DNA from: Sporocytophaga sp.
GTDB taxonomy: Bacteria; Bacteroidota; Bacteroidia; Cytophagales; Cytophagaceae
Assembly (NCBI RefSeq): GCF_017745095.1
Contig: NZ_JAGHZZ010000003.1
Span: 372,001 to 436,000, forward strand
Reading direction: 5' to 3'
DNA length: 64,000 nt
Shown: one piece after another, positions 1 through 64,000 of the stretch
Numbering within the stretch: position 1 is the first letter of the stretch
How the letters are laid out: the number at the start of each line of letters is the position of its first letter
Notes under the pieces: generated by a model
Databases searched by the model: none
The model's input: the letters and a program-made list of their open reading frames with translations, nothing else
Told to the model about the DNA's origin: nothing
Made by a program: the position numbers and the translations under genes

Positions 1-8
1 CCATCTGT

Positions 9-3000
9 TTATTCTTGTTTAGTTTTTACATTTGAAAAATCCATTACCACCTGTACCCCTAAAGGATTATTTATTTCATCGGCAATTTGAGGAGGCACAA
101 CTTCTGCAGCAATGGCTGGTAAAACATGATTTAGAAATGAATTATCCAAGTGATCCGGTTCAACGGCTCTGTTCTTTGCTAATTCCATTGTATCGATAAT
201 TGTATATACTAAATCATCCCACTCCCACTGATTGGTTATACTTGGAGTAACAGCAAGCAATACCGATTGGGGAGCGGAAGCATTCGGCTGATTATAATTA
301 AATACTATTCCACTCGTAACTTCTTTATCCGGTATTACTTCATGCCATTCGTCAATTATTAATCCGCAAACAGGCACAAGGCCTGTTACATTTAAAACAG
401 CATCGTTAATTAGGATTAGTGATAGCTTATCTCCATTTGCTATATAATTGGAGGGATATTCCTGCCCCATCCAGAAATCTCCTGGTTGATATGGAAGTTG
501 AACAGGCTCAATTGTAGCTGACGAATTATCATATATATCTGCAATCTGTCTCCACATTTGAACATCATACATTTTCTTTCTTACCCTTGATATACTTCCA
601 ACCCATTCTTCAATTGCCAATAAGCCTTGGTGTCTTGTAATTCTGGAGTCGGGGGCAAGGGTTAATTGTTTGACAATATCTGTTGTATCATATGCTGTGA
701 ACTGTGGAACTGCATGAAACGTTTTTCCAAAGATCACTTTTGCTAATTCTCCCAGTTTTTCTATTTTAATCTTTGCAACCGGATAAGCTGGCAATTTATC
801 CTCAAGCTCCCTTGCTGATTTTCCTCTGGTTAATGCCTCTTTATATTTTAAAATAAGGTGTTGGAGAGCAGCCTGCTTTTGAGAAAATATATTCGTCTGA
901 TCTTCCTTCTTCAGAGGAAAAGTTACAGACAAGGCATTTGGAATACCAAGAAAAAAAGCATGATAAAGTAAGTTAAATATACTGTCGTACTCCTGATCTG
1001 TTAATTCCACATCAGCTATTGCGACGTCACCTTTGAGAACTGCATCTACTATAGGTTCGTTCTCTACAGTACCAATAAAGGTTCTGAGAGATTGCAAGCC
1101 TATATCAATTCTCTCTTCAAATTCCGGAAGATTAAAATTTCCCGGATTCTGTCTATCGGATTCATCATTTGCCATCTGTAGATCATTAGACCCACAATAT
1201 CTGGAATTCCCAAACATGTTTACGATAGGCTTTATAAGTAAAAATATTTCGGCTATACTTCTGTCTTCTGAACTCCAATCTTCCCCGCGTTCATTTGTAT
1301 CCAATACAACAGCATTAGAATATTCATTTCTAATCCGTCTATATAAACTAACCAGTAAGTCCTTCAATTCTTCCTCTCCTCCAGGCAAACAGAAAAGATC
1401 TATTGGTTGAATCCCTAAAGAAGTTAGATCAAATCTCTCTCTTGTAACGGTCCCTCCATTTTGGATTACAGAAATAAGATATTTAATTTTTGAAGCCTCT
1501 CCAATGCTATCTCCCAGCCATTTATTAAAAGAGGGTTCGGTTTGATATCTTATTGAATTAGTCGACTCCCAGCCATTAGGTAAAACAGAAGGACTTATAG
1601 CAGCAAAGTTTAGTACAACTCTCTGTGTGACAACAATCCCAGTTCTATTGGTTTCTATCACTTGAGGATCCGGAATATTTTTCCCTTCACCCAAGGCTGA
1701 CAGAACTGCAGCAGCTCTCACGTGATTGCCTTGTACCATTTGATAAACACTTTCTGATATTGCAATATCACCAAGTGCATCATATGCATCTGCCATCCGA
1801 TCTATCTCATCAATTATAGCATTGTATATCTTATCTTTATTATCGTCGGTTGTCAGGGCGTTATCTATAGCAGCTTTAATTTTAGCAGGAAGAGCAGCAA
1901 AATTATTTTCTTTTAATGAGTCTCCTACTGTTTTGTCATTCAACTGGCCGGGAACAGGTTCAAGCCATTTTATTACCTCATAGACTTCATCAAGTATCAT
2001 CGAGCCATTTACTACAAGACTGACATAGGCAGGAATATTACCGGTGGTTTCGTTCACTTTTTGCTTAAGCGGAAACGCTTTTCGGAAGGGCTGAATAAAC
2101 TTGTCAAGTTCTACATCTTTAAATTTTTCATGGAGTCCTCTTTCAAACTGGAAACCAAGTAATGCACCAACCTCCTGACCATTTCTTATTCCTTCAATTA
2201 ACTGCATAGCCATTCTGACTCTGGCAGAAGATAGATTAACAGAAAGACGATTCTGCACATTCTCTTCTTCAGTATTATTTTTATATGCATTTCTTAAAAC
2301 TGCAGCCGTTATTGCCTGACTAATAGACGGCGCATGTATTAAGCCATCATTATCCTTATCTATGTAAACGGGAATTTCAGGTTTTAATTTAAAGTCTGCC
2401 AAGTTTGCAGTTTGCGTATAAAGATCTTTTTCGCTCCTTTTAAGGTTTTCAACATAGCCATAAGCCCCCAGAAAAATTCCATTTTTCTGCAAACTTCTTT
2501 GCTTCTGAAGACGCTGATGAACAAGACCAAACAACCATGAATCCAAACGATAGCTACATAAGCCAAGATGTTCTGCTAACAGGATTTCAAGGCTTGCAGT
2601 AGGAATGCGTTTCAAACAAGAAACAGCATCCCTTACATTCTTTAATTTATTAAAGAAGAGTTGATGACTACTATTATACAAAGAAGGATTTACTGATCTG
2701 ACCTGATCCAGATAATTGGCAACTGAATAATGCCGTCTTAAATTGATATGATTTAAAAATGAATTACTGTCATCCAGCTTTAATACTCCCGATGTACGAA
2801 GATCTGAAAGATTTTTAAACAGATAGTGCCACTTGGTTGTATAATGATTTTTATAACTATTATTCTCAAAGGTCCTGCTAAAATAATTAAACCTGTTTCC
2901 GGCATCTCTTCTTTGTATTTCGGACAGGATTCCTTCACTCTGCAAAATAGTAAGAGCAGTTTCCTGATATGCTTGTAAAATAGATTGTCTGAGAAGAGTA

Positions 3001-6000
3001 AAAAGTAATGTATTGGATGGGAATTTTACAGGATCACTAAAGTCATTTGATCCAAGCATTCCATTTGCTGTTGAATTAATAAGCCAATCAATATATGTTT
3101 GATTGCTATCTTTTAGATTGCTTAAAGGAACAGAGTCCGAACCTGCTACCAAGTCGACTTTATTGCCATTGACAAGGTAATTTAAATTCATCATCCTTGA
3201 ATTAAAAATCCGGGAATAGTCAAACTGATCTCTTATTCGCGAATAAGACACATCTTCAGCTTTCCATGGGAAAGTAGTGTTTATATCAAACTCATCCGGA
3301 AAGTTGAATGAAGGATAAAAATTCCCTTCCAACATTAACTCTTTGAATCGACTCATTAATCCTATAGGTCCAAAAGTATCTTCAGCATTGAAGTTAGCAT
3401 CATTTGTATTAGGACCTTTAGCGATATTTATACTGTAGCGGTAGAAATAATCCTGAGAAACTGCATTTAATCCAAGCATTTCCACAAAGCGCTGCTGAGC
3501 ATTTCCCTTGTGTAAATTCCCTGAATGAATCACCTTAGATTCTCTCAGTCTTGTCCATTCTTCATTTAATAATTTTAATAGGTCATGAAGTCTCAGTTCA
3601 AAACGTTGTTGGAGTTTATTTTCCACAGGAACAGATAAGGTTGCCCACGGCTTAACCAAATCAAGTTCTGCTTTTGTCAGAGAAGGCAAACTGTCATGAA
3701 GCTGTAAACGGGAAAATGCCGTAGTAGCCATTATTCCATATGGTTGCATTCCAATCCTTATAGATGGAACAATCCCTCTTCCGGAACAATAATTGGTAAA
3801 GAAATTTTCTGTACGTCTGATGTTGTCATAAGTAAAAATACGATCAAACATTTCTTCCATAAAATGCCCGATTGTAGCATTCCATAAACTTTTATTAATG
3901 GCGAAGGAATTGGCAATTTCAAGATTATCCGCATTGCCAGCATACTGAACGATATCATTGCTTATCCCAAGCGCATCACATAAGTATTTTCCATCTGTTT
4001 TATTGAACGGATTGATTTCATTTGAATCATATTTGACATTTTTTATTTCTATGTCAAATCTGTTTTCAAGGTCACTTTCAGGAGAAAATCCAGACTTTTT
4101 ATTTTGAGTATTATTGGTAGGAGTTCCTACTTTAAGGAAATCCAGTCCATCCACACTATAGGTATGATTGTTAATCAATTGCTCCAAAGCTTTCTGACTG
4201 GCGATGGAGTCAGAATTTTTAACTCCTAAAACAATTACTTTTTCAAAACCCTGATCATACTCATCCTTGGTAATAGTTAACTTAATACCCATCCCCTTCT
4301 CTAAAGCCTGTGGAAAGTCAGTCATCCACATTAACCCTTCATCAATGATCATATTTCCAGAACTGTCAATTCTATAAACAGAATTATCTTCCTCTTCAAA
4401 TTTTGAAGGATCCAAACCGACCTGAAGATTTGCAGGTACAGGTTGCCCCACTGTTATATGTGAAAAGCTTCCTGCATTCTGTGTGATCAAGACAAACTTA
4501 TCAGGAAGACATTGTGCCGTTGGCGCTTTTGTCCAGTCTTTTTCTTTTATTAATACTTCAGGATAGGTTAATGGATTCTTTAAATTATCAACAAACAACC
4601 TGTGATCAACAGATATAATTTGCTGAACTTTTGATTGAATGGAATTAAAAGTCGCAACTACTGCTTGTAAGCCTGCTAAGGCGCTTTGTAAGATGCTGAT
4701 TTCCGCTGATGAAAGGGATTGTGCTTTGGAAATAAGTTCATTCAGAATAGATGCAATCTGCACAAGCGATACTTTCAGTTTATCAATCAGATAATCTTGT
4801 TCATTAACAGTAGAACTCAGCTCTGACTGCAAGTTCTGCAGGCTATCATTAACAATAGCAAATAGATTCCGGTCCTTAAAAGATTTAAAAATTGCGAAAG
4901 GAGTCTGATCCAGCTTTACCAATTTCAAATTTTCTGTTGCGGTTTTACCGATATTTATAGCATCGACAGTGTTTGAAGAAGGCTTATTTTTAAATATAGT
5001 AACATTAGCAGCAACATTACGTGGATCCAGACTTCTCGCTACCCATGATGCTCTTTTTGTTCCAAGAGCAGTACATAAGGTTTTCCATGCAGCTATTTCC
5101 AGATCCTTGTCATCACTTGCGGCCCAGTATACTTTCCAGAATTGTTCACCTGCCTCTTTTTCCTTTTGGGTAAGCTTTTCTTCATGAGTATCCATATGAA
5201 TATCATCCGGATAAATTCTTACCCATAATTCATGTGAAGGAATAGGTGCTTTCGGAAGATAAACCGCTTCTGGAAAATTCCTTCCCTGACCAGCAAACGC
5301 TCCGATGATATCTTTTGCCTCCCTGCTAAAGGATGACACTAAAGACTTCCCAATGCCTTGAGAATTATTTTTATGTTGATATGCATTGATCTTCTCCTCA
5401 GAGGAGCCCAATTCATTCGAAATGGCCGAATAAAGGTTTTTCAGCAATTCTGTATGCCCTGATTTTTCCTCTGCAATTGGGACTCTTATCGTATCAGCAA
5501 ATTTCTGTATACGAGGATTAAGGTCTTTCTTAAATCTCTTTAAAGTTTCATATTTAACCTGTTGGCCCAAATTAAACTTTTTTATTTTAATCAAAGTCTT
5601 GATCCCCTGAAAATATAGATCTCCGGAAGGTATATTCTGAGGCCTTGGTAAACTATCAAGAAAAGAAAGATATTCGGATTCAAATGCCCCTATCAAACGT
5701 TGAGTTTCATTAATCTCCGGCTGAATCTTACTTTCAACAAAAGACTTCCATGTCCTGTCTTCATGTATTTCCGGAATTTTTCTTGAAGCTGTATCAAGTT
5801 TTATTTTTATATCAGCAAGCAATTTCTTTATACGGTCTCTCTGATTATTTTCAATGCTTTTAATGGATCTGACTTCTTCTCCTGCACCTATAAAATAAAA
5901 TTTAGCATTCTCCAATACAGTAAAAATATACCTGCTGAGATCTTTTTTATTTTTAACATTTATATATGGGATGCTGCTGCGCTTTGTAAACCTTCCGATT

Positions 6001-6530
6001 TGAGAATCAATAGCCACTAATGAATCAATAGTTGCTCGGACATCCTGAATGAGATCTGTTCTGGCAAGTCCAATGGAAGCAAATGCTTTTTCCAATGCAT
6101 TAAATTGTTTCCATAAATTTGACATTTCCCCTATATAACTTGCCCCTGAATTAAATGCCAGGATTTGAATATCATCCTTAATATCTGCAGCCAGCTGTTT
6201 CAGCCATCCCTTTTCTTTTATAGTAATGCTGCTTAAATTTTTAAGATTGTCAATAAGACTTGAAATATCATCCGTAACAGAACGGATACTTCCGCCATTT
6301 ACATTTGACTGAGTATTAATTATCAATACCTGAAGGTGCGCAAGCCCTTCCAGAATACCTTCTATAGTTACCTTCACCTCTTCTGCCTGCTGCTTTTCGA
6401 CCTTCATAAATCGAGTTTCAATCCTCACAGGAAAAAGCAAAAAAGGAATAGCATCATTTTTCATATTGACACTGTTCCTGATGTCATTGATGCGTGGATC
6501 TTCAAACTGGGCTATGATCTGATTGGACAT
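9..6530 (-). CDS. Giant protein of unknown function (about 2173 aa), last gene of the protease/DUF6603 cassette
   Basis: I do not recognise a characterised family. The reading frame is complete and ends in TAA at 9-11. The frame opens at a TTG (6542), but the ATG at 6530 (MSNQIIAQ) is the more likely start and leaves 27 nt after the upstream stop. There is no signal peptide or clear membrane segment. An N-terminal segment reads PFLLFPVRIETRF, followed by about 300 residues rich in predicted coiled coil. A motif near residues 436-465 contains WVRIYPDDIHMDTHE. Later landmarks are GIVPSIRIGMQPYGI, ARVRMAMQLIEGIRNGQE and a C-terminal stretch with WHEVIPDKEVTSG and PQSVLLAV. I recall similar motif strings in uncharacterised large proteins of other phyla, but cannot verify this here. 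It follows the 1103-aa protein and probably acts with it. The function is unknown; a structural or scaffold role is only a guess. Confidence 0.8.
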   Translation of the reverse strand: MSNQIIAQFEDPRINDIRNSVNMKNDAIPFLLFPVRIETRFMKVEKQQAEEVKVTIEGILEGLAHLQVLIINTQSNVNGGSIRSVTDDISSLIDNLKNLSSITIKEKGWLKQLAADIKDDIQILAFNSGASYIGEMSNLWKQFNALEKAFASIGLARTDLIQDVRATIDSLVAIDSQIGRFTKRSSIPYINVKNKKDLSRYIFTVLENAKFYFIGAGEEVRSIKSIENNQRDRIKKLLADIKIKLDTASRKIPEIHEDRTWKSFVESKIQPEINETQRLIGAFESEYLSFLDSLPRPQNIPSGDLYFQGIKTLIKIKKFNLGQQVKYETLKRFKKDLNPRIQKFADTIRVPIAEEKSGHTELLKNLYSAISNELGSSEEKINAYQHKNNSQGIGKSLVSSFSREAKDIIGAFAGQGRNFPEAVYLPKAPIPSHELWVRIYPDDIHMDTHEEKLTQKEKEAGEQFWKVYWAASDDKDLEIAAWKTLCTALGTKRASWVARSLDPRNVAANVTIFKNKPSSNTVDAINIGKTATENLKLVKLDQTPFAIFKSFKDRNLFAIVNDSLQNLQSELSSTVNEQDYLIDKLKVSLVQIASILNELISKAQSLSSAEISILQSALAGLQAVVATFNSIQSKVQQIISVDHRLFVDNLKNPLTYPEVLIKEKDWTKAPTAQCLPDKFVLITQNAGSFSHITVGQPVPANLQVGLDPSKFEEEDNSVYRIDSSGNMIIDEGLMWMTDFPQALEKGMGIKLTITKDEYDQGFEKVIVLGVKNSDSIASQKALEQLINNHTYSVDGLDFLKVGTPTNNTQNKKSGFSPESDLENRFDIEIKNVKYDSNEINPFNKTDGKYLCDALGISNDIVQYAGNADNLEIANSFAINKSLWNATIGHFMEEMFDRIFTYDNIRRTENFFTNYCSGRGIVPSIRIGMQPYGIMATTAFSRLQLHDSLPSLTKAELDLVKPWATLSVPVENKLQQRFELRLHDLLKLLNEEWTRLRESKVIHSGNLHKGNAQQRFVEMLGLNAVSQDYFYRYSINIAKGPNTNDANFNAEDTFGPIGLMSRFKELMLEGNFYPSFNFPDEFDINTTFPWKAEDVSYSRIRDQFDYSRIFNSRMMNLNYLVNGNKVDLVAGSDSVPLSNLKDSNQTYIDWLINSTANGMLGSNDFSDPVKFPSNTLLFTLLRQSILQAYQETALTILQSEGILSEIQRRDAGNRFNYFSRTFENNSYKNHYTTKWHYLFKNLSDLRTSGVLKLDDSNSFLNHINLRRHYSVANYLDQVRSVNPSLYNSSHQLFFNKLKNVRDAVSCLKRIPTASLEILLAEHLGLCSYRLDSWLFGLVHQRLQKQRSLQKNGIFLGAYGYVENLKRSEKDLYTQTANLADFKLKPEIPVYIDKDNDGLIHAPSISQAITAAVLRNAYKNNTEEENVQNRLSVNLSSARVRMAMQLIEGIRNGQEVGALLGFQFERGLHEKFKDVELDKFIQPFRKAFPLKQKVNETTGNIPAYVSLVVNGSMILDEVYEVIKWLEPVPGQLNDKTVGDSLKENNFAALPAKIKAAIDNALTTDDNKDKIYNAIIDEIDRMADAYDALGDIAISESVYQMVQGNHVRAAAVLSALGEGKNIPDPQVIETNRTGIVVTQRVVLNFAAISPSVLPNGWESTNSIRYQTEPSFNKWLGDSIGEASKIKYLISVIQNGGTVTRERFDLTSLGIQPIDLFCLPGGEEELKDLLVSLYRRIRNEYSNAVVLDTNERGEDWSSEDRSIAEIFLLIKPIVNMFGNSRYCGSNDLQMANDESDRQNPGNFNLPEFEERIDIGLQSLRTFIGTVENEPIVDAVLKGDVAIADVELTDQEYDSIFNLLYHAFFLGIPNALSVTFPLKKEDQTNIFSQKQAALQHLILKYKEALTRGKSARELEDKLPAYPVAKIKIEKLGELAKVIFGKTFHAVPQFTAYDTTDIVKQLTLAPDSRITRHQGLLAIEEWVGSISRVRKKMYDVQMWRQIADIYDNSSATIEPVQLPYQPGDFWMGQEYPSNYIANGDKLSLILINDAVLNVTGLVPVCGLIIDEWHEVIPDKEVTSGIVFNYNQPNASAPQSVLLAVTPSITNQWEWDDLVYTIIDTMELAKNRAVEPDHLDNSFLNHVLPAIAAEVVPPQIADEINNPLGVQVVMDFSNVKTKQE

Positions 6531-6557
6531 ATATTGTTTCAATTGAGATGCTTTAAA

Positions 6558-9500
6558 TTATTCTTTCTCGGGAAGCATTTCTGCAGCATGTCTGGCAAAA
6601 AGTACAGGGTTTTGAAAAAGTATAGAAGCCATATCTGCGGAATTTATTCCCCATTTAGGCTGATTGGTGTTATTGGTAGGGGAAACAGACTTTGCAAAAT
6701 TAATATGATAGGTTTCCAAATCCTTTTTTGAATTGACAAGATGCTCCCATGATAAATCATTCCAGGTATCTGGTTGCCCCTGCGGCATTATATCAGTATT
6801 CCCATGTTCATCGGTAAAATCATCCAACCCAAATCTGATCTGTCCAGGACGCTCCTTTAGTATAAAAAACCAACCTGGATTTTTATTATTTGCATCAGAA
6901 GGATTGTTGCTTTCAATTCTCTCTCCTCTGGCGTCATCTTCATTCAGGTTGAACCCAAACAGAGATATATCAGGCATGATCTCTGCCTTAAACAATGGAA
7001 ATTTGGTAATTGTAGAATTTATCCCACCTTTCAACTTTCTTGGCTTTGAAGGATTCTCAGAATTGTATTCTGCCTGCTGGGCATATACCATAGTATTCGG
7101 ATACTTTTTAAATAAATCCCCCCTTATTACCAGCACCAAATTTGCACTCGTAAGCCTTGGATTGTGAGAACCTAAAACACCTTGCCATTCATGGATCTTT
7201 TTTATGTCAAGCTTAGATTCTTTATCCATTTCAGGATCCGGATCTGCAAATAAATTATCTTCTATATTCCAGAATTGTCTGAAATAAGAACCCCGCTGAT
7301 CAGTTGGGTATTCCCTCCACAAAAGCTCTCTAGACATTTCATGATTCATCCCTGCCATAAATGCTTCAATAAATGGTTGATTGTTCTCAAGAATTGTAAT
7401 TGAGTTTGGAGGTAATTTATCTATGTTAGGAAGGATAAAATTTTTAGAGATTTCCAACAAGTAGGTATAGACTGCCTCAGGAAACTCCGGATAAACCATA
7501 ATAGGCTTAAGCTCTGGCAGAGGTACATAATCTGAACCCATCCAGATTTTGATTTTAGATGCAAGTTTATTCTTAAGGGTCGTACCCGGATCTATCTTTT
7601 CATAAATGTGAGCAGACATATTTTCTAGGTCGCCAAATTGCTCTACAGCTTCTACCTTTGGCAGCGAATCCATTTTTTCAGAAAATTTCCCGAATAAATC
7701 CACCAGTGACTTTATTTCCTTCCCTGTCACTATTGACTTTACATCAATAGTATTAATATCGGAACTATCCTTTAAAATAACTTCTCCATAACTTTTCGCG
7801 TGAATACCTATCCCAAATATTTCTATAAACTTATTATTTTCAAATATTACCAATACTTGTCCATCTGCATTTTTCTGCAAGGGATAGTTTTGAATAAGCT
7901 CTAAAAGATCTTTCGTTGCAGGAATTATCTCTGGATTATTTACAACCTTGCCATTCAATGCAGCGATTAATTCAACCTTTAATTTTGAGGCATTGGCAAA
8001 AACTACTTCTTCCTCAATAATTTCAATTAATAAATCCTTAGAAAGATTTGAAACATTATTGTTGTAATCTGTAAGTAACTTGTTTGCCAGTTGCTCAACA
8101 TCTGTTGTAAGCAAAGCACCCTCTGGTTTCTTTTTTAAAGTTGCAGCCCGGACTGCTTGCTGATCCCCTTCATCAATATTAAATTTAGTAAGAATTGATT
8201 CTGACTTTATCAACCTTGATGTATCAAGTGTTATTGCCTGATTCATCGCTGCCACATAACTTGCTTTTTCAATTTTATTTTTGGGTCTTGTTATCTTTCT
8301 GAATGCAGCTGATTTCGATGCATTAGGAATCCTGCTTTTACTGAACTCCTGCTGCACAGTAAAAGAATTACCAGGACTTTTAATCAGGTACTGAACTGCA
8401 TTGGTAAGTATAAGCCCACGATTATCGTTGGCAGAAAGCATGTGTTTTTTGAGGAGAGAGATATTAACATATTTGGCATGAAGCGATTCTTCAATCTTTT
8501 TATTTGCTTCATTTACCTTATCGACTTGCTGCCATGCTCGGTTCATAAAGTCTTCCTGATACTTTTTTACTACTGTGGTTCCTAAACCTGCAGCTGCTCT
8601 ATTCCTAAAATCGAGGTTCAATTGTTCAATCCATTGTGGGTTCTTCGAAGCTCCAAGTCTTTCAACCAATGCGTGCCACACACCATATACAGGAGGGACA
8701 ACTAATGGGTCGTCATTTAGATTTGTTACATTGTAAAATGGATGAGGTGAATTGATTACTGCATTTTTATCAACAAGGTCAGCTGATAAATTGAGGAGAT
8801 CTCTTAGCTTATCAATTGTATTGATGTCATTTCCATTATTCGTAGTATTATCATTTTCTTTGGCAGGCCAAGGATCAGACTTAAAATCCGGGGGAGAAAG
8901 TGCTGCTTCCAAGCCTATGACCTTTGTCCCGTTGTTCTGAGGAGACAAGTTAAAACCGGGACTCTGGATGTCCATGGGCATTTTTCCAGATTCCGGCTTC
9001 ATGATTATAGGTTTGAGCATCGAAGCGAGACTTTCAAAATCGCCATAATCAGCAGTTCTAAAGGCCCATTGATAATAAACAGGAAAATCATATGGTCTCT
9101 TGTCTGAAGCAGGCATGCTACCTTTTCTCCATGACTCCTGCTGAGCTTTGATTCCTGTTATTTTAATTCCAAGCCCGGTCAGCCTACCTGCTTCAAAAGC
9201 TGGTATCACAAACGCAGAATAACCCGTATTCTTTTTCAGCTTCCTTGCACATAGAAGCCTTGAAACTGCCGAATCAGGATTGGCATTGACCTTCTCATTC
9301 ACTTCTTGTTGAGGTTGTGCAAGATCATTTAAATTATTATTGATTTGAACATGAGCATAAGCCCATGTATCTTTTTCACTTGGAAAAGCATTATCAAAAG
9401 CATCCTGATTTATTGAAATATAAGATAACCCAGCAGGATTGGGTTTGATGGTGAATTCATCTTCTTCAAGAACAACAAGAGCAAGCCAGGGTCTGAGCTT

Positions 9501-9869
9501 AGTATTGGCTCCTGAAGAGGCAGCATGCGCAGGCGTATATCTCCATAAAAAATCCTCTTCATAAAATTCAATATATGGAAGCCCGTTCACTTCATAATTG
9601 CTAACTCCATGCTTAGGTTCAGTTCGAACGATCGCTTTCTGACTAAAATTCTGAACATCGCCTGGCCCGACAATTTGTATAGATTTGTTAATATGGTTGC
9701 TTAGAGTTACATCATCCAGGCCTTTATATTTAACTTCAAGTTCAGCCTGAAGTGAAGCTCTTTCGATGGCTATTCCTTCGGAGTTACCTAAAGTATCTGC
9801 TTCACTTATTCTGGCAGCTACTCCCTGTCTTACCCAGGGTAAAAATGAAATATTTGCAATTGGTGCCAT
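6558..9869 (-). CDS. Large protein of unknown function (1103 aa)
   Basis: No characterised family is recognised. The ATG start at 9869 lies 10 nt after the stop of the DUF6603 gene, which supports translation from one message. No signal peptide is visible (MAPIANISFLPWVRQG). Landmarks include WLALVVLEEDEF near residue 130, YYQWAFRTADYGDFESL near 265, a helical middle (about 430-800), FMAGMNHEMSRELLWREYP near 855, LVLVIRGDLFKKYPNTMVYA near 930, and a C-terminal PGWFFILKERPGQIRFGLDD near 1035. The pairing with the giant protein downstream and the DUF6603 protein upstream suggests the three form one complex or pathway. The sequence looks cytoplasmic. The function is unknown, and confidence is high only that it is a real gene. 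Confidence 0.82.
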   Translation of the reverse strand: MAPIANISFLPWVRQGVAARISEADTLGNSEGIAIERASLQAELEVKYKGLDDVTLSNHINKSIQIVGPGDVQNFSQKAIVRTEPKHGVSNYEVNGLPYIEFYEEDFLWRYTPAHAASSGANTKLRPWLALVVLEEDEFTIKPNPAGLSYISINQDAFDNAFPSEKDTWAYAHVQINNNLNDLAQPQQEVNEKVNANPDSAVSRLLCARKLKKNTGYSAFVIPAFEAGRLTGLGIKITGIKAQQESWRKGSMPASDKRPYDFPVYYQWAFRTADYGDFESLASMLKPIIMKPESGKMPMDIQSPGFNLSPQNNGTKVIGLEAALSPPDFKSDPWPAKENDNTTNNGNDINTIDKLRDLLNLSADLVDKNAVINSPHPFYNVTNLNDDPLVVPPVYGVWHALVERLGASKNPQWIEQLNLDFRNRAAAGLGTTVVKKYQEDFMNRAWQQVDKVNEANKKIEESLHAKYVNISLLKKHMLSANDNRGLILTNAVQYLIKSPGNSFTVQQEFSKSRIPNASKSAAFRKITRPKNKIEKASYVAAMNQAITLDTSRLIKSESILTKFNIDEGDQQAVRAATLKKKPEGALLTTDVEQLANKLLTDYNNNVSNLSKDLLIEIIEEEVVFANASKLKVELIAALNGKVVNNPEIIPATKDLLELIQNYPLQKNADGQVLVIFENNKFIEIFGIGIHAKSYGEVILKDSSDINTIDVKSIVTGKEIKSLVDLFGKFSEKMDSLPKVEAVEQFGDLENMSAHIYEKIDPGTTLKNKLASKIKIWMGSDYVPLPELKPIMVYPEFPEAVYTYLLEISKNFILPNIDKLPPNSITILENNQPFIEAFMAGMNHEMSRELLWREYPTDQRGSYFRQFWNIEDNLFADPDPEMDKESKLDIKKIHEWQGVLGSHNPRLTSANLVLVIRGDLFKKYPNTMVYAQQAEYNSENPSKPRKLKGGINSTITKFPLFKAEIMPDISLFGFNLNEDDARGERIESNNPSDANNKNPGWFFILKERPGQIRFGLDDFTDEHGNTDIMPQGQPDTWNDLSWEHLVNSKKDLETYHINFAKSVSPTNNTNQPKWGINSADMASILFQNPVLFARHAAEMLPEKE

Positions 9870-9879
9870 ATTAATTCAA

Positions 9880-12800
9880 TTAAAAAGTTAAATGATACTC
9901 AGGAACTACACTAAGCTTTCCTTGCATTTCAGGAAGATTTTTTAAAACCATCTGTAACATGTCGTCTGCTTCGGCCTGACTCCCTCCGGAAAAATTATGG
10001 GCATCGAATTGAGTTAAGTTTGTGTGATTAATGATTACAAACTTCTCCTCCTCGACCACTGTGGAATTTTTAAGTTTAAAATCTTTTTGTTTTCTCTCAA
10101 CAGCCAGGGCCGACTTTCCTGCCGCCCCTCCTTTGGCCATTAAAACAAACCAGCTCATGTCCAACTGAACCGAAGGTAATGTTTCAGGAAATGGATCAAA
10201 ATCAGAAACCTTAACTTCATAATTTACTTCCCTATTAATCCCATAATTAACAGTAAGAGTTGAGGTATCCGAAACTTGCACTCCCCCTTTCTCCTTGGTA
10301 TATGACGCTGATGTTAATTTATCAGCATCTGCCAGTTCTTTAAAGGATGCAGGGGCAAAAGATTCCTTGATTTCTTCAAGCTGCATCGACTGGTCTCCAA
10401 GCTTAAAGTATCCGATATCAGCGTGTTTTATATCAAGTGGCTTATTATTTCCAAACTTATTTATTTCCAAATTCAGAGGTAAAACCGTTTGACTTATTTT
10501 AAGCGCGCCAAAAGGCTGCAGAACAATTTTCCCTGGCACTTTAGGTATCTCACTTAAAGCGACCAGATCTATGCGATTGGCAGGAAGAGCAGCAGTCCAG
10601 TTTTCATCAATCGTCAAAGCTTCCAGTACTTTTGGTAATACAGCAATGCTTGGTTCAATTACCTGAGATGCTTCCCCCCATGTGACATTAAAGCTAACCT
10701 TAACAGTAAAGAACAATATGCTAAAGGAGGCTGTGCCACGTGCGTTCCATGGAGTGGGTCCGGACAATTCGAAGTCGAGATTTATGGAAAGTAAAGTTGT
10801 TCCTCCCATTTTAACTTCAAGGCCTGCTGCTATATGTGCTATAAATTTGAACGGTGAGAATTGGAATAGCACATCAAATAGAAGGAAGCCAATTACTTTA
10901 AATGAGGAAACCTCAAACTTGAAATCTATTTTGGCACCAAATTGAATTGTATTAGATGTTACTGCGAAATAGGCAGTCAAAACAAGGTTGGGATTTCCAC
11001 TGAGGATTGTCAGCGTTAATCTTTTTAATATTGGTACATTTAATTCTTTCGGTGGATTGAATGCAGGGTGGAAACCTCCCACCGACATTAAGAAGGCCTT
11101 TGTACCTCCCCAGTTCAATCTTAAAGCCATGTCACCTTCCAAGGTGAAGGTCAGGATCTTCGAATTATAAATACTTGCATCAAAGGACAAATATCCTTTG
11201 TCAAAATCTATTATACCTATAAAGTTTACCTGAAGCCTCAGTATTGGGGCATTTTCGGTGGGTAATACTACTTTTAAAACTCCCAGAATTGCTAGTCTGA
11301 CAGGATTGGAAAATTCAATGGCCACTCCAAATTCAATACTTACAAGCGTAGGAACTCCCCAGGTAATTCTAGCCATCAGACCAATCATAAACTGGTCTTT
11401 CTGAATAGGGAAAATACCTTTAATCTGAGGAAGCAAGGTATTCATATTCTCCACCACATTTTCAGGAAACAAAATATGATCTAAGGCATCATTCTTTACT
11501 CCATCCTTTAATGCCTGAACATTAATGGTTCTGTGTATACCAAGCATCCCTCCAAGCCCATTGAGAAAGAATCCCATGCCAAGAGCTATACCCGGTGTAA
11601 ATCGGGCACTGATAATTATCAGAAGAGAAAACCCCTCTGTACCATCTGGCATCTTGGTATTAATTATCCCTATTGCTCCTACTTGGATGGTATTCTTAAT
11701 AGAAAGTTCAAGAGCACCAGAATACTCACCATTATCCGGATCCAACCTCAAAAAGCCTGCACCTTTCACAACACCAGTATCAATTGAAATACCAATTCCT
11801 TTGGGAGGCCTGAACCCTATGTCAAACCTTAATGGGCCCAAATTACCAGAATTGTTCTCTGCAAGAGAAAATTCTGCAGTAATACCCATATCCAGTACAG
11901 CGACAGCAATAGGACCTAAAGAGGCATTAATGTTCGCCCCCAAACCGATTGGAATTTTTCCATCTTTAGGTTTAACTCCAATAGTTATTCCATTAAAATC
12001 AACAAGTCCAAGTTGAAGATGAAATGGAAGGTCTATTTCAAGTGCACTGCTTCCACTTATATAAAAGCCGGAATCACTGTTCACGCCCAAAAGCAGATCA
12101 AAATCTGCCTCCAATTTTGTAGCGGGAAGAATATTTTTAAGAAACCCATCAGCGCTTGATGGATCAATGATGATTTTACATTTATTGATTGCGGCTTCAA
12201 CCTTAAATTTTCCTGTAGCATTTTTTTGTTCCGCATTCCATTCAAATTTTGCTCCAGTGTTAAGCAAAAACTCTCCTACTTCAAATCTGCTTCCTCCTGT
12301 TTGTCCGAGAAGGATGTAAGCTTCAGAAGTTTCTTTTTTTACAGTTAGCTTTAGAGCCACTTCCCCTGAAAGTGCAAGGTCTGCACCAATAGGTGGTATA
12401 AAAATTAAATTACCATCAGGTTTAATAGTTAATTGGGTTGTCGGAGGTGGATTAAATTCCACTTTGTAATCAACTTTCCATCCTTCGCCGTCAAATGTTT
12501 GGAGGCCTGTACTTAAATTATTCTTTACCTTAATTGCAAGACCTTTGGTATCCATATCAGCGGTTGCTTCAGCAATAATAAGATCCAGCTTGTAGGGCTG
12601 TTGATTATCGAGAAAAATGACGGGCAAATTTAATTTCGATAAAATGCTTTCCAGTTTTTCAAATAAATCACTTCCATCAAATTCATCTGTACCCCACTTA
12701 TAAAGATCTTTCATTTGATCTCCCGGGCTGCTTAACCAGCTATTAAATTTGCCGAAATCAAAAGAAGAAACAGTATAAGGCAGATTATTAGGATCAACGG

Positions 12801-13284
12801 CCCCCTTGTTAAACTCATCTACATTCATTACTCCAAGGAATTCAAGTAATGAGCTTACCCCTGTAAATCTTTCCAGATACCTTGCCAGAAGATAGTTTAA
12901 AATCTTTTCTGGAATATTATCTGCAACTTCATCCAACAGATCAGGAATATTTTTTATTGCACCTTGGATTTGGCTAAAATTGTCGAATATAATTTTTATT
13001 TTCTTTAAAATCGAATCAACTTTGCTTACAATATCTGAAATGTTAAGAGGTTCATCATTAATTTTTTTAAAGAGTTGTGCAGATTCTTCAATCAGGATCT
13101 TGACATTACTGATTGTGGTTTCAATCGGAGCACTTATCTCATTTACTTGCTCAGGAGTTAATCCAATTCCAAGTTCTGCAAAAAATATACTTGCCTGACT
13201 TCCCTCCAAACGATCTTTTAAAGGCTTCAAAACTTTTGTAAGTTCAAGAACCAGTACTTCCAATGTGCCTGTTTGGTTACTCAT
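9880..13284 (-). CDS. DUF6603-type beta-strand-rich protein (1134 aa)
   Basis: The central and C-terminal parts match my recollection of DUF6603, a large uncharacterised domain. The marker is the Gly-rich segment around residues 565-590 (GMGFFLNGLGGMLGIHR) followed by an amphipathic NVQALKDG helix. Most of residues 270-960 is a long series of alternating hydrophobic/polar segments rich in Gly and Phe, as expected for extended beta sheets. The first 200 residues are helical. The ATG start overlaps the TGA stop of the upstream protease gene as ATGA (13281-13284), which indicates translational coupling. There is no signal peptide, so an outer-membrane barrel is unlikely despite the beta content. 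Its partners are the proteases upstream and the two giant proteins downstream. Biochemical role unknown. Confidence 0.82.
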   Translation of the reverse strand: MSNQTGTLEVLVLELTKVLKPLKDRLEGSQASIFFAELGIGLTPEQVNEISAPIETTISNVKILIEESAQLFKKINDEPLNISDIVSKVDSILKKIKIIFDNFSQIQGAIKNIPDLLDEVADNIPEKILNYLLARYLERFTGVSSLLEFLGVMNVDEFNKGAVDPNNLPYTVSSFDFGKFNSWLSSPGDQMKDLYKWGTDEFDGSDLFEKLESILSKLNLPVIFLDNQQPYKLDLIIAEATADMDTKGLAIKVKNNLSTGLQTFDGEGWKVDYKVEFNPPPTTQLTIKPDGNLIFIPPIGADLALSGEVALKLTVKKETSEAYILLGQTGGSRFEVGEFLLNTGAKFEWNAEQKNATGKFKVEAAINKCKIIIDPSSADGFLKNILPATKLEADFDLLLGVNSDSGFYISGSSALEIDLPFHLQLGLVDFNGITIGVKPKDGKIPIGLGANINASLGPIAVAVLDMGITAEFSLAENNSGNLGPLRFDIGFRPPKGIGISIDTGVVKGAGFLRLDPDNGEYSGALELSIKNTIQVGAIGIINTKMPDGTEGFSLLIIISARFTPGIALGMGFFLNGLGGMLGIHRTINVQALKDGVKNDALDHILFPENVVENMNTLLPQIKGIFPIQKDQFMIGLMARITWGVPTLVSIEFGVAIEFSNPVRLAILGVLKVVLPTENAPILRLQVNFIGIIDFDKGYLSFDASIYNSKILTFTLEGDMALRLNWGGTKAFLMSVGGFHPAFNPPKELNVPILKRLTLTILSGNPNLVLTAYFAVTSNTIQFGAKIDFKFEVSSFKVIGFLLFDVLFQFSPFKFIAHIAAGLEVKMGGTTLLSINLDFELSGPTPWNARGTASFSILFFTVKVSFNVTWGEASQVIEPSIAVLPKVLEALTIDENWTAALPANRIDLVALSEIPKVPGKIVLQPFGALKISQTVLPLNLEINKFGNNKPLDIKHADIGYFKLGDQSMQLEEIKESFAPASFKELADADKLTSASYTKEKGGVQVSDTSTLTVNYGINREVNYEVKVSDFDPFPETLPSVQLDMSWFVLMAKGGAAGKSALAVERKQKDFKLKNSTVVEEEKFVIINHTNLTQFDAHNFSGGSQAEADDMLQMVLKNLPEMQGKLSVVPEYHLTF

Positions 13285-14864
13285 ACACTTTCCTCCACGG
13301 TCAGTCGGTTAACAAAATCTTCAAGGTGCGTACAGTCTTGCACCAAAGTCATGACTAGATTTTCATATTGTGTTATAGTTTTTCTTAGCTTACCAGACCC
13401 TTCCTTTTTAAGTATTTCTTTCATCGAAGTAAGAAGTGTATGAAGAGAAATTCCTTTAATCTCTTTGGAGGTTCTCTCCTCGGAATCATCAGATGTATTA
13501 CTTAAAAAATAAGAAACAAAGGCAGGTCCTTGGTTTCTTTGCCAGGCCACTGTTACAGGCCTTCTTCGGTTTATCAACCCAACAACTTCTTCACGACAGG
13601 ATTCAAATGCATGATAGAATTCACTGCCTCTTTCATTTGAAAGCAGTTTTAATTTTAAAGACACTGCTCTAGTTTTACCTAGATTAAAGTCGCTTGGAGA
13701 ATCGGTGGAAAGCGCACGATTCTTAGGATCAGTGGATGATTTGTCGGCAATAAGAGTAATTTTGAGTTTATCTAAAACTGGATGAATATGACAAGCATAT
13801 GCTTGATCTATTTCCCGTTCCATTGAGTATATAAGTCCCAGAACATTCCCTTCCCGATTTACAATTACCGACCCTGAATCGCCTTGTAAGGCAAATCTTT
13901 TCTGAATATTGCATGATTCATAATCTACACCGACAACACATATTACCCTTTCTTGTCTAAAAGACTTTCCATCTAATTTTTCTAAGGTTGCTCCCACACA
14001 TTTCACCTTTCCTTTGGTTCTTCCGGTAGCTCTTCCAACCTTCCACACAAAATAGTCCTTAGCTTTTGGTGGTTGAACTGAATCATCGATTAAATCAACC
14101 CTTTTCATTCTGGCAATACCTTTGACCGCATTGTTACCATCGGTATCGTTGTATCGGAGATTGTTGATTTCATTTTTATCACTAAAAGAAACACCGAAAT
14201 TTGTATCACAACAGGAAGAATAACATGTGTCCAATTTTACAGTAGCACAATCAATATAATAATTCTCATTTATTCCATTTGAGGACGTAGGATCTTCAGG
14301 ATACTTATATGGGTAATTATTTTCCATACCCAGATTATTTATGCTGCCAACAACATAATTTTCTTTACCTTCAATTACAAGTGTACCATTTTCCATCTTC
14401 ATATCTGGTTGATAAATTGTATCATTCAAAGATGCATCTCCACCATGTGCGACTACATGATTATTTGTTAAAATTACAATATTGTCCTTTGATGAATTTC
14501 CATTAATTCTTCCAAAACATCCAAGGGTACCTAGATTCCAATTACTTCCTTTTAGATCAGTAATTGTAATCCCACCCTTCAATGGCCTTTGCTGTTTTAG
14601 ATCATCGCAAGCTCTTAAGGTGGATGTTGGTAAAACCAGCACGTCCGTTTTAAATCCTTTTATCTCAGAGGGAATAATTTCATCAGGAGGTATTTCTTCT
14701 TTGTTCTTTTTTTCAAGTACATAAACCCTAAAAGCAACTTCATCAGTTAGGTCTCCCGAGGTCTCTTTGATTCCAAACCCAACACCCACTACACCTGGGA
14801 TTTTCTTTAGCTCATCTTCAGTCTCCTTATGAAGACGTGCAAGTTCTTCCTCTGTATACCTCAT
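13281..14864 (-). CDS. Trypsin-fold serine protease paralogue 3 (527 aa)
   Basis: A chymotrypsin-fold (S1-like) protease with an intact triad: His in LTNNHVV, Asp in YIDCATVKLD and Ser in QGDSGSVIV. It has three parts. An N-terminal domain (residues 1 to about 88, with IPGVVGVGFGIKE and IIPSEIKGFKTDVL) resembles segments that precede other bacterial trypsin-like proteases. The protease body spans about 95-365. A C-terminal helical domain (about 395-527) contains VAWQRNQGPAFVSYFL. No signal peptide is seen (MRYTEEELARLHKE), so it is probably cytoplasmic or exported by an unusual route. It is closely related to the next gene upstream over its whole length and arose by tandem duplication. An AAGGAGA ribosome-binding site lies upstream of the ATG. 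Its stop overlaps the DUF6603 start. The substrate is unknown. Confidence 0.88.
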   Translation of the reverse strand: MRYTEEELARLHKETEDELKKIPGVVGVGFGIKETSGDLTDEVAFRVYVLEKKNKEEIPPDEIIPSEIKGFKTDVLVLPTSTLRACDDLKQQRPLKGGITITDLKGSNWNLGTLGCFGRINGNSSKDNIVILTNNHVVAHGGDASLNDTIYQPDMKMENGTLVIEGKENYVVGSINNLGMENNYPYKYPEDPTSSNGINENYYIDCATVKLDTCYSSCCDTNFGVSFSDKNEINNLRYNDTDGNNAVKGIARMKRVDLIDDSVQPPKAKDYFVWKVGRATGRTKGKVKCVGATLEKLDGKSFRQERVICVVGVDYESCNIQKRFALQGDSGSVIVNREGNVLGLIYSMEREIDQAYACHIHPVLDKLKITLIADKSSTDPKNRALSTDSPSDFNLGKTRAVSLKLKLLSNERGSEFYHAFESCREEVVGLINRRRPVTVAWQRNQGPAFVSYFLSNTSDDSEERTSKEIKGISLHTLLTSMKEILKKEGSGKLRKTITQYENLVMTLVQDCTHLEDFVNRLTVEESV

Positions 14865-14962
14865 TTTCCTAATCTCCTTTTTTTTAATGATAATTAATCG
14901 TCAGTATTTTCCCAGACCAAACACTTCTATACATTCAAGCATCTTGCAGACATAGCATTTAT

Positions 14963-16543
14963 TTATATCATCGCGTCTGAAGTCAGTCGATTAACAAAAT
15001 CTTCCAGATTATTACACTCTTGTGATAAGGTCATTACTAGATTTTCATATTGTACTATTGTTCTCTTTAGTTTCCCAGATCCTTCCAGTTTAAGTATTTC
15101 TTTCATTGAATTAAGAAGTGTATGAAGAGAAATACCTTTTATCTCTTGGGGGATTACCGGTACAGGATCCGATGCGGTATTTACAAAATAAGAAACAAAA
15201 GCAGGTCCCTGATTTCTTTGCCAGGCCACTGTTACTGGCCTTCTCCGGTTTACCAGCCAAACAACTTCCTCTCGACAGGATTCAAATGCATGGTAAATTT
15301 CACTACCTCTTTCATTTGAAACCAGTCTCGATCTTAAAGTTTCCGCTCTTGCTTTTGCTATGGAAAAATTGTTTGAAGTATCTGATGAAAGTACACGGTT
15401 ATGCGGATCAGGAGATCGCTTGTCAGAAATGAGTGTAATTTTGAGTTTATCTAATACTGGATGAATATGACAAGCAAATCCCTCCCTCTGATCAGCGAGA
15501 TTTCCACCATACAAAAGTCCCACAACATTCCCGTCCTGATTTACAATAACTGATCCTGAGTCACCACGATCAGAAAACTTTCTAGCAGCATTACAGGGTT
15601 CTGAATCTGTACAAATTATTATCATTACCCTATCTTGATGCAAAGGCCTTCCATCCAGCTCAATTTGATTTGAATCAACTTGAATCACCCTTCCTTTAGT
15701 CCTTCCAGTAGCTCGTCCAACCTTCCATACAAAATAATCTTTCGCTCTCGGTGGTTGAACTGAATCATCTAATATATCCACTCGCCTTACTCTGCCAATA
15801 CCTTTAATCGTATTATTTCCATCGGTATCGTTATATCTAAGGTTGTTGATTTCATTCTTTTCACTGAAAGAAACACCGCAATTAGTGCCACAGCAGGTAG
15901 AATAACAGGTGTCAATTTTTACTGCCGCACAATCAACAAAATAATTTTCATTCTGTGCGCTGGCATCTTCAGGATACTTATATGGATAATTATTTTGCAA
16001 TCCAACATCGTAAATTTCACCTATCGGATATTTTTCTTCAGGATTATATGTAGCATTTCCATTAACCATTGTAAACTTTGGTTGATAGATTGTATCTCCT
16101 TTTGCTCCCCCGTTCCATGTGACTACATGGTTATTGGTAAGGAATACTTTATTATTTTTTGATGTGCTGCCATTAATTGTTCCAAAACACCCAAGGGTAC
16201 CTCTATCAATCAATCCTTGAGCATTCTCTCTAAAATTGACAATTGTAATTCCCCCAATTAATGGATCATAATGGTTTAGATCATCACAAGCTAATGAGAT
16301 AGGTTTAGGCAACACCAGCACATCTGTTTTAAATCCATTTATTTCAGAAGGAATAATTTCTTCAGGAGGTAAATCTTCCTTGTTTTTCTTTTCGTGTACA
16401 TAAACTCTAAAAGCAATTTCGTCGGTGAGATTTCCAGAGCTTTCTTTGACTCCAAACCCGACGCTTACTACACCTGGAATTTTTTTAAGCTCCTCTTCTG
16501 CTTCGCGATGCAGACGAGCAAGTTCTTCCTCTGTATACCTCAT
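14963..16543 (-). CDS. Trypsin-fold serine protease paralogue 2 (526 aa)
   Basis: The same three-part architecture as its downstream neighbour: N-terminal domain with IPGVVSVGFGVKE, protease body, and C-terminal domain with VAWQRNQGPAFVSYFV. The triad is visible as LTNNHVV, VDCAAVKID and GDSGSVIV. A Cys-rich insert next to the catalytic Asp (CYSTCCGTNCG) recurs in the sister protein as CYSSCCDTNFG, so it is only partly conserved. The start MRYTEEELARLH is shared by both sisters, which fixes the ATG. It lies 33 nt after the 471-aa protease gene and 98 nt before the 527-aa one. No signal peptide or membrane segment is present. Proteolysis of a cassette partner is a plausible role, but this is inference. 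Confidence 0.88.
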   Translation of the reverse strand: MRYTEEELARLHREAEEELKKIPGVVSVGFGVKESSGNLTDEIAFRVYVHEKKNKEDLPPEEIIPSEINGFKTDVLVLPKPISLACDDLNHYDPLIGGITIVNFRENAQGLIDRGTLGCFGTINGSTSKNNKVFLTNNHVVTWNGGAKGDTIYQPKFTMVNGNATYNPEEKYPIGEIYDVGLQNNYPYKYPEDASAQNENYFVDCAAVKIDTCYSTCCGTNCGVSFSEKNEINNLRYNDTDGNNTIKGIGRVRRVDILDDSVQPPRAKDYFVWKVGRATGRTKGRVIQVDSNQIELDGRPLHQDRVMIIICTDSEPCNAARKFSDRGDSGSVIVNQDGNVVGLLYGGNLADQREGFACHIHPVLDKLKITLISDKRSPDPHNRVLSSDTSNNFSIAKARAETLRSRLVSNERGSEIYHAFESCREEVVWLVNRRRPVTVAWQRNQGPAFVSYFVNTASDPVPVIPQEIKGISLHTLLNSMKEILKLEGSGKLKRTIVQYENLVMTLSQECNNLEDFVNRLTSDAMI

Positions 16544-16576
16544 CTTATTCAGATCTTCATTTGGATTGACTGTTAT

Positions 16577-17992
16577 TTATGCCAGAGCATTTTCTTGAAC
16601 TTTTTTTAAAAACCCTTCAATCGAGTCCAGTTCATATGAGTACTGCAACAGATCTATTAAATGTTTTTCAATATGCTTTTGCAGCAATTCGCTTCCTTCT
16701 TCTCTAAGCACTGCTGCAATTTTTATAATCAGGTCTTGTCGTGAAATATCTCTGACCTTATTAGGAATAATATATGAAGGGTTATTCGAACTATTCAGCA
16801 AATGGGCAACAAAAGAAGGACCTTGCACCCTTTGCCAGGTTATCTTTACCTTTCTGTTATGGTTTATAAGATGTATTATTTCTTTCTGGTGCATTTCAAA
16901 CAAAGTAATTATAAGAGTACCATTTGAACTTGCCAGTAACTTCTTCTTTATGTCACTGTCTATTCCTGCTTCTCTAGCAGGCTGTTGCTCCTGTAATTTT
17001 GATCTGACAGCTGGAGTACTTTCAAGAATAATTTCAAGGCCGGCATTTGCAAGTGCCTCAAGTACTTTATCAATGGGTATTGCAAATGTTACGTCATATT
17101 CGCTGTGAAGCTCCGAATCTCCTCCCCACAATAATCCAACAATATTATTATGCTCATCAATTATAATGGAACCGGAATCTCCTGCATCTGAAAAGGCTAA
17201 TTTTACTCCATTAATTTTATAAGTTTCATCATCAGTAGGGTATATTAGGATTTGATTTACTTTATCACTGGCAGGGGCTCCAATGCTTGAAATAACTCCT
17301 TTTGTAAGACCTGAAGTGCAGCCGACTTTCAGTACCTGGCTACCTATCACTGCCATAGCGGTATTGTTTACAATTAATTCTTCCTCAAACATACCGTTAT
17401 TAAGAATACAGTCAACGACAACATTGCTGCTGATTTTAGCAATGGCACAATCAACCTCAATGGTATTTATTCCCGGATTTAAAATTTCACCGATTATACC
17501 TTCTGTATATGCGCAGCAGCAGCAACAAATATCTTCTAAATCTGGCTGTCCAATTTTGTCTCCTCCATTTGCGCCATTGGAATATAATACATGCTCGTTG
17601 GTAAGAAGAACGAGGCTATTGTCACTGGCAAGTCTTCCAAACCAACCAAGTGTTCCTATTTCACCCTTTCCATTGCCAATCTGAATTCCGCCCTGAATGG
17701 GACTATGCGCTTTGGGGTCCGATCTTGCTTTACCTTTCGGCACCTTTAAAACATCTGTTTTCACTCCCCTGATTTCATTCGGAATTATTTCTTCAGGGCT
17801 TAAAGAATTAATATCTTTCTTGTTCTCTACAAAAACCTGAAAAACTATCTCATCCGTCAGCTTACCTGATTTTTGCTTTAAACCTATCGCTACATTAATA
17901 ACTCCGGGAGTTTTCATCAACACCTCTTTAACCTCATCAAAGATTCCCAATAGTTTTTCCTGTTCTTTTATTCTTTCTTCACGACTTTTCAT
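16577..17992 (-). CDS. Trypsin-fold serine protease paralogue 1 (471 aa), first gene of the cassette
   Basis: The most divergent of the three proteases. His is in LTNEHVL, Asp in IEVDCAIAKI and Ser in DAGDSGSIII, so the triad is complete. The N-terminal domain (TPGVINVAIGLKQ, IIPNEIRGVKTDVL) and the C-terminal domain (about 355-471, with ITWQRVQGPSFVAHLL) are shared with the two sisters. A run of five consecutive cysteines (DICCCCCAY, near residue 155) sits between His and Asp, where the sisters have other Cys clusters. No signal peptide is seen. As the first gene after a 376-nt gap it is expected to follow the cassette promoter, although I find no exact TAnnTTTG-type match there. Confidence 0.87.
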   Translation of the reverse strand: MKSREERIKEQEKLLGIFDEVKEVLMKTPGVINVAIGLKQKSGKLTDEIVFQVFVENKKDINSLSPEEIIPNEIRGVKTDVLKVPKGKARSDPKAHSPIQGGIQIGNGKGEIGTLGWFGRLASDNSLVLLTNEHVLYSNGANGGDKIGQPDLEDICCCCCAYTEGIIGEILNPGINTIEVDCAIAKISSNVVVDCILNNGMFEEELIVNNTAMAVIGSQVLKVGCTSGLTKGVISSIGAPASDKVNQILIYPTDDETYKINGVKLAFSDAGDSGSIIIDEHNNIVGLLWGGDSELHSEYDVTFAIPIDKVLEALANAGLEIILESTPAVRSKLQEQQPAREAGIDSDIKKKLLASSNGTLIITLFEMHQKEIIHLINHNRKVKITWQRVQGPSFVAHLLNSSNNPSYIIPNKVRDISRQDLIIKIAAVLREEGSELLQKHIEKHLIDLLQYSYELDSIEGFLKKVQENALA

Positions 17993-18261
17993 AAAAAATT
18001 CTTTAGTGATACTTCAGATGTAGAATTGTGATATTGAAATTTTTTTGAGATAAAAATCGGCCCAAAAACTTCAAAAAAAATTAATAATCAAACAATTGCA
18101 ATATAGTTAAATATAAAAACCAAGCAACAAAATGTAAAAAAAAATCTTAATTTACCCAATTAGGAAAACAGGATGCTTCATTAGTAAAACTAAGCCTTAC
18201 CACAATAAATTACTAGTAAATCTGAGCAAGACGATCATTATATATTTTTAAGATTTATACT
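17993..18261. other. AT-rich intergenic region upstream of the protease cassette
   Basis: About 270 nt of AT-rich sequence between the protease cassette and the terminator of the polyketide operon. It should hold the promoter of the cassette, but a scan by eye for the reverse complement of the Bacteroidota -7 element TAnnTTTG found no exact match. No ORF or RNA gene is recognised here. Confidence 0.4.
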
Positions 18262-18308
18262 ACTATAAATAAAAAAGGCCTTGCAATACTAAGTATTACA
18301 AAGCCTTT
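18262..18308 (-). terminator. Rho-independent terminator of the polyketide operon
   Basis: Read on the minus strand, AAAGGCTTTGTAATACT is followed after a very short centre by its near-perfect complement AGTATTGCAAGGCCTTT, with two G-U pairs, and then by a T-rich tail. The innermost pairs must open to form a loop. The hairpin lies about 60 nt beyond the stop of the phosphopantetheinyl transferase gene, which marks that gene as the last of the operon. Confidence 0.8.
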
Positions 18309-18368
18309 ATAACTCTATTGATTCCTGTGATCTATGTTATTATCTATGATGATGATTTAAGCAAACTT

Positions 18369-19040
18369 CTACCGAAGGCAAAATTCTTGAACAAATATCG
18401 ATTCATAAAAATCTACTTTATCAATTTTATAATCAGATAACCTACTTGATGCCAAAGCTGCATTATATCCATTGGCAATTTGCAACTCTTGAACAAACCA
18501 TAGTTTATCATCATACTGTACATTACTATCTTTTACAGAAAGCTTTTCAAGAGGTATTGAAAAACCCCTACCATCAGCCTTGATTACGCTTTCCTTTATT
18601 GTCCAGTACTTATAAAACTCTTTTAAAGGATAACTCGCTTTATTTATTTCATCCCACTGATCAGAGTTCATTACATTTTGGAAATTATTAAGATCTAAAT
18701 TTTTGTTTTCCTCAATATCAATACCTAATCTGATATTTTTTCCAATTGCGCATATAACGAAATTGCCAGAATGGGAAATATTAAAATCCAGGTCAGGCAA
18801 TGACAAATGAGGACGCTTAAATGCTCCGTATTTCACATAATTCCAAATGTCTCCTTCTATATTATATGTCTTTAGAGCTTGCATTAGAAGCAATTTCCCA
18901 AACAAATGACAATGTCTGTCCTGCCATCGAATATAGCGTGAATTACTCTCCTGCAAATCCTTCGGTAATAAGGCTAAATAATCAGAATAAAAGCCTTCAT
19001 TCAATGGTTTTCCAAAGGAGGTAAAAAATATATTTATCAA
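18369..19040 (-). CDS. Sfp-type 4'-phosphopantetheinyl transferase
   Basis: Transfers phosphopantetheine from CoA to the conserved Ser of carrier proteins, and so activates the ACP domains of this cluster. The 223-residue length is normal for the Sfp group. Visible motifs are FNISHSG near 86-92, the Mg-binding GIDIEE at 106-111 and WTIKESVIKADGRG near 146-159. The frame starts at TTG (19040). No ATG lies in frame before residue 53, and the conserved N-terminus (INIFFTSF) requires this early start, so TTG is probably genuine. An AAGGA lies about 15 nt upstream. It begins 31 nt after the malonyl AT gene and ends the operon at the terminator downstream. Confidence 0.92.
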   Translation of the reverse strand: MINIFFTSFGKPLNEGFYSDYLALLPKDLQESNSRYIRWQDRHCHLFGKLLLMQALKTYNIEGDIWNYVKYGAFKRPHLSLPDLDFNISHSGNFVICAIGKNIRLGIDIEENKNLDLNNFQNVMNSDQWDEINKASYPLKEFYKYWTIKESVIKADGRGFSIPLEKLSVKDSNVQYDDKLWFVQELQIANGYNAALASSRLSDYKIDKVDFYESIFVQEFCLR

Positions 19041-19071
19041 GGTTATTACTTTAATTCCTTAACTACTAAAG

Positions 19072-20238
19072 TTATTTAACCGCTTTAATTTCTCTTAGAT
19101 CAAAATACCCATTATAGTCCTTCATATAAACGGCCGCACGATGACCGAATAAAATCATAGCTTCTGTTCTGGTTTCAAGCTGTGATTCATAAAAGTCCGA
19201 TTTGACCTTTGTTCCTATTGGATTAGATTTATTCCATTGGTCCACTAATTCTTTTGCAGTAAGCAAGCCTGCTTGACCTACTAATGGTTTTTCCTCTTTT
19301 GGTTGTGCAGCTTTTGTAGTGTCTAGTTCTTCTACTTTTATTTCTAAAGAAACATCAATACTTTTTTCTTTTAAAGCTGCAATCTTCAAATCATAATCTT
19401 TTTTAATCGCTCTAACCAGCTTTGTTAATACATCCCCCACACCAAGTTCTTCAAATTCTATTTCTCCTTGATTTAACAAGTAAGAAATACTATCAGTCCA
19501 TCTTACACAATTAGAGATTTGACTAGTTAAATCATGAGCGATCTTATCAAACTCATATGGTTTACCAGTAACATTTGCTATCACAGGGATATTTGGTTTA
19601 GAGAATTTTGTTTTCTTCACCACTTTTTCAAACTCCTTTTCGGCATCTTTCATATAGCGAGAATGAAAAGCTCCACTGGTATTGAGTGGAATAAACATAG
19701 CATTTGCATTTGTAAAATGCGGTTGTGCGTTGTTAATATCCTCTTTCAAGCCTGAAATAACAATTTGGGAAGGAGAGTTAAGGTTAGCAATATCTATAGT
19801 TGAAAGATTTGCATCCGTAAGAATTTTGCGGATCTGTTCATCAGATGAATTTAGAATAGCAGCCATGCCTCCTCCTTTTGCCTGACTCATCAACTCTCCC
19901 CTCTTTTTAACCAACTTAAGGCCATCTTCAAAGCTTAATACTCCAGCTGCCTGTAAGGCATTATATTCACCCAAACTATGACCAGCTAAAAAATCAGGGG
20001 GTGCTCCTCCATCTTTAATTTTCTTCTGATAAGACAATGCATTGACAACATACAATGCTGGTTGCGTATATTGCGTCTGATTCAATTTTTGCTCCGGGTC
20101 ATTCAGACAAAGTTCTTTGATTGAATACCCAAGTATTTTATCAGCTTTTTTAGTCAATTCCTGAAACTCATCAAAAAGGTTTCCACCCATTCCTTTTATT
20201 TGTGAGCCCTGCCCTGGGAATACATATGTTCTCTTCAT
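19072..20238 (-). CDS. Trans-acting malonyl-CoA:ACP acyltransferase
   Basis: Loads malonyl units onto the AT-less modules of the megasynthases. The motifs of a malonyl transferase are complete: PGQGSQ at 8-13, active-site GHSLGE with Ser88, the carboxylate-binding Arg113 at Ser+25 (KKRGELM) and GAFHS with His192, the sequence usual for malonyl specificity. The frame opens at a TTG (20247), but the ATG at 20238 (MKRTYVFPGQG) is the better start, giving 388 residues. Beyond the AT fold is an extension of about 85 residues (LLTAKELVDQWNKSNPIG through DYNGYFDLREI) that I cannot assign. It lies 34 nt after the decarboxylating KS gene and 31 nt before the PPTase. Confidence 0.93.
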   Translation of the reverse strand: MKRTYVFPGQGSQIKGMGGNLFDEFQELTKKADKILGYSIKELCLNDPEQKLNQTQYTQPALYVVNALSYQKKIKDGGAPPDFLAGHSLGEYNALQAAGVLSFEDGLKLVKKRGELMSQAKGGGMAAILNSSDEQIRKILTDANLSTIDIANLNSPSQIVISGLKEDINNAQPHFTNANAMFIPLNTSGAFHSRYMKDAEKEFEKVVKKTKFSKPNIPVIANVTGKPYEFDKIAHDLTSQISNCVRWTDSISYLLNQGEIEFEELGVGDVLTKLVRAIKKDYDLKIAALKEKSIDVSLEIKVEELDTTKAAQPKEEKPLVGQAGLLTAKELVDQWNKSNPIGTKVKSDFYESQLETRTEAMILFGHRAAVYMKDYNGYFDLREIKAVK

Positions 20239-20272
20239 TTTAATCAAAATTTTCGGTTATGTTTTTATATTC

Positions 20273-21547
20273 TCAATCTCGCTTTAATACAATAGATGTA
20301 TTGATGCCTCCAAAGCCAAAAGAGTTACTCATGGCAATGTCTATTCTGTGATTAATTGCTTCAGCTCCGCAGAATTTTAAATCATTACAAATCGGTTCTT
20401 CCAGATTTTTATTTGGATGAAGAAATCCTTGCCTCATTTGAATAACTGTAGCTATTGCTTCTACAAGACCTGCCGAATACAGACAATGGCCAGTCAAACC
20501 TTTAGTAGCATTAAGCCTTAAAGCAGCAGTATGCCCTCCAAATACATCACAAATAGCATCAGCCTCTGTCTTGTCTCCCAGAGCTGAGGAACTCCCATGG
20601 GTATTCAAATAATCAACCTCTGAAGCTGATAATCCTGCCTGATTAAGGGCTGAAAGCATGGCTTTTACTTCTCCATTTTTATTCGGATCAGAAGAGCTAT
20701 TTCCATCAAGGTTTATGGAACCTCCTTTGATTTCCGCAAGAAAAGGAGCTTCCCTTTTTGATGCACTAGCTAAGGATTCAAGAATGATGCAAGCACTCGC
20801 TTGACCATAAATAAATCCTTCATGCTGTTTATCAAAAGGCCGACAAGCTTTTTCTGGTTGATTAATATATTTCTTACCACCCATTGCTCCAATGTTGATG
20901 AACCCTTGGATATCCATCGGTGACAAATCAGCTATAGTACCTACCACAACGCAAACATCTGCGAAGCCTGAATGTACAAGCTGGTATCCTTTAATGATAC
21001 CTACATTCCCGGTGGCAGAAGCACCTCCAACTACAAGACCTTCTCCATTGATCCCGAATAGTTCACTTAAAACCCCGACCTGATTTGTCTCCAAAAATTC
21101 AAGGGCATATCTAGGTGATAAATACTCAGGATTCTCTCTGAATTTCTGGATCAAATCATACTGAAAGTTTTGTGTGCTATTCTGGCCTGCTACTATTAAT
21201 CCTATTCGTTCTGATTGTAATTTACTTTGAAATAATTGAGCATGTTGCCAGGCTTCCAAAGCAGATATAATTGAAGCTTGGATAGCAAAAGGAGCTCTCC
21301 TTCCAAGGCGTTTAGCATTGACCAATTTTTCTTCAGGAACATCCTGAAAACGGTTTAGAAGTTCTAAAAAAGAAAAGTTTTGTAGTTCGGCAGCAATGTT
21401 GACAGATATCTTTGGTTCCTTCTGGCTTGTCGAAAGTCTGATTCCTGATTCACCCTTCATTAAAGCATTACAGAATGAGGAAATATTTTCACCTATAGAA
21501 GATACGATCCCCATTCCGGTTATCCCAATTTTATTACTAGTCATCAT
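20273..21547 (-). CDS. Decarboxylating ketosynthase of the HMG-synthase (beta-branching) cassette
   Basis: A free-standing FabF-like ketosynthase of 424 residues. The nucleophile Cys is replaced by Ser177 (VVGGASATG, where active enzymes have ACATG), while the two active-site His are kept (NTHGSS at 317 and TGHCLYSAG at 354). In HMG-synthase cassettes this Cys-to-Ser form decarboxylates malonyl-ACP to acetyl-ACP, the donor for HMGS. It sits directly after the small donor ACP and before the malonyl AT, which fits that job: AT loads the ACP and this KS decarboxylates it. The two tandem ATGs at 21547 and 21544 are both possible starts. Confidence 0.92.
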   Translation of the reverse strand: MMTSNKIGITGMGIVSSIGENISSFCNALMKGESGIRLSTSQKEPKISVNIAAELQNFSFLELLNRFQDVPEEKLVNAKRLGRRAPFAIQASIISALEAWQHAQLFQSKLQSERIGLIVAGQNSTQNFQYDLIQKFRENPEYLSPRYALEFLETNQVGVLSELFGINGEGLVVGGASATGNVGIIKGYQLVHSGFADVCVVVGTIADLSPMDIQGFINIGAMGGKKYINQPEKACRPFDKQHEGFIYGQASACIILESLASASKREAPFLAEIKGGSINLDGNSSSDPNKNGEVKAMLSALNQAGLSASEVDYLNTHGSSSALGDKTEADAICDVFGGHTAALRLNATKGLTGHCLYSAGLVEAIATVIQMRQGFLHPNKNLEEPICNDLKFCGAEAINHRIDIAMSNSFGFGGINTSIVLKRD

Positions 21548-21622
21548 CTATCTCTGTTGATAAAAAGCTAAACATTAAATAGTGAACTTTGCAACTTCGT
21601 ATGATTGCAATAAATCGTTAAT

Positions 21623-21880
21623 TTATTTAAGTTCTACTTTACCCACATTTTCAGATAACACTTTAACCAAACCCTCAATATTGCTGACTTGAGCAAAACT
21701 CATCAAAGGTAATTTGATTCCCAATTCTTCCATTGAAATCGTAACAACTTCCATTCGATCAATAGAGTTTGCGCCTAATTCCTTTAGGTTTTTTTCGATG
21801 GAAATCATCTCTGGATTAAGATCGGGAAGAACCTCCATAATAACATTCTTCACTACTTCATAAACTTGTTCTGTTGCCAT
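21623..21880 (-). CDS. Stand-alone acyl carrier protein, donor ACP of the beta-branching cassette
   Basis: An 85-residue acyl carrier protein with the phosphopantetheine site at Ser39 in GANSIDRMEV. It lacks the Trp at Ser+6 found in the acceptor ACPs of the megasynthases, as expected for a donor. Acetyl held here is passed to the HMG synthase encoded at 33.8-35.0 kb. A good AAGGAG ribosome-binding site stands just upstream of the ATG. The 298-nt gap between it and the hydrolase gene upstream contains no gene I can support. Confidence 0.93.
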   Translation of the reverse strand: MATEQVYEVVKNVIMEVLPDLNPEMISIEKNLKELGANSIDRMEVVTISMEELGIKLPLMSFAQVSNIEGLVKVLSENVGKVELK

Positions 21881-22178
21881 AATTTACTCCTTTCTTACTT
21901 ATAAAATTGTTATATATTAAATTGCTTGTATGCATTAACTAGGCTAAAAAATATTAAACCTAAGTCTGTCCTACATGAGTGATGCAAATACTTTCAATAG
22001 CTCATTCAGTAATATGGTCATTCGCCTATCTAAAAGTATTCTTAAAATTTCACTTAATTATCAATTGCGTAACAAATCTCGATGAACATAATTTTAGCAA
22101 ACGGCGCTTGCATAATTTTGGACATTCGACTGATGTTAATGAATGTTCATTTGAAGAGATTCCTTACCTTATGAATAA

Positions 22179-22883
22179 TTACCGGAAATCAAATAAACTT
22201 AACTTGTTTTGCACATGTCTCATTCGATATGCGGCAAAATCATTTACGTTTTTGAATTGCAGATAAATATTGCATTTTAATAACTCTGAAAATTTCTGTC
22301 CGGGAGGTTTATCATAGACATGGCCAGGGAAAATACGTGTATCTGGCTTTAAGAAACTGCGTAGCTGATTTAAGCTGTTAAACATATTATGAGCAGCAGC
22401 CATATCCGGACATATGCCACAACCTTCTGCAAAGAGGGTATCACCGCTAAACAAATTATTTCCTACCAGATAACAAGTACTTCCAGGAGTATGACCAGGT
22501 GTTAAAATTGGCAATATCCTTATTTGCCCAACAAACCATGGAGTCATGTCTATTCCTAATAATTGCGGCTCCGAATATCCAGAAAAAGCTATCTCCTTAT
22601 TTGACATCCAAATCGGACAGTTGTATTTATCAGCCAACGGACGAGCTAAGTCCACATGGTCCGGATGAGAATGAGTAAGCAATATTCCACTCAGACTTGA
22701 TTGGGTATTCATTAAAGCCTCCTCTACCTTCTCAATATTCCAAGCCGGGTCAACAATAATTGATTGTTTGCTATTATTATCAACCACCAAATAGCTGTAA
22801 CTTATAATAAACATATGTGTCATTCTCAGAACAACAACCTGTGTTTCTCCAACATTCCCTGCATCTATATAATTTACATCCAT
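22179..22883 (-). CDS. Metallo-beta-lactamase-fold hydrolase, glyoxalase II-like (BaeB/PksB type)
   Basis: The metal-binding signature HSHPDHVD (71-78) and later GHTPGS and FPGHVYD identify a glyoxalase II-like hydrolase. Such genes are frequent in trans-AT clusters (BaeB, PksB), where they are thought to hydrolyse thioesters, though their role is not settled. The open frame could begin at a TTG (22946), but the ATG at 22883 gives a normal 234-residue protein and leaves a short gap after the decayed tRNA-like element. It is followed by the donor ACP gene. Cytoplasmic, with no signal peptide. Confidence 0.85.
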   Translation of the reverse strand: MDVNYIDAGNVGETQVVVLRMTHMFIISYSYLVVDNNSKQSIIVDPAWNIEKVEEALMNTQSSLSGILLTHSHPDHVDLARPLADKYNCPIWMSNKEIAFSGYSEPQLLGIDMTPWFVGQIRILPILTPGHTPGSTCYLVGNNLFSGDTLFAEGCGICPDMAAAHNMFNSLNQLRSFLKPDTRIFPGHVYDKPPGQKFSELLKCNIYLQFKNVNDFAAYRMRHVQNKLSLFDFR

Positions 22884-22950
22884 TACAAAATAATCAAGGT
22901 TGCTTGCCTTATAGAATGATACCGTTAACTGAATTCGAATATTCAAATTG

Positions 22951-23016
22951 CGCTTAATGGATTCGAATTAAAGTAAGGTTTTATCGATCTTCCCCTTTGT
23001 TACATGGGACATAGCC
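22951..23016 (-). pseudogene. Degenerate tRNA-Cys-like element (copy 3)
   Basis: Related by eye to the two intact copies across its length. It shares TTCGAATCCATT and AAAACCTT on the minus strand. The acceptor stem and the anticodon stem no longer pair fully, and the anticodon loop reads CGATAAA. It looks like a decayed member of the tandem array. Confidence 0.65.
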
Positions 23017-23085
23017 AAATTTACAGATGAAAGAGACTTAAATAAATTAGCAATTACGTTCATCTGAATTAAAAATATTATACTG

Positions 23086-23156
23086 AGGCGCCGAATGGAT
23101 TCGAACCACTGAACAAGGTTTTGCCGACCTTTCCCTTTCCTCTTGGGTACAGCGCC
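23086..23156 (-). tRNA. tRNA-Cys(GCA)-like element lacking U33 (copy 2)
   Basis: A 71-nt cloverleaf can be drawn by hand: acceptor 7 bp (GGCGCTG with CGGCGCC, one G-U pair), three-pair D stem CCC/GGG with A13 and A22 unpaired and G18G19 in the loop, anticodon stem AAGGT/ACCTT, loop CGGCAAA, 4-nt variable region, T stem AGTGG/CCATT and T loop TTCGAAT. The anticodon GCA and discriminator U73 are tRNA-Cys identity elements. Position 33 is G rather than U. CCA is not encoded (T is followed by CAG). It may be a specialised or a non-decoding tRNA; a pseudogene is possible. Confidence 0.7.
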
Positions 23157-23224
23157 TTAAAAAAGGTAATAGCAATTAAGATAAAATCCTAGTTACATTT
23201 ATCTCAACTAAAAATATTATGCTG

Positions 23225-23295
23225 AGGCGCCGAATGGATTCGAACCACTGAACAAGGTTTTGCCGACCTTTCCCTTTCCTCTTGGGTACAGCGCC
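23225..23295 (-). tRNA. tRNA-Cys(GCA)-like element lacking U33 (copy 1)
   Basis: Identical over all 71 nt to the copy at 23086-23156, with the same complete cloverleaf, GCA anticodon, U73 and G33. It begins about 40 nt after the stop of the AT-like gene on the same strand, so it would be carried within the operon transcript and need tRNA-type end processing to be released. No CCA is encoded. Confidence 0.7.
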
Positions 23296-23334
23296 ATTTT
23301 TCATTTTTATATTTAACAATGGAAATAAATTCTA

Positions 23335-24300
23335 TCAAATTACATTTTCCAATAAAGAAGTTTTCAATTTTTCAATCGCATTCAAGTCTCTCCCAAATTG
23401 ATTAATCATTTGAAAAGAAACAGAACCTGAATTAGACGGAAGCATGTACTTAACAAAAGTAGCAAGTGTTCCACTTGGGCCAGAATCGATAAACACATAA
23501 TCACCCTTCTCCAGAATCTTATCGACAGTTTGTTCAAAATTAACCGGGAAGCGAATTACTTCCCATAAATAATCTTCCTTCAACTCTTTTATAACTTCAT
23601 TTCGTGATGCAGATATAATCGGAACACTAGCAGAGGAAAACTTTATCTTCTTTACAACTTGCTTAAACTCCTCTTCGATCGGATCAATAAGTTCAGTATG
23701 GAACCCATATTTCACAGGTAATACCTGGGATATTATATTTATATTATTTAAACACCCCTGAAGATTCTGAATAACATGAGGTAGCCCACAGACCACAAAA
23801 TTCTCCTGAAAATTTGTTCCTGTACACCAGCACTGTTCAAACAAATCAGGGGACTTGGCCATGATAGCTTTTGACTCCATAATTGCTAGCATAGCGGCAC
23901 TCTGCGTTCTTTGTTCAGCTAACTTAGCGATATCAACAACTAATTGAATACCGTCTTCCAGCGAAACAGAACCAGAAATAACGCTAGCAGTTAACTCCCC
24001 AAGACTATAGCCTAACAGAAAATCAGGTTGAATTCCCAGTTCCTTAAGTACTTTAACTTGACAGTACTCAATACATAGCAAAGCTGGGTTAGAATAAAGA
24101 AGGCGATCAAATGGTTTGCTTTTCCCTTCCTTTCCATAAAGCACATCCACTAATGAAGTTTGAATTAATGGAGAAACAATTTCATTACAATGGTCCATCC
24201 AATACCGGAACTGTGCATTATTCTCATAAAGTTCTTTTCCCATTTGATAGTATTGAGAACCTTGCCCCGAGAACATAAATATGACTGGTTTATTCATCAT
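23335..24300 (-). CDS. AT-like acyl hydrolase (proofreading type) of the trans-AT system
   Basis: A 321-residue protein of the FabD fold with FSGQGSQ at 10-16, GYSLGE with Ser99, and His201 in GFHTE. The Arg that binds the malonyl carboxylate at Ser+25 is replaced by Ile124 (LVVDIAKLA), and GHSLGE has become GYSLGE. Loss of that Arg argues against malonyl transfer and fits the acyl hydrolase group (PedC-like), which removes stalled acyl chains from the carrier proteins. The frame extends upstream to a TTG at 24411, but that overlaps the preceding oxidoreductase gene. The ATG pair at 24300/24297 begins the conserved domain and is preferred. A second, less likely reading is an AT with unusual substrate choice. 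Confidence 0.85.
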   Translation of the reverse strand: MMNKPVIFMFSGQGSQYYQMGKELYENNAQFRYWMDHCNEIVSPLIQTSLVDVLYGKEGKSKPFDRLLYSNPALLCIEYCQVKVLKELGIQPDFLLGYSLGELTASVISGSVSLEDGIQLVVDIAKLAEQRTQSAAMLAIMESKAIMAKSPDLFEQCWCTGTNFQENFVVCGLPHVIQNLQGCLNNINIISQVLPVKYGFHTELIDPIEEEFKQVVKKIKFSSASVPIISASRNEVIKELKEDYLWEVIRFPVNFEQTVDKILEKGDYVFIDSGPSGTLATFVKYMLPSNSGSVSFQMINQFGRDLNAIEKLKTSLLENVI

Positions 24301-24382
24301 AAAGAATCTTAAGTGCTTTGTGTCTGCTTGTATGTCTGATATACTTCTCAATCTACTTCCGAAAAATAACAGAATTATTATT

Positions 24383-25366
24383 TCAGAATTTAGTACTATG
24401 TTGAACAGCAATTACAACTTTTCCTCCTGGATGTCCTGTCCCATAATGCTGAAGAGCTTTTGCAGTCTCGCTTAATGGATAACATCTATCAACAACCGGT
24501 TTTATTCTCCCGGCTTCTATAAGCTCTTTAACAAAAAGTAAATCCTTAGCATTTGGATTAACAGCCCAACCTCCAACAAGCTTTTTACCATCTCTTTTGA
24601 ATACCATTGGCCCAATGAGCATGTCCTGGAAAATCCTCGTAACAGAAGGTCCTCCAGCGCTAACGTAAACACCATTTGGCTTCAAGGCTCTCTTATGATC
24701 AAAAATCGAACGATAAGCAATTGCAAAGATAAGGTCATATGTCTGTCCGTTTTTTGTATAATCCTGCTTGGTATAATCTATCAAATGATCTGCACCAAGT
24801 GTATACAACATATCGAAATTCCTTGAACTACAAACACCCGTCACTTCCGCTCCAAAATACTTGGCAATCTGAACTGCAAATGAACCTATACCACCTGATG
24901 CGCCAAAAATTAAAACCTTTTGACCTTTCTGAATACCACCTTTATCACGAAGTGCCTGCAAGGCTACAAGTGATCCCTGAGGTACAGCCGCAGCTTCCTC
25001 AAAAGATATGTTTACTGGCTTAGGAACTAACTCATGTTCTGGAACAGCGGTGTATTCGGCATAAGCACCGAAAGCAGTAGAAACACCAAAAACTTCATCA
25101 CCTGGCTTAAACTTAGTAACATCTTTACCGACCATTACTACACGTCCTGAAATATCACTCCCAGGAATTTTAATTCTGGGTTTAACTAATCCGCTATCCA
25201 AGAGACGGACAAAGAATGGTTTTCCCTCAATAATCATCAGATTATGAGTAGTGGCAGAAGATGCGTGCACTTCTAACAGAACTTCATTATCTCTAGGAAC
25301 AGGCTTTTCTACTTCTTCGAGCTTGAGCTCTGAAAGTCCATACTTTAAACATGAGATCGCTTTCAC
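24383..25366 (-). CDS. Zinc-free MDR oxidoreductase (quinone oxidoreductase/enoyl reductase-like), 327 aa
   Basis: A medium-chain dehydrogenase/reductase with the nucleotide-binding motif VLIFGASGGIGS near 149-160 and an N-terminal GroES-like domain (GDEVFGVSTAFGAYAEY). The Cys and GHE ligands of zinc alcohol dehydrogenases are absent, which places it with quinone oxidoreductases and MDR enoyl reductases. No ER domain exists in the visible modules and no FMN-type trans-ER gene is visible, so a trans-acting enoyl reductase role is possible. That is inference. The start is GTG (25366). It precedes the acyl hydrolase gene by 82 nt. A related enzyme is encoded at 36.4-37.3 kb. Confidence 0.87.
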   Translation of the reverse strand: MKAISCLKYGLSELKLEEVEKPVPRDNEVLLEVHASSATTHNLMIIEGKPFFVRLLDSGLVKPRIKIPGSDISGRVVMVGKDVTKFKPGDEVFGVSTAFGAYAEYTAVPEHELVPKPVNISFEEAAAVPQGSLVALQALRDKGGIQKGQKVLIFGASGGIGSFAVQIAKYFGAEVTGVCSSRNFDMLYTLGADHLIDYTKQDYTKNGQTYDLIFAIAYRSIFDHKRALKPNGVYVSAGGPSVTRIFQDMLIGPMVFKRDGKKLVGGWAVNPNAKDLLFVKELIEAGRIKPVVDRCYPLSETAKALQHYGTGHPGGKVVIAVQHSTKF

Positions 25367-25615
25367 AATTTTTCTGGTTGTTTTTAGAATTAACTATATA
25401 ATACCCCTCTACTCTTTTGCATTGGGATAGATGCTACCAAATATTATTGAATTAGTAACATCAAACTATAAGTAAATTACTAACTATACAAAAAATGAAA
25501 GCTTAAAGTTAAACCAGGCAATAAAAAATTCAAATATTTTCTATTTTAATTTCAAAGAAGCTATTCGTTGTTACACCATATATTATTTCATTTAATATCG
25601 AAGTATTTAGTAATA

Positions 25616-26311
25616 TTAATTGGCCTTAGCACTCTTATATTTATCTTTCTTTAATAGATCCCTAACCATATTCATATTATAGCTCCATACATTTGTCAAG
25701 ACCACATTCTTTACGAAATAAGGTATATTTCCTCCAATATCAGCATCAGCAATTACCTCGAAATCTACTTCTCCATTAGGAAGAGGTGTGAGCTTATAAA
25801 TGTCATTCATAATTTTCACACGTTCTATATTTTCTATAGGATGCGTTTTTGCAGGAGCAGCCAATACATTTACTTCAACTGCTTTAGTTTTCGGATCTTG
25901 AGAATGATGCATTTGCAAAACGAAATCTCTCGTACCAATTGGAAATGGTAAGTCTACTTTGTATGAATAGTATGCACTATAAAAGGTCCCTTGTTCTACT
26001 TTTTCAAACATCTTCCAGTCTTTTATGCCCAGGTCCTGAACTGTAGCATCGCTCTTCAAAAAGTAAAGAATATCGTCAATGCTCGATTTCAGTCTCATTT
26101 TTGCTTTTACCTGCTTCAAACAAGAACCGGGAGTTTTTAATGTCCAGATTTTGATTCCATTTTCATCTTGTACGAGCGTCCATTCATTTGAACCCGAATT
26201 CGTCCATAAAATATGTGAAATAAATAATACTACCGTAAGCGCTATCACACTAATCAATAAAAATTTCTTAGTTCTTCTTGGAGGCTTCTCTTTTAGATCG
26301 TTCTTTTTCAT
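25616..26311 (-). CDS. Membrane-anchored START/SRPBCC-domain protein (231 aa)
   Basis: A single N-terminal membrane segment (about 17-38, FLLISVIALTVVLFISHILW) after a Lys/Arg-rich leader is followed by a START-like lipid-binding domain. Landmarks are WTLVQDENGIKIW, PFPIGTRDFVLQMHHS and a C-terminal helix. START domains hold hydrophobic ligands, so it may bind or shuttle the polyketide or membrane lipids. The positively charged N-terminus predicts the domain faces the periplasm. It lies between the DUF4386 gene and an MDR oxidoreductase gene. The 249-nt gap downstream holds no gene I can support. Confidence 0.8.
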   Translation of the reverse strand: MKKNDLKEKPPRRTKKFLLISVIALTVVLFISHILWTNSGSNEWTLVQDENGIKIWTLKTPGSCLKQVKAKMRLKSSIDDILYFLKSDATVQDLGIKDWKMFEKVEQGTFYSAYYSYKVDLPFPIGTRDFVLQMHHSQDPKTKAVEVNVLAAPAKTHPIENIERVKIMNDIYKLTPLPNGEVDFEVIADADIGGNIPYFVKNVVLTNVWSYNMNMVRDLLKKDKYKSAKAN

Positions 26312-26465
26312 TTTCGATTATTAATGAAATAAATTTAAAATTATAAACTATAGTTAATCATTGTGGATGTATCGACTTCTAATAGACTTTATTAGTCTTT
26401 AATCAATTTTATTAACTGTTTTGAAGTGAAACAAAGTCTTCACTCGGGACTATCTTTTAGATAAG

Positions 26466-27218
26466 TTATGTTATATCACCATAATTAATTCTACTTGCAG
26501 AAGGAGTAGTCACTGAAGGTTTTCCTCCTTTCAACAAAAGCCAAAAGGCAAATGAAATCTCCCCAAAAAATGACGGAATACCTACAACTGCTCTAAACAG
26601 TTTTTCATACTTTTTATAATCTGGCAAAAGAAAGCTTGCAAATGAGTTGATCAGAAAACCGAAAGCTACTATCATAAATAAAATCCCCAGGATTCTTGGA
26701 ACATAGCTTGACTTAAGAATTAAGTAACCAAGGATGAATATATGAATGCCAAAAAAGACAAACCCGATTCGCCATCCATATTTAAATGCATCAAGATATA
26801 GCATTACCTGAGCATATATCTGACTTTTTCCAAACACCGCTGAGTAGTCACCATTCGTTAGGATATGTAAAATGTTAATCTTGTTAATCAGCACCACAGA
26901 AGATATAACCATATAAATCATTCTAAGCCAGGCCGCGAGTATAGCGAGGTTATTATTTACCTGTTTCAAAAAAACATAAAGTGCCCATGCTACTATCAAA
27001 TCACACACATAAATAACTATATGATGGCATATCTCCACGCGAAATAACATTTCATTCGCTAATATATTGTGCGATGTTTTTACTGCATCACCTGGTACGA
27101 TAAATCTCCGGCGGATAATAGCTTCAACGATGATGGCTACTGCGAACATGATTAAATATGTACACCCAGCAATTATAGCTGGTTTTCGGGAAGATATTTC
27201 TTGTTTATCAATTGTCAT
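26466..27218 (-). CDS. DUF4386 family integral membrane protein (250 aa)
   Basis: Six or seven hydrophobic segments with the layout of DUF4386: AGCTYLIMFAVAIIVEAI near 17-34, an IVIYVCDLIVAWALYVFL segment, AAWLRMIYMVISS, GWRIGFVFFGIHIFILGYLIL, PRILGILFMIVAFGFLINSF and a final IPSFFGEISFAFWLLLKG. The biochemical role of the family is not known to me. Its position between the outer-membrane protein and the START protein suggests a part in export or self-protection, which is inference. Confidence 0.8.
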   Translation of the reverse strand: MTIDKQEISSRKPAIIAGCTYLIMFAVAIIVEAIIRRRFIVPGDAVKTSHNILANEMLFRVEICHHIVIYVCDLIVAWALYVFLKQVNNNLAILAAWLRMIYMVISSVVLINKINILHILTNGDYSAVFGKSQIYAQVMLYLDAFKYGWRIGFVFFGIHIFILGYLILKSSYVPRILGILFMIVAFGFLINSFASFLLPDYKKYEKLFRAVVGIPSFFGEISFAFWLLLKGGKPSVTTPSASRINYGDIT

Positions 27219-27259
27219 TTTGAATGCTCTTATTAATAAATTAATAGTACTACGTTTTC

Positions 27260-28594
27260 CTAGTATTGATATTGAATTCTAAAATTAACTTGCTTTTGAT
27301 CGGCATACATCAACAGGATGTTTCTTTTATCCATTACATCAGGATAACCTATTAAGAGGGAAAGATTCACTTTATCATTCCACTGATATGTAGTTGTTAA
27401 CATATGCAGAAAGGATGGATAATATACTAACCAAAGTGTCATCCAGTTAACAGACAAGTTTTCATTTAAAAACCTCTTGGTTATGTTCAGTGTCAAAGTA
27501 CTATAATTCCTTGGAAAAATCTGTAACTTATCGTTCCAACCAACTATATGACTATTTGCACCTTCCAGACTGGCATTGAACTTTGATCCACGGGAATAGT
27601 TCAATGCCAATGATGCATCAACAACATCTTTCTGTTCAATGCTAATAGCGTTCTCCCTAACAGCATAAAAATTCCGAGGAGATTTCCATGCTACTTCGCC
27701 CTTGAACAAAAATGCGCCTTTTGCATGATTCAGGGTCATTCCCACCAATTTACTCCTTTGCTTTCTGACAAAGAAATCATTATCCATCAAATGAGCAGCT
27801 AAAATGCTGAAATCGCTATTACCAAAGGTCTTTTTCCATTTCATTCCATATTCAAAATCATTACCATTTATTCTCCGCTTTGGCGCTTCAATATTTCGCA
27901 ACATTTCAATGCCATATGCGCTTCCAACTCTGGGATATTCATTATATGCCGGTATAGGAATAAAAAAGAAAGTCCAATCACCAATCTTTGAGAATTGATC
28001 CACTGTAATCATTGGTTGACCAATCCGGGATTCTTCCGGCGCGACAAAAAATAATTCTGAATAATTCCATGGACTTATTACATCCGTAATGGCTGTAAAA
28101 TCTGATTCACCCAAGACCAAGAGTTGAATACCTGCTTTTATACTGGTTCGACCAAAACTAGCTTGCAGAAAGGCTTCCCTGGTTCTTAATCTAAACCAAA
28201 TATCCTTATCTCTGGCTTCTGCTTGATGGTCATTGCTCCAAAAGGCCAATAATTTTGAGTCGTACTGAAAATACAATAAATTTTTAAAGAAGAATTTAGA
28301 GTATTCTAACCTAATTGCTGTTCGATTCTTTATAAACCTTGTCGGAGATTCAATTTTATAGGAAGCTTCATGCATCAATGTTAACCTCATTGGTGTAAGT
28401 ACATTCCTGGACCAAAAGGAGGCGGAATCCGATCCGTCTCCAATTGGTTCAAGACTATATATTAAACCAGCATCGCCAGATGTTAAACTAGTATCATTTA
28501 CTATCAAACTACTATCACAAGGAGTCTGCGCAACCACAATAGTGTATAGAAAACAAAGTGAAATATTAAAAAAAATACTAGCTACCGACTTCAA
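27260..28594 (-). CDS. Outer-membrane beta-barrel protein, probable export partner (444 aa)
   Basis: A signal peptide (about 1-23, ending VVAQ) is followed by repeated short amphipathic strands with aromatic ends and a C-terminal strand NFRIQYQY ending in an aromatic residue, the usual signal for outer-membrane insertion. The overall pattern resembles barrel proteins encoded beside RND/MMPL pumps (DUF1302-like), but I cannot assign a family with certainty. The frame starts at a TTG (28594) and no ATG lies near, so TTG is the probable start. It follows the LolA-like gene by 53 nt and may give the pump an outer-membrane exit or anchor. Confidence 0.72.
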   Translation of the reverse strand: MKSVASIFFNISLCFLYTIVVAQTPCDSSLIVNDTSLTSGDAGLIYSLEPIGDGSDSASFWSRNVLTPMRLTLMHEASYKIESPTRFIKNRTAIRLEYSKFFFKNLLYFQYDSKLLAFWSNDHQAEARDKDIWFRLRTREAFLQASFGRTSIKAGIQLLVLGESDFTAITDVISPWNYSELFFVAPEESRIGQPMITVDQFSKIGDWTFFFIPIPAYNEYPRVGSAYGIEMLRNIEAPKRRINGNDFEYGMKWKKTFGNSDFSILAAHLMDNDFFVRKQRSKLVGMTLNHAKGAFLFKGEVAWKSPRNFYAVRENAISIEQKDVVDASLALNYSRGSKFNASLEGANSHIVGWNDKLQIFPRNYSTLTLNITKRFLNENLSVNWMTLWLVYYPSFLHMLTTTYQWNDKVNLSLLIGYPDVMDKRNILLMYADQKQVNFRIQYQY

Positions 28595-28647
28595 AATTGA
28601 TAAATAAAATTAGGTCTAACAAAAAACTAAAACATGCATACTCCAGA

Positions 28648-29526
28648 CTATTTCATGTAAGTACGAAACTTTGCTAAGTTCTTTTCCCTGAAAGCAAAGT
28701 CTGTAAGACTTCTTTGAGTCAAAAATTCATCCGAAGCTTCCATGTTATATGCAACTGATATCAATCTTAATTCAGTTACTCTTCTCGAAACAAGATTATT
28801 CATAGTGGTGACTCTCACTACCCATACTTTGTCTATAAGCTCAACACCTTTTCTGTTCAACTGCTTACAGAGCTTTCCTCTATGGTCATAAAGATCTTCT
28901 TTCAAAACGAGTAATCTCTCTTTGTCAATCCATGATGTAATTTTTCCATATTTGGTCTTTTTGGCACGCAATGCAGTAGGTACTGATTCTATAACCCAAA
29001 CTTTCCGGTTATCGTAAGTTTCTTCTCCGATAAGTTTGTATGTATAGTCTTTAACTTTTCTACTGCTCATATCCTCAACGGAAAATTCAGATCCAAAAAA
29101 GCTTCCGCTCTCATCGCTATCTTCACTGCTAGACACCAGACGTTTAACTTTTCCGATTGCTGACAAATACAACCAGGTATCATTATCCTTACCTGCTTCC
29201 AGATTCTCATAAGTTAACATACCAATACCTTTATCCTTAGATGGTTCAAGCACAACAGCAATGGATCTTGTTTCATTACCATAATGCTTTTGGGCACTTT
29301 CCAAAACTGATATTCTAGGATTTTCAGAGCAGCTCAAGCTTCCCCCTTTTATTTCATATTTGCAAGTAGTTAATTTAATCTTGGTGATAGATGTTTTATA
29401 AGATTCTCTGCTCACACTATCAACTCTACTGATTATCTTTAATGCATCCTGTGTTGAAGCTGGAACTAAAGCAGTAAGACTAAAAACTGATAAAATGATT
29501 ACAAAAATTATCTGAAATGATTTCAT
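28648..29526 (-). CDS. LolA-like outer membrane lipoprotein-sorting protein (292 aa)
   Basis: A cleavable signal peptide (IIFVIILSVFSLTALVPAS) precedes a periplasmic domain with the pattern of the COG2834 LolA-like family: DTWLYLSAIGKVKRL near 112-127, the acidic SSSEDSDESGSFFGSEFS, YTYKLIGEETYDNRKVWVIE, and a C-terminal LTDFAFREKNLAKFR. Members are commonly encoded next to MMPL/RND transporters and are thought to receive hydrophobic cargo. The gene follows the pump by 18 nt, which supports a joint function in carrying cargo across the periplasm. Confidence 0.82.
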   Translation of the reverse strand: MKSFQIIFVIILSVFSLTALVPASTQDALKIISRVDSVSRESYKTSITKIKLTTCKYEIKGGSLSCSENPRISVLESAQKHYGNETRSIAVVLEPSKDKGIGMLTYENLEAGKDNDTWLYLSAIGKVKRLVSSSEDSDESGSFFGSEFSVEDMSSRKVKDYTYKLIGEETYDNRKVWVIESVPTALRAKKTKYGKITSWIDKERLLVLKEDLYDHRGKLCKQLNRKGVELIDKVWVVRVTTMNNLVSRRVTELRLISVAYNMEASDEFLTQRSLTDFAFREKNLAKFRTYMK

Positions 29527-29544
29527 ATTTTTTATATTGATTTT

Positions 29545-32136
29545 CTATGCTCCTATTAACTCTTTGTACTGCTCTTGATTGGATTCGAACTTTGTTCCTT
29601 TTTTCTGGAAGTTTAATTTAAACACCATAATTAATGCAGGAAGCAAAAACAGGTCACACAACAAACCTGCGAAAATGGCCAGAGAGCCAAACTTTCCGAC
29701 GTTAGCAGTCCCAGTACTTTCTGCAATGGACATTATACCAAATCCAAGTCCTAGAATTAAAGAAGTAAATACGATTGCCTGACCTGACTCCTTCATCGTA
29801 TGCTTCAAGGCCCTCTTTATATTCCCATCTTTCAAAACTTCAAGTCGATATTGACTAATAAAAGTTGAAGTGTCATCAACTGAAACACCTATTATAACTG
29901 GAGCTAACATCATTGTGAAAAAATCCAGAGGCACTTCGAACCAACCCATTATACCGAAGGTCAGTACAGAAGGAATTAGGTTTGGTATTATTGAAATTAA
30001 GCCCGCTTTAAATGACCCAAAAACCAACAATAAAATAATACTGATAACAAAAAGAGCTAAACCAAAACTTTTAAACTCATTTTGTGTAAGATAATCAGCA
30101 GTCTTCATAGCCAGTGCAAACCCACCCGTAACAGAAACGAAAGTATCCGGATACTTCTTTTTGATTTTACTCACAGCCTCATGAATATCCTTTTGCATCT
30201 CATCAAATACTCTGGTATATTCGTATGAGCCATAAGTGTGCAATGTTACCGAGATATTTGCTTTTCTGTAATTATCATCAATCATCCTTCTACGATCATC
30301 CGGATTAGCATTATTAAACAAGAAGAGTGTTTGAGAAAGTTGTTTCTCGTCAGAAGGAATAATATATTTATCTGCCTGTCCCTGATTTAACTTTTGATAC
30401 GAATCCTTTACAACATTAACTATAGACGAAGTCGTCACTACATACTTGGTATATTTCTTTTCAAACTTTTGTTGTAGCTCATCTATAACTTTTAATACTT
30501 GTGGGTCCTGAAGACCATCATCTTTTCCCAAATCAAGGTAGATTGCAATACGCGAAGAGCCAGACATTTTCTCATCAACAATTCTGACATTTTTATTCCA
30601 TCTGGAATCTTCAGGGAAGGTATCGGTTAAGCTGGTATCTACTTTTACCATTGAGGCACCTATTATGCAAATAACAAATACAGATAAGAATGAGATGATA
30701 GGAAGGATTGGTCTTTTTTCTACAGCTGGAATAACCTTATCCAGTGATTTTTGTAGAGAAAGAGCAAAATTCGGAACAATACGACCAATAAAGCTAAGCT
30801 GTTTCTTGTCGGTCTTTTCAATCTTTGGAACTGGAGGCCATAAATCGAGCATTAATGGAAGTAAGAAAATTGACAGGAACAGAGCCAGAAAAATACCCAA
30901 CGTAGACATCCATGCGAAATTTTGAATAGGAACCAGGTCGGAAATATTTAAGGCCAATATACCCGCCATGTTTGTAATGGCCGTCATAAGCATTGGAGCT
31001 CCTGTGCTTTTATAAGTATGTCTAAGTGCAGAGCTATGATCATGATTCGTCTTACGATAAAACATGTATCCAGACATCAAGTGAACCGAATCTGCTATAC
31101 CTACAGTAAGGATCAGCAAAACCGTTAGGATTAGAAAACTTGTAAAAGGTAAACCCAGTAGAGCTGAAATACCTAGAGTCCAGATTGTAGTTAAGAAAAC
31201 AATGAGCATTCCCCAAACTACGGCAGATAATGAACGGAACAGGAACCATAACAGGACTATTATGATGACAAATGCAGCCAAGTATAACATTCCCATTTCT
31301 GCCACCATTATGTTTTGATACTCTGAGCCAGCAGTATTTCCAACTGCATAATATTCCAGATGATTTGCATATTCAGGTTTGTCAATAATCGCTTTTATTG
31401 CATTGTTCAAAGCGGTATAGTCTGCCATATCTGTCGGTTTGAAGCGTGGCGTTTCTTTTTTTGCCGAAACATTGTCTTTTAATTTTGAACCATCCATCAC
31501 AATTTCCATATCAGCAGCAACCGCCTGATCCGCCTGCACATCCGAATCCTCAGGGATTGCACCAAAATCCGTTTCAATATACATTCCTCCATACTTCAGG
31601 TCCTTTGAAAAATATTGTAGAGGAAAGCTTCTTTGTGCTTCTGCAGTTTTTCTGATCTGATCTAGCTCTTCCGCTGATGTTGGGATTGTACTACTTACTA
31701 AAGGTTTGGAGATAAGCATATCTTCTTCAACAGCTAACACAGGTGCATTAACTAGACTGTTGATTTTTACAATATGATCAAGTGCAGACTTTTCTCCTTC
31801 CTTTAACTTTGACCTGTAATCAAGAAGCTCCTCACGAATTCCTCTTATTGCTTCCAGCGATTTGTGAGAAAACACATTTCCATCTTTGGGCTTATAAACT
31901 ATATAAACACCATCTTCACTTCCAAACTGAGCGTGATACTCATTAAATGCAACATATACAGGATCGTTCTTTGCAAACCACCCTTCAATTGTAAGATCAA
32001 ATTTGGACTTCTGCATTCCAAAGAAACATGCTACAGTAGCACCAATGAAAAACAGTGAGAAGAGCAGCTTCCTTTTCCGAACCTGATCTGGAAGATTGGC
32101 AAAGTACTCCGAAATGGAGTTAGTGATTCTTTTCAT
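29545..32136 (-). CDS. MMPL/RND-superfamily transporter (863 aa)
   Basis: An inner-membrane pump with the duplicated RND layout. It has one N-terminal membrane segment (about 25-42), a large periplasmic loop, five segments (about 270-430), a seventh segment near 480, a second large loop, and five final segments (about 690-850). Conserved intramembrane Asp residues appear in GIADSVHLMSGY and GVSVDDTSTFISQYR, as expected for proton coupling. At 863 residues it matches MMPL and HpnN-like lipid transporters rather than drug efflux AcrB (about 1050). It probably exports the polyketide or a lipid conjugate with the LolA-like protein and the outer-membrane barrel encoded next. It starts about 100 nt after the ECH2 gene. 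Confidence 0.88.
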   Translation of the reverse strand: MKRITNSISEYFANLPDQVRKRKLLFSLFFIGATVACFFGMQKSKFDLTIEGWFAKNDPVYVAFNEYHAQFGSEDGVYIVYKPKDGNVFSHKSLEAIRGIREELLDYRSKLKEGEKSALDHIVKINSLVNAPVLAVEEDMLISKPLVSSTIPTSAEELDQIRKTAEAQRSFPLQYFSKDLKYGGMYIETDFGAIPEDSDVQADQAVAADMEIVMDGSKLKDNVSAKKETPRFKPTDMADYTALNNAIKAIIDKPEYANHLEYYAVGNTAGSEYQNIMVAEMGMLYLAAFVIIIVLLWFLFRSLSAVVWGMLIVFLTTIWTLGISALLGLPFTSFLILTVLLILTVGIADSVHLMSGYMFYRKTNHDHSSALRHTYKSTGAPMLMTAITNMAGILALNISDLVPIQNFAWMSTLGIFLALFLSIFLLPLMLDLWPPVPKIEKTDKKQLSFIGRIVPNFALSLQKSLDKVIPAVEKRPILPIISFLSVFVICIIGASMVKVDTSLTDTFPEDSRWNKNVRIVDEKMSGSSRIAIYLDLGKDDGLQDPQVLKVIDELQQKFEKKYTKYVVTTSSIVNVVKDSYQKLNQGQADKYIIPSDEKQLSQTLFLFNNANPDDRRRMIDDNYRKANISVTLHTYGSYEYTRVFDEMQKDIHEAVSKIKKKYPDTFVSVTGGFALAMKTADYLTQNEFKSFGLALFVISIILLLVFGSFKAGLISIIPNLIPSVLTFGIMGWFEVPLDFFTMMLAPVIIGVSVDDTSTFISQYRLEVLKDGNIKRALKHTMKESGQAIVFTSLILGLGFGIMSIAESTGTANVGKFGSLAIFAGLLCDLFLLPALIMVFKLNFQKKGTKFESNQEQYKELIGA

Positions 32137-32239
32137 AAATTTTATGATTGATTAAATTATTGTCAAAAATTAATATGGAATGGTTAGCTAGCAAACGAAG
32201 GCAAAATCTTTAGATTTAGACTATGACTTATTTATTATA

Positions 32240-32989
32240 TTACTTTCCAAAGAGGTCTTTAATCCTATCTCTTACTTCAGGTTGAAGGAATGTTATTTCA
32301 TGCATTGCCTCCTCTTGTTCGATTACTTTTGGAAGACCGGCCCGGAGGTCTGCAACCAAATGATCCTTTAAAGTAACAAGTGACACCCTTGGTTTTTCAG
32401 CAATCGTCTTTGCCAACTCCAAAGCATATTCCATTACTTGTTCCCGTGGAAGTACAGGAAAAGGAATACCTCTTTTCTGCAACTCTTCTCCTCTATATGT
32501 TTTAGCAGAAAGCATCATTTCTTCAGCCAAACTTATTCCCAGCTTTTTTGGAAGGATGAAAGTTGATCCCATACCTGGAGTAAAGCCATATTTCATAAAG
32601 TTGGTAGTATAAATACTCTCCCTACTTAGAATCACAAAATCAGCAAACATTCCCATTACAAAACCACCTCCTATCCCATGCCCTTGCATTGCTGAAATTA
32701 CCGGAATCGGGCAATTCAAAGCCAGGCTATAAAGATCAATATCCGTAAACCTTGCCTTTCCGTCAGAAATTTCAAGTAATCCTTCTTTGGTACCTCCACT
32801 GGCAAAGTAGCTTTCATAACCAGTTAATATAACTACTTTATATTGAGCCTGAGTTTTTATAGTTTCAAAAGCTTGAATCAGCCCTTCTGCCAAAGGAACA
32901 GAGAACATATTCTTGCTTTCCTTATCCTGCATTTTGATCTGGACAATTCCAGCACTTATCTCTTTAAGTTCAATAACCTCCTCTGACAT
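32240..32989 (-). CDS. ECH2-type enoyl-CoA hydratase-family decarboxylase of the beta-branching cassette
   Basis: A crotonase-fold protein of 249 residues. Family marks are the oxyanion-hole segments ASGGTKEGL near 63-71 and GHGIGGGF near 103-110, with YGFTPGMGSTFI near 134-145, typical of ECH2 decarboxylases (PksI, CurF N-terminus). After ECH1 dehydrates the HMG-like intermediate, ECH2 removes CO2 to leave a beta-methyl or related branch. It starts 2 nt after the ECH1 stop. It is closely similar by eye to the third crotonase domain inside megasynthase A, so the cluster has a free and an embedded version. Confidence 0.92.
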   Translation of the reverse strand: MSEEVIELKEISAGIVQIKMQDKESKNMFSVPLAEGLIQAFETIKTQAQYKVVILTGYESYFASGGTKEGLLEISDGKARFTDIDLYSLALNCPIPVISAMQGHGIGGGFVMGMFADFVILSRESIYTTNFMKYGFTPGMGSTFILPKKLGISLAEEMMLSAKTYRGEELQKRGIPFPVLPREQVMEYALELAKTIAEKPRVSLVTLKDHLVADLRAGLPKVIEQEEAMHEITFLQPEVRDRIKDLFGK

Positions 32990-32991
32990 AA

Positions 32992-33783
32992 TTAAGCTCC
33001 TTCCCAGGGAAATTTCCCTGTTTTTACGTATCGTGAAATTTTAGCAAGATTATTGTGATCCGAGAACACTTCAATATTAGCATCAAATGCCTTTTGCCTT
33101 GACCTCAAAAGGTCTTCATCCAAGGATCCTATATACTTCTTGTAGCGTGCAACCCCTTCCTTAGATAATCGTCTAAGTCTCAGCAAATGCTTCCTCAATA
33201 AATTTTCACTACTTTCTTCATAAGCATCCACTAGGCCCCATTCATGAGCTTGTTTGGCTGTGATAGGGGACGTCATTAATGTCATATAATTCGCTTTGGA
33301 AAATCCCATTCGACGAATTAGAAATGGCAATACACAAGCTGGCATTAATCCGAAAAGAAGTTCAGATAAACTGAATACTGCTTTTTCTTCACATAACACG
33401 ATATCACTGGCTGCAACAAACCCTATCCCACCAGCATTGGCCTTTCCCCTTACATGAGCAATTGTAATATAAGGTCCGGAGGTCATCTGTAACCACAGAT
33501 TGTAAAGAGGTTCCGGATCTTGCTCATGATGCTGAGTTTGACTTTCAAGGCTTTCCTGAATCCCTTTAAAATCCGCACCAAAGCAAAACACTTCTGGCAA
33601 ACCTTCTATTACAACAATCTTAACTTCATTTTCACATTGAGCCAGCACTTCGGAAAACTCCTCAATAAGGCCATCATTAATAGTATTATTCGCATCTGGG
33701 CGATACATCTGTATATAACAAATGTCGTCTTCGAACCTTGCCTTGATATTTTTATAAGGCTTTGAACTGACTAAGACACCCAT
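32992..33783 (-). CDS. ECH1-type enoyl-CoA hydratase-family dehydratase of the beta-branching cassette
   Basis: A crotonase-fold protein of 263 residues with CFGADFKGI near 67-75, KANAGGIGFVAASDIVL near 114-130 and FSLSELLFGLMPACVLPF near 137-154. The last segment is characteristic of PksH/CurE-like ECH1 enzymes, which dehydrate the 3-hydroxy-3-methylglutaryl-type intermediate on an ACP. Its ATG overlaps the end of the HMGS gene by 13 nt, and ECH2 follows after 2 nt, so the three are translated together. Confidence 0.93.
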   Translation of the reverse strand: MGVLVSSKPYKNIKARFEDDICYIQMYRPDANNTINDGLIEEFSEVLAQCENEVKIVVIEGLPEVFCFGADFKGIQESLESQTQHHEQDPEPLYNLWLQMTSGPYITIAHVRGKANAGGIGFVAASDIVLCEEKAVFSLSELLFGLMPACVLPFLIRRMGFSKANYMTLMTSPITAKQAHEWGLVDAYEESSENLLRKHLLRLRRLSKEGVARYKKYIGSLDEDLLRSRQKAFDANIEVFSDHNNLAKISRYVKTGKFPWEGA

Positions 33784-35030
33784 TCGTATATTCTTTTAAA
33801 TTCTTTTATCTCTTTTAAGAATAAAGTTTCTTTACCCATTGCCTTTCTTGCTTGAGGAATGAAACTGCTATCCAAAGTCACATTACGTGTGCCAAATTTA
33901 AGTGCATTACTTCCTATGAGAAGGTTTTCATATTCCTCCATCGTCAGTTCATATCTTTTATCTAATTGCTCTCTTATATTAAGAGCCCTTATGCGCAGCT
34001 GTCCCTCCTTTCTTGCCACACCACTAAAAAACTCCGAACAACATCCTGAACCATAAGAAAAACAACCAATCCTCTGAGGTGCATCCAGGTTAGCGTTGTC
34101 TATTGTGCTTGCTAAAGACAACATTGCGGTAGCTCCCATGATATTGCCCACACGCTGACAATAAGTAAGCCCTGGAATCACCCTGCGATTAAAATCCTCT
34201 TCAATATCTTTTGGCTTCGCCTGAACCATTTTGCGCATCAGGTTACGATGAGCACCTTTGATCATACCTCCAAACGGAGTATGGAAAGACAAGTAGCCAA
34301 ATGTTTTGGCATAGTCTGCACCCTTAACACGTTTTTGATATTCGATAAAAGAGTTTTCACAACAATCAAGATAAGACAGCAATGACAAATCTGAGTCTGC
34401 AGCTTCTGAATCTGCAGAAGGTCTGCAAGTATCCATAACTTCATAACCATAGTAGCCATTAGCTCCAACATCTATCTGGAATACGTGAGGCTTTTCACTA
34501 ATTAGAACTGCTACCGCTCCCGCTCCATTGCTAGGTTCTGCAAATGACCAATCCTGCGAAAGAGCATCACCGCCATCTTCAATCATGAAACGTGAAATAT
34601 CTGTGGCAATTAGTAATGCTTTGGCTCCTGGTGATGTTTGTGATAAAATAAAATTGATTGCCATTTGCAATCCAGCCACACCTGAGTAGCAAGCATTTTT
34701 AAGTTCGACCAAACGACAATTACGATTCAAACCTAAGTAATGATGAATGTATGTACTCATTGACTTGGCAAAATCAAAAGAGGATTCAGTGGATGTAATA
34801 ACCAGTTCTATACGATCCTTCTCTTCCGGACTCAATGCGTCAATCAAAGGTTTGGCAGCATTTACTCCGAAGGTAATGGGATCTTCATATGGCAATGCAA
34901 CCGTCTTTTCTTTCATCATAAGGTTATTAAACCGAGTCATATCCAACTTACGATATTCGGCAAGCTTCTCTACGTCCAAATAGGATGTACCAGCGAAAAC
35001 ATTAATCGCTTCAATTCCGACTATACTCAT
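33771..35030 (-). CDS. HMG-CoA synthase-like beta-branching enzyme (HMGS)
   Basis: Adds an acetyl group from the donor ACP to the beta-keto group of the growing chain. The 419-residue length matches the PksG/CurD group. The nucleophile is Cys114 in KNACYSG, with His250 in SFHTPFGG and the late SYGSGCCSEFFSG segment. Acceptor ACPs for it should be the six Trp-flagged ACPs in megasynthases A, B and C. Its gene follows a 309-nt gap containing two inverted repeats, so a promoter or attenuation point may exist here. It overlaps ECH1 by 13 nt. Confidence 0.94.
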   Translation of the reverse strand: MSIVGIEAINVFAGTSYLDVEKLAEYRKLDMTRFNNLMMKEKTVALPYEDPITFGVNAAKPLIDALSPEEKDRIELVITSTESSFDFAKSMSTYIHHYLGLNRNCRLVELKNACYSGVAGLQMAINFILSQTSPGAKALLIATDISRFMIEDGGDALSQDWSFAEPSNGAGAVAVLISEKPHVFQIDVGANGYYGYEVMDTCRPSADSEAADSDLSLLSYLDCCENSFIEYQKRVKGADYAKTFGYLSFHTPFGGMIKGAHRNLMRKMVQAKPKDIEEDFNRRVIPGLTYCQRVGNIMGATAMLSLASTIDNANLDAPQRIGCFSYGSGCCSEFFSGVARKEGQLRIRALNIREQLDKRYELTMEEYENLLIGSNALKFGTRNVTLDSSFIPQARKAMGKETLFLKEIKEFKRIYEWVS

Positions 35031-35058
35031 ATATTTATTTATGGTAAATTTTTATAAA

Positions 35059-35100
35059 ACTATTATATGTATTAATAGTATATAGTATGTATGCTATATA
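35059..35100. promoter_or_regulatory. Two adjacent inverted repeats upstream of the HMGS gene
   Basis: ACTATTA (35059-35065) pairs with TAATAGT (35073-35079) around TATGTAT, and TATATAG (35079-35085) pairs with CTATATA (35094-35100) around TATGTATG. The two dyads abut and lie 30-70 nt before the HMGS ATG. They could form an operator or weak hairpins, but the region is very AT-rich and chance is possible. The rest of the 309-nt gap (35031-35339) holds no gene I can support. Confidence 0.3.
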
Positions 35101-35339
35101 CCGGTACTGATTGGGTATTAATTAAAATATGCTGTTATGAAAATAGAAGTTATTAATAGCTGTTTAAAAGACTTCTTTTCAATATTGCCATAAGGCAAAT
35201 AATATGCGTACTCAAAAAAACTATCTCTGTAAGAGTTAGTAAAAATAATTATCAGGAATTGAACTACAAAATAGATATGAAATTTTAATATGAAGATATC
35301 GTCAAATTTCTCCAGCAATATTATAACCTCATATTTGTA

Positions 35340-36314
35340 TTATGCTTCCTGCATTGAAAAAGATTTGCTTTTCAATGAAGATCTTATCCAAGAATTTAAA
35401 ATTGACTGACGAGTCTGCGCATCATTTCCCAGCATGTGGTGCAGCTGAATTGTGATACCCATACGTCCGTGTGTTGTCATACATGCAGCACCAATCGGAT
35501 ACATAGATGGAACATTCGGACAAACCATCCAATGACCGCTCCCAGGTATATCCCATACTCCGACATTTGAGAATGTGCCTGTCCAGCTTTCACCTTGTTG
35601 CTTTCTATCGACTAGATATTTACGCATTTTCTCCTGACCCATCATTGATCCACCCTGAATGCCAAACCAAGCTCCCCAGTGATAGCCTCTCTTCATTAAG
35701 CCAACAATTTTTTCATGAAGTTGCTTTATTGAAAAATCATGATCTACGTCTACAGCTAAGAAAGAAGTATGAATTAGTTCAGCAGAACGTTCTACACCTC
35801 CGCGAACATTTACAGGAACAGACCAACGTCTATTTGCTGAAGGCGGCATCAGTTGAGCCGACACCACTGCATCTAAGTGATATAATAAATAAGAATTCAC
35901 CGTTACACCTGCAGCTCTAGCGGCAAACTTGATTTCCTCTGTTTCTTCCTTAGTGAATAAATACCAAGAGATACGTTCATGAACAGGAAGCGAAATGCGT
36001 TTTGCATTAGGGTCAATCCGAAGCCACTCTTGCTTTCTGACACCTGCTGTAGGCAAGTATGCCATCATTCCACGTAGCTTACGAAAAAAAGTGTACTTGT
36101 CATCCTTCAAAGTTGGAACCTGATCCACTTTCAGACCTTGCGCCCGCATCAGATACGCCAAACCTCCTACCCCATCATAATCGTAGTGAGGTAGCTCTGT
36201 CCATTCAGGCTGAGTTGCACCTTCTTTAATTTGCCCGAAAATTCCTGAGACATCTTCGCCGCAGTCTTCCATGGCTCTAAACCATTCACCTGGCCAATCA
36301 ATATTCTTTTTCAT
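35340..36314 (-). CDS. CAT-like (condensation-superfamily) acyltransferase, 324 aa
   Basis: The second half has the look of the chloramphenicol acetyltransferase/condensation superfamily: FTKEETEEIKFAARAAGVTVNSYLL near 120-145, VPVNVRGG near 169-176, and a C-terminal LHHMLGNDAQ with His292-His293 resembling the HHxxxD-type site of CAT and E2 acyltransferases. The N-terminal 100 residues do not show the usual condensation-domain HHxxxDG. It might acylate the product or release the chain from the synthase, which lacks a visible thioesterase. Both are inference. A strong AGGAGGA ribosome-binding site precedes the ATG. No signal peptide. Confidence 0.68.
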   Translation of the reverse strand: MKKNIDWPGEWFRAMEDCGEDVSGIFGQIKEGATQPEWTELPHYDYDGVGGLAYLMRAQGLKVDQVPTLKDDKYTFFRKLRGMMAYLPTAGVRKQEWLRIDPNAKRISLPVHERISWYLFTKEETEEIKFAARAAGVTVNSYLLYHLDAVVSAQLMPPSANRRWSVPVNVRGGVERSAELIHTSFLAVDVDHDFSIKQLHEKIVGLMKRGYHWGAWFGIQGGSMMGQEKMRKYLVDRKQQGESWTGTFSNVGVWDIPGSGHWMVCPNVPSMYPIGAACMTTHGRMGITIQLHHMLGNDAQTRQSILNSWIRSSLKSKSFSMQEA

Positions 36315-36408
36315 ATTCTCCTCCTATTTTTATTATTATGTTTACTATTTCTTGGGTTAACAACAATTCTGATTAGTCCTACAAATCTATTTTACAAATC
36401 CTCAGACA

Positions 36409-37347
36409 TCATCTCATCCAGTAATCCTGGTGGGAAACAGTAATTACTACATTTCCCTTTGCATGTTCTTTATCAACATACCTATGAGCATCTGCCAATT
36501 GCTCCAATGGATAACATCTATCAATGACAGGCTTAAACTTTCCCTTTTCAACAAGCTCTTTGAGTAAGACAAAATCTTCAGTAAGTATTTTTGCAGTTCC
36601 TGAAGAAAACACCGAAACATATCTTCCATTTGGCTTAAGTAACTTTTTACTTTTTTTATAATTGATTTTACCGACAGCATCAAAGATTATATCATAAAGT
36701 TCTTTACTATCGGTATACTCTTTTTTTGTATAATCAATCACAGTATCCGTTCCGAGAGATTTCACCAAATCGATATTTGAAGTACTGCAGACACCAGTAA
36801 CTTCCGCACCGAAGTATTTAGCAAGCTGGATTGCTGAAGTTCCAATTGCTCCAGACGCACCATAAATAAGTACTTTATCTCCTTTTTTTATGCCACCTTT
36901 TCTTTTAAGGAAATGTAAGGCATTAGAACCTCCATAAGGCACAGCAATAGCTTCTTCGTAAGATACATTCGTTGGCTTTAATGCCATAACACATTTTTCT
37001 GGAAGGTTCACATACTGTGCATAGGCTCCTAATCGAGAACCTGTACGAGCATATACCTGATCACCTTTTTGAAATTGAGACACATCTTTTCCTACAGATT
37101 CAATTTCTCCTGCCACGTACAAACCAAGTATAGGTTTTCTTGGCCTTGTCAAACCAAACATTAATCTTATCAAAATCTTTGCTGCAGGAAAAGGGACATT
37201 TAAACCTCTGATTCTTCTGTCTGGTGCAGTTATAGGCGTCGCATAAATTTTTATTAAAACTTCATTATTTTTTGGCACAGGTTTTTCAACCTCTTTAAGT
37301 TGAAGGACCTCCGGAGGTCCATATTTTGTGCATACCATTGCTCTCAT
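36409..37347 (-). CDS. Zinc-free MDR oxidoreductase (312 aa)
   Basis: A medium-chain reductase with a GroES-like N-terminal domain and the dinucleotide motif VLIYGASGAIGTSAIQLAKYFG near 144-165. The zinc ligands are absent. It is a clear relative of the 327-aa enzyme at 24.4-25.4 kb (shared YFGAEVTGVCS, VIDYTK-type and PVIDRCYPL segments). It lies 60 nt after megasynthase C and may act in trans as an enoyl reductase or as a tailoring reductase. An alternative is general quinone reduction. Confidence 0.87.
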   Translation of the reverse strand: MRAMVCTKYGPPEVLQLKEVEKPVPKNNEVLIKIYATPITAPDRRIRGLNVPFPAAKILIRLMFGLTRPRKPILGLYVAGEIESVGKDVSQFQKGDQVYARTGSRLGAYAQYVNLPEKCVMALKPTNVSYEEAIAVPYGGSNALHFLKRKGGIKKGDKVLIYGASGAIGTSAIQLAKYFGAEVTGVCSTSNIDLVKSLGTDTVIDYTKKEYTDSKELYDIIFDAVGKINYKKSKKLLKPNGRYVSVFSSGTAKILTEDFVLLKELVEKGKFKPVIDRCYPLEQLADAHRYVDKEHAKGNVVITVSHQDYWMR

Positions 37348-37407
37348 AGCGGTTCTTTAAGGTTTATCAAACTGGTTAAATTAAAAAAGTATATAACGTT
37401 AAAATAT

Positions 37408-40400
37408 CTAAAGCTTACCTAAAGCCCTGACATAAAAGTTTGTTAACTTCACTAAAAGATCTCCACCCTCATTCAACAATTGGATGTTGAATTTTTTTAC
37501 TTCTGCCTTTGCTTGTTTTTCATTATCTGCATTTTCAACATAAGCATAGCAGACATGTGACATAGGGCGAATGATTTCCAATTCATCGATAGCAAATGGT
37601 AGATATGGCGTTGTAGGTTCCGATCCGCCAAGCAAGCCGGCCACAGTCTGCAATGCTCCATCAAGCAAAGAAGGATGGAGGATAAACTGATCAAAATCTG
37701 ATTTCAAATAATCCGCAATCTTCAATTTAGATAAGGCAAATGACTCACTGATGTAAAACTCCTGAATGGTTTGAAAACCCAAACCGTAGTTAAAACCAGC
37801 ATTAGTAAATAAATTATATAGATTTGAGCCGCTCTGGGGCTTTGCACATTTTTCCTTTAGAACATTAATTGAGAAGGACTTCTCTGCGGTCTCTGAATGA
37901 CCAATTCCATTTTTGAAAAACAACCTGCCCTCTGAATGAAGTACTCTTTCATTATCATCATTCAATGATACAATTTGATATTCGATTCCTCTTCCGTTTG
38001 GTTTCAATATCGTTTGAACCAATTGAGGACCTGTTTTAAAGCTTAATGGATTAGCCCAAACAATATCCGTGATTTTAGACACCTTCTGCTCACCTGCTAT
38101 ATTTCCTGAAATACCTGCCATTTCCAGAAAACCTGAACCTGGAAAGATCTTTTCCTTATGCACCTGATGATCCATCGCGTAAAATTCCTTATCGGACAAT
38201 AATGAGCTAAAGCTCACTTCTCTTAAAGTAGAAGAGTTATATGAAACCAAAGGATGCATGTTAGCATGTGCATTTCCTTGATCAGATACTTTTTTCTTTT
38301 CTTGAGCATTTACATCTGAAACCCAATAACGCTCCTTAGCAAAAGGATATGTCGGCAGTGCAATTCTATTGGGTTTATTTGTTTCATATAAATTTTCCCA
38401 ATCAACATCAGTTCCTGCAACCCATAATTCTGCCAGTTTACATAGATCTTTTGATCTAAACATCTTTTGAATATCTTCACTATTGGGGGATTTCTTTCTC
38501 CCCTCGCGCGGGTCATATTTCCCTTGATAAATATTATCAGATGGTATCTGCTGTCTCCAGCCCTTTAAATGCTCCATTAGTTCCGTCCTTCCCGAAACAA
38601 TAATTGCTAGTCGCTCTTGCATACCTTCACGACCAACTTGCAATGAATAAGAAAGATCTGATAGATTTACATTCTTTTCTTTACCTACAAAAGTCAGAAG
38701 ACGATTGACAGATTCACGAAGGCGGTCTTCATTTTTTGCAGAAAGGATTACAAGATAAGATCCTGGTTCATTCACATTTTCCTTTACATCAGCCTTCTCA
38801 TATTCCTCCAAAATCATGCATGCGTTCACGCCTCCCGCTCCAAATGAATTGATAATAGCTCTTCTAGGATAATCAGGAGAGGACTCCCATGTTGTTAGTT
38901 TATGCTCAAGATAAAAAGGAGATTCTTTGAAATCGATATTTGGATTTACCTCCTCTGAATGGATGGTAGGGACAATCTGCTTATGTTTCATTTGCAATAA
39001 AACTTTTGCTACACCTGCAATTCCAGCAGCAGACTCAGGATGTCCAATGTTTGCTTTGACCGAACCAATAGGACAGAATTGTTTTTTCTTAGTTTGCTTA
39101 TTAAATGCATTGGTTAAAGCTACTATTTCAAGGCTATCACCTAACTGCGTGCCAGTTCCATGGCCCTCAATATATCCTATAGTCTCAGGATGAATTTGCG
39201 ACTTTCTAAGTGTATGTTCAATAAGGCTTGCTTGTGAATTTGGATTTGGAGCGGAATATCCGTTTGACCTTCCTCCATGGTCAAATGCACTGCCAGCTAC
39301 TACTGCATAAATATGATCTTTATCTGCAATCGCTTTTCTAAGTGGTTTAAGTATTACAGACCCAACTCCTTCTCCTGGCACAAAGCCATCATCACCTGCA
39401 CCATAACTGCGACACTTACCTTCCAGAGAAACCATTCTTCTTTTGCAGAAGGAGTGATATTTGGACGGATGTAAATATAGATTAACTCCTCCGGCCACAG
39501 CGACCTGGCACTCTTGCTTTTTCAAACTCTCACATGCAAGATGGATGGCAACCAGCGAAGAAGAACAAGCAGTATCAATTGGCATGCTTGGACCCTGAAA
39601 GTCGAATATGTATGAGACACGATTTGCAATAGACCATGGCTGTGCGCTAGGAACAACATTCCCCCTGCTCCATTCTTCAGCTGCCAATAAGCTATAAGAA
39701 TTTGTAGTCACACCAACAAAGACTCCCACATCAGCACTCTTTGCTTTAGGATGACGTTTTTTCAAACTGTTCTTGCTATATCCTGCATCTTCTATTGCCC
39801 CCCATACCGATTGCAAGAAAAGACGCTCCTGAGGATCCATAATCTTTGCTTCTTCAGAAGAAATATTGAAGAATTGCGGATCAAATTTGTCTACATCATT
39901 TACAAAGCCTCCCCACTTACAATATATCTTTCCCTCTGCAGCCCTCTCAGGATCCTGGTGATAGAACTGTTCATAATCCCAACGGCTGGCAGGAACAAGA
40001 TCGATCAAATCTTTTCCCTGTTTCAGATTTTCCCAGTACTTATTTAAATCTTCCGATTGGGGGTAGTAACCATGAATTCCAATAATTGCAATCTGCTCAT
40101 TATCTCCATATTCATGCTTTATCTCAATGCCTTTTTCTTCTTCTAAATGAACTTCACTATCCTCAATAGTTTGAATCTCTTCTTCTGAATACTCCAGATT
40201 AAAAAACTGAACTAAGGCCTTACCTGCTTCTCGTGTCAGGTATCCTGCTAATTCTTCTATTGTTGAATATTCATAAAACAACGTCTTGGATAAAGCTCCT
40301 AAGTCTTTTTCCAAAGTGACATTAAAACGGCTAACGATGATAGAATCAATACCAAAAGTCTCAAACCGTTCCTGCGAATCAATCTTCTCAGGAGAAAGCT

Positions 40401-43400
40401 TAATTTCAGCACCTACTAAAGCTTTCAGATATGCTTCCGTTTTTTCCAAAAGAATTGCAGGATCAATAGTGCTAGTCAGGACTTTGGTATCTGCCTTCTT
40501 TGATTCCTGACCTGAATAAACATTAACCCTTGATGGATAGCCGTAAAAAGCTATGCCTTGCGTCAGATGTGATTGTAAGAACTCCTCCAAATATTGAATA
40601 CCAACATTGATAGGTATCGGACAAACTCCCGTTACTTTCTTTGCTATGGCAAGTTCATCCAGAGAAAGAACCATTCCTCCCTCTTCCCAAAAAGGCCAGT
40701 TAATTGAAAGAGTCTTGCCAAAACGCTTTTGTTGCTTCTTCTTGCTTTCTCTCAATTCAGCAAATGAATCTAAAAAGTGATTTCCATAAGCATATTCACA
40801 TTGCCCTAAATTACCCATCACTCCAGCAATAGAAGAAAACAAGATAAACACATCTAAATTTTCATCCTTCGTCGCCTGATCTAAATTAAGCGTTCCATAA
40901 ATTTTAGGTGCTAACACCTTTTCAATTTCTTCTTTCGTTTTCTTTAGTATAAAAGAATCTTTATTGACGCCTGCCGAATGGATCACACCATTTATCTGAG
41001 AAAACTGAAGCTTTGCTTTATGAACAACGGCTTCCATATCTTCCAACTTAGAGGCATCAGCTTGCAAATAAATAACTTCTGCTTTATAGGCCTTTAGTTG
41101 ATTTACCTTTGCTTCTTGTTCTGCTTTTAGCGCAGATCTTCCGAAAAGAATCAATTTACACTGATAGTTTTTAGCTAAGTATTCGCTGATAATATACCCT
41201 AAGCCTCCTAAAGCTCCTGATATGATGTAGACCCCACCTTGCTTAAAAGGCAATGTTGTTAATTTATTTGATACTGGGATATAGCTCGACAATTCTCTGA
41301 TATTCCTGATATATTTTCCATTATCATGTTTATATCGGACTTCATTTTTATTCCAAAGTTCCTCCCTAAACTCATCCAGAATAATATTGATTTTGCTTTC
41401 AATTGAGATCTCAGGATTCGCCGAATTACTCTGAACTTCAATTACCTTAGCAAGATACTTTGGATTCTCTAAATTAAGTGTTTTGAAGAAAGCACCAATT
41501 GCCGCACTTTGTGGAACTGTTATACTTCCGTTTGTCGAGAAGATTGATAAAATTTTAACGGACTGTTGATTCTTCTGATGAAGCAGAGCTTTGCAGAGAT
41601 AAAAGAGCGTATAAAAACTATCATTAACCTGACTATCTTTCTCAAGATGCTCAGTTGTTAATCCATGATATATAATTTGACGAGGAAGCTGATTCCGCTC
41701 TTTTAGAGTATCTACTAGTTGATTGAATTGACCTTCCTTGTCTTGGTTAATGGTAAAAACATTAGATGCCAGTTCCTGATAGTCACCTCCCAATTTTACC
41801 AGTATGAAGGATTTATCCGCAATGCTTCCCTTCAGCTTTTCTATTGCTGCATTGTATAATTCATCTGTAGTGTCTATAACCAGAGTCGGACCTTCTGCAA
41901 ATGATTTATTTGTCTCTGATTGAAGAGATATCGGACTTTTCTTCCAATCAGGATAAAAATACATTTTCTGAATTTTTTCCTCCACTTCCTGAGCAGCCTT
42001 GTTTTTAGGCTTCATCTCATTGACTTTCTCCTGACTTACAGGAGAAGGATTTACAGATACTTCAACCCAATACTTTTCCTTTGCAAAAGGATAGGTAGGC
42101 AGACTGACACGCTGAGGTTTATTATTTCCATAAAGCTTACTCCAGTCAAGCTCCAGACCTTTTACCCATAAATCAACAAGCTTAGAAAGGTTTTTATCAC
42201 TTATCCATTTATCAACTATCTTTTGTAAATCTGCATCAGTACCATATATAGTCAAGTGATCCTTATCACGTGTTACCTGTCCTTGATAACAATTTTCAAT
42301 GCTCTGTACACCTGAAATATAAGCTTTAAGTTTTTCAGATAACTCATCAATTGAATTGACCACAAAACCTAAACGTTCTCTCATCTCGTCTCTGCCCACC
42401 TGCAATGTATAGGCCATGTCAATCAAATCAATTGACTCTTTATTTTTAAGAATAAAATCAGATAAGTCTTGGCCACGTTGTTTGAGTTGTGCAGGAATTC
42501 TTGCTGATAAAGGAATGATGATTCCTCCATTGTTAGTGATGCCAGGAAGAGTTCCATTTTTCTTTGGCTTCTGAAGATACTCTTCGATAACCAAGTGTGA
42601 ATTGGTTCCACTAAATCCAAAAGAGCTTACACTTGCTCTACGTACTGGACTAACATTATTCACTTTCCAATCCTGCTTTTCCCTGGAAATATAGAATGGG
42701 GAATTCTTGAAATCAAAGATGGTATTCTCTTTTACAACATTTAAAGTAGGCACCAAAGTTTTATGCTTTAGCGATAGCAATACTTTCTGTACACTTGCAA
42801 CTCCCGCTGCGCCGGATGTGTGTCCAACATTGCTTTTTACGGATCCCAACGCACAGAAATTCTTCTTCAAGGTTTTCTCTTTAAATACAGTAGAAAGAGC
42901 CTCCAATTCAATCGGATCACCTAACTTAGTTCCTGTGCCATGAGTTTCTACATAACTAATAGTTTCAGGATTAATTTTATACTTAGAATAAATTTCTCTT
43001 TCTAACTCTGTTTGACTGTTAACACTTGGAGCAGTGATACCATTTGTTTTACCATCCTGATTAATGCCTGATCCCAGAATAACACCATAGATATGATCAT
43101 TATCTCTCTGAGCATCTTCCAACCTTTTAAGTACAACAGCTCCTACTCCTTCCCCTGGCACAAAACCATTGGCAGAATCATCGAAAGTCTTGCATTGGCC
43201 TTCAGGAGATAACATTCCCGCCTGACACATTCCAATATAAGCTTCGGGGATTAAATACAAACTCACCCCTCCGGCAAGAGCCATATCTATCTCACCATTT
43301 AACAATGCCTGACAAGCAACGTGCATTCCAACCAATGAAGAAGAACACGCAGTATCAATCGGAACGGCCGGACCTTTCAAATTCAAGAAGTATGAAAGAC

Positions 43401-44649
43401 GAGCAGCTCCAATGGCAAAGCTGTTTCCGGTTATATTTACGGATGAGGAATTATTTTTCGCAATGAGGTAACTATATTCATTACTCATTATGCCCAAGTA
43501 AACTCCACATTTTTTATTACTTAAGGTAGCACCTGAATAACCTGCATCTTCAAATGCTTTATAACCTTCCTCCAAAAACAAACGATGCTGAGGGTCCATC
43601 GCTTCTGCCTCTGAAGGTGAAATCTGGAAAAACAACGGATCAAAACATTCCACATCATCCAGCATCCCCATCCACTTGCAATACATTTTACCTTTTTGCT
43701 TAGGATCTGCATCGTAGTATTGCTGGATATCCCAACGAGAAGAAGGAACTTCAATGATGGAATTTTTACCCTGAGCCAAATTCTCCCAGTACTGATCTAA
43801 GTTCTGTGCCTGAGGATACCTACCTGACATACCTATAATCGCTATTTTATCATTAGCAACCAGATTAGTACTATCAACAACTTGTTTAGGACGAGCTTTC
43901 CTGGTCAGATTAGGAAATGAACTTGCTAATGGGACAGTTACTTTAGAAGCAGAAGCCTGAATTACTGGTTGCCTAAGTGAAATTTCTTTTACAGAAGTAA
44001 CCGGCAAATTCCCCAACTCTTTTGATAAAAACAACGTAAGCTCTTTTATGGTTGAATAATCATAAATCTTTGTAGAAGATACTTCCAACCCTAAGCTTTT
44101 ATTAATAAACTTAATCCATTCAACTCCTACTATGGAATCAAGACCCATATCAATAAATGACTTATTAACATCCACTTCTGATGGTTTTAAATACAGTGCA
44201 TCAGCCAAACTTTTAACCAAGACTTCCTGGATATGGTCATTAGTATATACAAGGCCTTGTCCGATTGAGTCACTTGAGGGATTTGAATATAAATTTGCAG
44301 AAGCAGCTAATGTCTTCAAATCTGAAATACTATTGGCCGGTAAAGAAGATAATGTACTAACAGGAGCAACTCTCACATTTTCTAGTTCTTTCGATACATA
44401 CAAGGATAGTTCCTTGATAGTAGCGTAATCGTAAATCTTTGTGGAAGAAATTTCAAGGCCAAAGGTTTTATTAATAAACTTTATCCATTCTACTCCTACT
44501 ATGGAATCAAGACCAAGATCTATAAAAGATTTATTAATATCTATTTCTGATGGACTCAAATAAAGCGCCTCAGCCAAGCTAGTAACCAAGGCCTGCTGAA
44601 TTTGCTCTTTGGTATAAAAAAGTTCTTTTTCTTTTATGGAATTTAACAT
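37408..44649 (-). CDS. Trans-AT polyketide synthase C: ACP-ACP-KS-KR-ACP-KS-DH (2413 aa)
   Basis: Domains, approximate residues: ACP 11-87, ACP 132-217, KS 264-690 (DTACSSS, ETHGTGT, KSNVGH), post-KS linker ending YPFAKEKYW, KR 900-1330 with nucleotide motif SGALGGLG and Tyr/Asn in CEYAYGNHF, ACP 1397-1485 (GIDSIIVSRF), KS 1517-1950 (DTACSSS, EGHGTGT, KANIGH), linker, DH 2131-2413. The two first ACPs read LDSIVGVEW, the beta-branch flag. The third lacks the Trp. The KR has Asp in HSAGVNKDSF, suggesting a D-configured (B-type) hydroxyl. The DH keeps His in DHQVHKEKIFP (Gly of the motif is Lys) and Asp in HPSLLDGALQ. The protein ends inside a split module, without ACP or thioesterase. No AT domain. 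Confidence 0.94.
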   Translation of the reverse strand: MLNSIKEKELFYTKEQIQQALVTSLAEALYLSPSEIDINKSFIDLGLDSIVGVEWIKFINKTFGLEISSTKIYDYATIKELSLYVSKELENVRVAPVSTLSSLPANSISDLKTLAASANLYSNPSSDSIGQGLVYTNDHIQEVLVKSLADALYLKPSEVDVNKSFIDMGLDSIVGVEWIKFINKSLGLEVSSTKIYDYSTIKELTLFLSKELGNLPVTSVKEISLRQPVIQASASKVTVPLASSFPNLTRKARPKQVVDSTNLVANDKIAIIGMSGRYPQAQNLDQYWENLAQGKNSIIEVPSSRWDIQQYYDADPKQKGKMYCKWMGMLDDVECFDPLFFQISPSEAEAMDPQHRLFLEEGYKAFEDAGYSGATLSNKKCGVYLGIMSNEYSYLIAKNNSSSVNITGNSFAIGAARLSYFLNLKGPAVPIDTACSSSLVGMHVACQALLNGEIDMALAGGVSLYLIPEAYIGMCQAGMLSPEGQCKTFDDSANGFVPGEGVGAVVLKRLEDAQRDNDHIYGVILGSGINQDGKTNGITAPSVNSQTELEREIYSKYKINPETISYVETHGTGTKLGDPIELEALSTVFKEKTLKKNFCALGSVKSNVGHTSGAAGVASVQKVLLSLKHKTLVPTLNVVKENTIFDFKNSPFYISREKQDWKVNNVSPVRRASVSSFGFSGTNSHLVIEEYLQKPKKNGTLPGITNNGGIIIPLSARIPAQLKQRGQDLSDFILKNKESIDLIDMAYTLQVGRDEMRERLGFVVNSIDELSEKLKAYISGVQSIENCYQGQVTRDKDHLTIYGTDADLQKIVDKWISDKNLSKLVDLWVKGLELDWSKLYGNNKPQRVSLPTYPFAKEKYWVEVSVNPSPVSQEKVNEMKPKNKAAQEVEEKIQKMYFYPDWKKSPISLQSETNKSFAEGPTLVIDTTDELYNAAIEKLKGSIADKSFILVKLGGDYQELASNVFTINQDKEGQFNQLVDTLKERNQLPRQIIYHGLTTEHLEKDSQVNDSFYTLFYLCKALLHQKNQQSVKILSIFSTNGSITVPQSAAIGAFFKTLNLENPKYLAKVIEVQSNSANPEISIESKINIILDEFREELWNKNEVRYKHDNGKYIRNIRELSSYIPVSNKLTTLPFKQGGVYIISGALGGLGYIISEYLAKNYQCKLILFGRSALKAEQEAKVNQLKAYKAEVIYLQADASKLEDMEAVVHKAKLQFSQINGVIHSAGVNKDSFILKKTKEEIEKVLAPKIYGTLNLDQATKDENLDVFILFSSIAGVMGNLGQCEYAYGNHFLDSFAELRESKKKQQKRFGKTLSINWPFWEEGGMVLSLDELAIAKKVTGVCPIPINVGIQYLEEFLQSHLTQGIAFYGYPSRVNVYSGQESKKADTKVLTSTIDPAILLEKTEAYLKALVGAEIKLSPEKIDSQERFETFGIDSIIVSRFNVTLEKDLGALSKTLFYEYSTIEELAGYLTREAGKALVQFFNLEYSEEEIQTIEDSEVHLEEEKGIEIKHEYGDNEQIAIIGIHGYYPQSEDLNKYWENLKQGKDLIDLVPASRWDYEQFYHQDPERAAEGKIYCKWGGFVNDVDKFDPQFFNISSEEAKIMDPQERLFLQSVWGAIEDAGYSKNSLKKRHPKAKSADVGVFVGVTTNSYSLLAAEEWSRGNVVPSAQPWSIANRVSYIFDFQGPSMPIDTACSSSLVAIHLACESLKKQECQVAVAGGVNLYLHPSKYHSFCKRRMVSLEGKCRSYGAGDDGFVPGEGVGSVILKPLRKAIADKDHIYAVVAGSAFDHGGRSNGYSAPNPNSQASLIEHTLRKSQIHPETIGYIEGHGTGTQLGDSLEIVALTNAFNKQTKKKQFCPIGSVKANIGHPESAAGIAGVAKVLLQMKHKQIVPTIHSEEVNPNIDFKESPFYLEHKLTTWESSPDYPRRAIINSFGAGGVNACMILEEYEKADVKENVNEPGSYLVILSAKNEDRLRESVNRLLTFVGKEKNVNLSDLSYSLQVGREGMQERLAIIVSGRTELMEHLKGWRQQIPSDNIYQGKYDPREGRKKSPNSEDIQKMFRSKDLCKLAELWVAGTDVDWENLYETNKPNRIALPTYPFAKERYWVSDVNAQEKKKVSDQGNAHANMHPLVSYNSSTLREVSFSSLLSDKEFYAMDHQVHKEKIFPGSGFLEMAGISGNIAGEQKVSKITDIVWANPLSFKTGPQLVQTILKPNGRGIEYQIVSLNDDNERVLHSEGRLFFKNGIGHSETAEKSFSINVLKEKCAKPQSGSNLYNLFTNAGFNYGLGFQTIQEFYISESFALSKLKIADYLKSDFDQFILHPSLLDGALQTVAGLLGGSEPTTPYLPFAIDELEIIRPMSHVCYAYVENADNEKQAKAEVKKFNIQLLNEGGDLLVKLTNFYVRALGKL

Positions 44650-45400
44650 GGTTGTGGAATACGATATAAGATGGAATACTCTGTTTTGGTTTCACCAGCA
44701 ATCATATGTGGTAGTTCACTGCAAAATCTGTCTACTGAAGTTTATTACATTTCAGATAGAGTAGAAACCGAAACGCTTTTCAATTCTTTTGTTAAAAATG
44801 TTGCAAGCTCTTTAATAGTTGCATAATCATATATCCTTGTAGAGGATATATCCAGGCCAAGCTTTTTGTTGATAAACTTAACCCATTCTACTCCAACTAT
44901 AGAATCAAGTCCCATATCGGTAAACGATTTGTCGATATCTATTTCTGAGGGCTTCAAATAGAGTGCTTCCGCTAAACTTGCAATTAATACATGCTGAATA
45001 TGCTCTTTATTATAAACTAAGCCTTGCTCATTTATCGGAGTGAGTGGTTCCAAAGAAACATTTCCCGGTGAAAGGTTCTCAACACCTTCAAGAACATATT
45101 CACTTTGAGGTTCAGCCACTAAAGGGAACAGCACTTCTGCTTGCTCAGGAGTCTGTGCATTTTCTATTTCTTTAGAAAGGAATAATGCTAATTCCTTAAT
45201 GGTTGCATAATCATAGATCTTTGTAGAAGATATTTCCAAACCAAGAGTTTTATTAATAAACTTTATCCATTCTACTCCTACTATTGAATCAAGGCCAAGA
45301 TCTATAAAGGATTTATGAACATCAATTTCTGAAGGCTTTAAATAAAGTGCTTCAGCCAGACTCGAAATTAATATTTCCTGAATTTGATCTTTTGTATATT
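44000..45400 (-). repeat. Four near-identical ACP coding repeats spanning the B/C gene boundary
   Basis: The last two ACPs of protein B (45170-45400, 44770-45025) and the first two of protein C (44390-44620, 44000-44255) are close copies at DNA as well as protein level. For instance, the minus strand repeats the codons for LDSIVGVEWIKFINK with few changes. The stop of B, a 95-nt gap and the start of C fall between the second and third copies. Repeated duplication within one carrier array is the simplest history. Confidence 0.85.
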
Positions 45401-48400
45401 CCGTATCACTTCTTTTTGAGGAAGCTAAGGGTTGCAATGTCAATTCAATTGGTGATAATTTTGAGTTACCTGAAATACTGTCTTCGAGGTTAATCGCTCC
45501 AAGAGAATTATTTAACTGTATTCCTTGTGGCTTGGAAAGGAAAGTATCAGCAATATTGTCATTTACTTGTAGAGAATCTATTAACTTTATTTCCTGAGGC
45601 TTTTCAACAATAGACTTTAATGTGATCGTATTTATTTCATCCGAGCCATTCAATTGTATTGCCTGTGGCTTACTTTTTACTCTTTCCGGAAAACTACTAA
45701 CGTTTACTGGTAAAACAACTTCTTTATTGACTTTCAGGGGAGCACTTATTTTAATTTGTTGTAAAGACAATCCTTTCATCTGCACACAGACATTACCATG
45801 TTTATCGCAGAGGTCAACATCTAACTTGATGATCTGATCATTCGGATTGTTTCCTTCATTATAACGTACCCAAGCATACATCTCATTCTTACAGGCAGTT
45901 GTTATGCGCAATGCGTCCAGAGAAAATGGCAAAAGAGGGAATCTCAACTGTTGTTGCAAATCAGCAATTAAACAAATAGATACTTGCAAAACACCTTCAA
46001 TTATGCTAGGATTCAAAACAAAATCTTTCTGGTTTTTTTCAACCGAAGCCGGTAAAGACAGGTGTGCAAGAAGTTGTTTATCACCTTTATAGACAGAAGA
46101 TATCCCTTGATATGCAGCGCCATAATGAAGGCCTAGTGAAGAAAAGAATGTATAAAGGCCCGCAGGTTCTAATCTGGAAAATCCCCTATTCTGAACAAGG
46201 TTCATTATATCAATTCTGGCAGGAGCCTGTTCTTTGTAATAAACAGCCTCTCCCTGGCAATGAACAACCTCCTGATCATTTTCATGGCTGAGGACATCAT
46301 AACTAACCTGTCCTTTTTCTTCTCCAAACAAAGCCACTGTAACTTTCTTATTCTCATTAGCAATAAAAGGTTGTCCCCAAATCAAATTACTTAGTTCCAG
46401 AACAGAAGATCGTTGATTATTAGGTGATGCTAGTTCAACTGCTTTGCGAATCATTTCCAGATATACCGCTGCTGACAGAACCTTTTGTTTAGAGCCATCG
46501 TCAGTATTCATTTGATGGTCTGCTATGAAAAATTCTTCACCTGTAAAAGCGGAACTGAAGCTCACTTGGCTCAAATCAGAAGTGTTTGTATGAACCAAAG
46601 GATGAAGTATTGATGGCTTATTTACCGTTAAAGAATTTTTTCCATTATTCAATAAATCAACCCAATATCTTTCTCTCGCAAAAGGGTATACAGGAAGGCT
46701 AATAAACTTTGGCTTTACTTCATTATAAAGTTTATTCCAATCCAGGTCCAAACCATTCACCCATAAGTCAAGTAATTTAGCTAGCTTCTTATGTGCAACC
46801 CATTTATCTATTGTTTCCTGGAAGTCAGGATCCTCACTTAATAAGGCGATAGGTCCTTTTTTGTGATTAGCTTGTCCATGATAGAAGCCATCAATTTCAG
46901 GAACACCATTTACGCAAGCTGTTAGCTTTTCAGCTAGTTCTTCAATCGAGTGAACAATAAAACCTACCCTTTCAACCATCGCTTCTCTTCCAATCTGTAG
47001 CGTATATGCCAGAGCAACAAGGTCAATCTGATTTGCTGAATTTGTTTTCGAAAGTGAGGAGTTAACAAACTTTAACAGATCCTTGATCTTTTGTTTTAAC
47101 TGTTCTTCCGTTCTAGCTGAAAGAAGAATGAGGGCTTCTGCCATTTGCTGATGTTGTTTTTCAGCAGGCGACACATATTCTTCAATGATGAGGTGGGCAT
47201 TCGATCCTCCTGCACCAAAGGATGACAAACCTGCAATTCTTGGTTGCAGCTTACCATCTATCACAGGTTGCTCCCAGGTTTTTAATTTCTGATTAACTAT
47301 AAAAGGTGTTTTTGTAAAATCTATATATGGATTCAGGACTTTGGAATGCAATGAAGGAACTATTTGTTTATGCTTCATTTGTAATAAGACTTTAGTAAGC
47401 CCTGCAATTCCTGCAGCGGATTCACAATGACCTATATTGGACTTGGCCGATCCTATCAAACAAAAACCTGTATCATCTGTCTGCTTTTGAAAAGCCTGAC
47501 TTAATGCAGCAATCTCAATAGGGTCACCCAACTTGGTTCCCGTACCATGAGCTTCGATATAACTGATCTGACGGGCATTTACATTTGCGTCTGTAAGTGC
47601 CCTGCTAATCATGCTGGCCTGAGCCTGCGGATTTGGAACGCTATAACCATTGGTCTTCCCTCCATGATTGAGCGTGCTGCCTTTGATAACTCCGTAAATA
47701 TGATTACCATCCTTAATCGCTTCAGATAGACGCTTTAAAACAACTACACCCACGCCTTCCCCGGGAATATATCCATCTCCGCCTTCGCCAAAGCTTTGAC
47801 AGTGACCATCACTGGATATGAATTGTCCGGCACTTATCACCAGATATTTGTTAGGATGTATACTAACATTGACTCCACCTGCAATTGCTAAATTGGTTCG
47901 TCCCTGATTCAAATCCTGACATGCAAGATGGATTGCTGTTAAAGAAGACGAGCACATTGTATCCACCGTCATACTTGGTCCATGCAGGTTCAGAATATAT
48001 GATACCCGATTGGCAATACTCGCATAGCTGGTGCCGATCCCCATACGATTACCCAATGCGCTCGCTTGTGCACCAAACAATTGGTATTCACCATACATTA
48101 CGCCAACATAAACCCCTACTTGCCCTGGCAAATCCTGTTCTTCAGCAATTTGCAAACTTGCACGGGTATAACCGGCATCTTCCATTGCCATCCATGAATG
48201 CTGTAAAAACAGGCGCTCCTGAGGATCTATTAATGCAGCTTCACGAGGAGAAATATTAAAAAAGCGAGGATCAAATTCATCAACTCCTTCAATGAAACCG
48301 CCCCATTTACTATAATGATGTCCACCTTTTGATCTGTCTTCAGTATAATAATCTTTCCAGTCCCAACGCTCTTTTGGCACTTCAATGATGCAATCTTTAC

Positions 48401-51290
48401 CATTACTCAGATTTTGCCAATATTCTTCAATATTAAATGCTTCTGGGTAACGGCCACTTAAACCAACAATAGCAATTGGCTCTGTCTTCTTTGAATGCTT
48501 AGATTTTGTTGGAGGATTAACACCACGCTGCCTGCTAATACGTCTGTCCGAATTAACTTTAGCTTTAACCAGAGGCTTTGGTTCAAGTACAGGACTAGCA
48601 TTTCTTTCTACAGCTACATTATCAGTCTTAAAGATTTGATTCAATACATCTGGATGGGATTTGATAAAGTATTCAGCTAACTCGCGAATAGTCTGATATT
48701 CGAAAAACAAAGTTTTAGATAATGTTCCAAAAGTTTTTTCCAACTGATTGGTCAGGTTCATCGCTAAAATTGAATCGATACCATATTTCTCTAATGGAGC
48801 CTGTGTATCAATTTTATGCGCTTGCAGCTTTAACAAACCTGAAAATTGCTTTTTCAGATATTCTTCTGTTTGCTCGTTTAGAGGTTTTATATCCTTACTA
48901 GCTACTATAACTTGCTTCACCGGACGCGCAATTGAAGATGACTCCACCTCTGGCTGATGAATTTTATCTGCAATTAAATTCTTACGTAATTGATTAAGAT
49001 CTCCCTGTGCTACAAGTATTTGATTGTATTGTAAAGTAAGGCTTTGATAAAATACTCGCATTCCTGCTTCAGTAGGCATGGGATACATTCCTCTTTGCTG
49101 CATCCATTTCTGGCTTTCCTGATCAGCTCCCATTCCACCCTCCTGCCATAAGGCCCAATTAAAGGAGATTGTCTTACCAAATCTTTTATTCTGAGAGGAC
49201 AACTCATTGCGATACATTGCAAATTGATCCATAAATCCATTCGCAACTGCATAATCGGATTGGCCACTATTTCCGGTAACGGAGGCGCCTGAAGAAAACA
49301 GTACCATGAAATCCAGATCGATGTCCTTTGCTGCAACATCTAAATTGTATGTACCGATTACTTTTGGACTGAGAACATCATTAAACTCTTTAGCTGTTTT
49401 CTTTATAATAAAACTATCAGAAATCATCCCGGCACTGTGAATAATGCCATTCAGCTGATTGTAATTCTTTTTGATAGAAGAAATAAGTCGATGTACCTGA
49501 TCAAGATCAGCGATATCAAGCTGTTTGTATACGACTTGGCCTTTCTCACATGGTAACTTACTCAATAGAGCTTGTTTCTCTGTGTTTAACTCTGAACGTC
49601 CTGTTAATATAACTCTGGCATTCTTTGACTGTCTGAGAATTTCTTTCGTAAATAAAATTCCCAATCCTCCTAACCCTCCAGTGATGAGGTAAACGCCCTG
49701 ATCTTTGAAACCAATTGATGGATAATTCTCAGTTTCTTGTATTTCCTTTAATCTTAAAACATGACGCGAACCCGGAGTATACTTAATTATACTGTCTTGC
49801 GGTCTTGCCACATTTTCCTGCAATTGTTTTACTAAATCTTCTTCAGTAAATTTTGAATCAGAAAGAACTATCTGACCGAAAAACTTTGGATTCTCCTGAG
49901 CTGCCGATTTAAGTAATCCAGACAGACCCATGAAAACTCCTCCATTAATGCTCTCTTCCCTGACTCCAATGACAATTTGAACCATCACCTTATCAAAGGT
50001 CTTCTCCTTAAGAACCTTTTGGATCAGTTCGAAACAAGCAAGAGAAATTTCACTATAGCTTTCTGAAATACTTATCTGTGTAATATGAAATTTATGGCAG
50101 ATGCCTTGCGGAGTCAAAGCTTCCACTTTCTTTTCATCAATATTATCAAGATTTATCAGAACAATGTGCTGCTTGCTAAACGTCAATTGATTTGATTTCA
50201 CATGTGATCCAGGCTGCACTAAATCCCAAACCGGCACAGCAAGCATAGTTCCTATACTTTCATTTTCAGGTTCTTTCTCAATGATATTTGATTCTATATT
50301 GATTACTCGTGAAGAAAAACCACGCAACTGAACACATACATTTCCATCCTGATCACACAGGTCAATATCCATTTTAGTAATTTTATCATCTTGCTTACCA
50401 CCTTGTGAATAGCGAACCCAGGCAAACATCTCTTTTGTGCATGGTGAGATCACACGAATTGATTCCAGCGCAAAAGGAAGTGATTGAGTACGCTCACTTG
50501 GCAGGTTGTTAAAATCTGCTATTAAACCTATCGCCGTTTGCAAGGCTCCATCTATTAAGCTTGGATGAAGCTGGTAATTTTTAAGAGTATTACTAACTGA
50601 AGCAGGTAAACTTAAGCCAGCAACCAATTGTCTATTGCCTTTATAGATGGCAGTTAATGATTGATGTGAAGGGCCAAACGCAAGACCTAATTTTTTATAG
50701 ACTGAGTATACGTTGGACGCTTCTATTCTACCTTCCAGCATTTGCCCTTTCAACTGCTCTCTATCAAACTTAATAGATTCCGGCTTGCTGATAAATCTGG
50801 CTTGTCCCTGACAATGGATCGTTTCCTGCTGGTTTCCTTCACCATCTTTTTCTACGCTATAGATCTCAAAATCCACTTCACCTTCATTGATCTCTTCATC
50901 ACTTGCGAACAAGGCTATAGTAACTTGCTTTTGATGATTGACGACAAGAGGTTGTAACCAAACCACACTATGCAATTCAAGGATAGAGTCTTGTTCTGCT
51001 GGCATAGCCTTTTCAACTGCCGCTCTTATCATTTCCAGATAGGCAGCACCAGGCAGGACCTTTTGTCCGTTTACCACATGATCTTTCAGGAAAGATTCTT
51101 CTTCTGTAAAAACTGAAGTATAGCTTTGCTGAGTCAGATCAGAAGTATTATCGTGCAATAAAGGATGAATATGTGCCTTTATTGAAGTTGATGAATGAAG
51201 AGAATATTGTTTAATAAGAGCTAGGGCGTTTGCCTTTGACAATCGCTTGCTCTTTAATTCCGAAACCACATATTCTATAAAATTAGCCAT
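44745..51290 (-). CDS. Trans-AT polyketide synthase B: DH-KR-ACP-KS-DH*-ACP-ACP (2181 aa)
   Basis: Domains, approximate residues: docking segment 1-30, DH 47-327 (DHVVNGQKVLP and HPSLIDGALQ, complete), KR 350-770 with GGLGGLG and Tyr/Asn in SDYAVANGF, ACP 804-880 (GIDSILAMNL), KS 934-1370 (DTMCSSS, EAHGTGT, KSNIGH), linker to YPFARERYW, altered DH 1556-1839, repeat-bearing linker 1851-1960, ACP 1964-2040 and ACP 2089-2174. The final ACPs have LDSIVGVEW with Trp at Ser+6. The second DH has His in DHQMN, but an insertion follows, the motif Pro is Ser, and the second catalytic Asp is Glu (NPSIIEGVLQ). The KR has Asp in HSAGMISDSF (B-type). It starts 33 nt after protein A, with AAAGAGG upstream. 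No AT domain. Confidence 0.94.
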   Translation of the reverse strand: MANFIEYVVSELKSKRLSKANALALIKQYSLHSSTSIKAHIHPLLHDNTSDLTQQSYTSVFTEEESFLKDHVVNGQKVLPGAAYLEMIRAAVEKAMPAEQDSILELHSVVWLQPLVVNHQKQVTIALFASDEEINEGEVDFEIYSVEKDGEGNQQETIHCQGQARFISKPESIKFDREQLKGQMLEGRIEASNVYSVYKKLGLAFGPSHQSLTAIYKGNRQLVAGLSLPASVSNTLKNYQLHPSLIDGALQTAIGLIADFNNLPSERTQSLPFALESIRVISPCTKEMFAWVRYSQGGKQDDKITKMDIDLCDQDGNVCVQLRGFSSRVINIESNIIEKEPENESIGTMLAVPVWDLVQPGSHVKSNQLTFSKQHIVLINLDNIDEKKVEALTPQGICHKFHITQISISESYSEISLACFELIQKVLKEKTFDKVMVQIVIGVREESINGGVFMGLSGLLKSAAQENPKFFGQIVLSDSKFTEEDLVKQLQENVARPQDSIIKYTPGSRHVLRLKEIQETENYPSIGFKDQGVYLITGGLGGLGILFTKEILRQSKNARVILTGRSELNTEKQALLSKLPCEKGQVVYKQLDIADLDQVHRLISSIKKNYNQLNGIIHSAGMISDSFIIKKTAKEFNDVLSPKVIGTYNLDVAAKDIDLDFMVLFSSGASVTGNSGQSDYAVANGFMDQFAMYRNELSSQNKRFGKTISFNWALWQEGGMGADQESQKWMQQRGMYPMPTEAGMRVFYQSLTLQYNQILVAQGDLNQLRKNLIADKIHQPEVESSSIARPVKQVIVASKDIKPLNEQTEEYLKKQFSGLLKLQAHKIDTQAPLEKYGIDSILAMNLTNQLEKTFGTLSKTLFFEYQTIRELAEYFIKSHPDVLNQIFKTDNVAVERNASPVLEPKPLVKAKVNSDRRISRQRGVNPPTKSKHSKKTEPIAIVGLSGRYPEAFNIEEYWQNLSNGKDCIIEVPKERWDWKDYYTEDRSKGGHHYSKWGGFIEGVDEFDPRFFNISPREAALIDPQERLFLQHSWMAMEDAGYTRASLQIAEEQDLPGQVGVYVGVMYGEYQLFGAQASALGNRMGIGTSYASIANRVSYILNLHGPSMTVDTMCSSSLTAIHLACQDLNQGRTNLAIAGGVNVSIHPNKYLVISAGQFISSDGHCQSFGEGGDGYIPGEGVGVVVLKRLSEAIKDGNHIYGVIKGSTLNHGGKTNGYSVPNPQAQASMISRALTDANVNARQISYIEAHGTGTKLGDPIEIAALSQAFQKQTDDTGFCLIGSAKSNIGHCESAAGIAGLTKVLLQMKHKQIVPSLHSKVLNPYIDFTKTPFIVNQKLKTWEQPVIDGKLQPRIAGLSSFGAGGSNAHLIIEEYVSPAEKQHQQMAEALILLSARTEEQLKQKIKDLLKFVNSSLSKTNSANQIDLVALAYTLQIGREAMVERVGFIVHSIEELAEKLTACVNGVPEIDGFYHGQANHKKGPIALLSEDPDFQETIDKWVAHKKLAKLLDLWVNGLDLDWNKLYNEVKPKFISLPVYPFARERYWVDLLNNGKNSLTVNKPSILHPLVHTNTSDLSQVSFSSAFTGEEFFIADHQMNTDDGSKQKVLSAAVYLEMIRKAVELASPNNQRSSVLELSNLIWGQPFIANENKKVTVALFGEEKGQVSYDVLSHENDQEVVHCQGEAVYYKEQAPARIDIMNLVQNRGFSRLEPAGLYTFFSSLGLHYGAAYQGISSVYKGDKQLLAHLSLPASVEKNQKDFVLNPSIIEGVLQVSICLIADLQQQLRFPLLPFSLDALRITTACKNEMYAWVRYNEGNNPNDQIIKLDVDLCDKHGNVCVQMKGLSLQQIKISAPLKVNKEVVLPVNVSSFPERVKSKPQAIQLNGSDEINTITLKSIVEKPQEIKLIDSLQVNDNIADTFLSKPQGIQLNNSLGAINLEDSISGNSKLSPIELTLQPLASSKRSDTEYTKDQIQEILISSLAEALYLKPSEIDVHKSFIDLGLDSIVGVEWIKFINKTLGLEISSTKIYDYATIKELALFLSKEIENAQTPEQAEVLFPLVAEPQSEYVLEGVENLSPGNVSLEPLTPINEQGLVYNKEHIQHVLIASLAEALYLKPSEIDIDKSFTDMGLDSIVGVEWVKFINKKLGLDISSTRIYDYATIKELATFLTKELKSVSVSTLSEM
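45505..45673 (-). repeat. Triplicated linker motif in synthase B
   Basis: Three decapeptides, KPQAIQLNGS, KPQEIKLIDS and KPQGIQLNNS, occur about 66-68 nt apart in the flexible linker before the tandem ACPs. A looser version (EPKQVSID, EPRKIFIG, KPSEISIV) occurs in synthase A before its crotonase domains at 62164-62290. They may be short docking epitopes or simply linker repeats. Confidence 0.6.
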
Positions 51291-51323
51291 CCTCTTTCTC
51301 TTTTTATGGTTGTTCCTAATGAA

Positions 51324-54300
51324 TTAAGCTAGACTAGTTAATAATTTAATAGCCTGTTCAGTATCTATTGAGTCATTATCAATTCTATTGATGATATCCT
51401 CTATGGACTCTAAATTTGCATTTGTCATCAATTTATTGTCTGTTGCCCGATTCAGATCCAGGCTGTCGATCCAGTATCTTTCCTTAGAGAAAGGATATCC
51501 AGGCAAACTGATACGTTTTGGTTTCACATCGCTGTATAATTTATCCCACTCCAATTCCAGTCCTTTGACCCATAGATCCAAAAGCTTGGAAAGCTTGTTT
51601 CTGCTGATCCATTTGTCAACAGCTTCTTTCATATCATCATCCTGGCTGATGATACTTATAGCTTCGCTCTTTCTCTTTACTATCCCAGTTAACATATTTT
51701 CAACATGTTGCTCTCCATGAATATAAGCTTCAAGCTTTTCAGCTAACTGACTTAAAGAATTGACTATAAATCCAAGTCTATGCTCCATTGCTTCCCTTGC
51801 AATCTGCAGGGTATATGCTACTGAGACAAGGTCAATTTTAGGAATTGAATTGGTAGCCTGCTCTAATGACTGATTTTTAACTAAATCAGATGTGCGGATA
51901 AAATTCAACAGATCTTGGGCCTTTTGCTTCAGTTGTTCCTCATTTCTGGCAGATAGCGGGATAATCACATTTATCTTTTGGTCACTAACATCTGAAGTTA
52001 AACCTTCTGTCGGTGGTATGTATTCCTGAACAATGAGATGTGCATTAGCTCCACCGGCGCCAAAAGAAGATATACCTGCAATTCTTGGTTTTTCCTTCCC
52101 ATCAATTACTGGTCTGTCCCAGTCGCTCAGTTTTCGATTTACGTCAAATGGTGTTTTCTGGAAGTCAATATGTGGATTCAACTTCTCTGCATGCAAGGAT
52201 GGAACAATCTGCTGATACTTCATTTGCAGCAGAACTTTTGTGAATCCTGATATTCCAGCTGCTGCCTCCAGATGACCTATATTGGATTTGACAGAGCCTA
52301 TCTTACAATAACCTGTATCCTGTGTATCCTTGGAGAACGCCTGTTTTAACCCTGTTATCTCTATTGGATCACCAAGTTCTGTACCGGTTCCGTGTGCTTC
52401 AATGTAACTGATGTCGCGTGCATTAATTCCCGCTTTATCTATTGCACGACGAATTAATTCAGCCTGAGCAGTAGGATTCGGAACGGTGTAACCATTTGTT
52501 TTTCCTCCATGGTTTACATTTGTTGCCAGAATTACTCCTTGAATATTATCATTATCTCTGATTGCATCTGCCAAAGGTCTTAATAAAACAACTCCAACCC
52601 CCTCTCCAGGAACAAAGCCATTTCCTCCTTCACCAAAGCTTTTACAAAGACCATCTTTAGAGAACATATGCTGTGCAGACATATCAACATAACTTGAAGG
52701 ATGTACATAAACATTGACTCCACCAACAAATGCAAGGTCACAATCTCCACGATGTATATGTTCACAAGCTTCATGAATAGCAGTCAGAGACGAAGAACAC
52801 ATAGTATCAATTGGCATACTCGGACCGTTGATATCCAGGAAGTAAGACAAGCGATTAGCTACTGATCCAAAAGATGTGTGAGGATAAAATTTCTCCTCTC
52901 TGATGGCTTGGGTTGATCCGTAGAGGTTATATCCAGGTCTTGTCACACCTGCAAATACACCAACTTTACGATTGAATTTATTCTGTAATGCACCGCGAGT
53001 ATAACCCGAATTTTCAAGCGCATGCCAGGCCGCTTGTAAAAACAGCCTTTCCTGAGGGTCCATGTTCAATGCATCCCTAGGTGAGATACCAAAGAACAAA
53101 GCATCAAATTCTGAAAACTCATTTATAAAACCACCCCACTTAGAATAGCTCTTCCCTTGTTCTATAGCAAGCTTTTCATCCTGCTCAAAGAACTCATCCA
53201 GAGACCAGCGTTCATTCGGAATTTCGCTTATACTATTTTTACCTGATTTGAGGTTTTCCCAATATTTCTCTAAGTTAGGAGCCTCAGGATATAGACCGCT
53301 GATTCCTATAACTGCGATTGGCCCTTTATCTTGCACCAGGCTCGAAACGGTTTGCACAGCATTTCGCGACAGAAGACGTCCTGATCTGCCAAATGCCGAT
53401 CCGCTATTAATCTTAGAAGGTTGAATGGTGGATTGAACGGATGGCTGAACATTAGTTGATCTTTCCTCGATTGGCTGAACATCCAATTCAAACTGCGTCT
53501 GCAAGGTTGGCTTCTGAGTTTCTATCAGATGTTTTGCCAATGCATTGATCGTTTGATATTCAAATAGTAGTGTGCTACTTATATCACTAAAGTTTTTCTT
53601 TAACTGCTCATTAACCAGACCAATTATAATAGAATCAATACCATAGCTTTCAAGTGGTTCAGAAGCATCAATTTGATTGCTACTTATTTTTAAAACTGAT
53701 CCAATCAATTGTTTTAAATAAACAACAGTTTTTTCCAACAACAGATCGTCATTCAATTTTACAGTATTAATTACAGGTTTAATTTCTGTCTTAGCAGGAG
53801 TTGGTGCTTTGGGAACATTCACCTCTTTCTTCATTACAACTTTATTAAAGCCAGCTTTCTGTTTCTGTCTTACCACTCCATTGCTCACTCCAAGAATGAT
53901 CTGTTGCCCTAACCTGTTTACTTCTTTTGATGGAAAAGCGACCAAATCAAATCCTTCCTCTTCAAGAACTTCTTTCCATGATTCAGCATATAAACCGGGA
54001 GCACCAGGAATACGGATTGCATCATCCTCATTCAACCACCAGCCTTCCAGCAGACCGAAAGTTAAATGACTATACAGAGACCTTTCAATAAGTTCATTCA
54101 ATAGGAGGATACCATTATTGCGAAGGACCGCTTTGGTATTTCTTAACGTATTTCGAATATTTTTAGTAGCATGTAATACGTTGGCAGCAATTACAAAATC
54201 ATATTCATCCAAACTAATATTCTGACCTTCGATCGGCTCTTCAACATTAAATATTGCTGTGCGCAGATAAGGTGCCTGAGGAGCATAATTATTTTCTGCA

Positions 54301-57300
54301 TGGAATAAAAAGGCCTTAGAAAGATCAGTGTAGCAGTATTCAGCAATTTGACTCTGATATGGACGAAGTTTTTCAAGGATCCCAACTGTAGTAGCACCTG
54401 TACCTGCGCCAATTTCAAGAATCCTGATCTTCGCATTAGGATCATCAATTAAGCGAGCCTGAAGTGATGCAATGAAAGCATTTGCCAGACACTCATTATA
54501 TGCTTTTGAAACTTTATCATTTTTATAAACATTTTCAACCATCTCCAGGGATGATTTCGGGAACATAATATCAGTTGCTTTTGTCTTGCCAGTTAATATT
54601 TCTGGCAAAGCATGCACACATTTTTCAACCAGAATATATAAAGCTTTTTTACTTTCGTCCTGATTCCATAGGTTTTTAGCCTTTTCCCATCTATTCCACA
54701 AATCTCTAATGTAAGTTGTATAATCCAGCTCCACGTTCCTTTGACCAGCATTCACATATCCCTTTACCGTAAGAATATTTTTAGCTGCATCCAACCACCT
54801 ATGATAAAATGGAATAATACCCGGCGTGCTGCTGATGATGCTATTCAGGAATTCAGAAAGCAGCAGCTCCATCTCTTCGTCACCCCTTACTTTTACTTCC
54901 TTAAATAGAGCAGGTGGTTCAATCGCCTCTGTCCTTATGAGAGCATTATGAAGATTATCATCAGGCATCGTATTTTCATAAGATGAGATCCATTCATCTC
55001 CAGCGACTATTTCTGATCTTCTGGATTGGATAATTTTGGCTATAGATATCTGATTGAAACTACCTGAAAGAAGCTGATCCAAAGATTTCATTCCTTCATT
55101 GGGCTCTATTGGTCTCTGACCACTTTCAAAGAACCTGTTCTTGAAAGAATCGGAAACAGTATCTCCTGCACCAATAGACCAGTAACCCCAGTTTATAACC
55201 TTAACTGCCGCAGGCCATATCTTGCCAAGCTGAAGAGCGAATGTGTCCTTAAAAGTGCATCCAGCAGAATATCCACTTGTTCCTCCTGCTCTCTTGAATG
55301 CGGCATTTGAAGAGAAAAACAGAACAAAATCCAATGGTTCATTTTGGAAGACCTGCGCTATTCTTACAGTGAGATCGACCTTAACCGATAGTATATTCTG
55401 AAAAACTTCTTCTGTTACTTTTTTCAGACTATCATCATAAGCACCAACTGCAGTGTGAACAACTCCGTTTATATTATGATACTTCTCTTTGATTGTTTTA
55501 TATGCCTGCTGTAGTTCATTTAAATTGCTGGCATTGGCTTGAATGTAGTCAGGCCTTTTCCCACATGTAGATAATCTATCCAGCTTTTCCTGAATTTCAT
55601 TATTCATTTCTCTTCTGCCAATCCAGACAACCTGAGCTTGACATTTTTCAATAACATGTTGCGACCAAACTTCACCCAAGCCTCCGCTACCTCCAATTAC
55701 CACATAAACTCCATTGGAACGGTAAATAAGCTTCTCTTGTGGAAGGTCTTTGATCAGCATTAGTTTTTGAAAGAACCACTCTTTGTTTCTGTAAGCATAA
55801 GATGCGCCTTGAGTATCCTGTGGCAAAGTCGACATCTCTGAAAGAGGATTTTCAGCAAATTCCTGCAAATCAAACAGACGTATTTTCCAACGAGGGAATT
55901 CTTTAGCCAAACTTCCTGAGAATCCTTGAAGACCAGCGTGTGTAGGATTCACAACATCGTTTTGCTTCACAAGCTGACTGTTAAATACGATAAGATCCCA
56001 CTCCAGATTCTTTTCCTGATAGCCTAAAGTCATTAAAGATTTAACAATTTTAAAGACCTGAAGAACACCAAGGTTTTGATCTTCAATGATGGATTCCTCC
56101 GTGAGAGTTAGAACAGGGTTGTTTGAACCGATCCATACAATTCTATTAAATGCTTGACCTTTTATTTTTTCTGTAATGACATCTATAGAATCTTTCGAGG
56201 CAATTTCTATGTTGACTATTTTTGATTTACTATATATCTTTTCAATCAGGGTCATCTGACCAATATCTGCACCAATCAGGAGAATGATTCCGTTTTGATT
56301 TGCAGTAGTAATTTCCGCAAAATTGGTAACAAGTTCCCATTTAGGAGTCATCATAACTACCTCTGGTGCGTCTTCAGTCATTGCGGCTGAGGATTTTCCT
56401 GAACTCCTTGAATAATCATATGTGTCATTTCTCAGTGCCAACCCACGCATTAATACAGCACAATTACCTTGTAAGTCCATAAGGTCAATATCCAACATAC
56501 CATCCTGCGCGAATCTTATCCATGCATACATTTCGCTCGCAGTGGCTGCTGATATGGAAAATAAAGTTCCACTTGGCTGAGTCATACCGATAAAATTAGA
56601 ATCTCCAGTTAGAATCATGCAAGCCTGAACTACACTTTCCATTAAACTTGGATGTAAAAAATATTGATTATTTTCAGCAGTGTCTTGTAGCTTAAGCTTA
56701 ACCAACAACTGATCAACTCCTTGGTATACTTCGGTTAGACCTTTAAAAGTACCACCATACTTAATACCTGTATTAGTAAAGGTTTGATACAGAGCATCAA
56801 TTTCCAACTTACCCTGTCCTACTTGTCTTTTTAGTTCTTCTATATCAATCTTGCGCGAAGATGATTTATTGGTAATGACTGCCACTCCCTCACAATGAAT
56901 CTTTCTCTCTCCCTCTTCAGTACTATAAATCTCATATTCAATTTCCCCATTATCACTAGCAAACAGGGCAATTGAGACTTCCGTATTTCCTGCTACAAAT
57001 ATTGGTTCATGCCAAACAATGTTATGTAACTCAATATCTCCAGATTCGATTTGACTTGTAGTAGCCAGCGTTATTGCTTCACGCACCATCTCTACATAAG
57101 CCATTACCGGCAGAACATGTTCTCCTTTGACTTGATGATCTTTAAGGAAGAATTCTTCACCATTGAATGTAGAACTGTAACACTGCTGACTAAGATCTGA
57201 GGTGTTTCTATGCAATAAGGGGTGAAGGACAGTAATATTATTAACCTTTTCTATTACCTGTGTGGAATCTATTTCCTCAATCCAATATCTTTCTTTCGCA

Positions 57301-60300
57301 AAAGGGTAAGCGGGCAGGTTAATACGCTTTGGTTTAGCTTCCCCATATAGTTTTTGCCAATCTATATCAAGACCTTTGACCCATAAATCCAAAAGTTTAG
57401 ATAACTTCTTCTGATTTATCCATTGCTCAACAATAGTCCTTTTCATATCATCATCACGGCTGATGATGCTAAGGCCTTCCTTATTTCGTTTTACCTGACC
57501 TTGATAGACTTCTTCAATATCCTCCTTACCATCTAAGTAAGCTTGAAGTTTTTCAGCCAGTTGTCCTATTGAACTTACCATCAAGCCTAGACGCTCACCC
57601 ATCTCCTCTCTACCTGTCTGTAAAGTGTATGCCATTTCAAGGAGATCAATAGCAGCCTCTTTTTTTATAAACTCTAAAAGTTCAATGGCCTTTTGTTTAA
57701 GCTGTTCAGCAGTTCTGGCTGATAGAGGAATAATAATTTTTCCATTTTCAGTGATAGCAGAAACCGGTGTTTCAAACGTATTTTGCGAAACGTATTCAGA
57801 TATAACAATATGAGCATTGGTACCACTAAAACCAAATGCGCTGATTGCTGCCTGACGTCTTTCTGAATCCGAAACCTCCCAATTCTGCAATTGGTCGTTT
57901 ATATAGAAAGGCGTACCTTCCAACCCAATATGTTCATTTAATTTATTATAATTTATTGTTGGAGGCAGTTGTCTATTCTTTATTGACAAAAGTACTTTTA
58001 TAAAACTTGCTACCCCTGCTGCCGTTAAACAGTGACCAATATTGCTCTTCACCGAACCAATGGCACAATATTCTTTTTTAGTCGTATATTTTTTAAAAGC
58101 TGCCTTTAGCGCATCAACTTCTATAGGATCTCCTAATTTTGTCCCAGTCCCATGCGCCTCAATAAGCTGAATCTTTGAAGGGTCTATCTGAAACTTATCA
58201 TAAACATCCTGCTCCAGACGAGTTTGCGACTCCGAATTGGGCGCAGTAATACCATTTGTTTTACCATCCTGATTTACTCCCCAACCTTGTATAACACCAA
58301 GAATTGTATCCTGGTCTCTTTCTGCATCCGTCAGTCTTTTTAACATGACAACACCAACGCCTTCACCAGGAACAAATCCATTTGCTCTTTGATCGAAAGA
58401 AAAACATTTACCGTCTGTAGAAAGCATCCCTGTCTGAGAACACATAATATGCATTGCCGGTGTAGCCATTACGACAACGCCTCCTGCGAGAGCGAGATCA
58501 CTGTTCCCCGAATTCAGACTATCGCAAGCAGAGGCAATAGCAACCAAAGAAGAAGAGCAAGCTGTATCTATTGACAGGCAAGGACCCTGAAGATTCAGGA
58601 AGTAAGAGATACGGGCACCAAGAATGGAAGTAGCTCCACCTGTGAAGCCTTGAGCACTCAATTGTTGCTTCTTTGATAATTGAAGATAATCACCATTGGC
58701 ACACCCCACAAAGACTCCGCATTTTGCTCCTGACAGGCTTTTAGGATTATATCCGGCATTTTCTATAGCATGCCAGCACTCCTGCAGAAACAAACGTTGC
58801 TGCGGATCCATGCTTTCTGTTTCAGTTGGAGATATGTTAAAGAATAAAGGATCAAACAAATCATATTCATCCAGAAGCCCCATCCACTTAGAGTTGGTCT
58901 TTCCTGGCAAAGCATTTCCTTCCTGATAATATTTGTCAACATCCCATCTTTTTTGAGGTACCTCACTTATACAATTTTTACCATTTGCTAAGTTTTGCCA
59001 AAACTCTTCCACATTCCTCGCCTGAGGAAACTGTCCCGACATACCAATTACAGCAATAGGCTGTGATAGATTGCCAGAATTTACAGAAGAAGTCTGACGT
59101 GATGCTGAGCGATTGCGCCAGGAAGCAAGCTTCTTACCAGAAGATGGAAGAACTGGTTTATACTGAGGTTTTGGAATTGTATTTAAAGGAATACTTAATT
59201 CCGATTTCTTTGTTAATGTTCCAAGCTTCTCTGCTTCTTCCTTTACAAAAGCACTAAGTTGACTAAGTGTTGGATAGCTATATATTTTAGTTGCTTCAAT
59301 TTCAGTTTGATACTTCTCATTGATCTTGCGAATCCAGGTCACACCTGTAATAGAGTCCAGTCCAAGATCAATAAACTGAGTATTTTCATCAATTTCATTT
59401 TCATGAAGGTGTAATTCCTGAGCAAGAAGTTTTCTTAAGCTGGCTATAACCAAAGGAAGATTATCAGAACTATGAGTGATTTCCTCAATTAAGATATTGC
59501 CTTGTGGGTCAATGTTAGAAAGTGAAATACCAGATGAAATCACTTCTGAACCTGAAGATATAGAACCTGCATTTTCAGCTTCCTCTTTCACATACTGACT
59601 TAGTTTTGTCAGTGTAGGATAGCTATAAATTTTTGTAGCCTCAATTGAAGTATTATATTTTTCATTGATCTTTCTTATCCATGTCACTCCTGTAATAGAG
59701 TCTAAGCCAAGATCAACAAACTGCATATTCTCATCAATCTCATGCTCCTGCAAATGTAACTCCTGAGCAAGAAGCTGTCTTAAGCTGGTCGTAACATATG
59801 TCAGATTATCTTTACCCAGAGATGGAACAGCAACTGCTGAATGTACCTTATCCCGAATTGAAGTTGGCAATGCCAATTGAGATACTTCTGTTTTAGAATC
59901 GTTGCCTTGATAAAAATTATCATTTATCTGCTTTAAAGTATCGAACTGACCAACAAAGGTTTTTTCATGCATTGCCAACTCTCGCTTGTAAGTCTCCTCA
60001 AGCGGCGCATACAGGTGCTGAGTTTGTTGATGTTTGAAAGCCACTAAGCTGCTTCTGGAACGATTTGCTATTTGTCTGGCTAAATCCAATGCAGCAGAAG
60101 AGACTTGCTCTTTTGGTAAAACAGACATGAAAAGGCCTCTCTCCTTCAACTCTTTTCCAGCATATTCCTGAGCAGTCATTAAGGTTTCTCTTGAGAGATC
60201 ATGACCGATTTTTTCCGGGAATATAAAAGTAGCACCGGCTCCAGGTGTAAACCCGTAATTCATGTAAGGACTGAAATACCTACTCTCTTCACTAAACAGC

Positions 60301-63300
60301 ACAAAATCAGCAAACATACCCAAGGCCCAACCAGCACCAATGCCGTGGCCTTGCATTGCTGCAATTACAGGTATCTTGCAAGCCACTGCTATTTGATAAA
60401 TTCTATTATCCGTGAATTTGGTTTTCCCTTCCTGAATCGCTAATAAAGTCTCCTTGGTACCACCGGAAGCAAAATAATTATCATATCCGGTGAGCACTAT
60501 AACCTTATATGTTGAAGTAGCTTCAATATGCGCAAACACTTCATTCATGCCTTCAATGAAAGACTCAGAAAACATATTCTTAGCTTCTCTATCTTCCATT
60601 TTCACTACCAGAATGCCTTCAGGATGAGCTGTTGCGGAAATGACTTTTGATTTAAGTGCTATTGAAGTTGGCTCAATTGATAAAGCTTCAGACGTTTCGT
60701 CTTTAGAAACAGACCATGTTGGTAAGCTTTTAATTTTCTCCCGAACACTTAATGCCCTTTCCTTTTTCCAAGACAATAAGGTATTCAATGGTAAAGCAGC
60801 CCAATGTTCAGCGATTCGCAAAGCATCCGTAAGAATATTTCCATTTTCCGAAATATGTGTCGTCCCGGAAAGCTGCTTTAATTCTAGCCCTGAATATTCC
60901 TTTCCGGTTAGAAGTATTTGTTTCCAGGAATAACTTTCGAATTGTTCTGAGAAGAGCACTCCTGCTTGCCTGGCAATATCACTATTTTGCCAGATATTAC
61001 TTGCTGAATAAATAGCATTTTTATTATATACACATGCATCACAAAACAAACTTAGCAACCACGCTACACCATTTGTATTTGAATGTAAAACAGCAATGAC
61101 CGGAATCTGACTTTCCAAAACAAGATTCTCAAAATCCAGTACATCATTGACCGCCAATTCTTCCGCTGTGCCTAGCAGAAAATCAGAATGCTCGCTTACC
61201 AGAACAATGGATTTGTATTGAGAATTTTTTACCTGGCTGAAAATTTTTCTCAAATCTGCTACCAATGCCTTTAAGCCATATTCTTTTCCACCAACACACA
61301 TTTTAATGATCAAAACATTGTCCTTGTGGCTTTCGAGTTCAATATATTTAGCGGGAGAAATAATATTTGAATTAGCCATATCTAACTGGCTCTCATCAGC
61401 TAAAGGATCAACCATCGCCAGAACCTCAGCCTTTACAAGGACAGAATTTGATAAGTGTTGCTTCAATAGTCGCAGAGATGCTTCTGATTTCTTTGCCAAA
61501 CTTGCCGCTAATTTTTGTGCATTAGCCTCAACTTGTCCTGGTGAAAGGATTGCACATGTCCAACCTTTATCTATAAGCTGACTTCCGGTAGAAGCAATTG
61601 AGAGGTACAAGAAGTCCTTTGCTCTGGCCTTACCGAAACGTTCTTCAAAAAACTGACATTCTGAAACGGTTGGATAAATTTGATCTTGTGTACTTGTATA
61701 ATAATAGTTACTGTCCCTGCTACAAATCATGAAGTCGCATAGAGCCCCAACCAGGAAACCCACTCCTGTCGCTTCGCCCTGCATTTCTGCGATAACTGGA
61801 TACGGGAAAGAAGTTATTACCTGGAATAGCTTCTGCTCAATTGCATAATTGTATTCTGCTCTACCGCCTCTCAAGAAACTATGCTCTGTTCCTTTTAGAA
61901 TTAAAACCTTAACCATAGGTTCTTTTTGTACAGCAGTAAGTGCTTGGATTAATTCATTTGTTAAATCCTGTGAAAGTGTATTGTTGTTTGCTCCTGCTAT
62001 TTGAATGGAGAAGATTCCATTTCCTAAGTCAAATAAGCTAACCGAAGATGAAGCATTCTGACTAGCAATGCTTTCAAAGGAACCAAACACTGTATTTGAA
62101 AGTGAAACTGAAGCTTTAGTTATTGACCCTGATTCCCTCTTTTCTAAAGAAAGCTCATCTAAAGAAACAATCGAAATTTCTGATGGCTTTCTTAGATCTA
62201 TATCTGGAAAGGTTTGTGCCAATGTCTCACCAATGAAAATCTTTCTTGGTTCTGAGACCTTATGATCTATTGAAACTTGTTTAGGTTCATTTGCTTTGGT
62301 ATAGGAAACAGTTTGACTGACTACTGGAGCCTTTGTATTAGAAGTTTCCACCTGATAGGAAATTCCGTGTATCAGCACACACACATTTCCTTGCTGATCG
62401 CACAAATCAATATTCAGTTTTGCAGCTGCATTCTCAGCCTGATTTCCTTTCGAATAGCGAACCCAAGCAATCATCTCTTTTGTACAAGCGGCTACTACGG
62501 ATATTGCTTCCACAGAAAAAGGAATTGCAGACTGACCACCATCTATTAATCCACCTGCCAACTGCAAAGCAGTATGCATCTGGCTCGGATGCAGCACATA
62601 TTCGTTGTTGCTATTCTCCAAGTTGACAGGCAATTTGATCTCAGACAACAACTGATTCACTCCCTGCCCGACTTGATATTTAAGTTGACCTACATCAAGC
62701 TTTTGCTGCATTGACTTTGGAATAAAGACAGCTTGCCCCTGGCAATGAACTGCTGCCTCATCTTTATCTAAACTATAAATTTCAAAATCTATTCGATTAT
62801 TCTCTTTTGCAAAAAGAGCAATGGAAATTTGTTTGTTCTTTTCATATATAAAAGTTTCTCCCCAAACAACATTCCTCAACTCCAAGATATTTAACTCTCG
62901 TTGTGCTGGTAAAGATTTCTCTACTGCAATTCTTGCCATTTCTAGATATGCTGCTGGCGAAAGAATCTTTTGCAATGTCCCATCATTCAACTCAAACTCT
63001 TGAAGGAAAAATTCTTTACCATTAAATGTTGAGCTATAGCTCTGCTCAATAAGGTTTGAAGTATTTATATGCAGCAATGGATGAAGGACAGCCGCTTTAG
63101 ATATATACGACACAGATTGGCTACCAACTTTAGTATCCACCCAATACTTCTCTTTTGCAAATGGATAGGTAGGTAAACTAATGCGATTAGGTTTGTTGCC
63201 ATCATACAGCTTGTTCCAGTCCAATTCAAGACCCTTAACCCATAAATCCAGAAGTTTAGAAAGCTTTTTCTCGGATATCCATTTACCAACAGTTTGCTGG

Positions 63301-64000
63301 AGATCAGTATCTGTGCTGAATAAAGACAAGGCTTCTTTATTCCGTTTAACTTGTCCCTGGTAAGTATCCTCAATATTCTGAACACCGTTGATATAAGCCT
63401 TAAGCTTATCAATCAGTTGATCAACTGAGCTTACTAAAAAGCCAAGACGTTCTTCCATAGCTTCTCTGCCCACTTGTAGAGTATAAGCCATAGCAGCCAG
63501 TTCAGGTCGCGTTGCTTGGACAAAAGATAAAAGGTCATTGGCTTTATGCTTTAGCTGCTCTTCTGTTCTGGCTGATAAAGCAATGAGAACATTTCCTATT
63601 TCGTCAGAGCCTTTAGAATAATTTGCTTCTTTAGATGAAGCATATTCCTGAATAATAATATGCGCATTTGATCCTCCAGCGCCAAAAGAAGATATTCCTG
63701 CAATTCTCGGAATCTCATCACCATCAATGACAGGTTGATTCCATGGTTTTAATGTTTGATTGACAACGAAAGGTGTCTTTTCAAAATCTATATGAGGGTT
63801 TAATTTTGCAGAATGCAAAGAAGGGACGATCTCTCTGTTTTGCATTTGCAATAAAACCTTTGCAAGGCCCGCTATGCCAGCAGCTGATTCACAATGACCG
63901 ATGTTTGATTTAGCAGAACCGATTAAACAGAATCCAGTGTCTTTGGTATATTGTTGAAATGATTTGCTTAAGGCTGCAATTTCAATAGGATCACCTAATT
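51324..64000 (-). CDS. Trans-AT polyketide synthase A, 5'-partial: KS-DH*-ECH-ECH-ECH-ACP-ACP-KS-DH-KR-MT-ACP-KS
   Basis: The frame is open to base 64000, so the start lies outside. About 4224 residues are visible. By nucleotide position: KS C-terminal part 63640-64000 (LGDPIEIAAL, KSNIGH), DH* 62365-63095, crotonase domains 61390-62040, 60730-61325 and 59950-60640, ACPs 59575-59805 and 59215-59465 (both DSITGVTW), KS 57797-59065 (DTACSSS), DH 56425-57235, KR 55040-56345, C-methyltransferase 53920-54930 (ILEIGAGTG), ACP 53505-53745, KS 52030-53320 (DTMCSSS), C-terminal docking helix 51327-51420. The first DH has lost His (FLQEFELNDG) and Asp (HPSQMHTALQ) and its middle part. The second DH has DHQVKGEHVLP, but Glu for Asp (HPSLMESVVQ). 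The KR has Tyr, but Cys where Asn is usual (GYSAGCTF). No AT domains. Confidence 0.93.
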   Translation of the reverse strand, partial: LGDPIEIAALSKSFQQYTKDTGFCLIGSAKSNIGHCESAAGIAGLAKVLLQMQNREIVPSLHSAKLNPHIDFEKTPFVVNQTLKPWNQPVIDGDEIPRIAGISSFGAGGSNAHIIIQEYASSKEANYSKGSDEIGNVLIALSARTEEQLKHKANDLLSFVQATRPELAAMAYTLQVGREAMEERLGFLVSSVDQLIDKLKAYINGVQNIEDTYQGQVKRNKEALSLFSTDTDLQQTVGKWISEKKLSKLLDLWVKGLELDWNKLYDGNKPNRISLPTYPFAKEKYWVDTKVGSQSVSYISKAAVLHPLLHINTSNLIEQSYSSTFNGKEFFLQEFELNDGTLQKILSPAAYLEMARIAVEKSLPAQRELNILELRNVVWGETFIYEKNKQISIALFAKENNRIDFEIYSLDKDEAAVHCQGQAVFIPKSMQQKLDVGQLKYQVGQGVNQLLSEIKLPVNLENSNNEYVLHPSQMHTALQLAGGLIDGGQSAIPFSVEAISVVAACTKEMIAWVRYSKGNQAENAAAKLNIDLCDQQGNVCVLIHGISYQVETSNTKAPVVSQTVSYTKANEPKQVSIDHKVSEPRKIFIGETLAQTFPDIDLRKPSEISIVSLDELSLEKRESGSITKASVSLSNTVFGSFESIASQNASSSVSLFDLGNGIFSIQIAGANNNTLSQDLTNELIQALTAVQKEPMVKVLILKGTEHSFLRGGRAEYNYAIEQKLFQVITSFPYPVIAEMQGEATGVGFLVGALCDFMICSRDSNYYYTSTQDQIYPTVSECQFFEERFGKARAKDFLYLSIASTGSQLIDKGWTCAILSPGQVEANAQKLAASLAKKSEASLRLLKQHLSNSVLVKAEVLAMVDPLADESQLDMANSNIISPAKYIELESHKDNVLIIKMCVGGKEYGLKALVADLRKIFSQVKNSQYKSIVLVSEHSDFLLGTAEELAVNDVLDFENLVLESQIPVIAVLHSNTNGVAWLLSLFCDACVYNKNAIYSASNIWQNSDIARQAGVLFSEQFESYSWKQILLTGKEYSGLELKQLSGTTHISENGNILTDALRIAEHWAALPLNTLLSWKKERALSVREKIKSLPTWSVSKDETSEALSIEPTSIALKSKVISATAHPEGILVVKMEDREAKNMFSESFIEGMNEVFAHIEATSTYKVIVLTGYDNYFASGGTKETLLAIQEGKTKFTDNRIYQIAVACKIPVIAAMQGHGIGAGWALGMFADFVLFSEESRYFSPYMNYGFTPGAGATFIFPEKIGHDLSRETLMTAQEYAGKELKERGLFMSVLPKEQVSSAALDLARQIANRSRSSLVAFKHQQTQHLYAPLEETYKRELAMHEKTFVGQFDTLKQINDNFYQGNDSKTEVSQLALPTSIRDKVHSAVAVPSLGKDNLTYVTTSLRQLLAQELHLQEHEIDENMQFVDLGLDSITGVTWIRKINEKYNTSIEATKIYSYPTLTKLSQYVKEEAENAGSISSGSEVISSGISLSNIDPQGNILIEEITHSSDNLPLVIASLRKLLAQELHLHENEIDENTQFIDLGLDSITGVTWIRKINEKYQTEIEATKIYSYPTLSQLSAFVKEEAEKLGTLTKKSELSIPLNTIPKPQYKPVLPSSGKKLASWRNRSASRQTSSVNSGNLSQPIAVIGMSGQFPQARNVEEFWQNLANGKNCISEVPQKRWDVDKYYQEGNALPGKTNSKWMGLLDEYDLFDPLFFNISPTETESMDPQQRLFLQECWHAIENAGYNPKSLSGAKCGVFVGCANGDYLQLSKKQQLSAQGFTGGATSILGARISYFLNLQGPCLSIDTACSSSLVAIASACDSLNSGNSDLALAGGVVVMATPAMHIMCSQTGMLSTDGKCFSFDQRANGFVPGEGVGVVMLKRLTDAERDQDTILGVIQGWGVNQDGKTNGITAPNSESQTRLEQDVYDKFQIDPSKIQLIEAHGTGTKLGDPIEVDALKAAFKKYTTKKEYCAIGSVKSNIGHCLTAAGVASFIKVLLSIKNRQLPPTINYNKLNEHIGLEGTPFYINDQLQNWEVSDSERRQAAISAFGFSGTNAHIVISEYVSQNTFETPVSAITENGKIIIPLSARTAEQLKQKAIELLEFIKKEAAIDLLEMAYTLQTGREEMGERLGLMVSSIGQLAEKLQAYLDGKEDIEEVYQGQVKRNKEGLSIISRDDDMKRTIVEQWINQKKLSKLLDLWVKGLDIDWQKLYGEAKPKRINLPAYPFAKERYWIEEIDSTQVIEKVNNITVLHPLLHRNTSDLSQQCYSSTFNGEEFFLKDHQVKGEHVLPVMAYVEMVREAITLATTSQIESGDIELHNIVWHEPIFVAGNTEVSIALFASDNGEIEYEIYSTEEGERKIHCEGVAVITNKSSSRKIDIEELKRQVGQGKLEIDALYQTFTNTGIKYGGTFKGLTEVYQGVDQLLVKLKLQDTAENNQYFLHPSLMESVVQACMILTGDSNFIGMTQPSGTLFSISAATASEMYAWIRFAQDGMLDIDLMDLQGNCAVLMRGLALRNDTYDYSRSSGKSSAAMTEDAPEVVMMTPKWELVTNFAEITTANQNGIILLIGADIGQMTLIEKIYSKSKIVNIEIASKDSIDVITEKIKGQAFNRIVWIGSNNPVLTLTEESIIEDQNLGVLQVFKIVKSLMTLGYQEKNLEWDLIVFNSQLVKQNDVVNPTHAGLQGFSGSLAKEFPRWKIRLFDLQEFAENPLSEMSTLPQDTQGASYAYRNKEWFFQKLMLIKDLPQEKLIYRSNGVYVVIGGSGGLGEVWSQHVIEKCQAQVVWIGRREMNNEIQEKLDRLSTCGKRPDYIQANASNLNELQQAYKTIKEKYHNINGVVHTAVGAYDDSLKKVTEEVFQNILSVKVDLTVRIAQVFQNEPLDFVLFFSSNAAFKRAGGTSGYSAGCTFKDTFALQLGKIWPAAVKVINWGYWSIGAGDTVSDSFKNRFFESGQRPIEPNEGMKSLDQLLSGSFNQISIAKIIQSRRSEIVAGDEWISSYENTMPDDNLHNALIRTEAIEPPALFKEVKVRGDEEMELLLSEFLNSIISSTPGIIPFYHRWLDAAKNILTVKGYVNAGQRNVELDYTTYIRDLWNRWEKAKNLWNQDESKKALYILVEKCVHALPEILTGKTKATDIMFPKSSLEMVENVYKNDKVSKAYNECLANAFIASLQARLIDDPNAKIRILEIGAGTGATTVGILEKLRPYQSQIAEYCYTDLSKAFLFHAENNYAPQAPYLRTAIFNVEEPIEGQNISLDEYDFVIAANVLHATKNIRNTLRNTKAVLRNNGILLLNELIERSLYSHLTFGLLEGWWLNEDDAIRIPGAPGLYAESWKEVLEEEGFDLVAFPSKEVNRLGQQIILGVSNGVVRQKQKAGFNKVVMKKEVNVPKAPTPAKTEIKPVINTVKLNDDLLLEKTVVYLKQLIGSVLKISSNQIDASEPLESYGIDSIIIGLVNEQLKKNFSDISSTLLFEYQTINALAKHLIETQKPTLQTQFELDVQPIEERSTNVQPSVQSTIQPSKINSGSAFGRSGRLLSRNAVQTVSSLVQDKGPIAVIGISGLYPEAPNLEKYWENLKSGKNSISEIPNERWSLDEFFEQDEKLAIEQGKSYSKWGGFINEFSEFDALFFGISPRDALNMDPQERLFLQAAWHALENSGYTRGALQNKFNRKVGVFAGVTRPGYNLYGSTQAIREEKFYPHTSFGSVANRLSYFLDINGPSMPIDTMCSSSLTAIHEACEHIHRGDCDLAFVGGVNVYVHPSSYVDMSAQHMFSKDGLCKSFGEGGNGFVPGEGVGVVLLRPLADAIRDNDNIQGVILATNVNHGGKTNGYTVPNPTAQAELIRRAIDKAGINARDISYIEAHGTGTELGDPIEITGLKQAFSKDTQDTGYCKIGSVKSNIGHLEAAAGISGFTKVLLQMKYQQIVPSLHAEKLNPHIDFQKTPFDVNRKLSDWDRPVIDGKEKPRIAGISSFGAGGANAHLIVQEYIPPTEGLTSDVSDQKINVIIPLSARNEEQLKQKAQDLLNFIRTSDLVKNQSLEQATNSIPKIDLVSVAYTLQIAREAMEHRLGFIVNSLSQLAEKLEAYIHGEQHVENMLTGIVKRKSEAISIISQDDDMKEAVDKWISRNKLSKLLDLWVKGLELEWDKLYSDVKPKRISLPGYPFSKERYWIDSLDLNRATDNKLMTNANLESIEDIINRIDNDSIDTEQAIKLLTSLA

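Follow-up and report, generated by a model that had tools for sequence, protein, structure and literature searches.

Two tRNA-Cys genes with G33 in a polyketide gene run

The window, that is, the whole stretch of 64,000 nt analysed here, contains two tRNA-Cys(GCA) genes of 71 nt with the same sequence, both on the minus strand. The copy that lies upstream in the orientation of the operon is found at 23225..23295, and the second copy at 23086..23156. ARAGORN, run over the whole window, calls both of them as tRNA-Cys(gca), and the Rfam tRNA model matches each with 48 bits (E 3.6e-7; the gathering score is 29). No further tRNA was found in the window by either program. Both genes have U73, G18G19, A13/A22 and a normal T loop, the anticodon loop reads C32-G33-G34-C35-A36-A37-A38, and the CCA end is not encoded in either gene. 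The initial annotation had described two tRNA-Cys-like genes with exactly this set of features, and this description is borne out by both programs.

With the GCA anticodon and U73, both copies show the marks of a tRNA-Cys, but the U33 of elongator tRNAs is missing: we see G33 in all four intact copies over the two species compared below. By sequence, the genes are derived from tRNA-Cys and yet depart from an ordinary elongator tRNA. The predicted minimum-energy fold is a cloverleaf of -21.4 kcal/mol, the stability of which is unremarkable for the composition (z -0.88), so that the case for real tRNAs is made by the family score and by conservation. A third copy on the same strand (about 22946..23016), identified as a member of the repeat family D2 and by alignment with the other copies, has decayed. 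Its predicted fold has lost the cloverleaf (z 0.63) and its loop has become CGATAAA, in which the G at position 33 can still be read.

The pair lies within a long run of genes that all point in the same direction. Directly upstream is the gene of a trans-acting acyltransferase (23335..24411, minus strand; PF00698, E 1.1e-36). Directly downstream we find the gene of an MBL-fold hydrolase (22179..22883, minus strand; PF00753, with a match to the SolJ-type model NF041804 below cut-off), the start of which is taken to be the ATG at 22883-22881, behind the decayed third copy. Pfam matches and spacing assign an ACP (21623-21880), a KS (20273-21547), an AT (19072-20247) and a PPTase (18369-19040) to the tail of the run (18369..22178, minus strand). 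The region 24383..37347 (minus strand; Pfam and NCBIfam) encodes oxidoreductases, an HMG-CoA-synthase-like beta-branching enzyme, two ECHs, an MMPL-type transporter, and LolA-like and unknown proteins, and the PKS genes at 37408..64000 (minus strand; Pfam) continue past the window. In total, the run has 26 open frames and one chorismatase-like frame over about 84 kb, from a UpxY-type antiterminator gene at its head (C33:474263-474829, or L051:18263-18829; 123.5 bits, cut-off 100) to the PPTase gene at 390369. Its largest gap, of 1,231 nt, holds the chorismatase-like frame, and the tRNAs are found in the second-largest.

Two minor observations concern the content and the extent of the cluster. 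The chorismatase-like frame (L051:2-865) resembles FkbO/Hyg5 and scores below the cut-off of that model; it suggests a possible chorismate-derived starter unit for the PKS. About 18.8 kb after the PPTase gene (window 1-16378 and L049), with DUF6603 and Nal1/trypsin-like proteins, have no counterpart at this position in the sister species G001, and we therefore place this stretch outside the conserved cluster.

Next, we compared the pair with the other tRNA genes of the host genome (6.63 Mb, rated 99.97% complete). An ordinary tRNA-Cys with U33 is found on a contig other than that of the window (G000:C63:6711-6781), which rejects the idea, left open by the initial annotation, that the G33 form might be the only tRNA-Cys of this host. 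The genome-wide search, in which 150 of 465 first-look candidates were scored, gave 46 ARAGORN tRNA genes, and G33 is unique to the pair among them: U33 is present in 43 of the 44 others, and the remaining one, a tRNA-Val(GAC) (L028, G000:C63:38751-38825), has C33. A 47th Rfam tRNA match (36 bits, L037) has no ARAGORN call. Apart from the other host tRNAs there are also five tightly packed genes, for His, Pro, His, Gln and Pro, whose arms are odd, at G000:C23:8400-8848 (L033).

The G33 tRNA differs from the ordinary tRNA-Cys at 18 of 71 positions. Ten of the differences are in stems, and the eight others are at positions 9, 13, 16, 20, 21, 33, 44 and 46. Neither molecule has a non-standard pair among its 20 stem pairs, four of which show two-sided and two one-sided changes, and no double changes are left when the structure is slid along the alignment. 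A shuffle control reaches the observed values in 29 of 500 cases, which is a weak result, as only two sequences are compared.

Could the pair simply be an addition to the decoding capacity, helping in the translation of the huge PKS proteins despite G33? It is true that the GCA anticodon and A36-A37-A38 have been kept. However, Cys codons make up only about 1% of the gene run (276 of 26,920), an unaltered duplicate of the ordinary tRNA would serve this purpose better, and the uniqueness of G33 among the tRNA genes found points away from ordinary decoding. We consider this explanation distinctly unlikely.

GCA, U73 and the core of the molecule are identity elements for CysRS, and G33 would be a decoding defect. 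For CysRS, the host genome gives one match over the cut-off, which lies on a different contig, besides a weak partial match; a second, dedicated CysRS was not found among them. A tRNA that can be charged but decodes poorly could also be a regulator that adjusts sulfur metabolism while the cluster is active, be it as an uncharged decoy, as a sensor of the cysteine supply or as a competitor for CysRS. For such a role there is no known partner, and the two tRNAs are all that Rfam detects in the window. A regulator thus seems rather improbable to us.

Conservation of the pair between two species

A sister species of the same genus (G001) carries the same cluster, with blocks that align at about 88-92% DNA identity. 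Both G33 genes are present there, each identical to its counterpart at 71 of 71 positions. When the intergenic stretch is aligned over its full length, none of the 142 tRNA columns shows a difference, while the rest of the alignment has 204 identical columns among 293 ungapped ones. A further 95 columns contain gaps, and many of these belong to the ends, which are unequal. Of the 809 fourfold sites in eight flanking genes, 242 differ. At this rate, the probability of finding one 71-nt gene unchanged is about 1e-11, a rough figure that treats the sites as independent. The ordinary tRNA-Cys is likewise identical between the two species, as one expects for a functional tRNA. Gene conversion could account for the agreement of the copies within a genome, but not for the agreement between the species.

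The decayed third copy has decayed in both species. Its position next to the intact pair is what speaks for pseudogenes or leftovers of a mobile element, which the initial annotation had named as the alternative. On the other hand, the same copy works as an internal control that shows the fate of a sequence at this site when selection is absent. The pseudogene explanation fails for the two intact copies because of their complete identity in diverged surroundings, the decay of their neighbour and the stems that were kept intact with compensatory changes; we regard it as refuted for them and, as an account of the locus, as hardly credible. Judged by these comparisons, the two G33 genes are under strong purifying selection and are not pseudogenes. 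That they are real, selected and derived from tRNA-Cys appears close to settled.

Selection on the pair might also be explained by a role in processing of the transcript. The tRNAs could serve as operon punctuation, with RNase P and RNase Z cutting the long mRNA so that the AT gene is separated from the MBL, ACP, KS, AT and PPTase genes, irrespective of the amino acid. The pair has a gene of the long co-directional run on either side, its position in the sister species is the same, and such a role does require a conserved fold. It does not require a conserved anticodon loop, yet none of the four copies differs from the others in the loop, the anticodon or U73. Moreover, one copy would be sufficient, there would be no need for it to differ from the ordinary tRNA-Cys, and the linkage to the cysteine-handling protein described below would be a coincidence. 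We take punctuation to be unlikely.

A DUF-SH protein upstream in the same run

The first gene after that of the UpxY-type antiterminator encodes a PKS protein of 4,917 aa (G000:C33:459260-474013, which would be 87260-102013 in window numbering). It lies about 76 kb upstream of the tRNAs, beyond the window and in the same co-directional run. The statement of the initial annotation that no aminoacyl-tRNA-using enzyme can be recognised holds within the window; the window, however, ends before this gene, which encodes a candidate. The protein starts with an ACP (PF00550), followed by a match to PF09924 (LPG_synthase_C), a beta-eliminating lyase (PF01212), a KS with further PKS domains and a C-terminal thioesterase. 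The second and third of these domains correspond to the DUF and the SH of the leinamycin literature; the didomain is found at C33:471224-473716 and the PF09924 match at C33:472679-473425.

DUF and SH are collinear in one PKS protein, as they are in the leinamycin family (LnmJ, GnmT and WsmR). In that family the order is KS-ACP-ACP-DUF-SH-TE, whereas the host protein has ACP-DUF-SH-KS and further domains, and the host cluster, unlike the leinamycin-family clusters, has its own tRNA-Cys. As far as the domain comparison goes, the host didomain is thus the DUF-SH of the leinamycin literature in another module order, and the host PKS is a DUF-SH PKS of a non-leinamycin kind. We see the didomain also in four PKS clusters on Streptomyces and Kitasatospora plasmids, where the matches have 37-40% identity and extend over 93%, 93%, 95% and 88% of the query. 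In three of these four clusters, the annotated ones, an LnmK-type gene and an HMG-CoA synthase gene are found next to the didomain.

In the PDB, the SH is matched best by 9cen (E 8.9e-56), an entry with the name "Polyketide Synthase Protein"; tyrosine phenol-lyases come after it. The residues K653-D654-F655 are invariant in all six sequences. According to the available text of PMC8479088, relatives of the SH are (thio)cysteine lyases with thiocysteine as the preferred substrate. The available parts of PMC8479088 and PMC7618002 propose a conjugate addition of thiocysteine by the DUF and a C-S cleavage by the SH; they ascribe no demonstrated role to the DUF and present the source and the attachment of the sulfur-bearing cysteine in DUF-SH assembly lines as an open question. 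The word tRNA does not occur in either of these texts. Among titles and the openings of abstracts, a search that leaves subscription papers and preprints largely uncovered, we found none that links DUF-SH or leinamycin to aminoacyl-tRNA, nor any description of a dedicated tRNA in a PKS cluster.

What kind of protein is the DUF? All six sequences, from both phyla, match PF09924 with 56.9-64.5 bits (E 1e-15 to 1e-17), above the curated cut-off of 27.5 bits, and in the host genome the DUF is the sole match to this family. A single-sequence search of the PDB gives nine matches (best E 4.5e-6), all of which are, by name, LpiA, MprF and aminoacyl-phosphatidylglycerol-synthase entries or their close kin. 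A profile search gives 27 matches. Thirteen of these (E 4.7e-9 to 0.015) are of the LpiA/MprF kind and include synthases that depend on alanyl- and lysyl-tRNA as well as three chains labelled aspartate-tRNA ligase; the remaining 14 have unrelated names and E 0.23 or worse.

The residues N297-x-x-F300-K301 of the DUF are invariant in all six sequences. For DhpH-C, a transferase that depends on Leu-tRNA, the available text of a 2026 review (PMC12945691) lists N325, F328 and K329 as functional residues. The spacing is the same in both proteins, by residue count and not by alignment, and at the count that corresponds to the third DhpH-C residue, W284, the DUF has no Trp (C256). Section 7 of the review, as far as its text was available, describes enzymes that use aminoacyl-tRNA in biosynthetic pathways, as we propose here for the DUF; none of these examples is a PKS domain, uses cysteine or is presented there with a tRNA gene of its own. 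The words DUF2156, leinamycin and polyketide are absent from the text of the review.

By its profile matches, the DUF is a member of the family of aminoacyl-tRNA-dependent lipid transferases (MprF, LpiA, and the Ala-PG and Lys-PG synthases). It differs from them in its place within a PKS, beside an ACP and a PLP lyase, and in its acceptor, presumably a polyketide, whereas members of PF09924 normally modify lipids; its E-values to solved members are modest. From the family and the conserved FK motif we infer that the DUF would transfer an amino acid from a tRNA. Alternatively, it could have kept the fold and lost the use of tRNA.

A possible use of the pair and its distribution

With a probability of roughly 0.6, we think that the G33 tRNA-Cys pair serves the DUF-SH polyketide assembly line as a dedicated tRNA. 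The tRNAs would be transcribed together with the PKS gene run of about 84 kb behind the UpxY-type antiterminator, excised by the usual tRNA enzymes and then provided with CCA. The single CysRS of the host would charge them, as they have retained GCA, U73 and the core. G33 and the other changes would make them poor in decoding, and the charged pool would thus stay available to the pathway. The DUF of ACP-DUF-SH would then take cysteine or thiocysteine from the tRNA onto the ACP-bound chain, and the PLP-dependent SH would cleave the C-S bond, leaving -SH or -SSH on the polyketide. For relatives from the leinamycin family, this cleavage by the SH has been shown in vitro (PMC8479088, available text). 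E. coli CysRS, given plain cysteine, produces mostly tRNA-bound cysteine per- and polysulfides (PMC5660078, available text). Together with the preference of the SH for thiocysteine, this loading suggests cysteinyl- or thiocysteinyl-tRNA as the donor for the DUF.

A non-ribosomal donation of cysteine or sulfur had been named as a speculative use in the initial annotation. It has become the best-supported reading because the same run encodes a DUF of an aminoacyl-transferase family that uses tRNA and an SH related to (thio)cysteine lyases; the support comes from sequence comparison. Several points speak against a dedicated tRNA. The tRNA genes and the DUF-SH gene are separated by 76 kb and do not share an intergenic region; the published proposal is a conjugate addition of free thiocysteine (PMC8479088 and PMC7618002, available text); and four actinobacterial DUF-SH clusters are free of tRNA genes in the scanned stretches. 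As a wider reading, the DUF of the leinamycin-type family may be an aminoacyl-tRNA-dependent transferase that loads (thio)cysteine on the PKS chain, with the host cluster having additionally evolved its own translation-impaired tRNA-Cys; we hold this tentatively, at slightly less than an even chance.

If this is true, a polyketide synthase would receive a building block that is carried by a tRNA, and CysRS would be the source of the persulfide in leinamycin-type DUF-SH drugs. The combination of a tRNA-Cys that lacks U33 in the cluster and a DUF that matches aminoacyl-tRNA transferases offers a concrete and quickly testable answer to how the sulfur is acquired and attached. It would join the charging machinery of translation with polyketide chemistry, and it would suggest odd tRNA genes in biosynthetic clusters as a mark for genome mining and a route to reprogram sulfur insertion.

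There are partial precedents. In staphylococci, a tRNA-Gly isoacceptor that is poor in translation is reserved for the non-ribosomal transferase of cell-wall synthesis. The proposed role of the G33 tRNA-Cys is alike in that an isoacceptor is set aside for such a transferase; the staphylococcal tRNA differs in the amino acid, the sequence changes and the pathway, and it lies outside a biosynthetic gene cluster. In the 3-thiaglutamate (PEARL) pathway, Cys-tRNA feeds a small-molecule pathway through TglB, but on a peptide scaffold and with an enzyme like lanthipeptide dehydratases, and the abstract mentions no dedicated tRNA (PMC9016710).

We then asked how the pair and the didomain are distributed. 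Host and sister species have both, with one orientation and about 76 kb between them, and the searches detect neither in two further members of the genus (G002 and G003). As the linkage rests on two related species, it counts as one evolutionary event. Related clusters gave a divided answer: the tRNA elements are found in the one sister-species cluster and are absent from what was scanned of the four actinobacterial plasmid clusters. There, ARAGORN finds no tRNA in 42 kb around the didomain or in 49-50 kb beyond it on one side (about 92 kb each), and Rfam finds nothing in three of the four 42-kb stretches. Thus, DUF-SH needs no cluster-borne tRNA. The tRNA in the cluster would be a local refinement and, if the DUF uses tRNA generally, other hosts would supply ordinary Cys-tRNA. 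Wider searches covered the order, class and phylum with overlapping sets of 390, 395 and 395 genomes and scored at most two candidates per genome; beyond the host and the sister species, no match that spans the DUF is among those listed. The other listed matches begin at query position 305 or later and are relatives of tryptophanase and tyrosine phenol-lyase.

In addition, we searched for the pattern CGGCAAA-N11-13-GGTTCGAATCC. In genome contigs there are at least 120 matching stretches; none of the 120 listed was called as tRNA-Cys and 105 were variable arms of tRNA-Ser. The pattern was poorly suited and says little on the spread of the element. In viral contigs, 14 of 57 stretches were called as tRNA-Cys. 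They represent nine distinct sequences, all with G33, and the combination of G33 with the GCA anticodon is therefore not unique to the host cluster.

These nine tRNA-Cys-like genes with the CGGCAAA loop come from phages in IMG/VR (L181, L187, L188, L192, L196, L198, L205, L215 and L220). Outside the anticodon loop and the T loop they are unlike the window element, and their discriminator bases vary. No record of the phages collection matched L198, nor did the window tRNA match any phage record. Among plasmid records, 18 matched the window tRNA at 0.01, and the one inspected has U33. Finally, on plasmids of Bacillus velezensis/subtilis (L307 and L308) a tRNA-Cys gene, with U33 in the one inspected, is found beside a gene of the glutaredoxin family.
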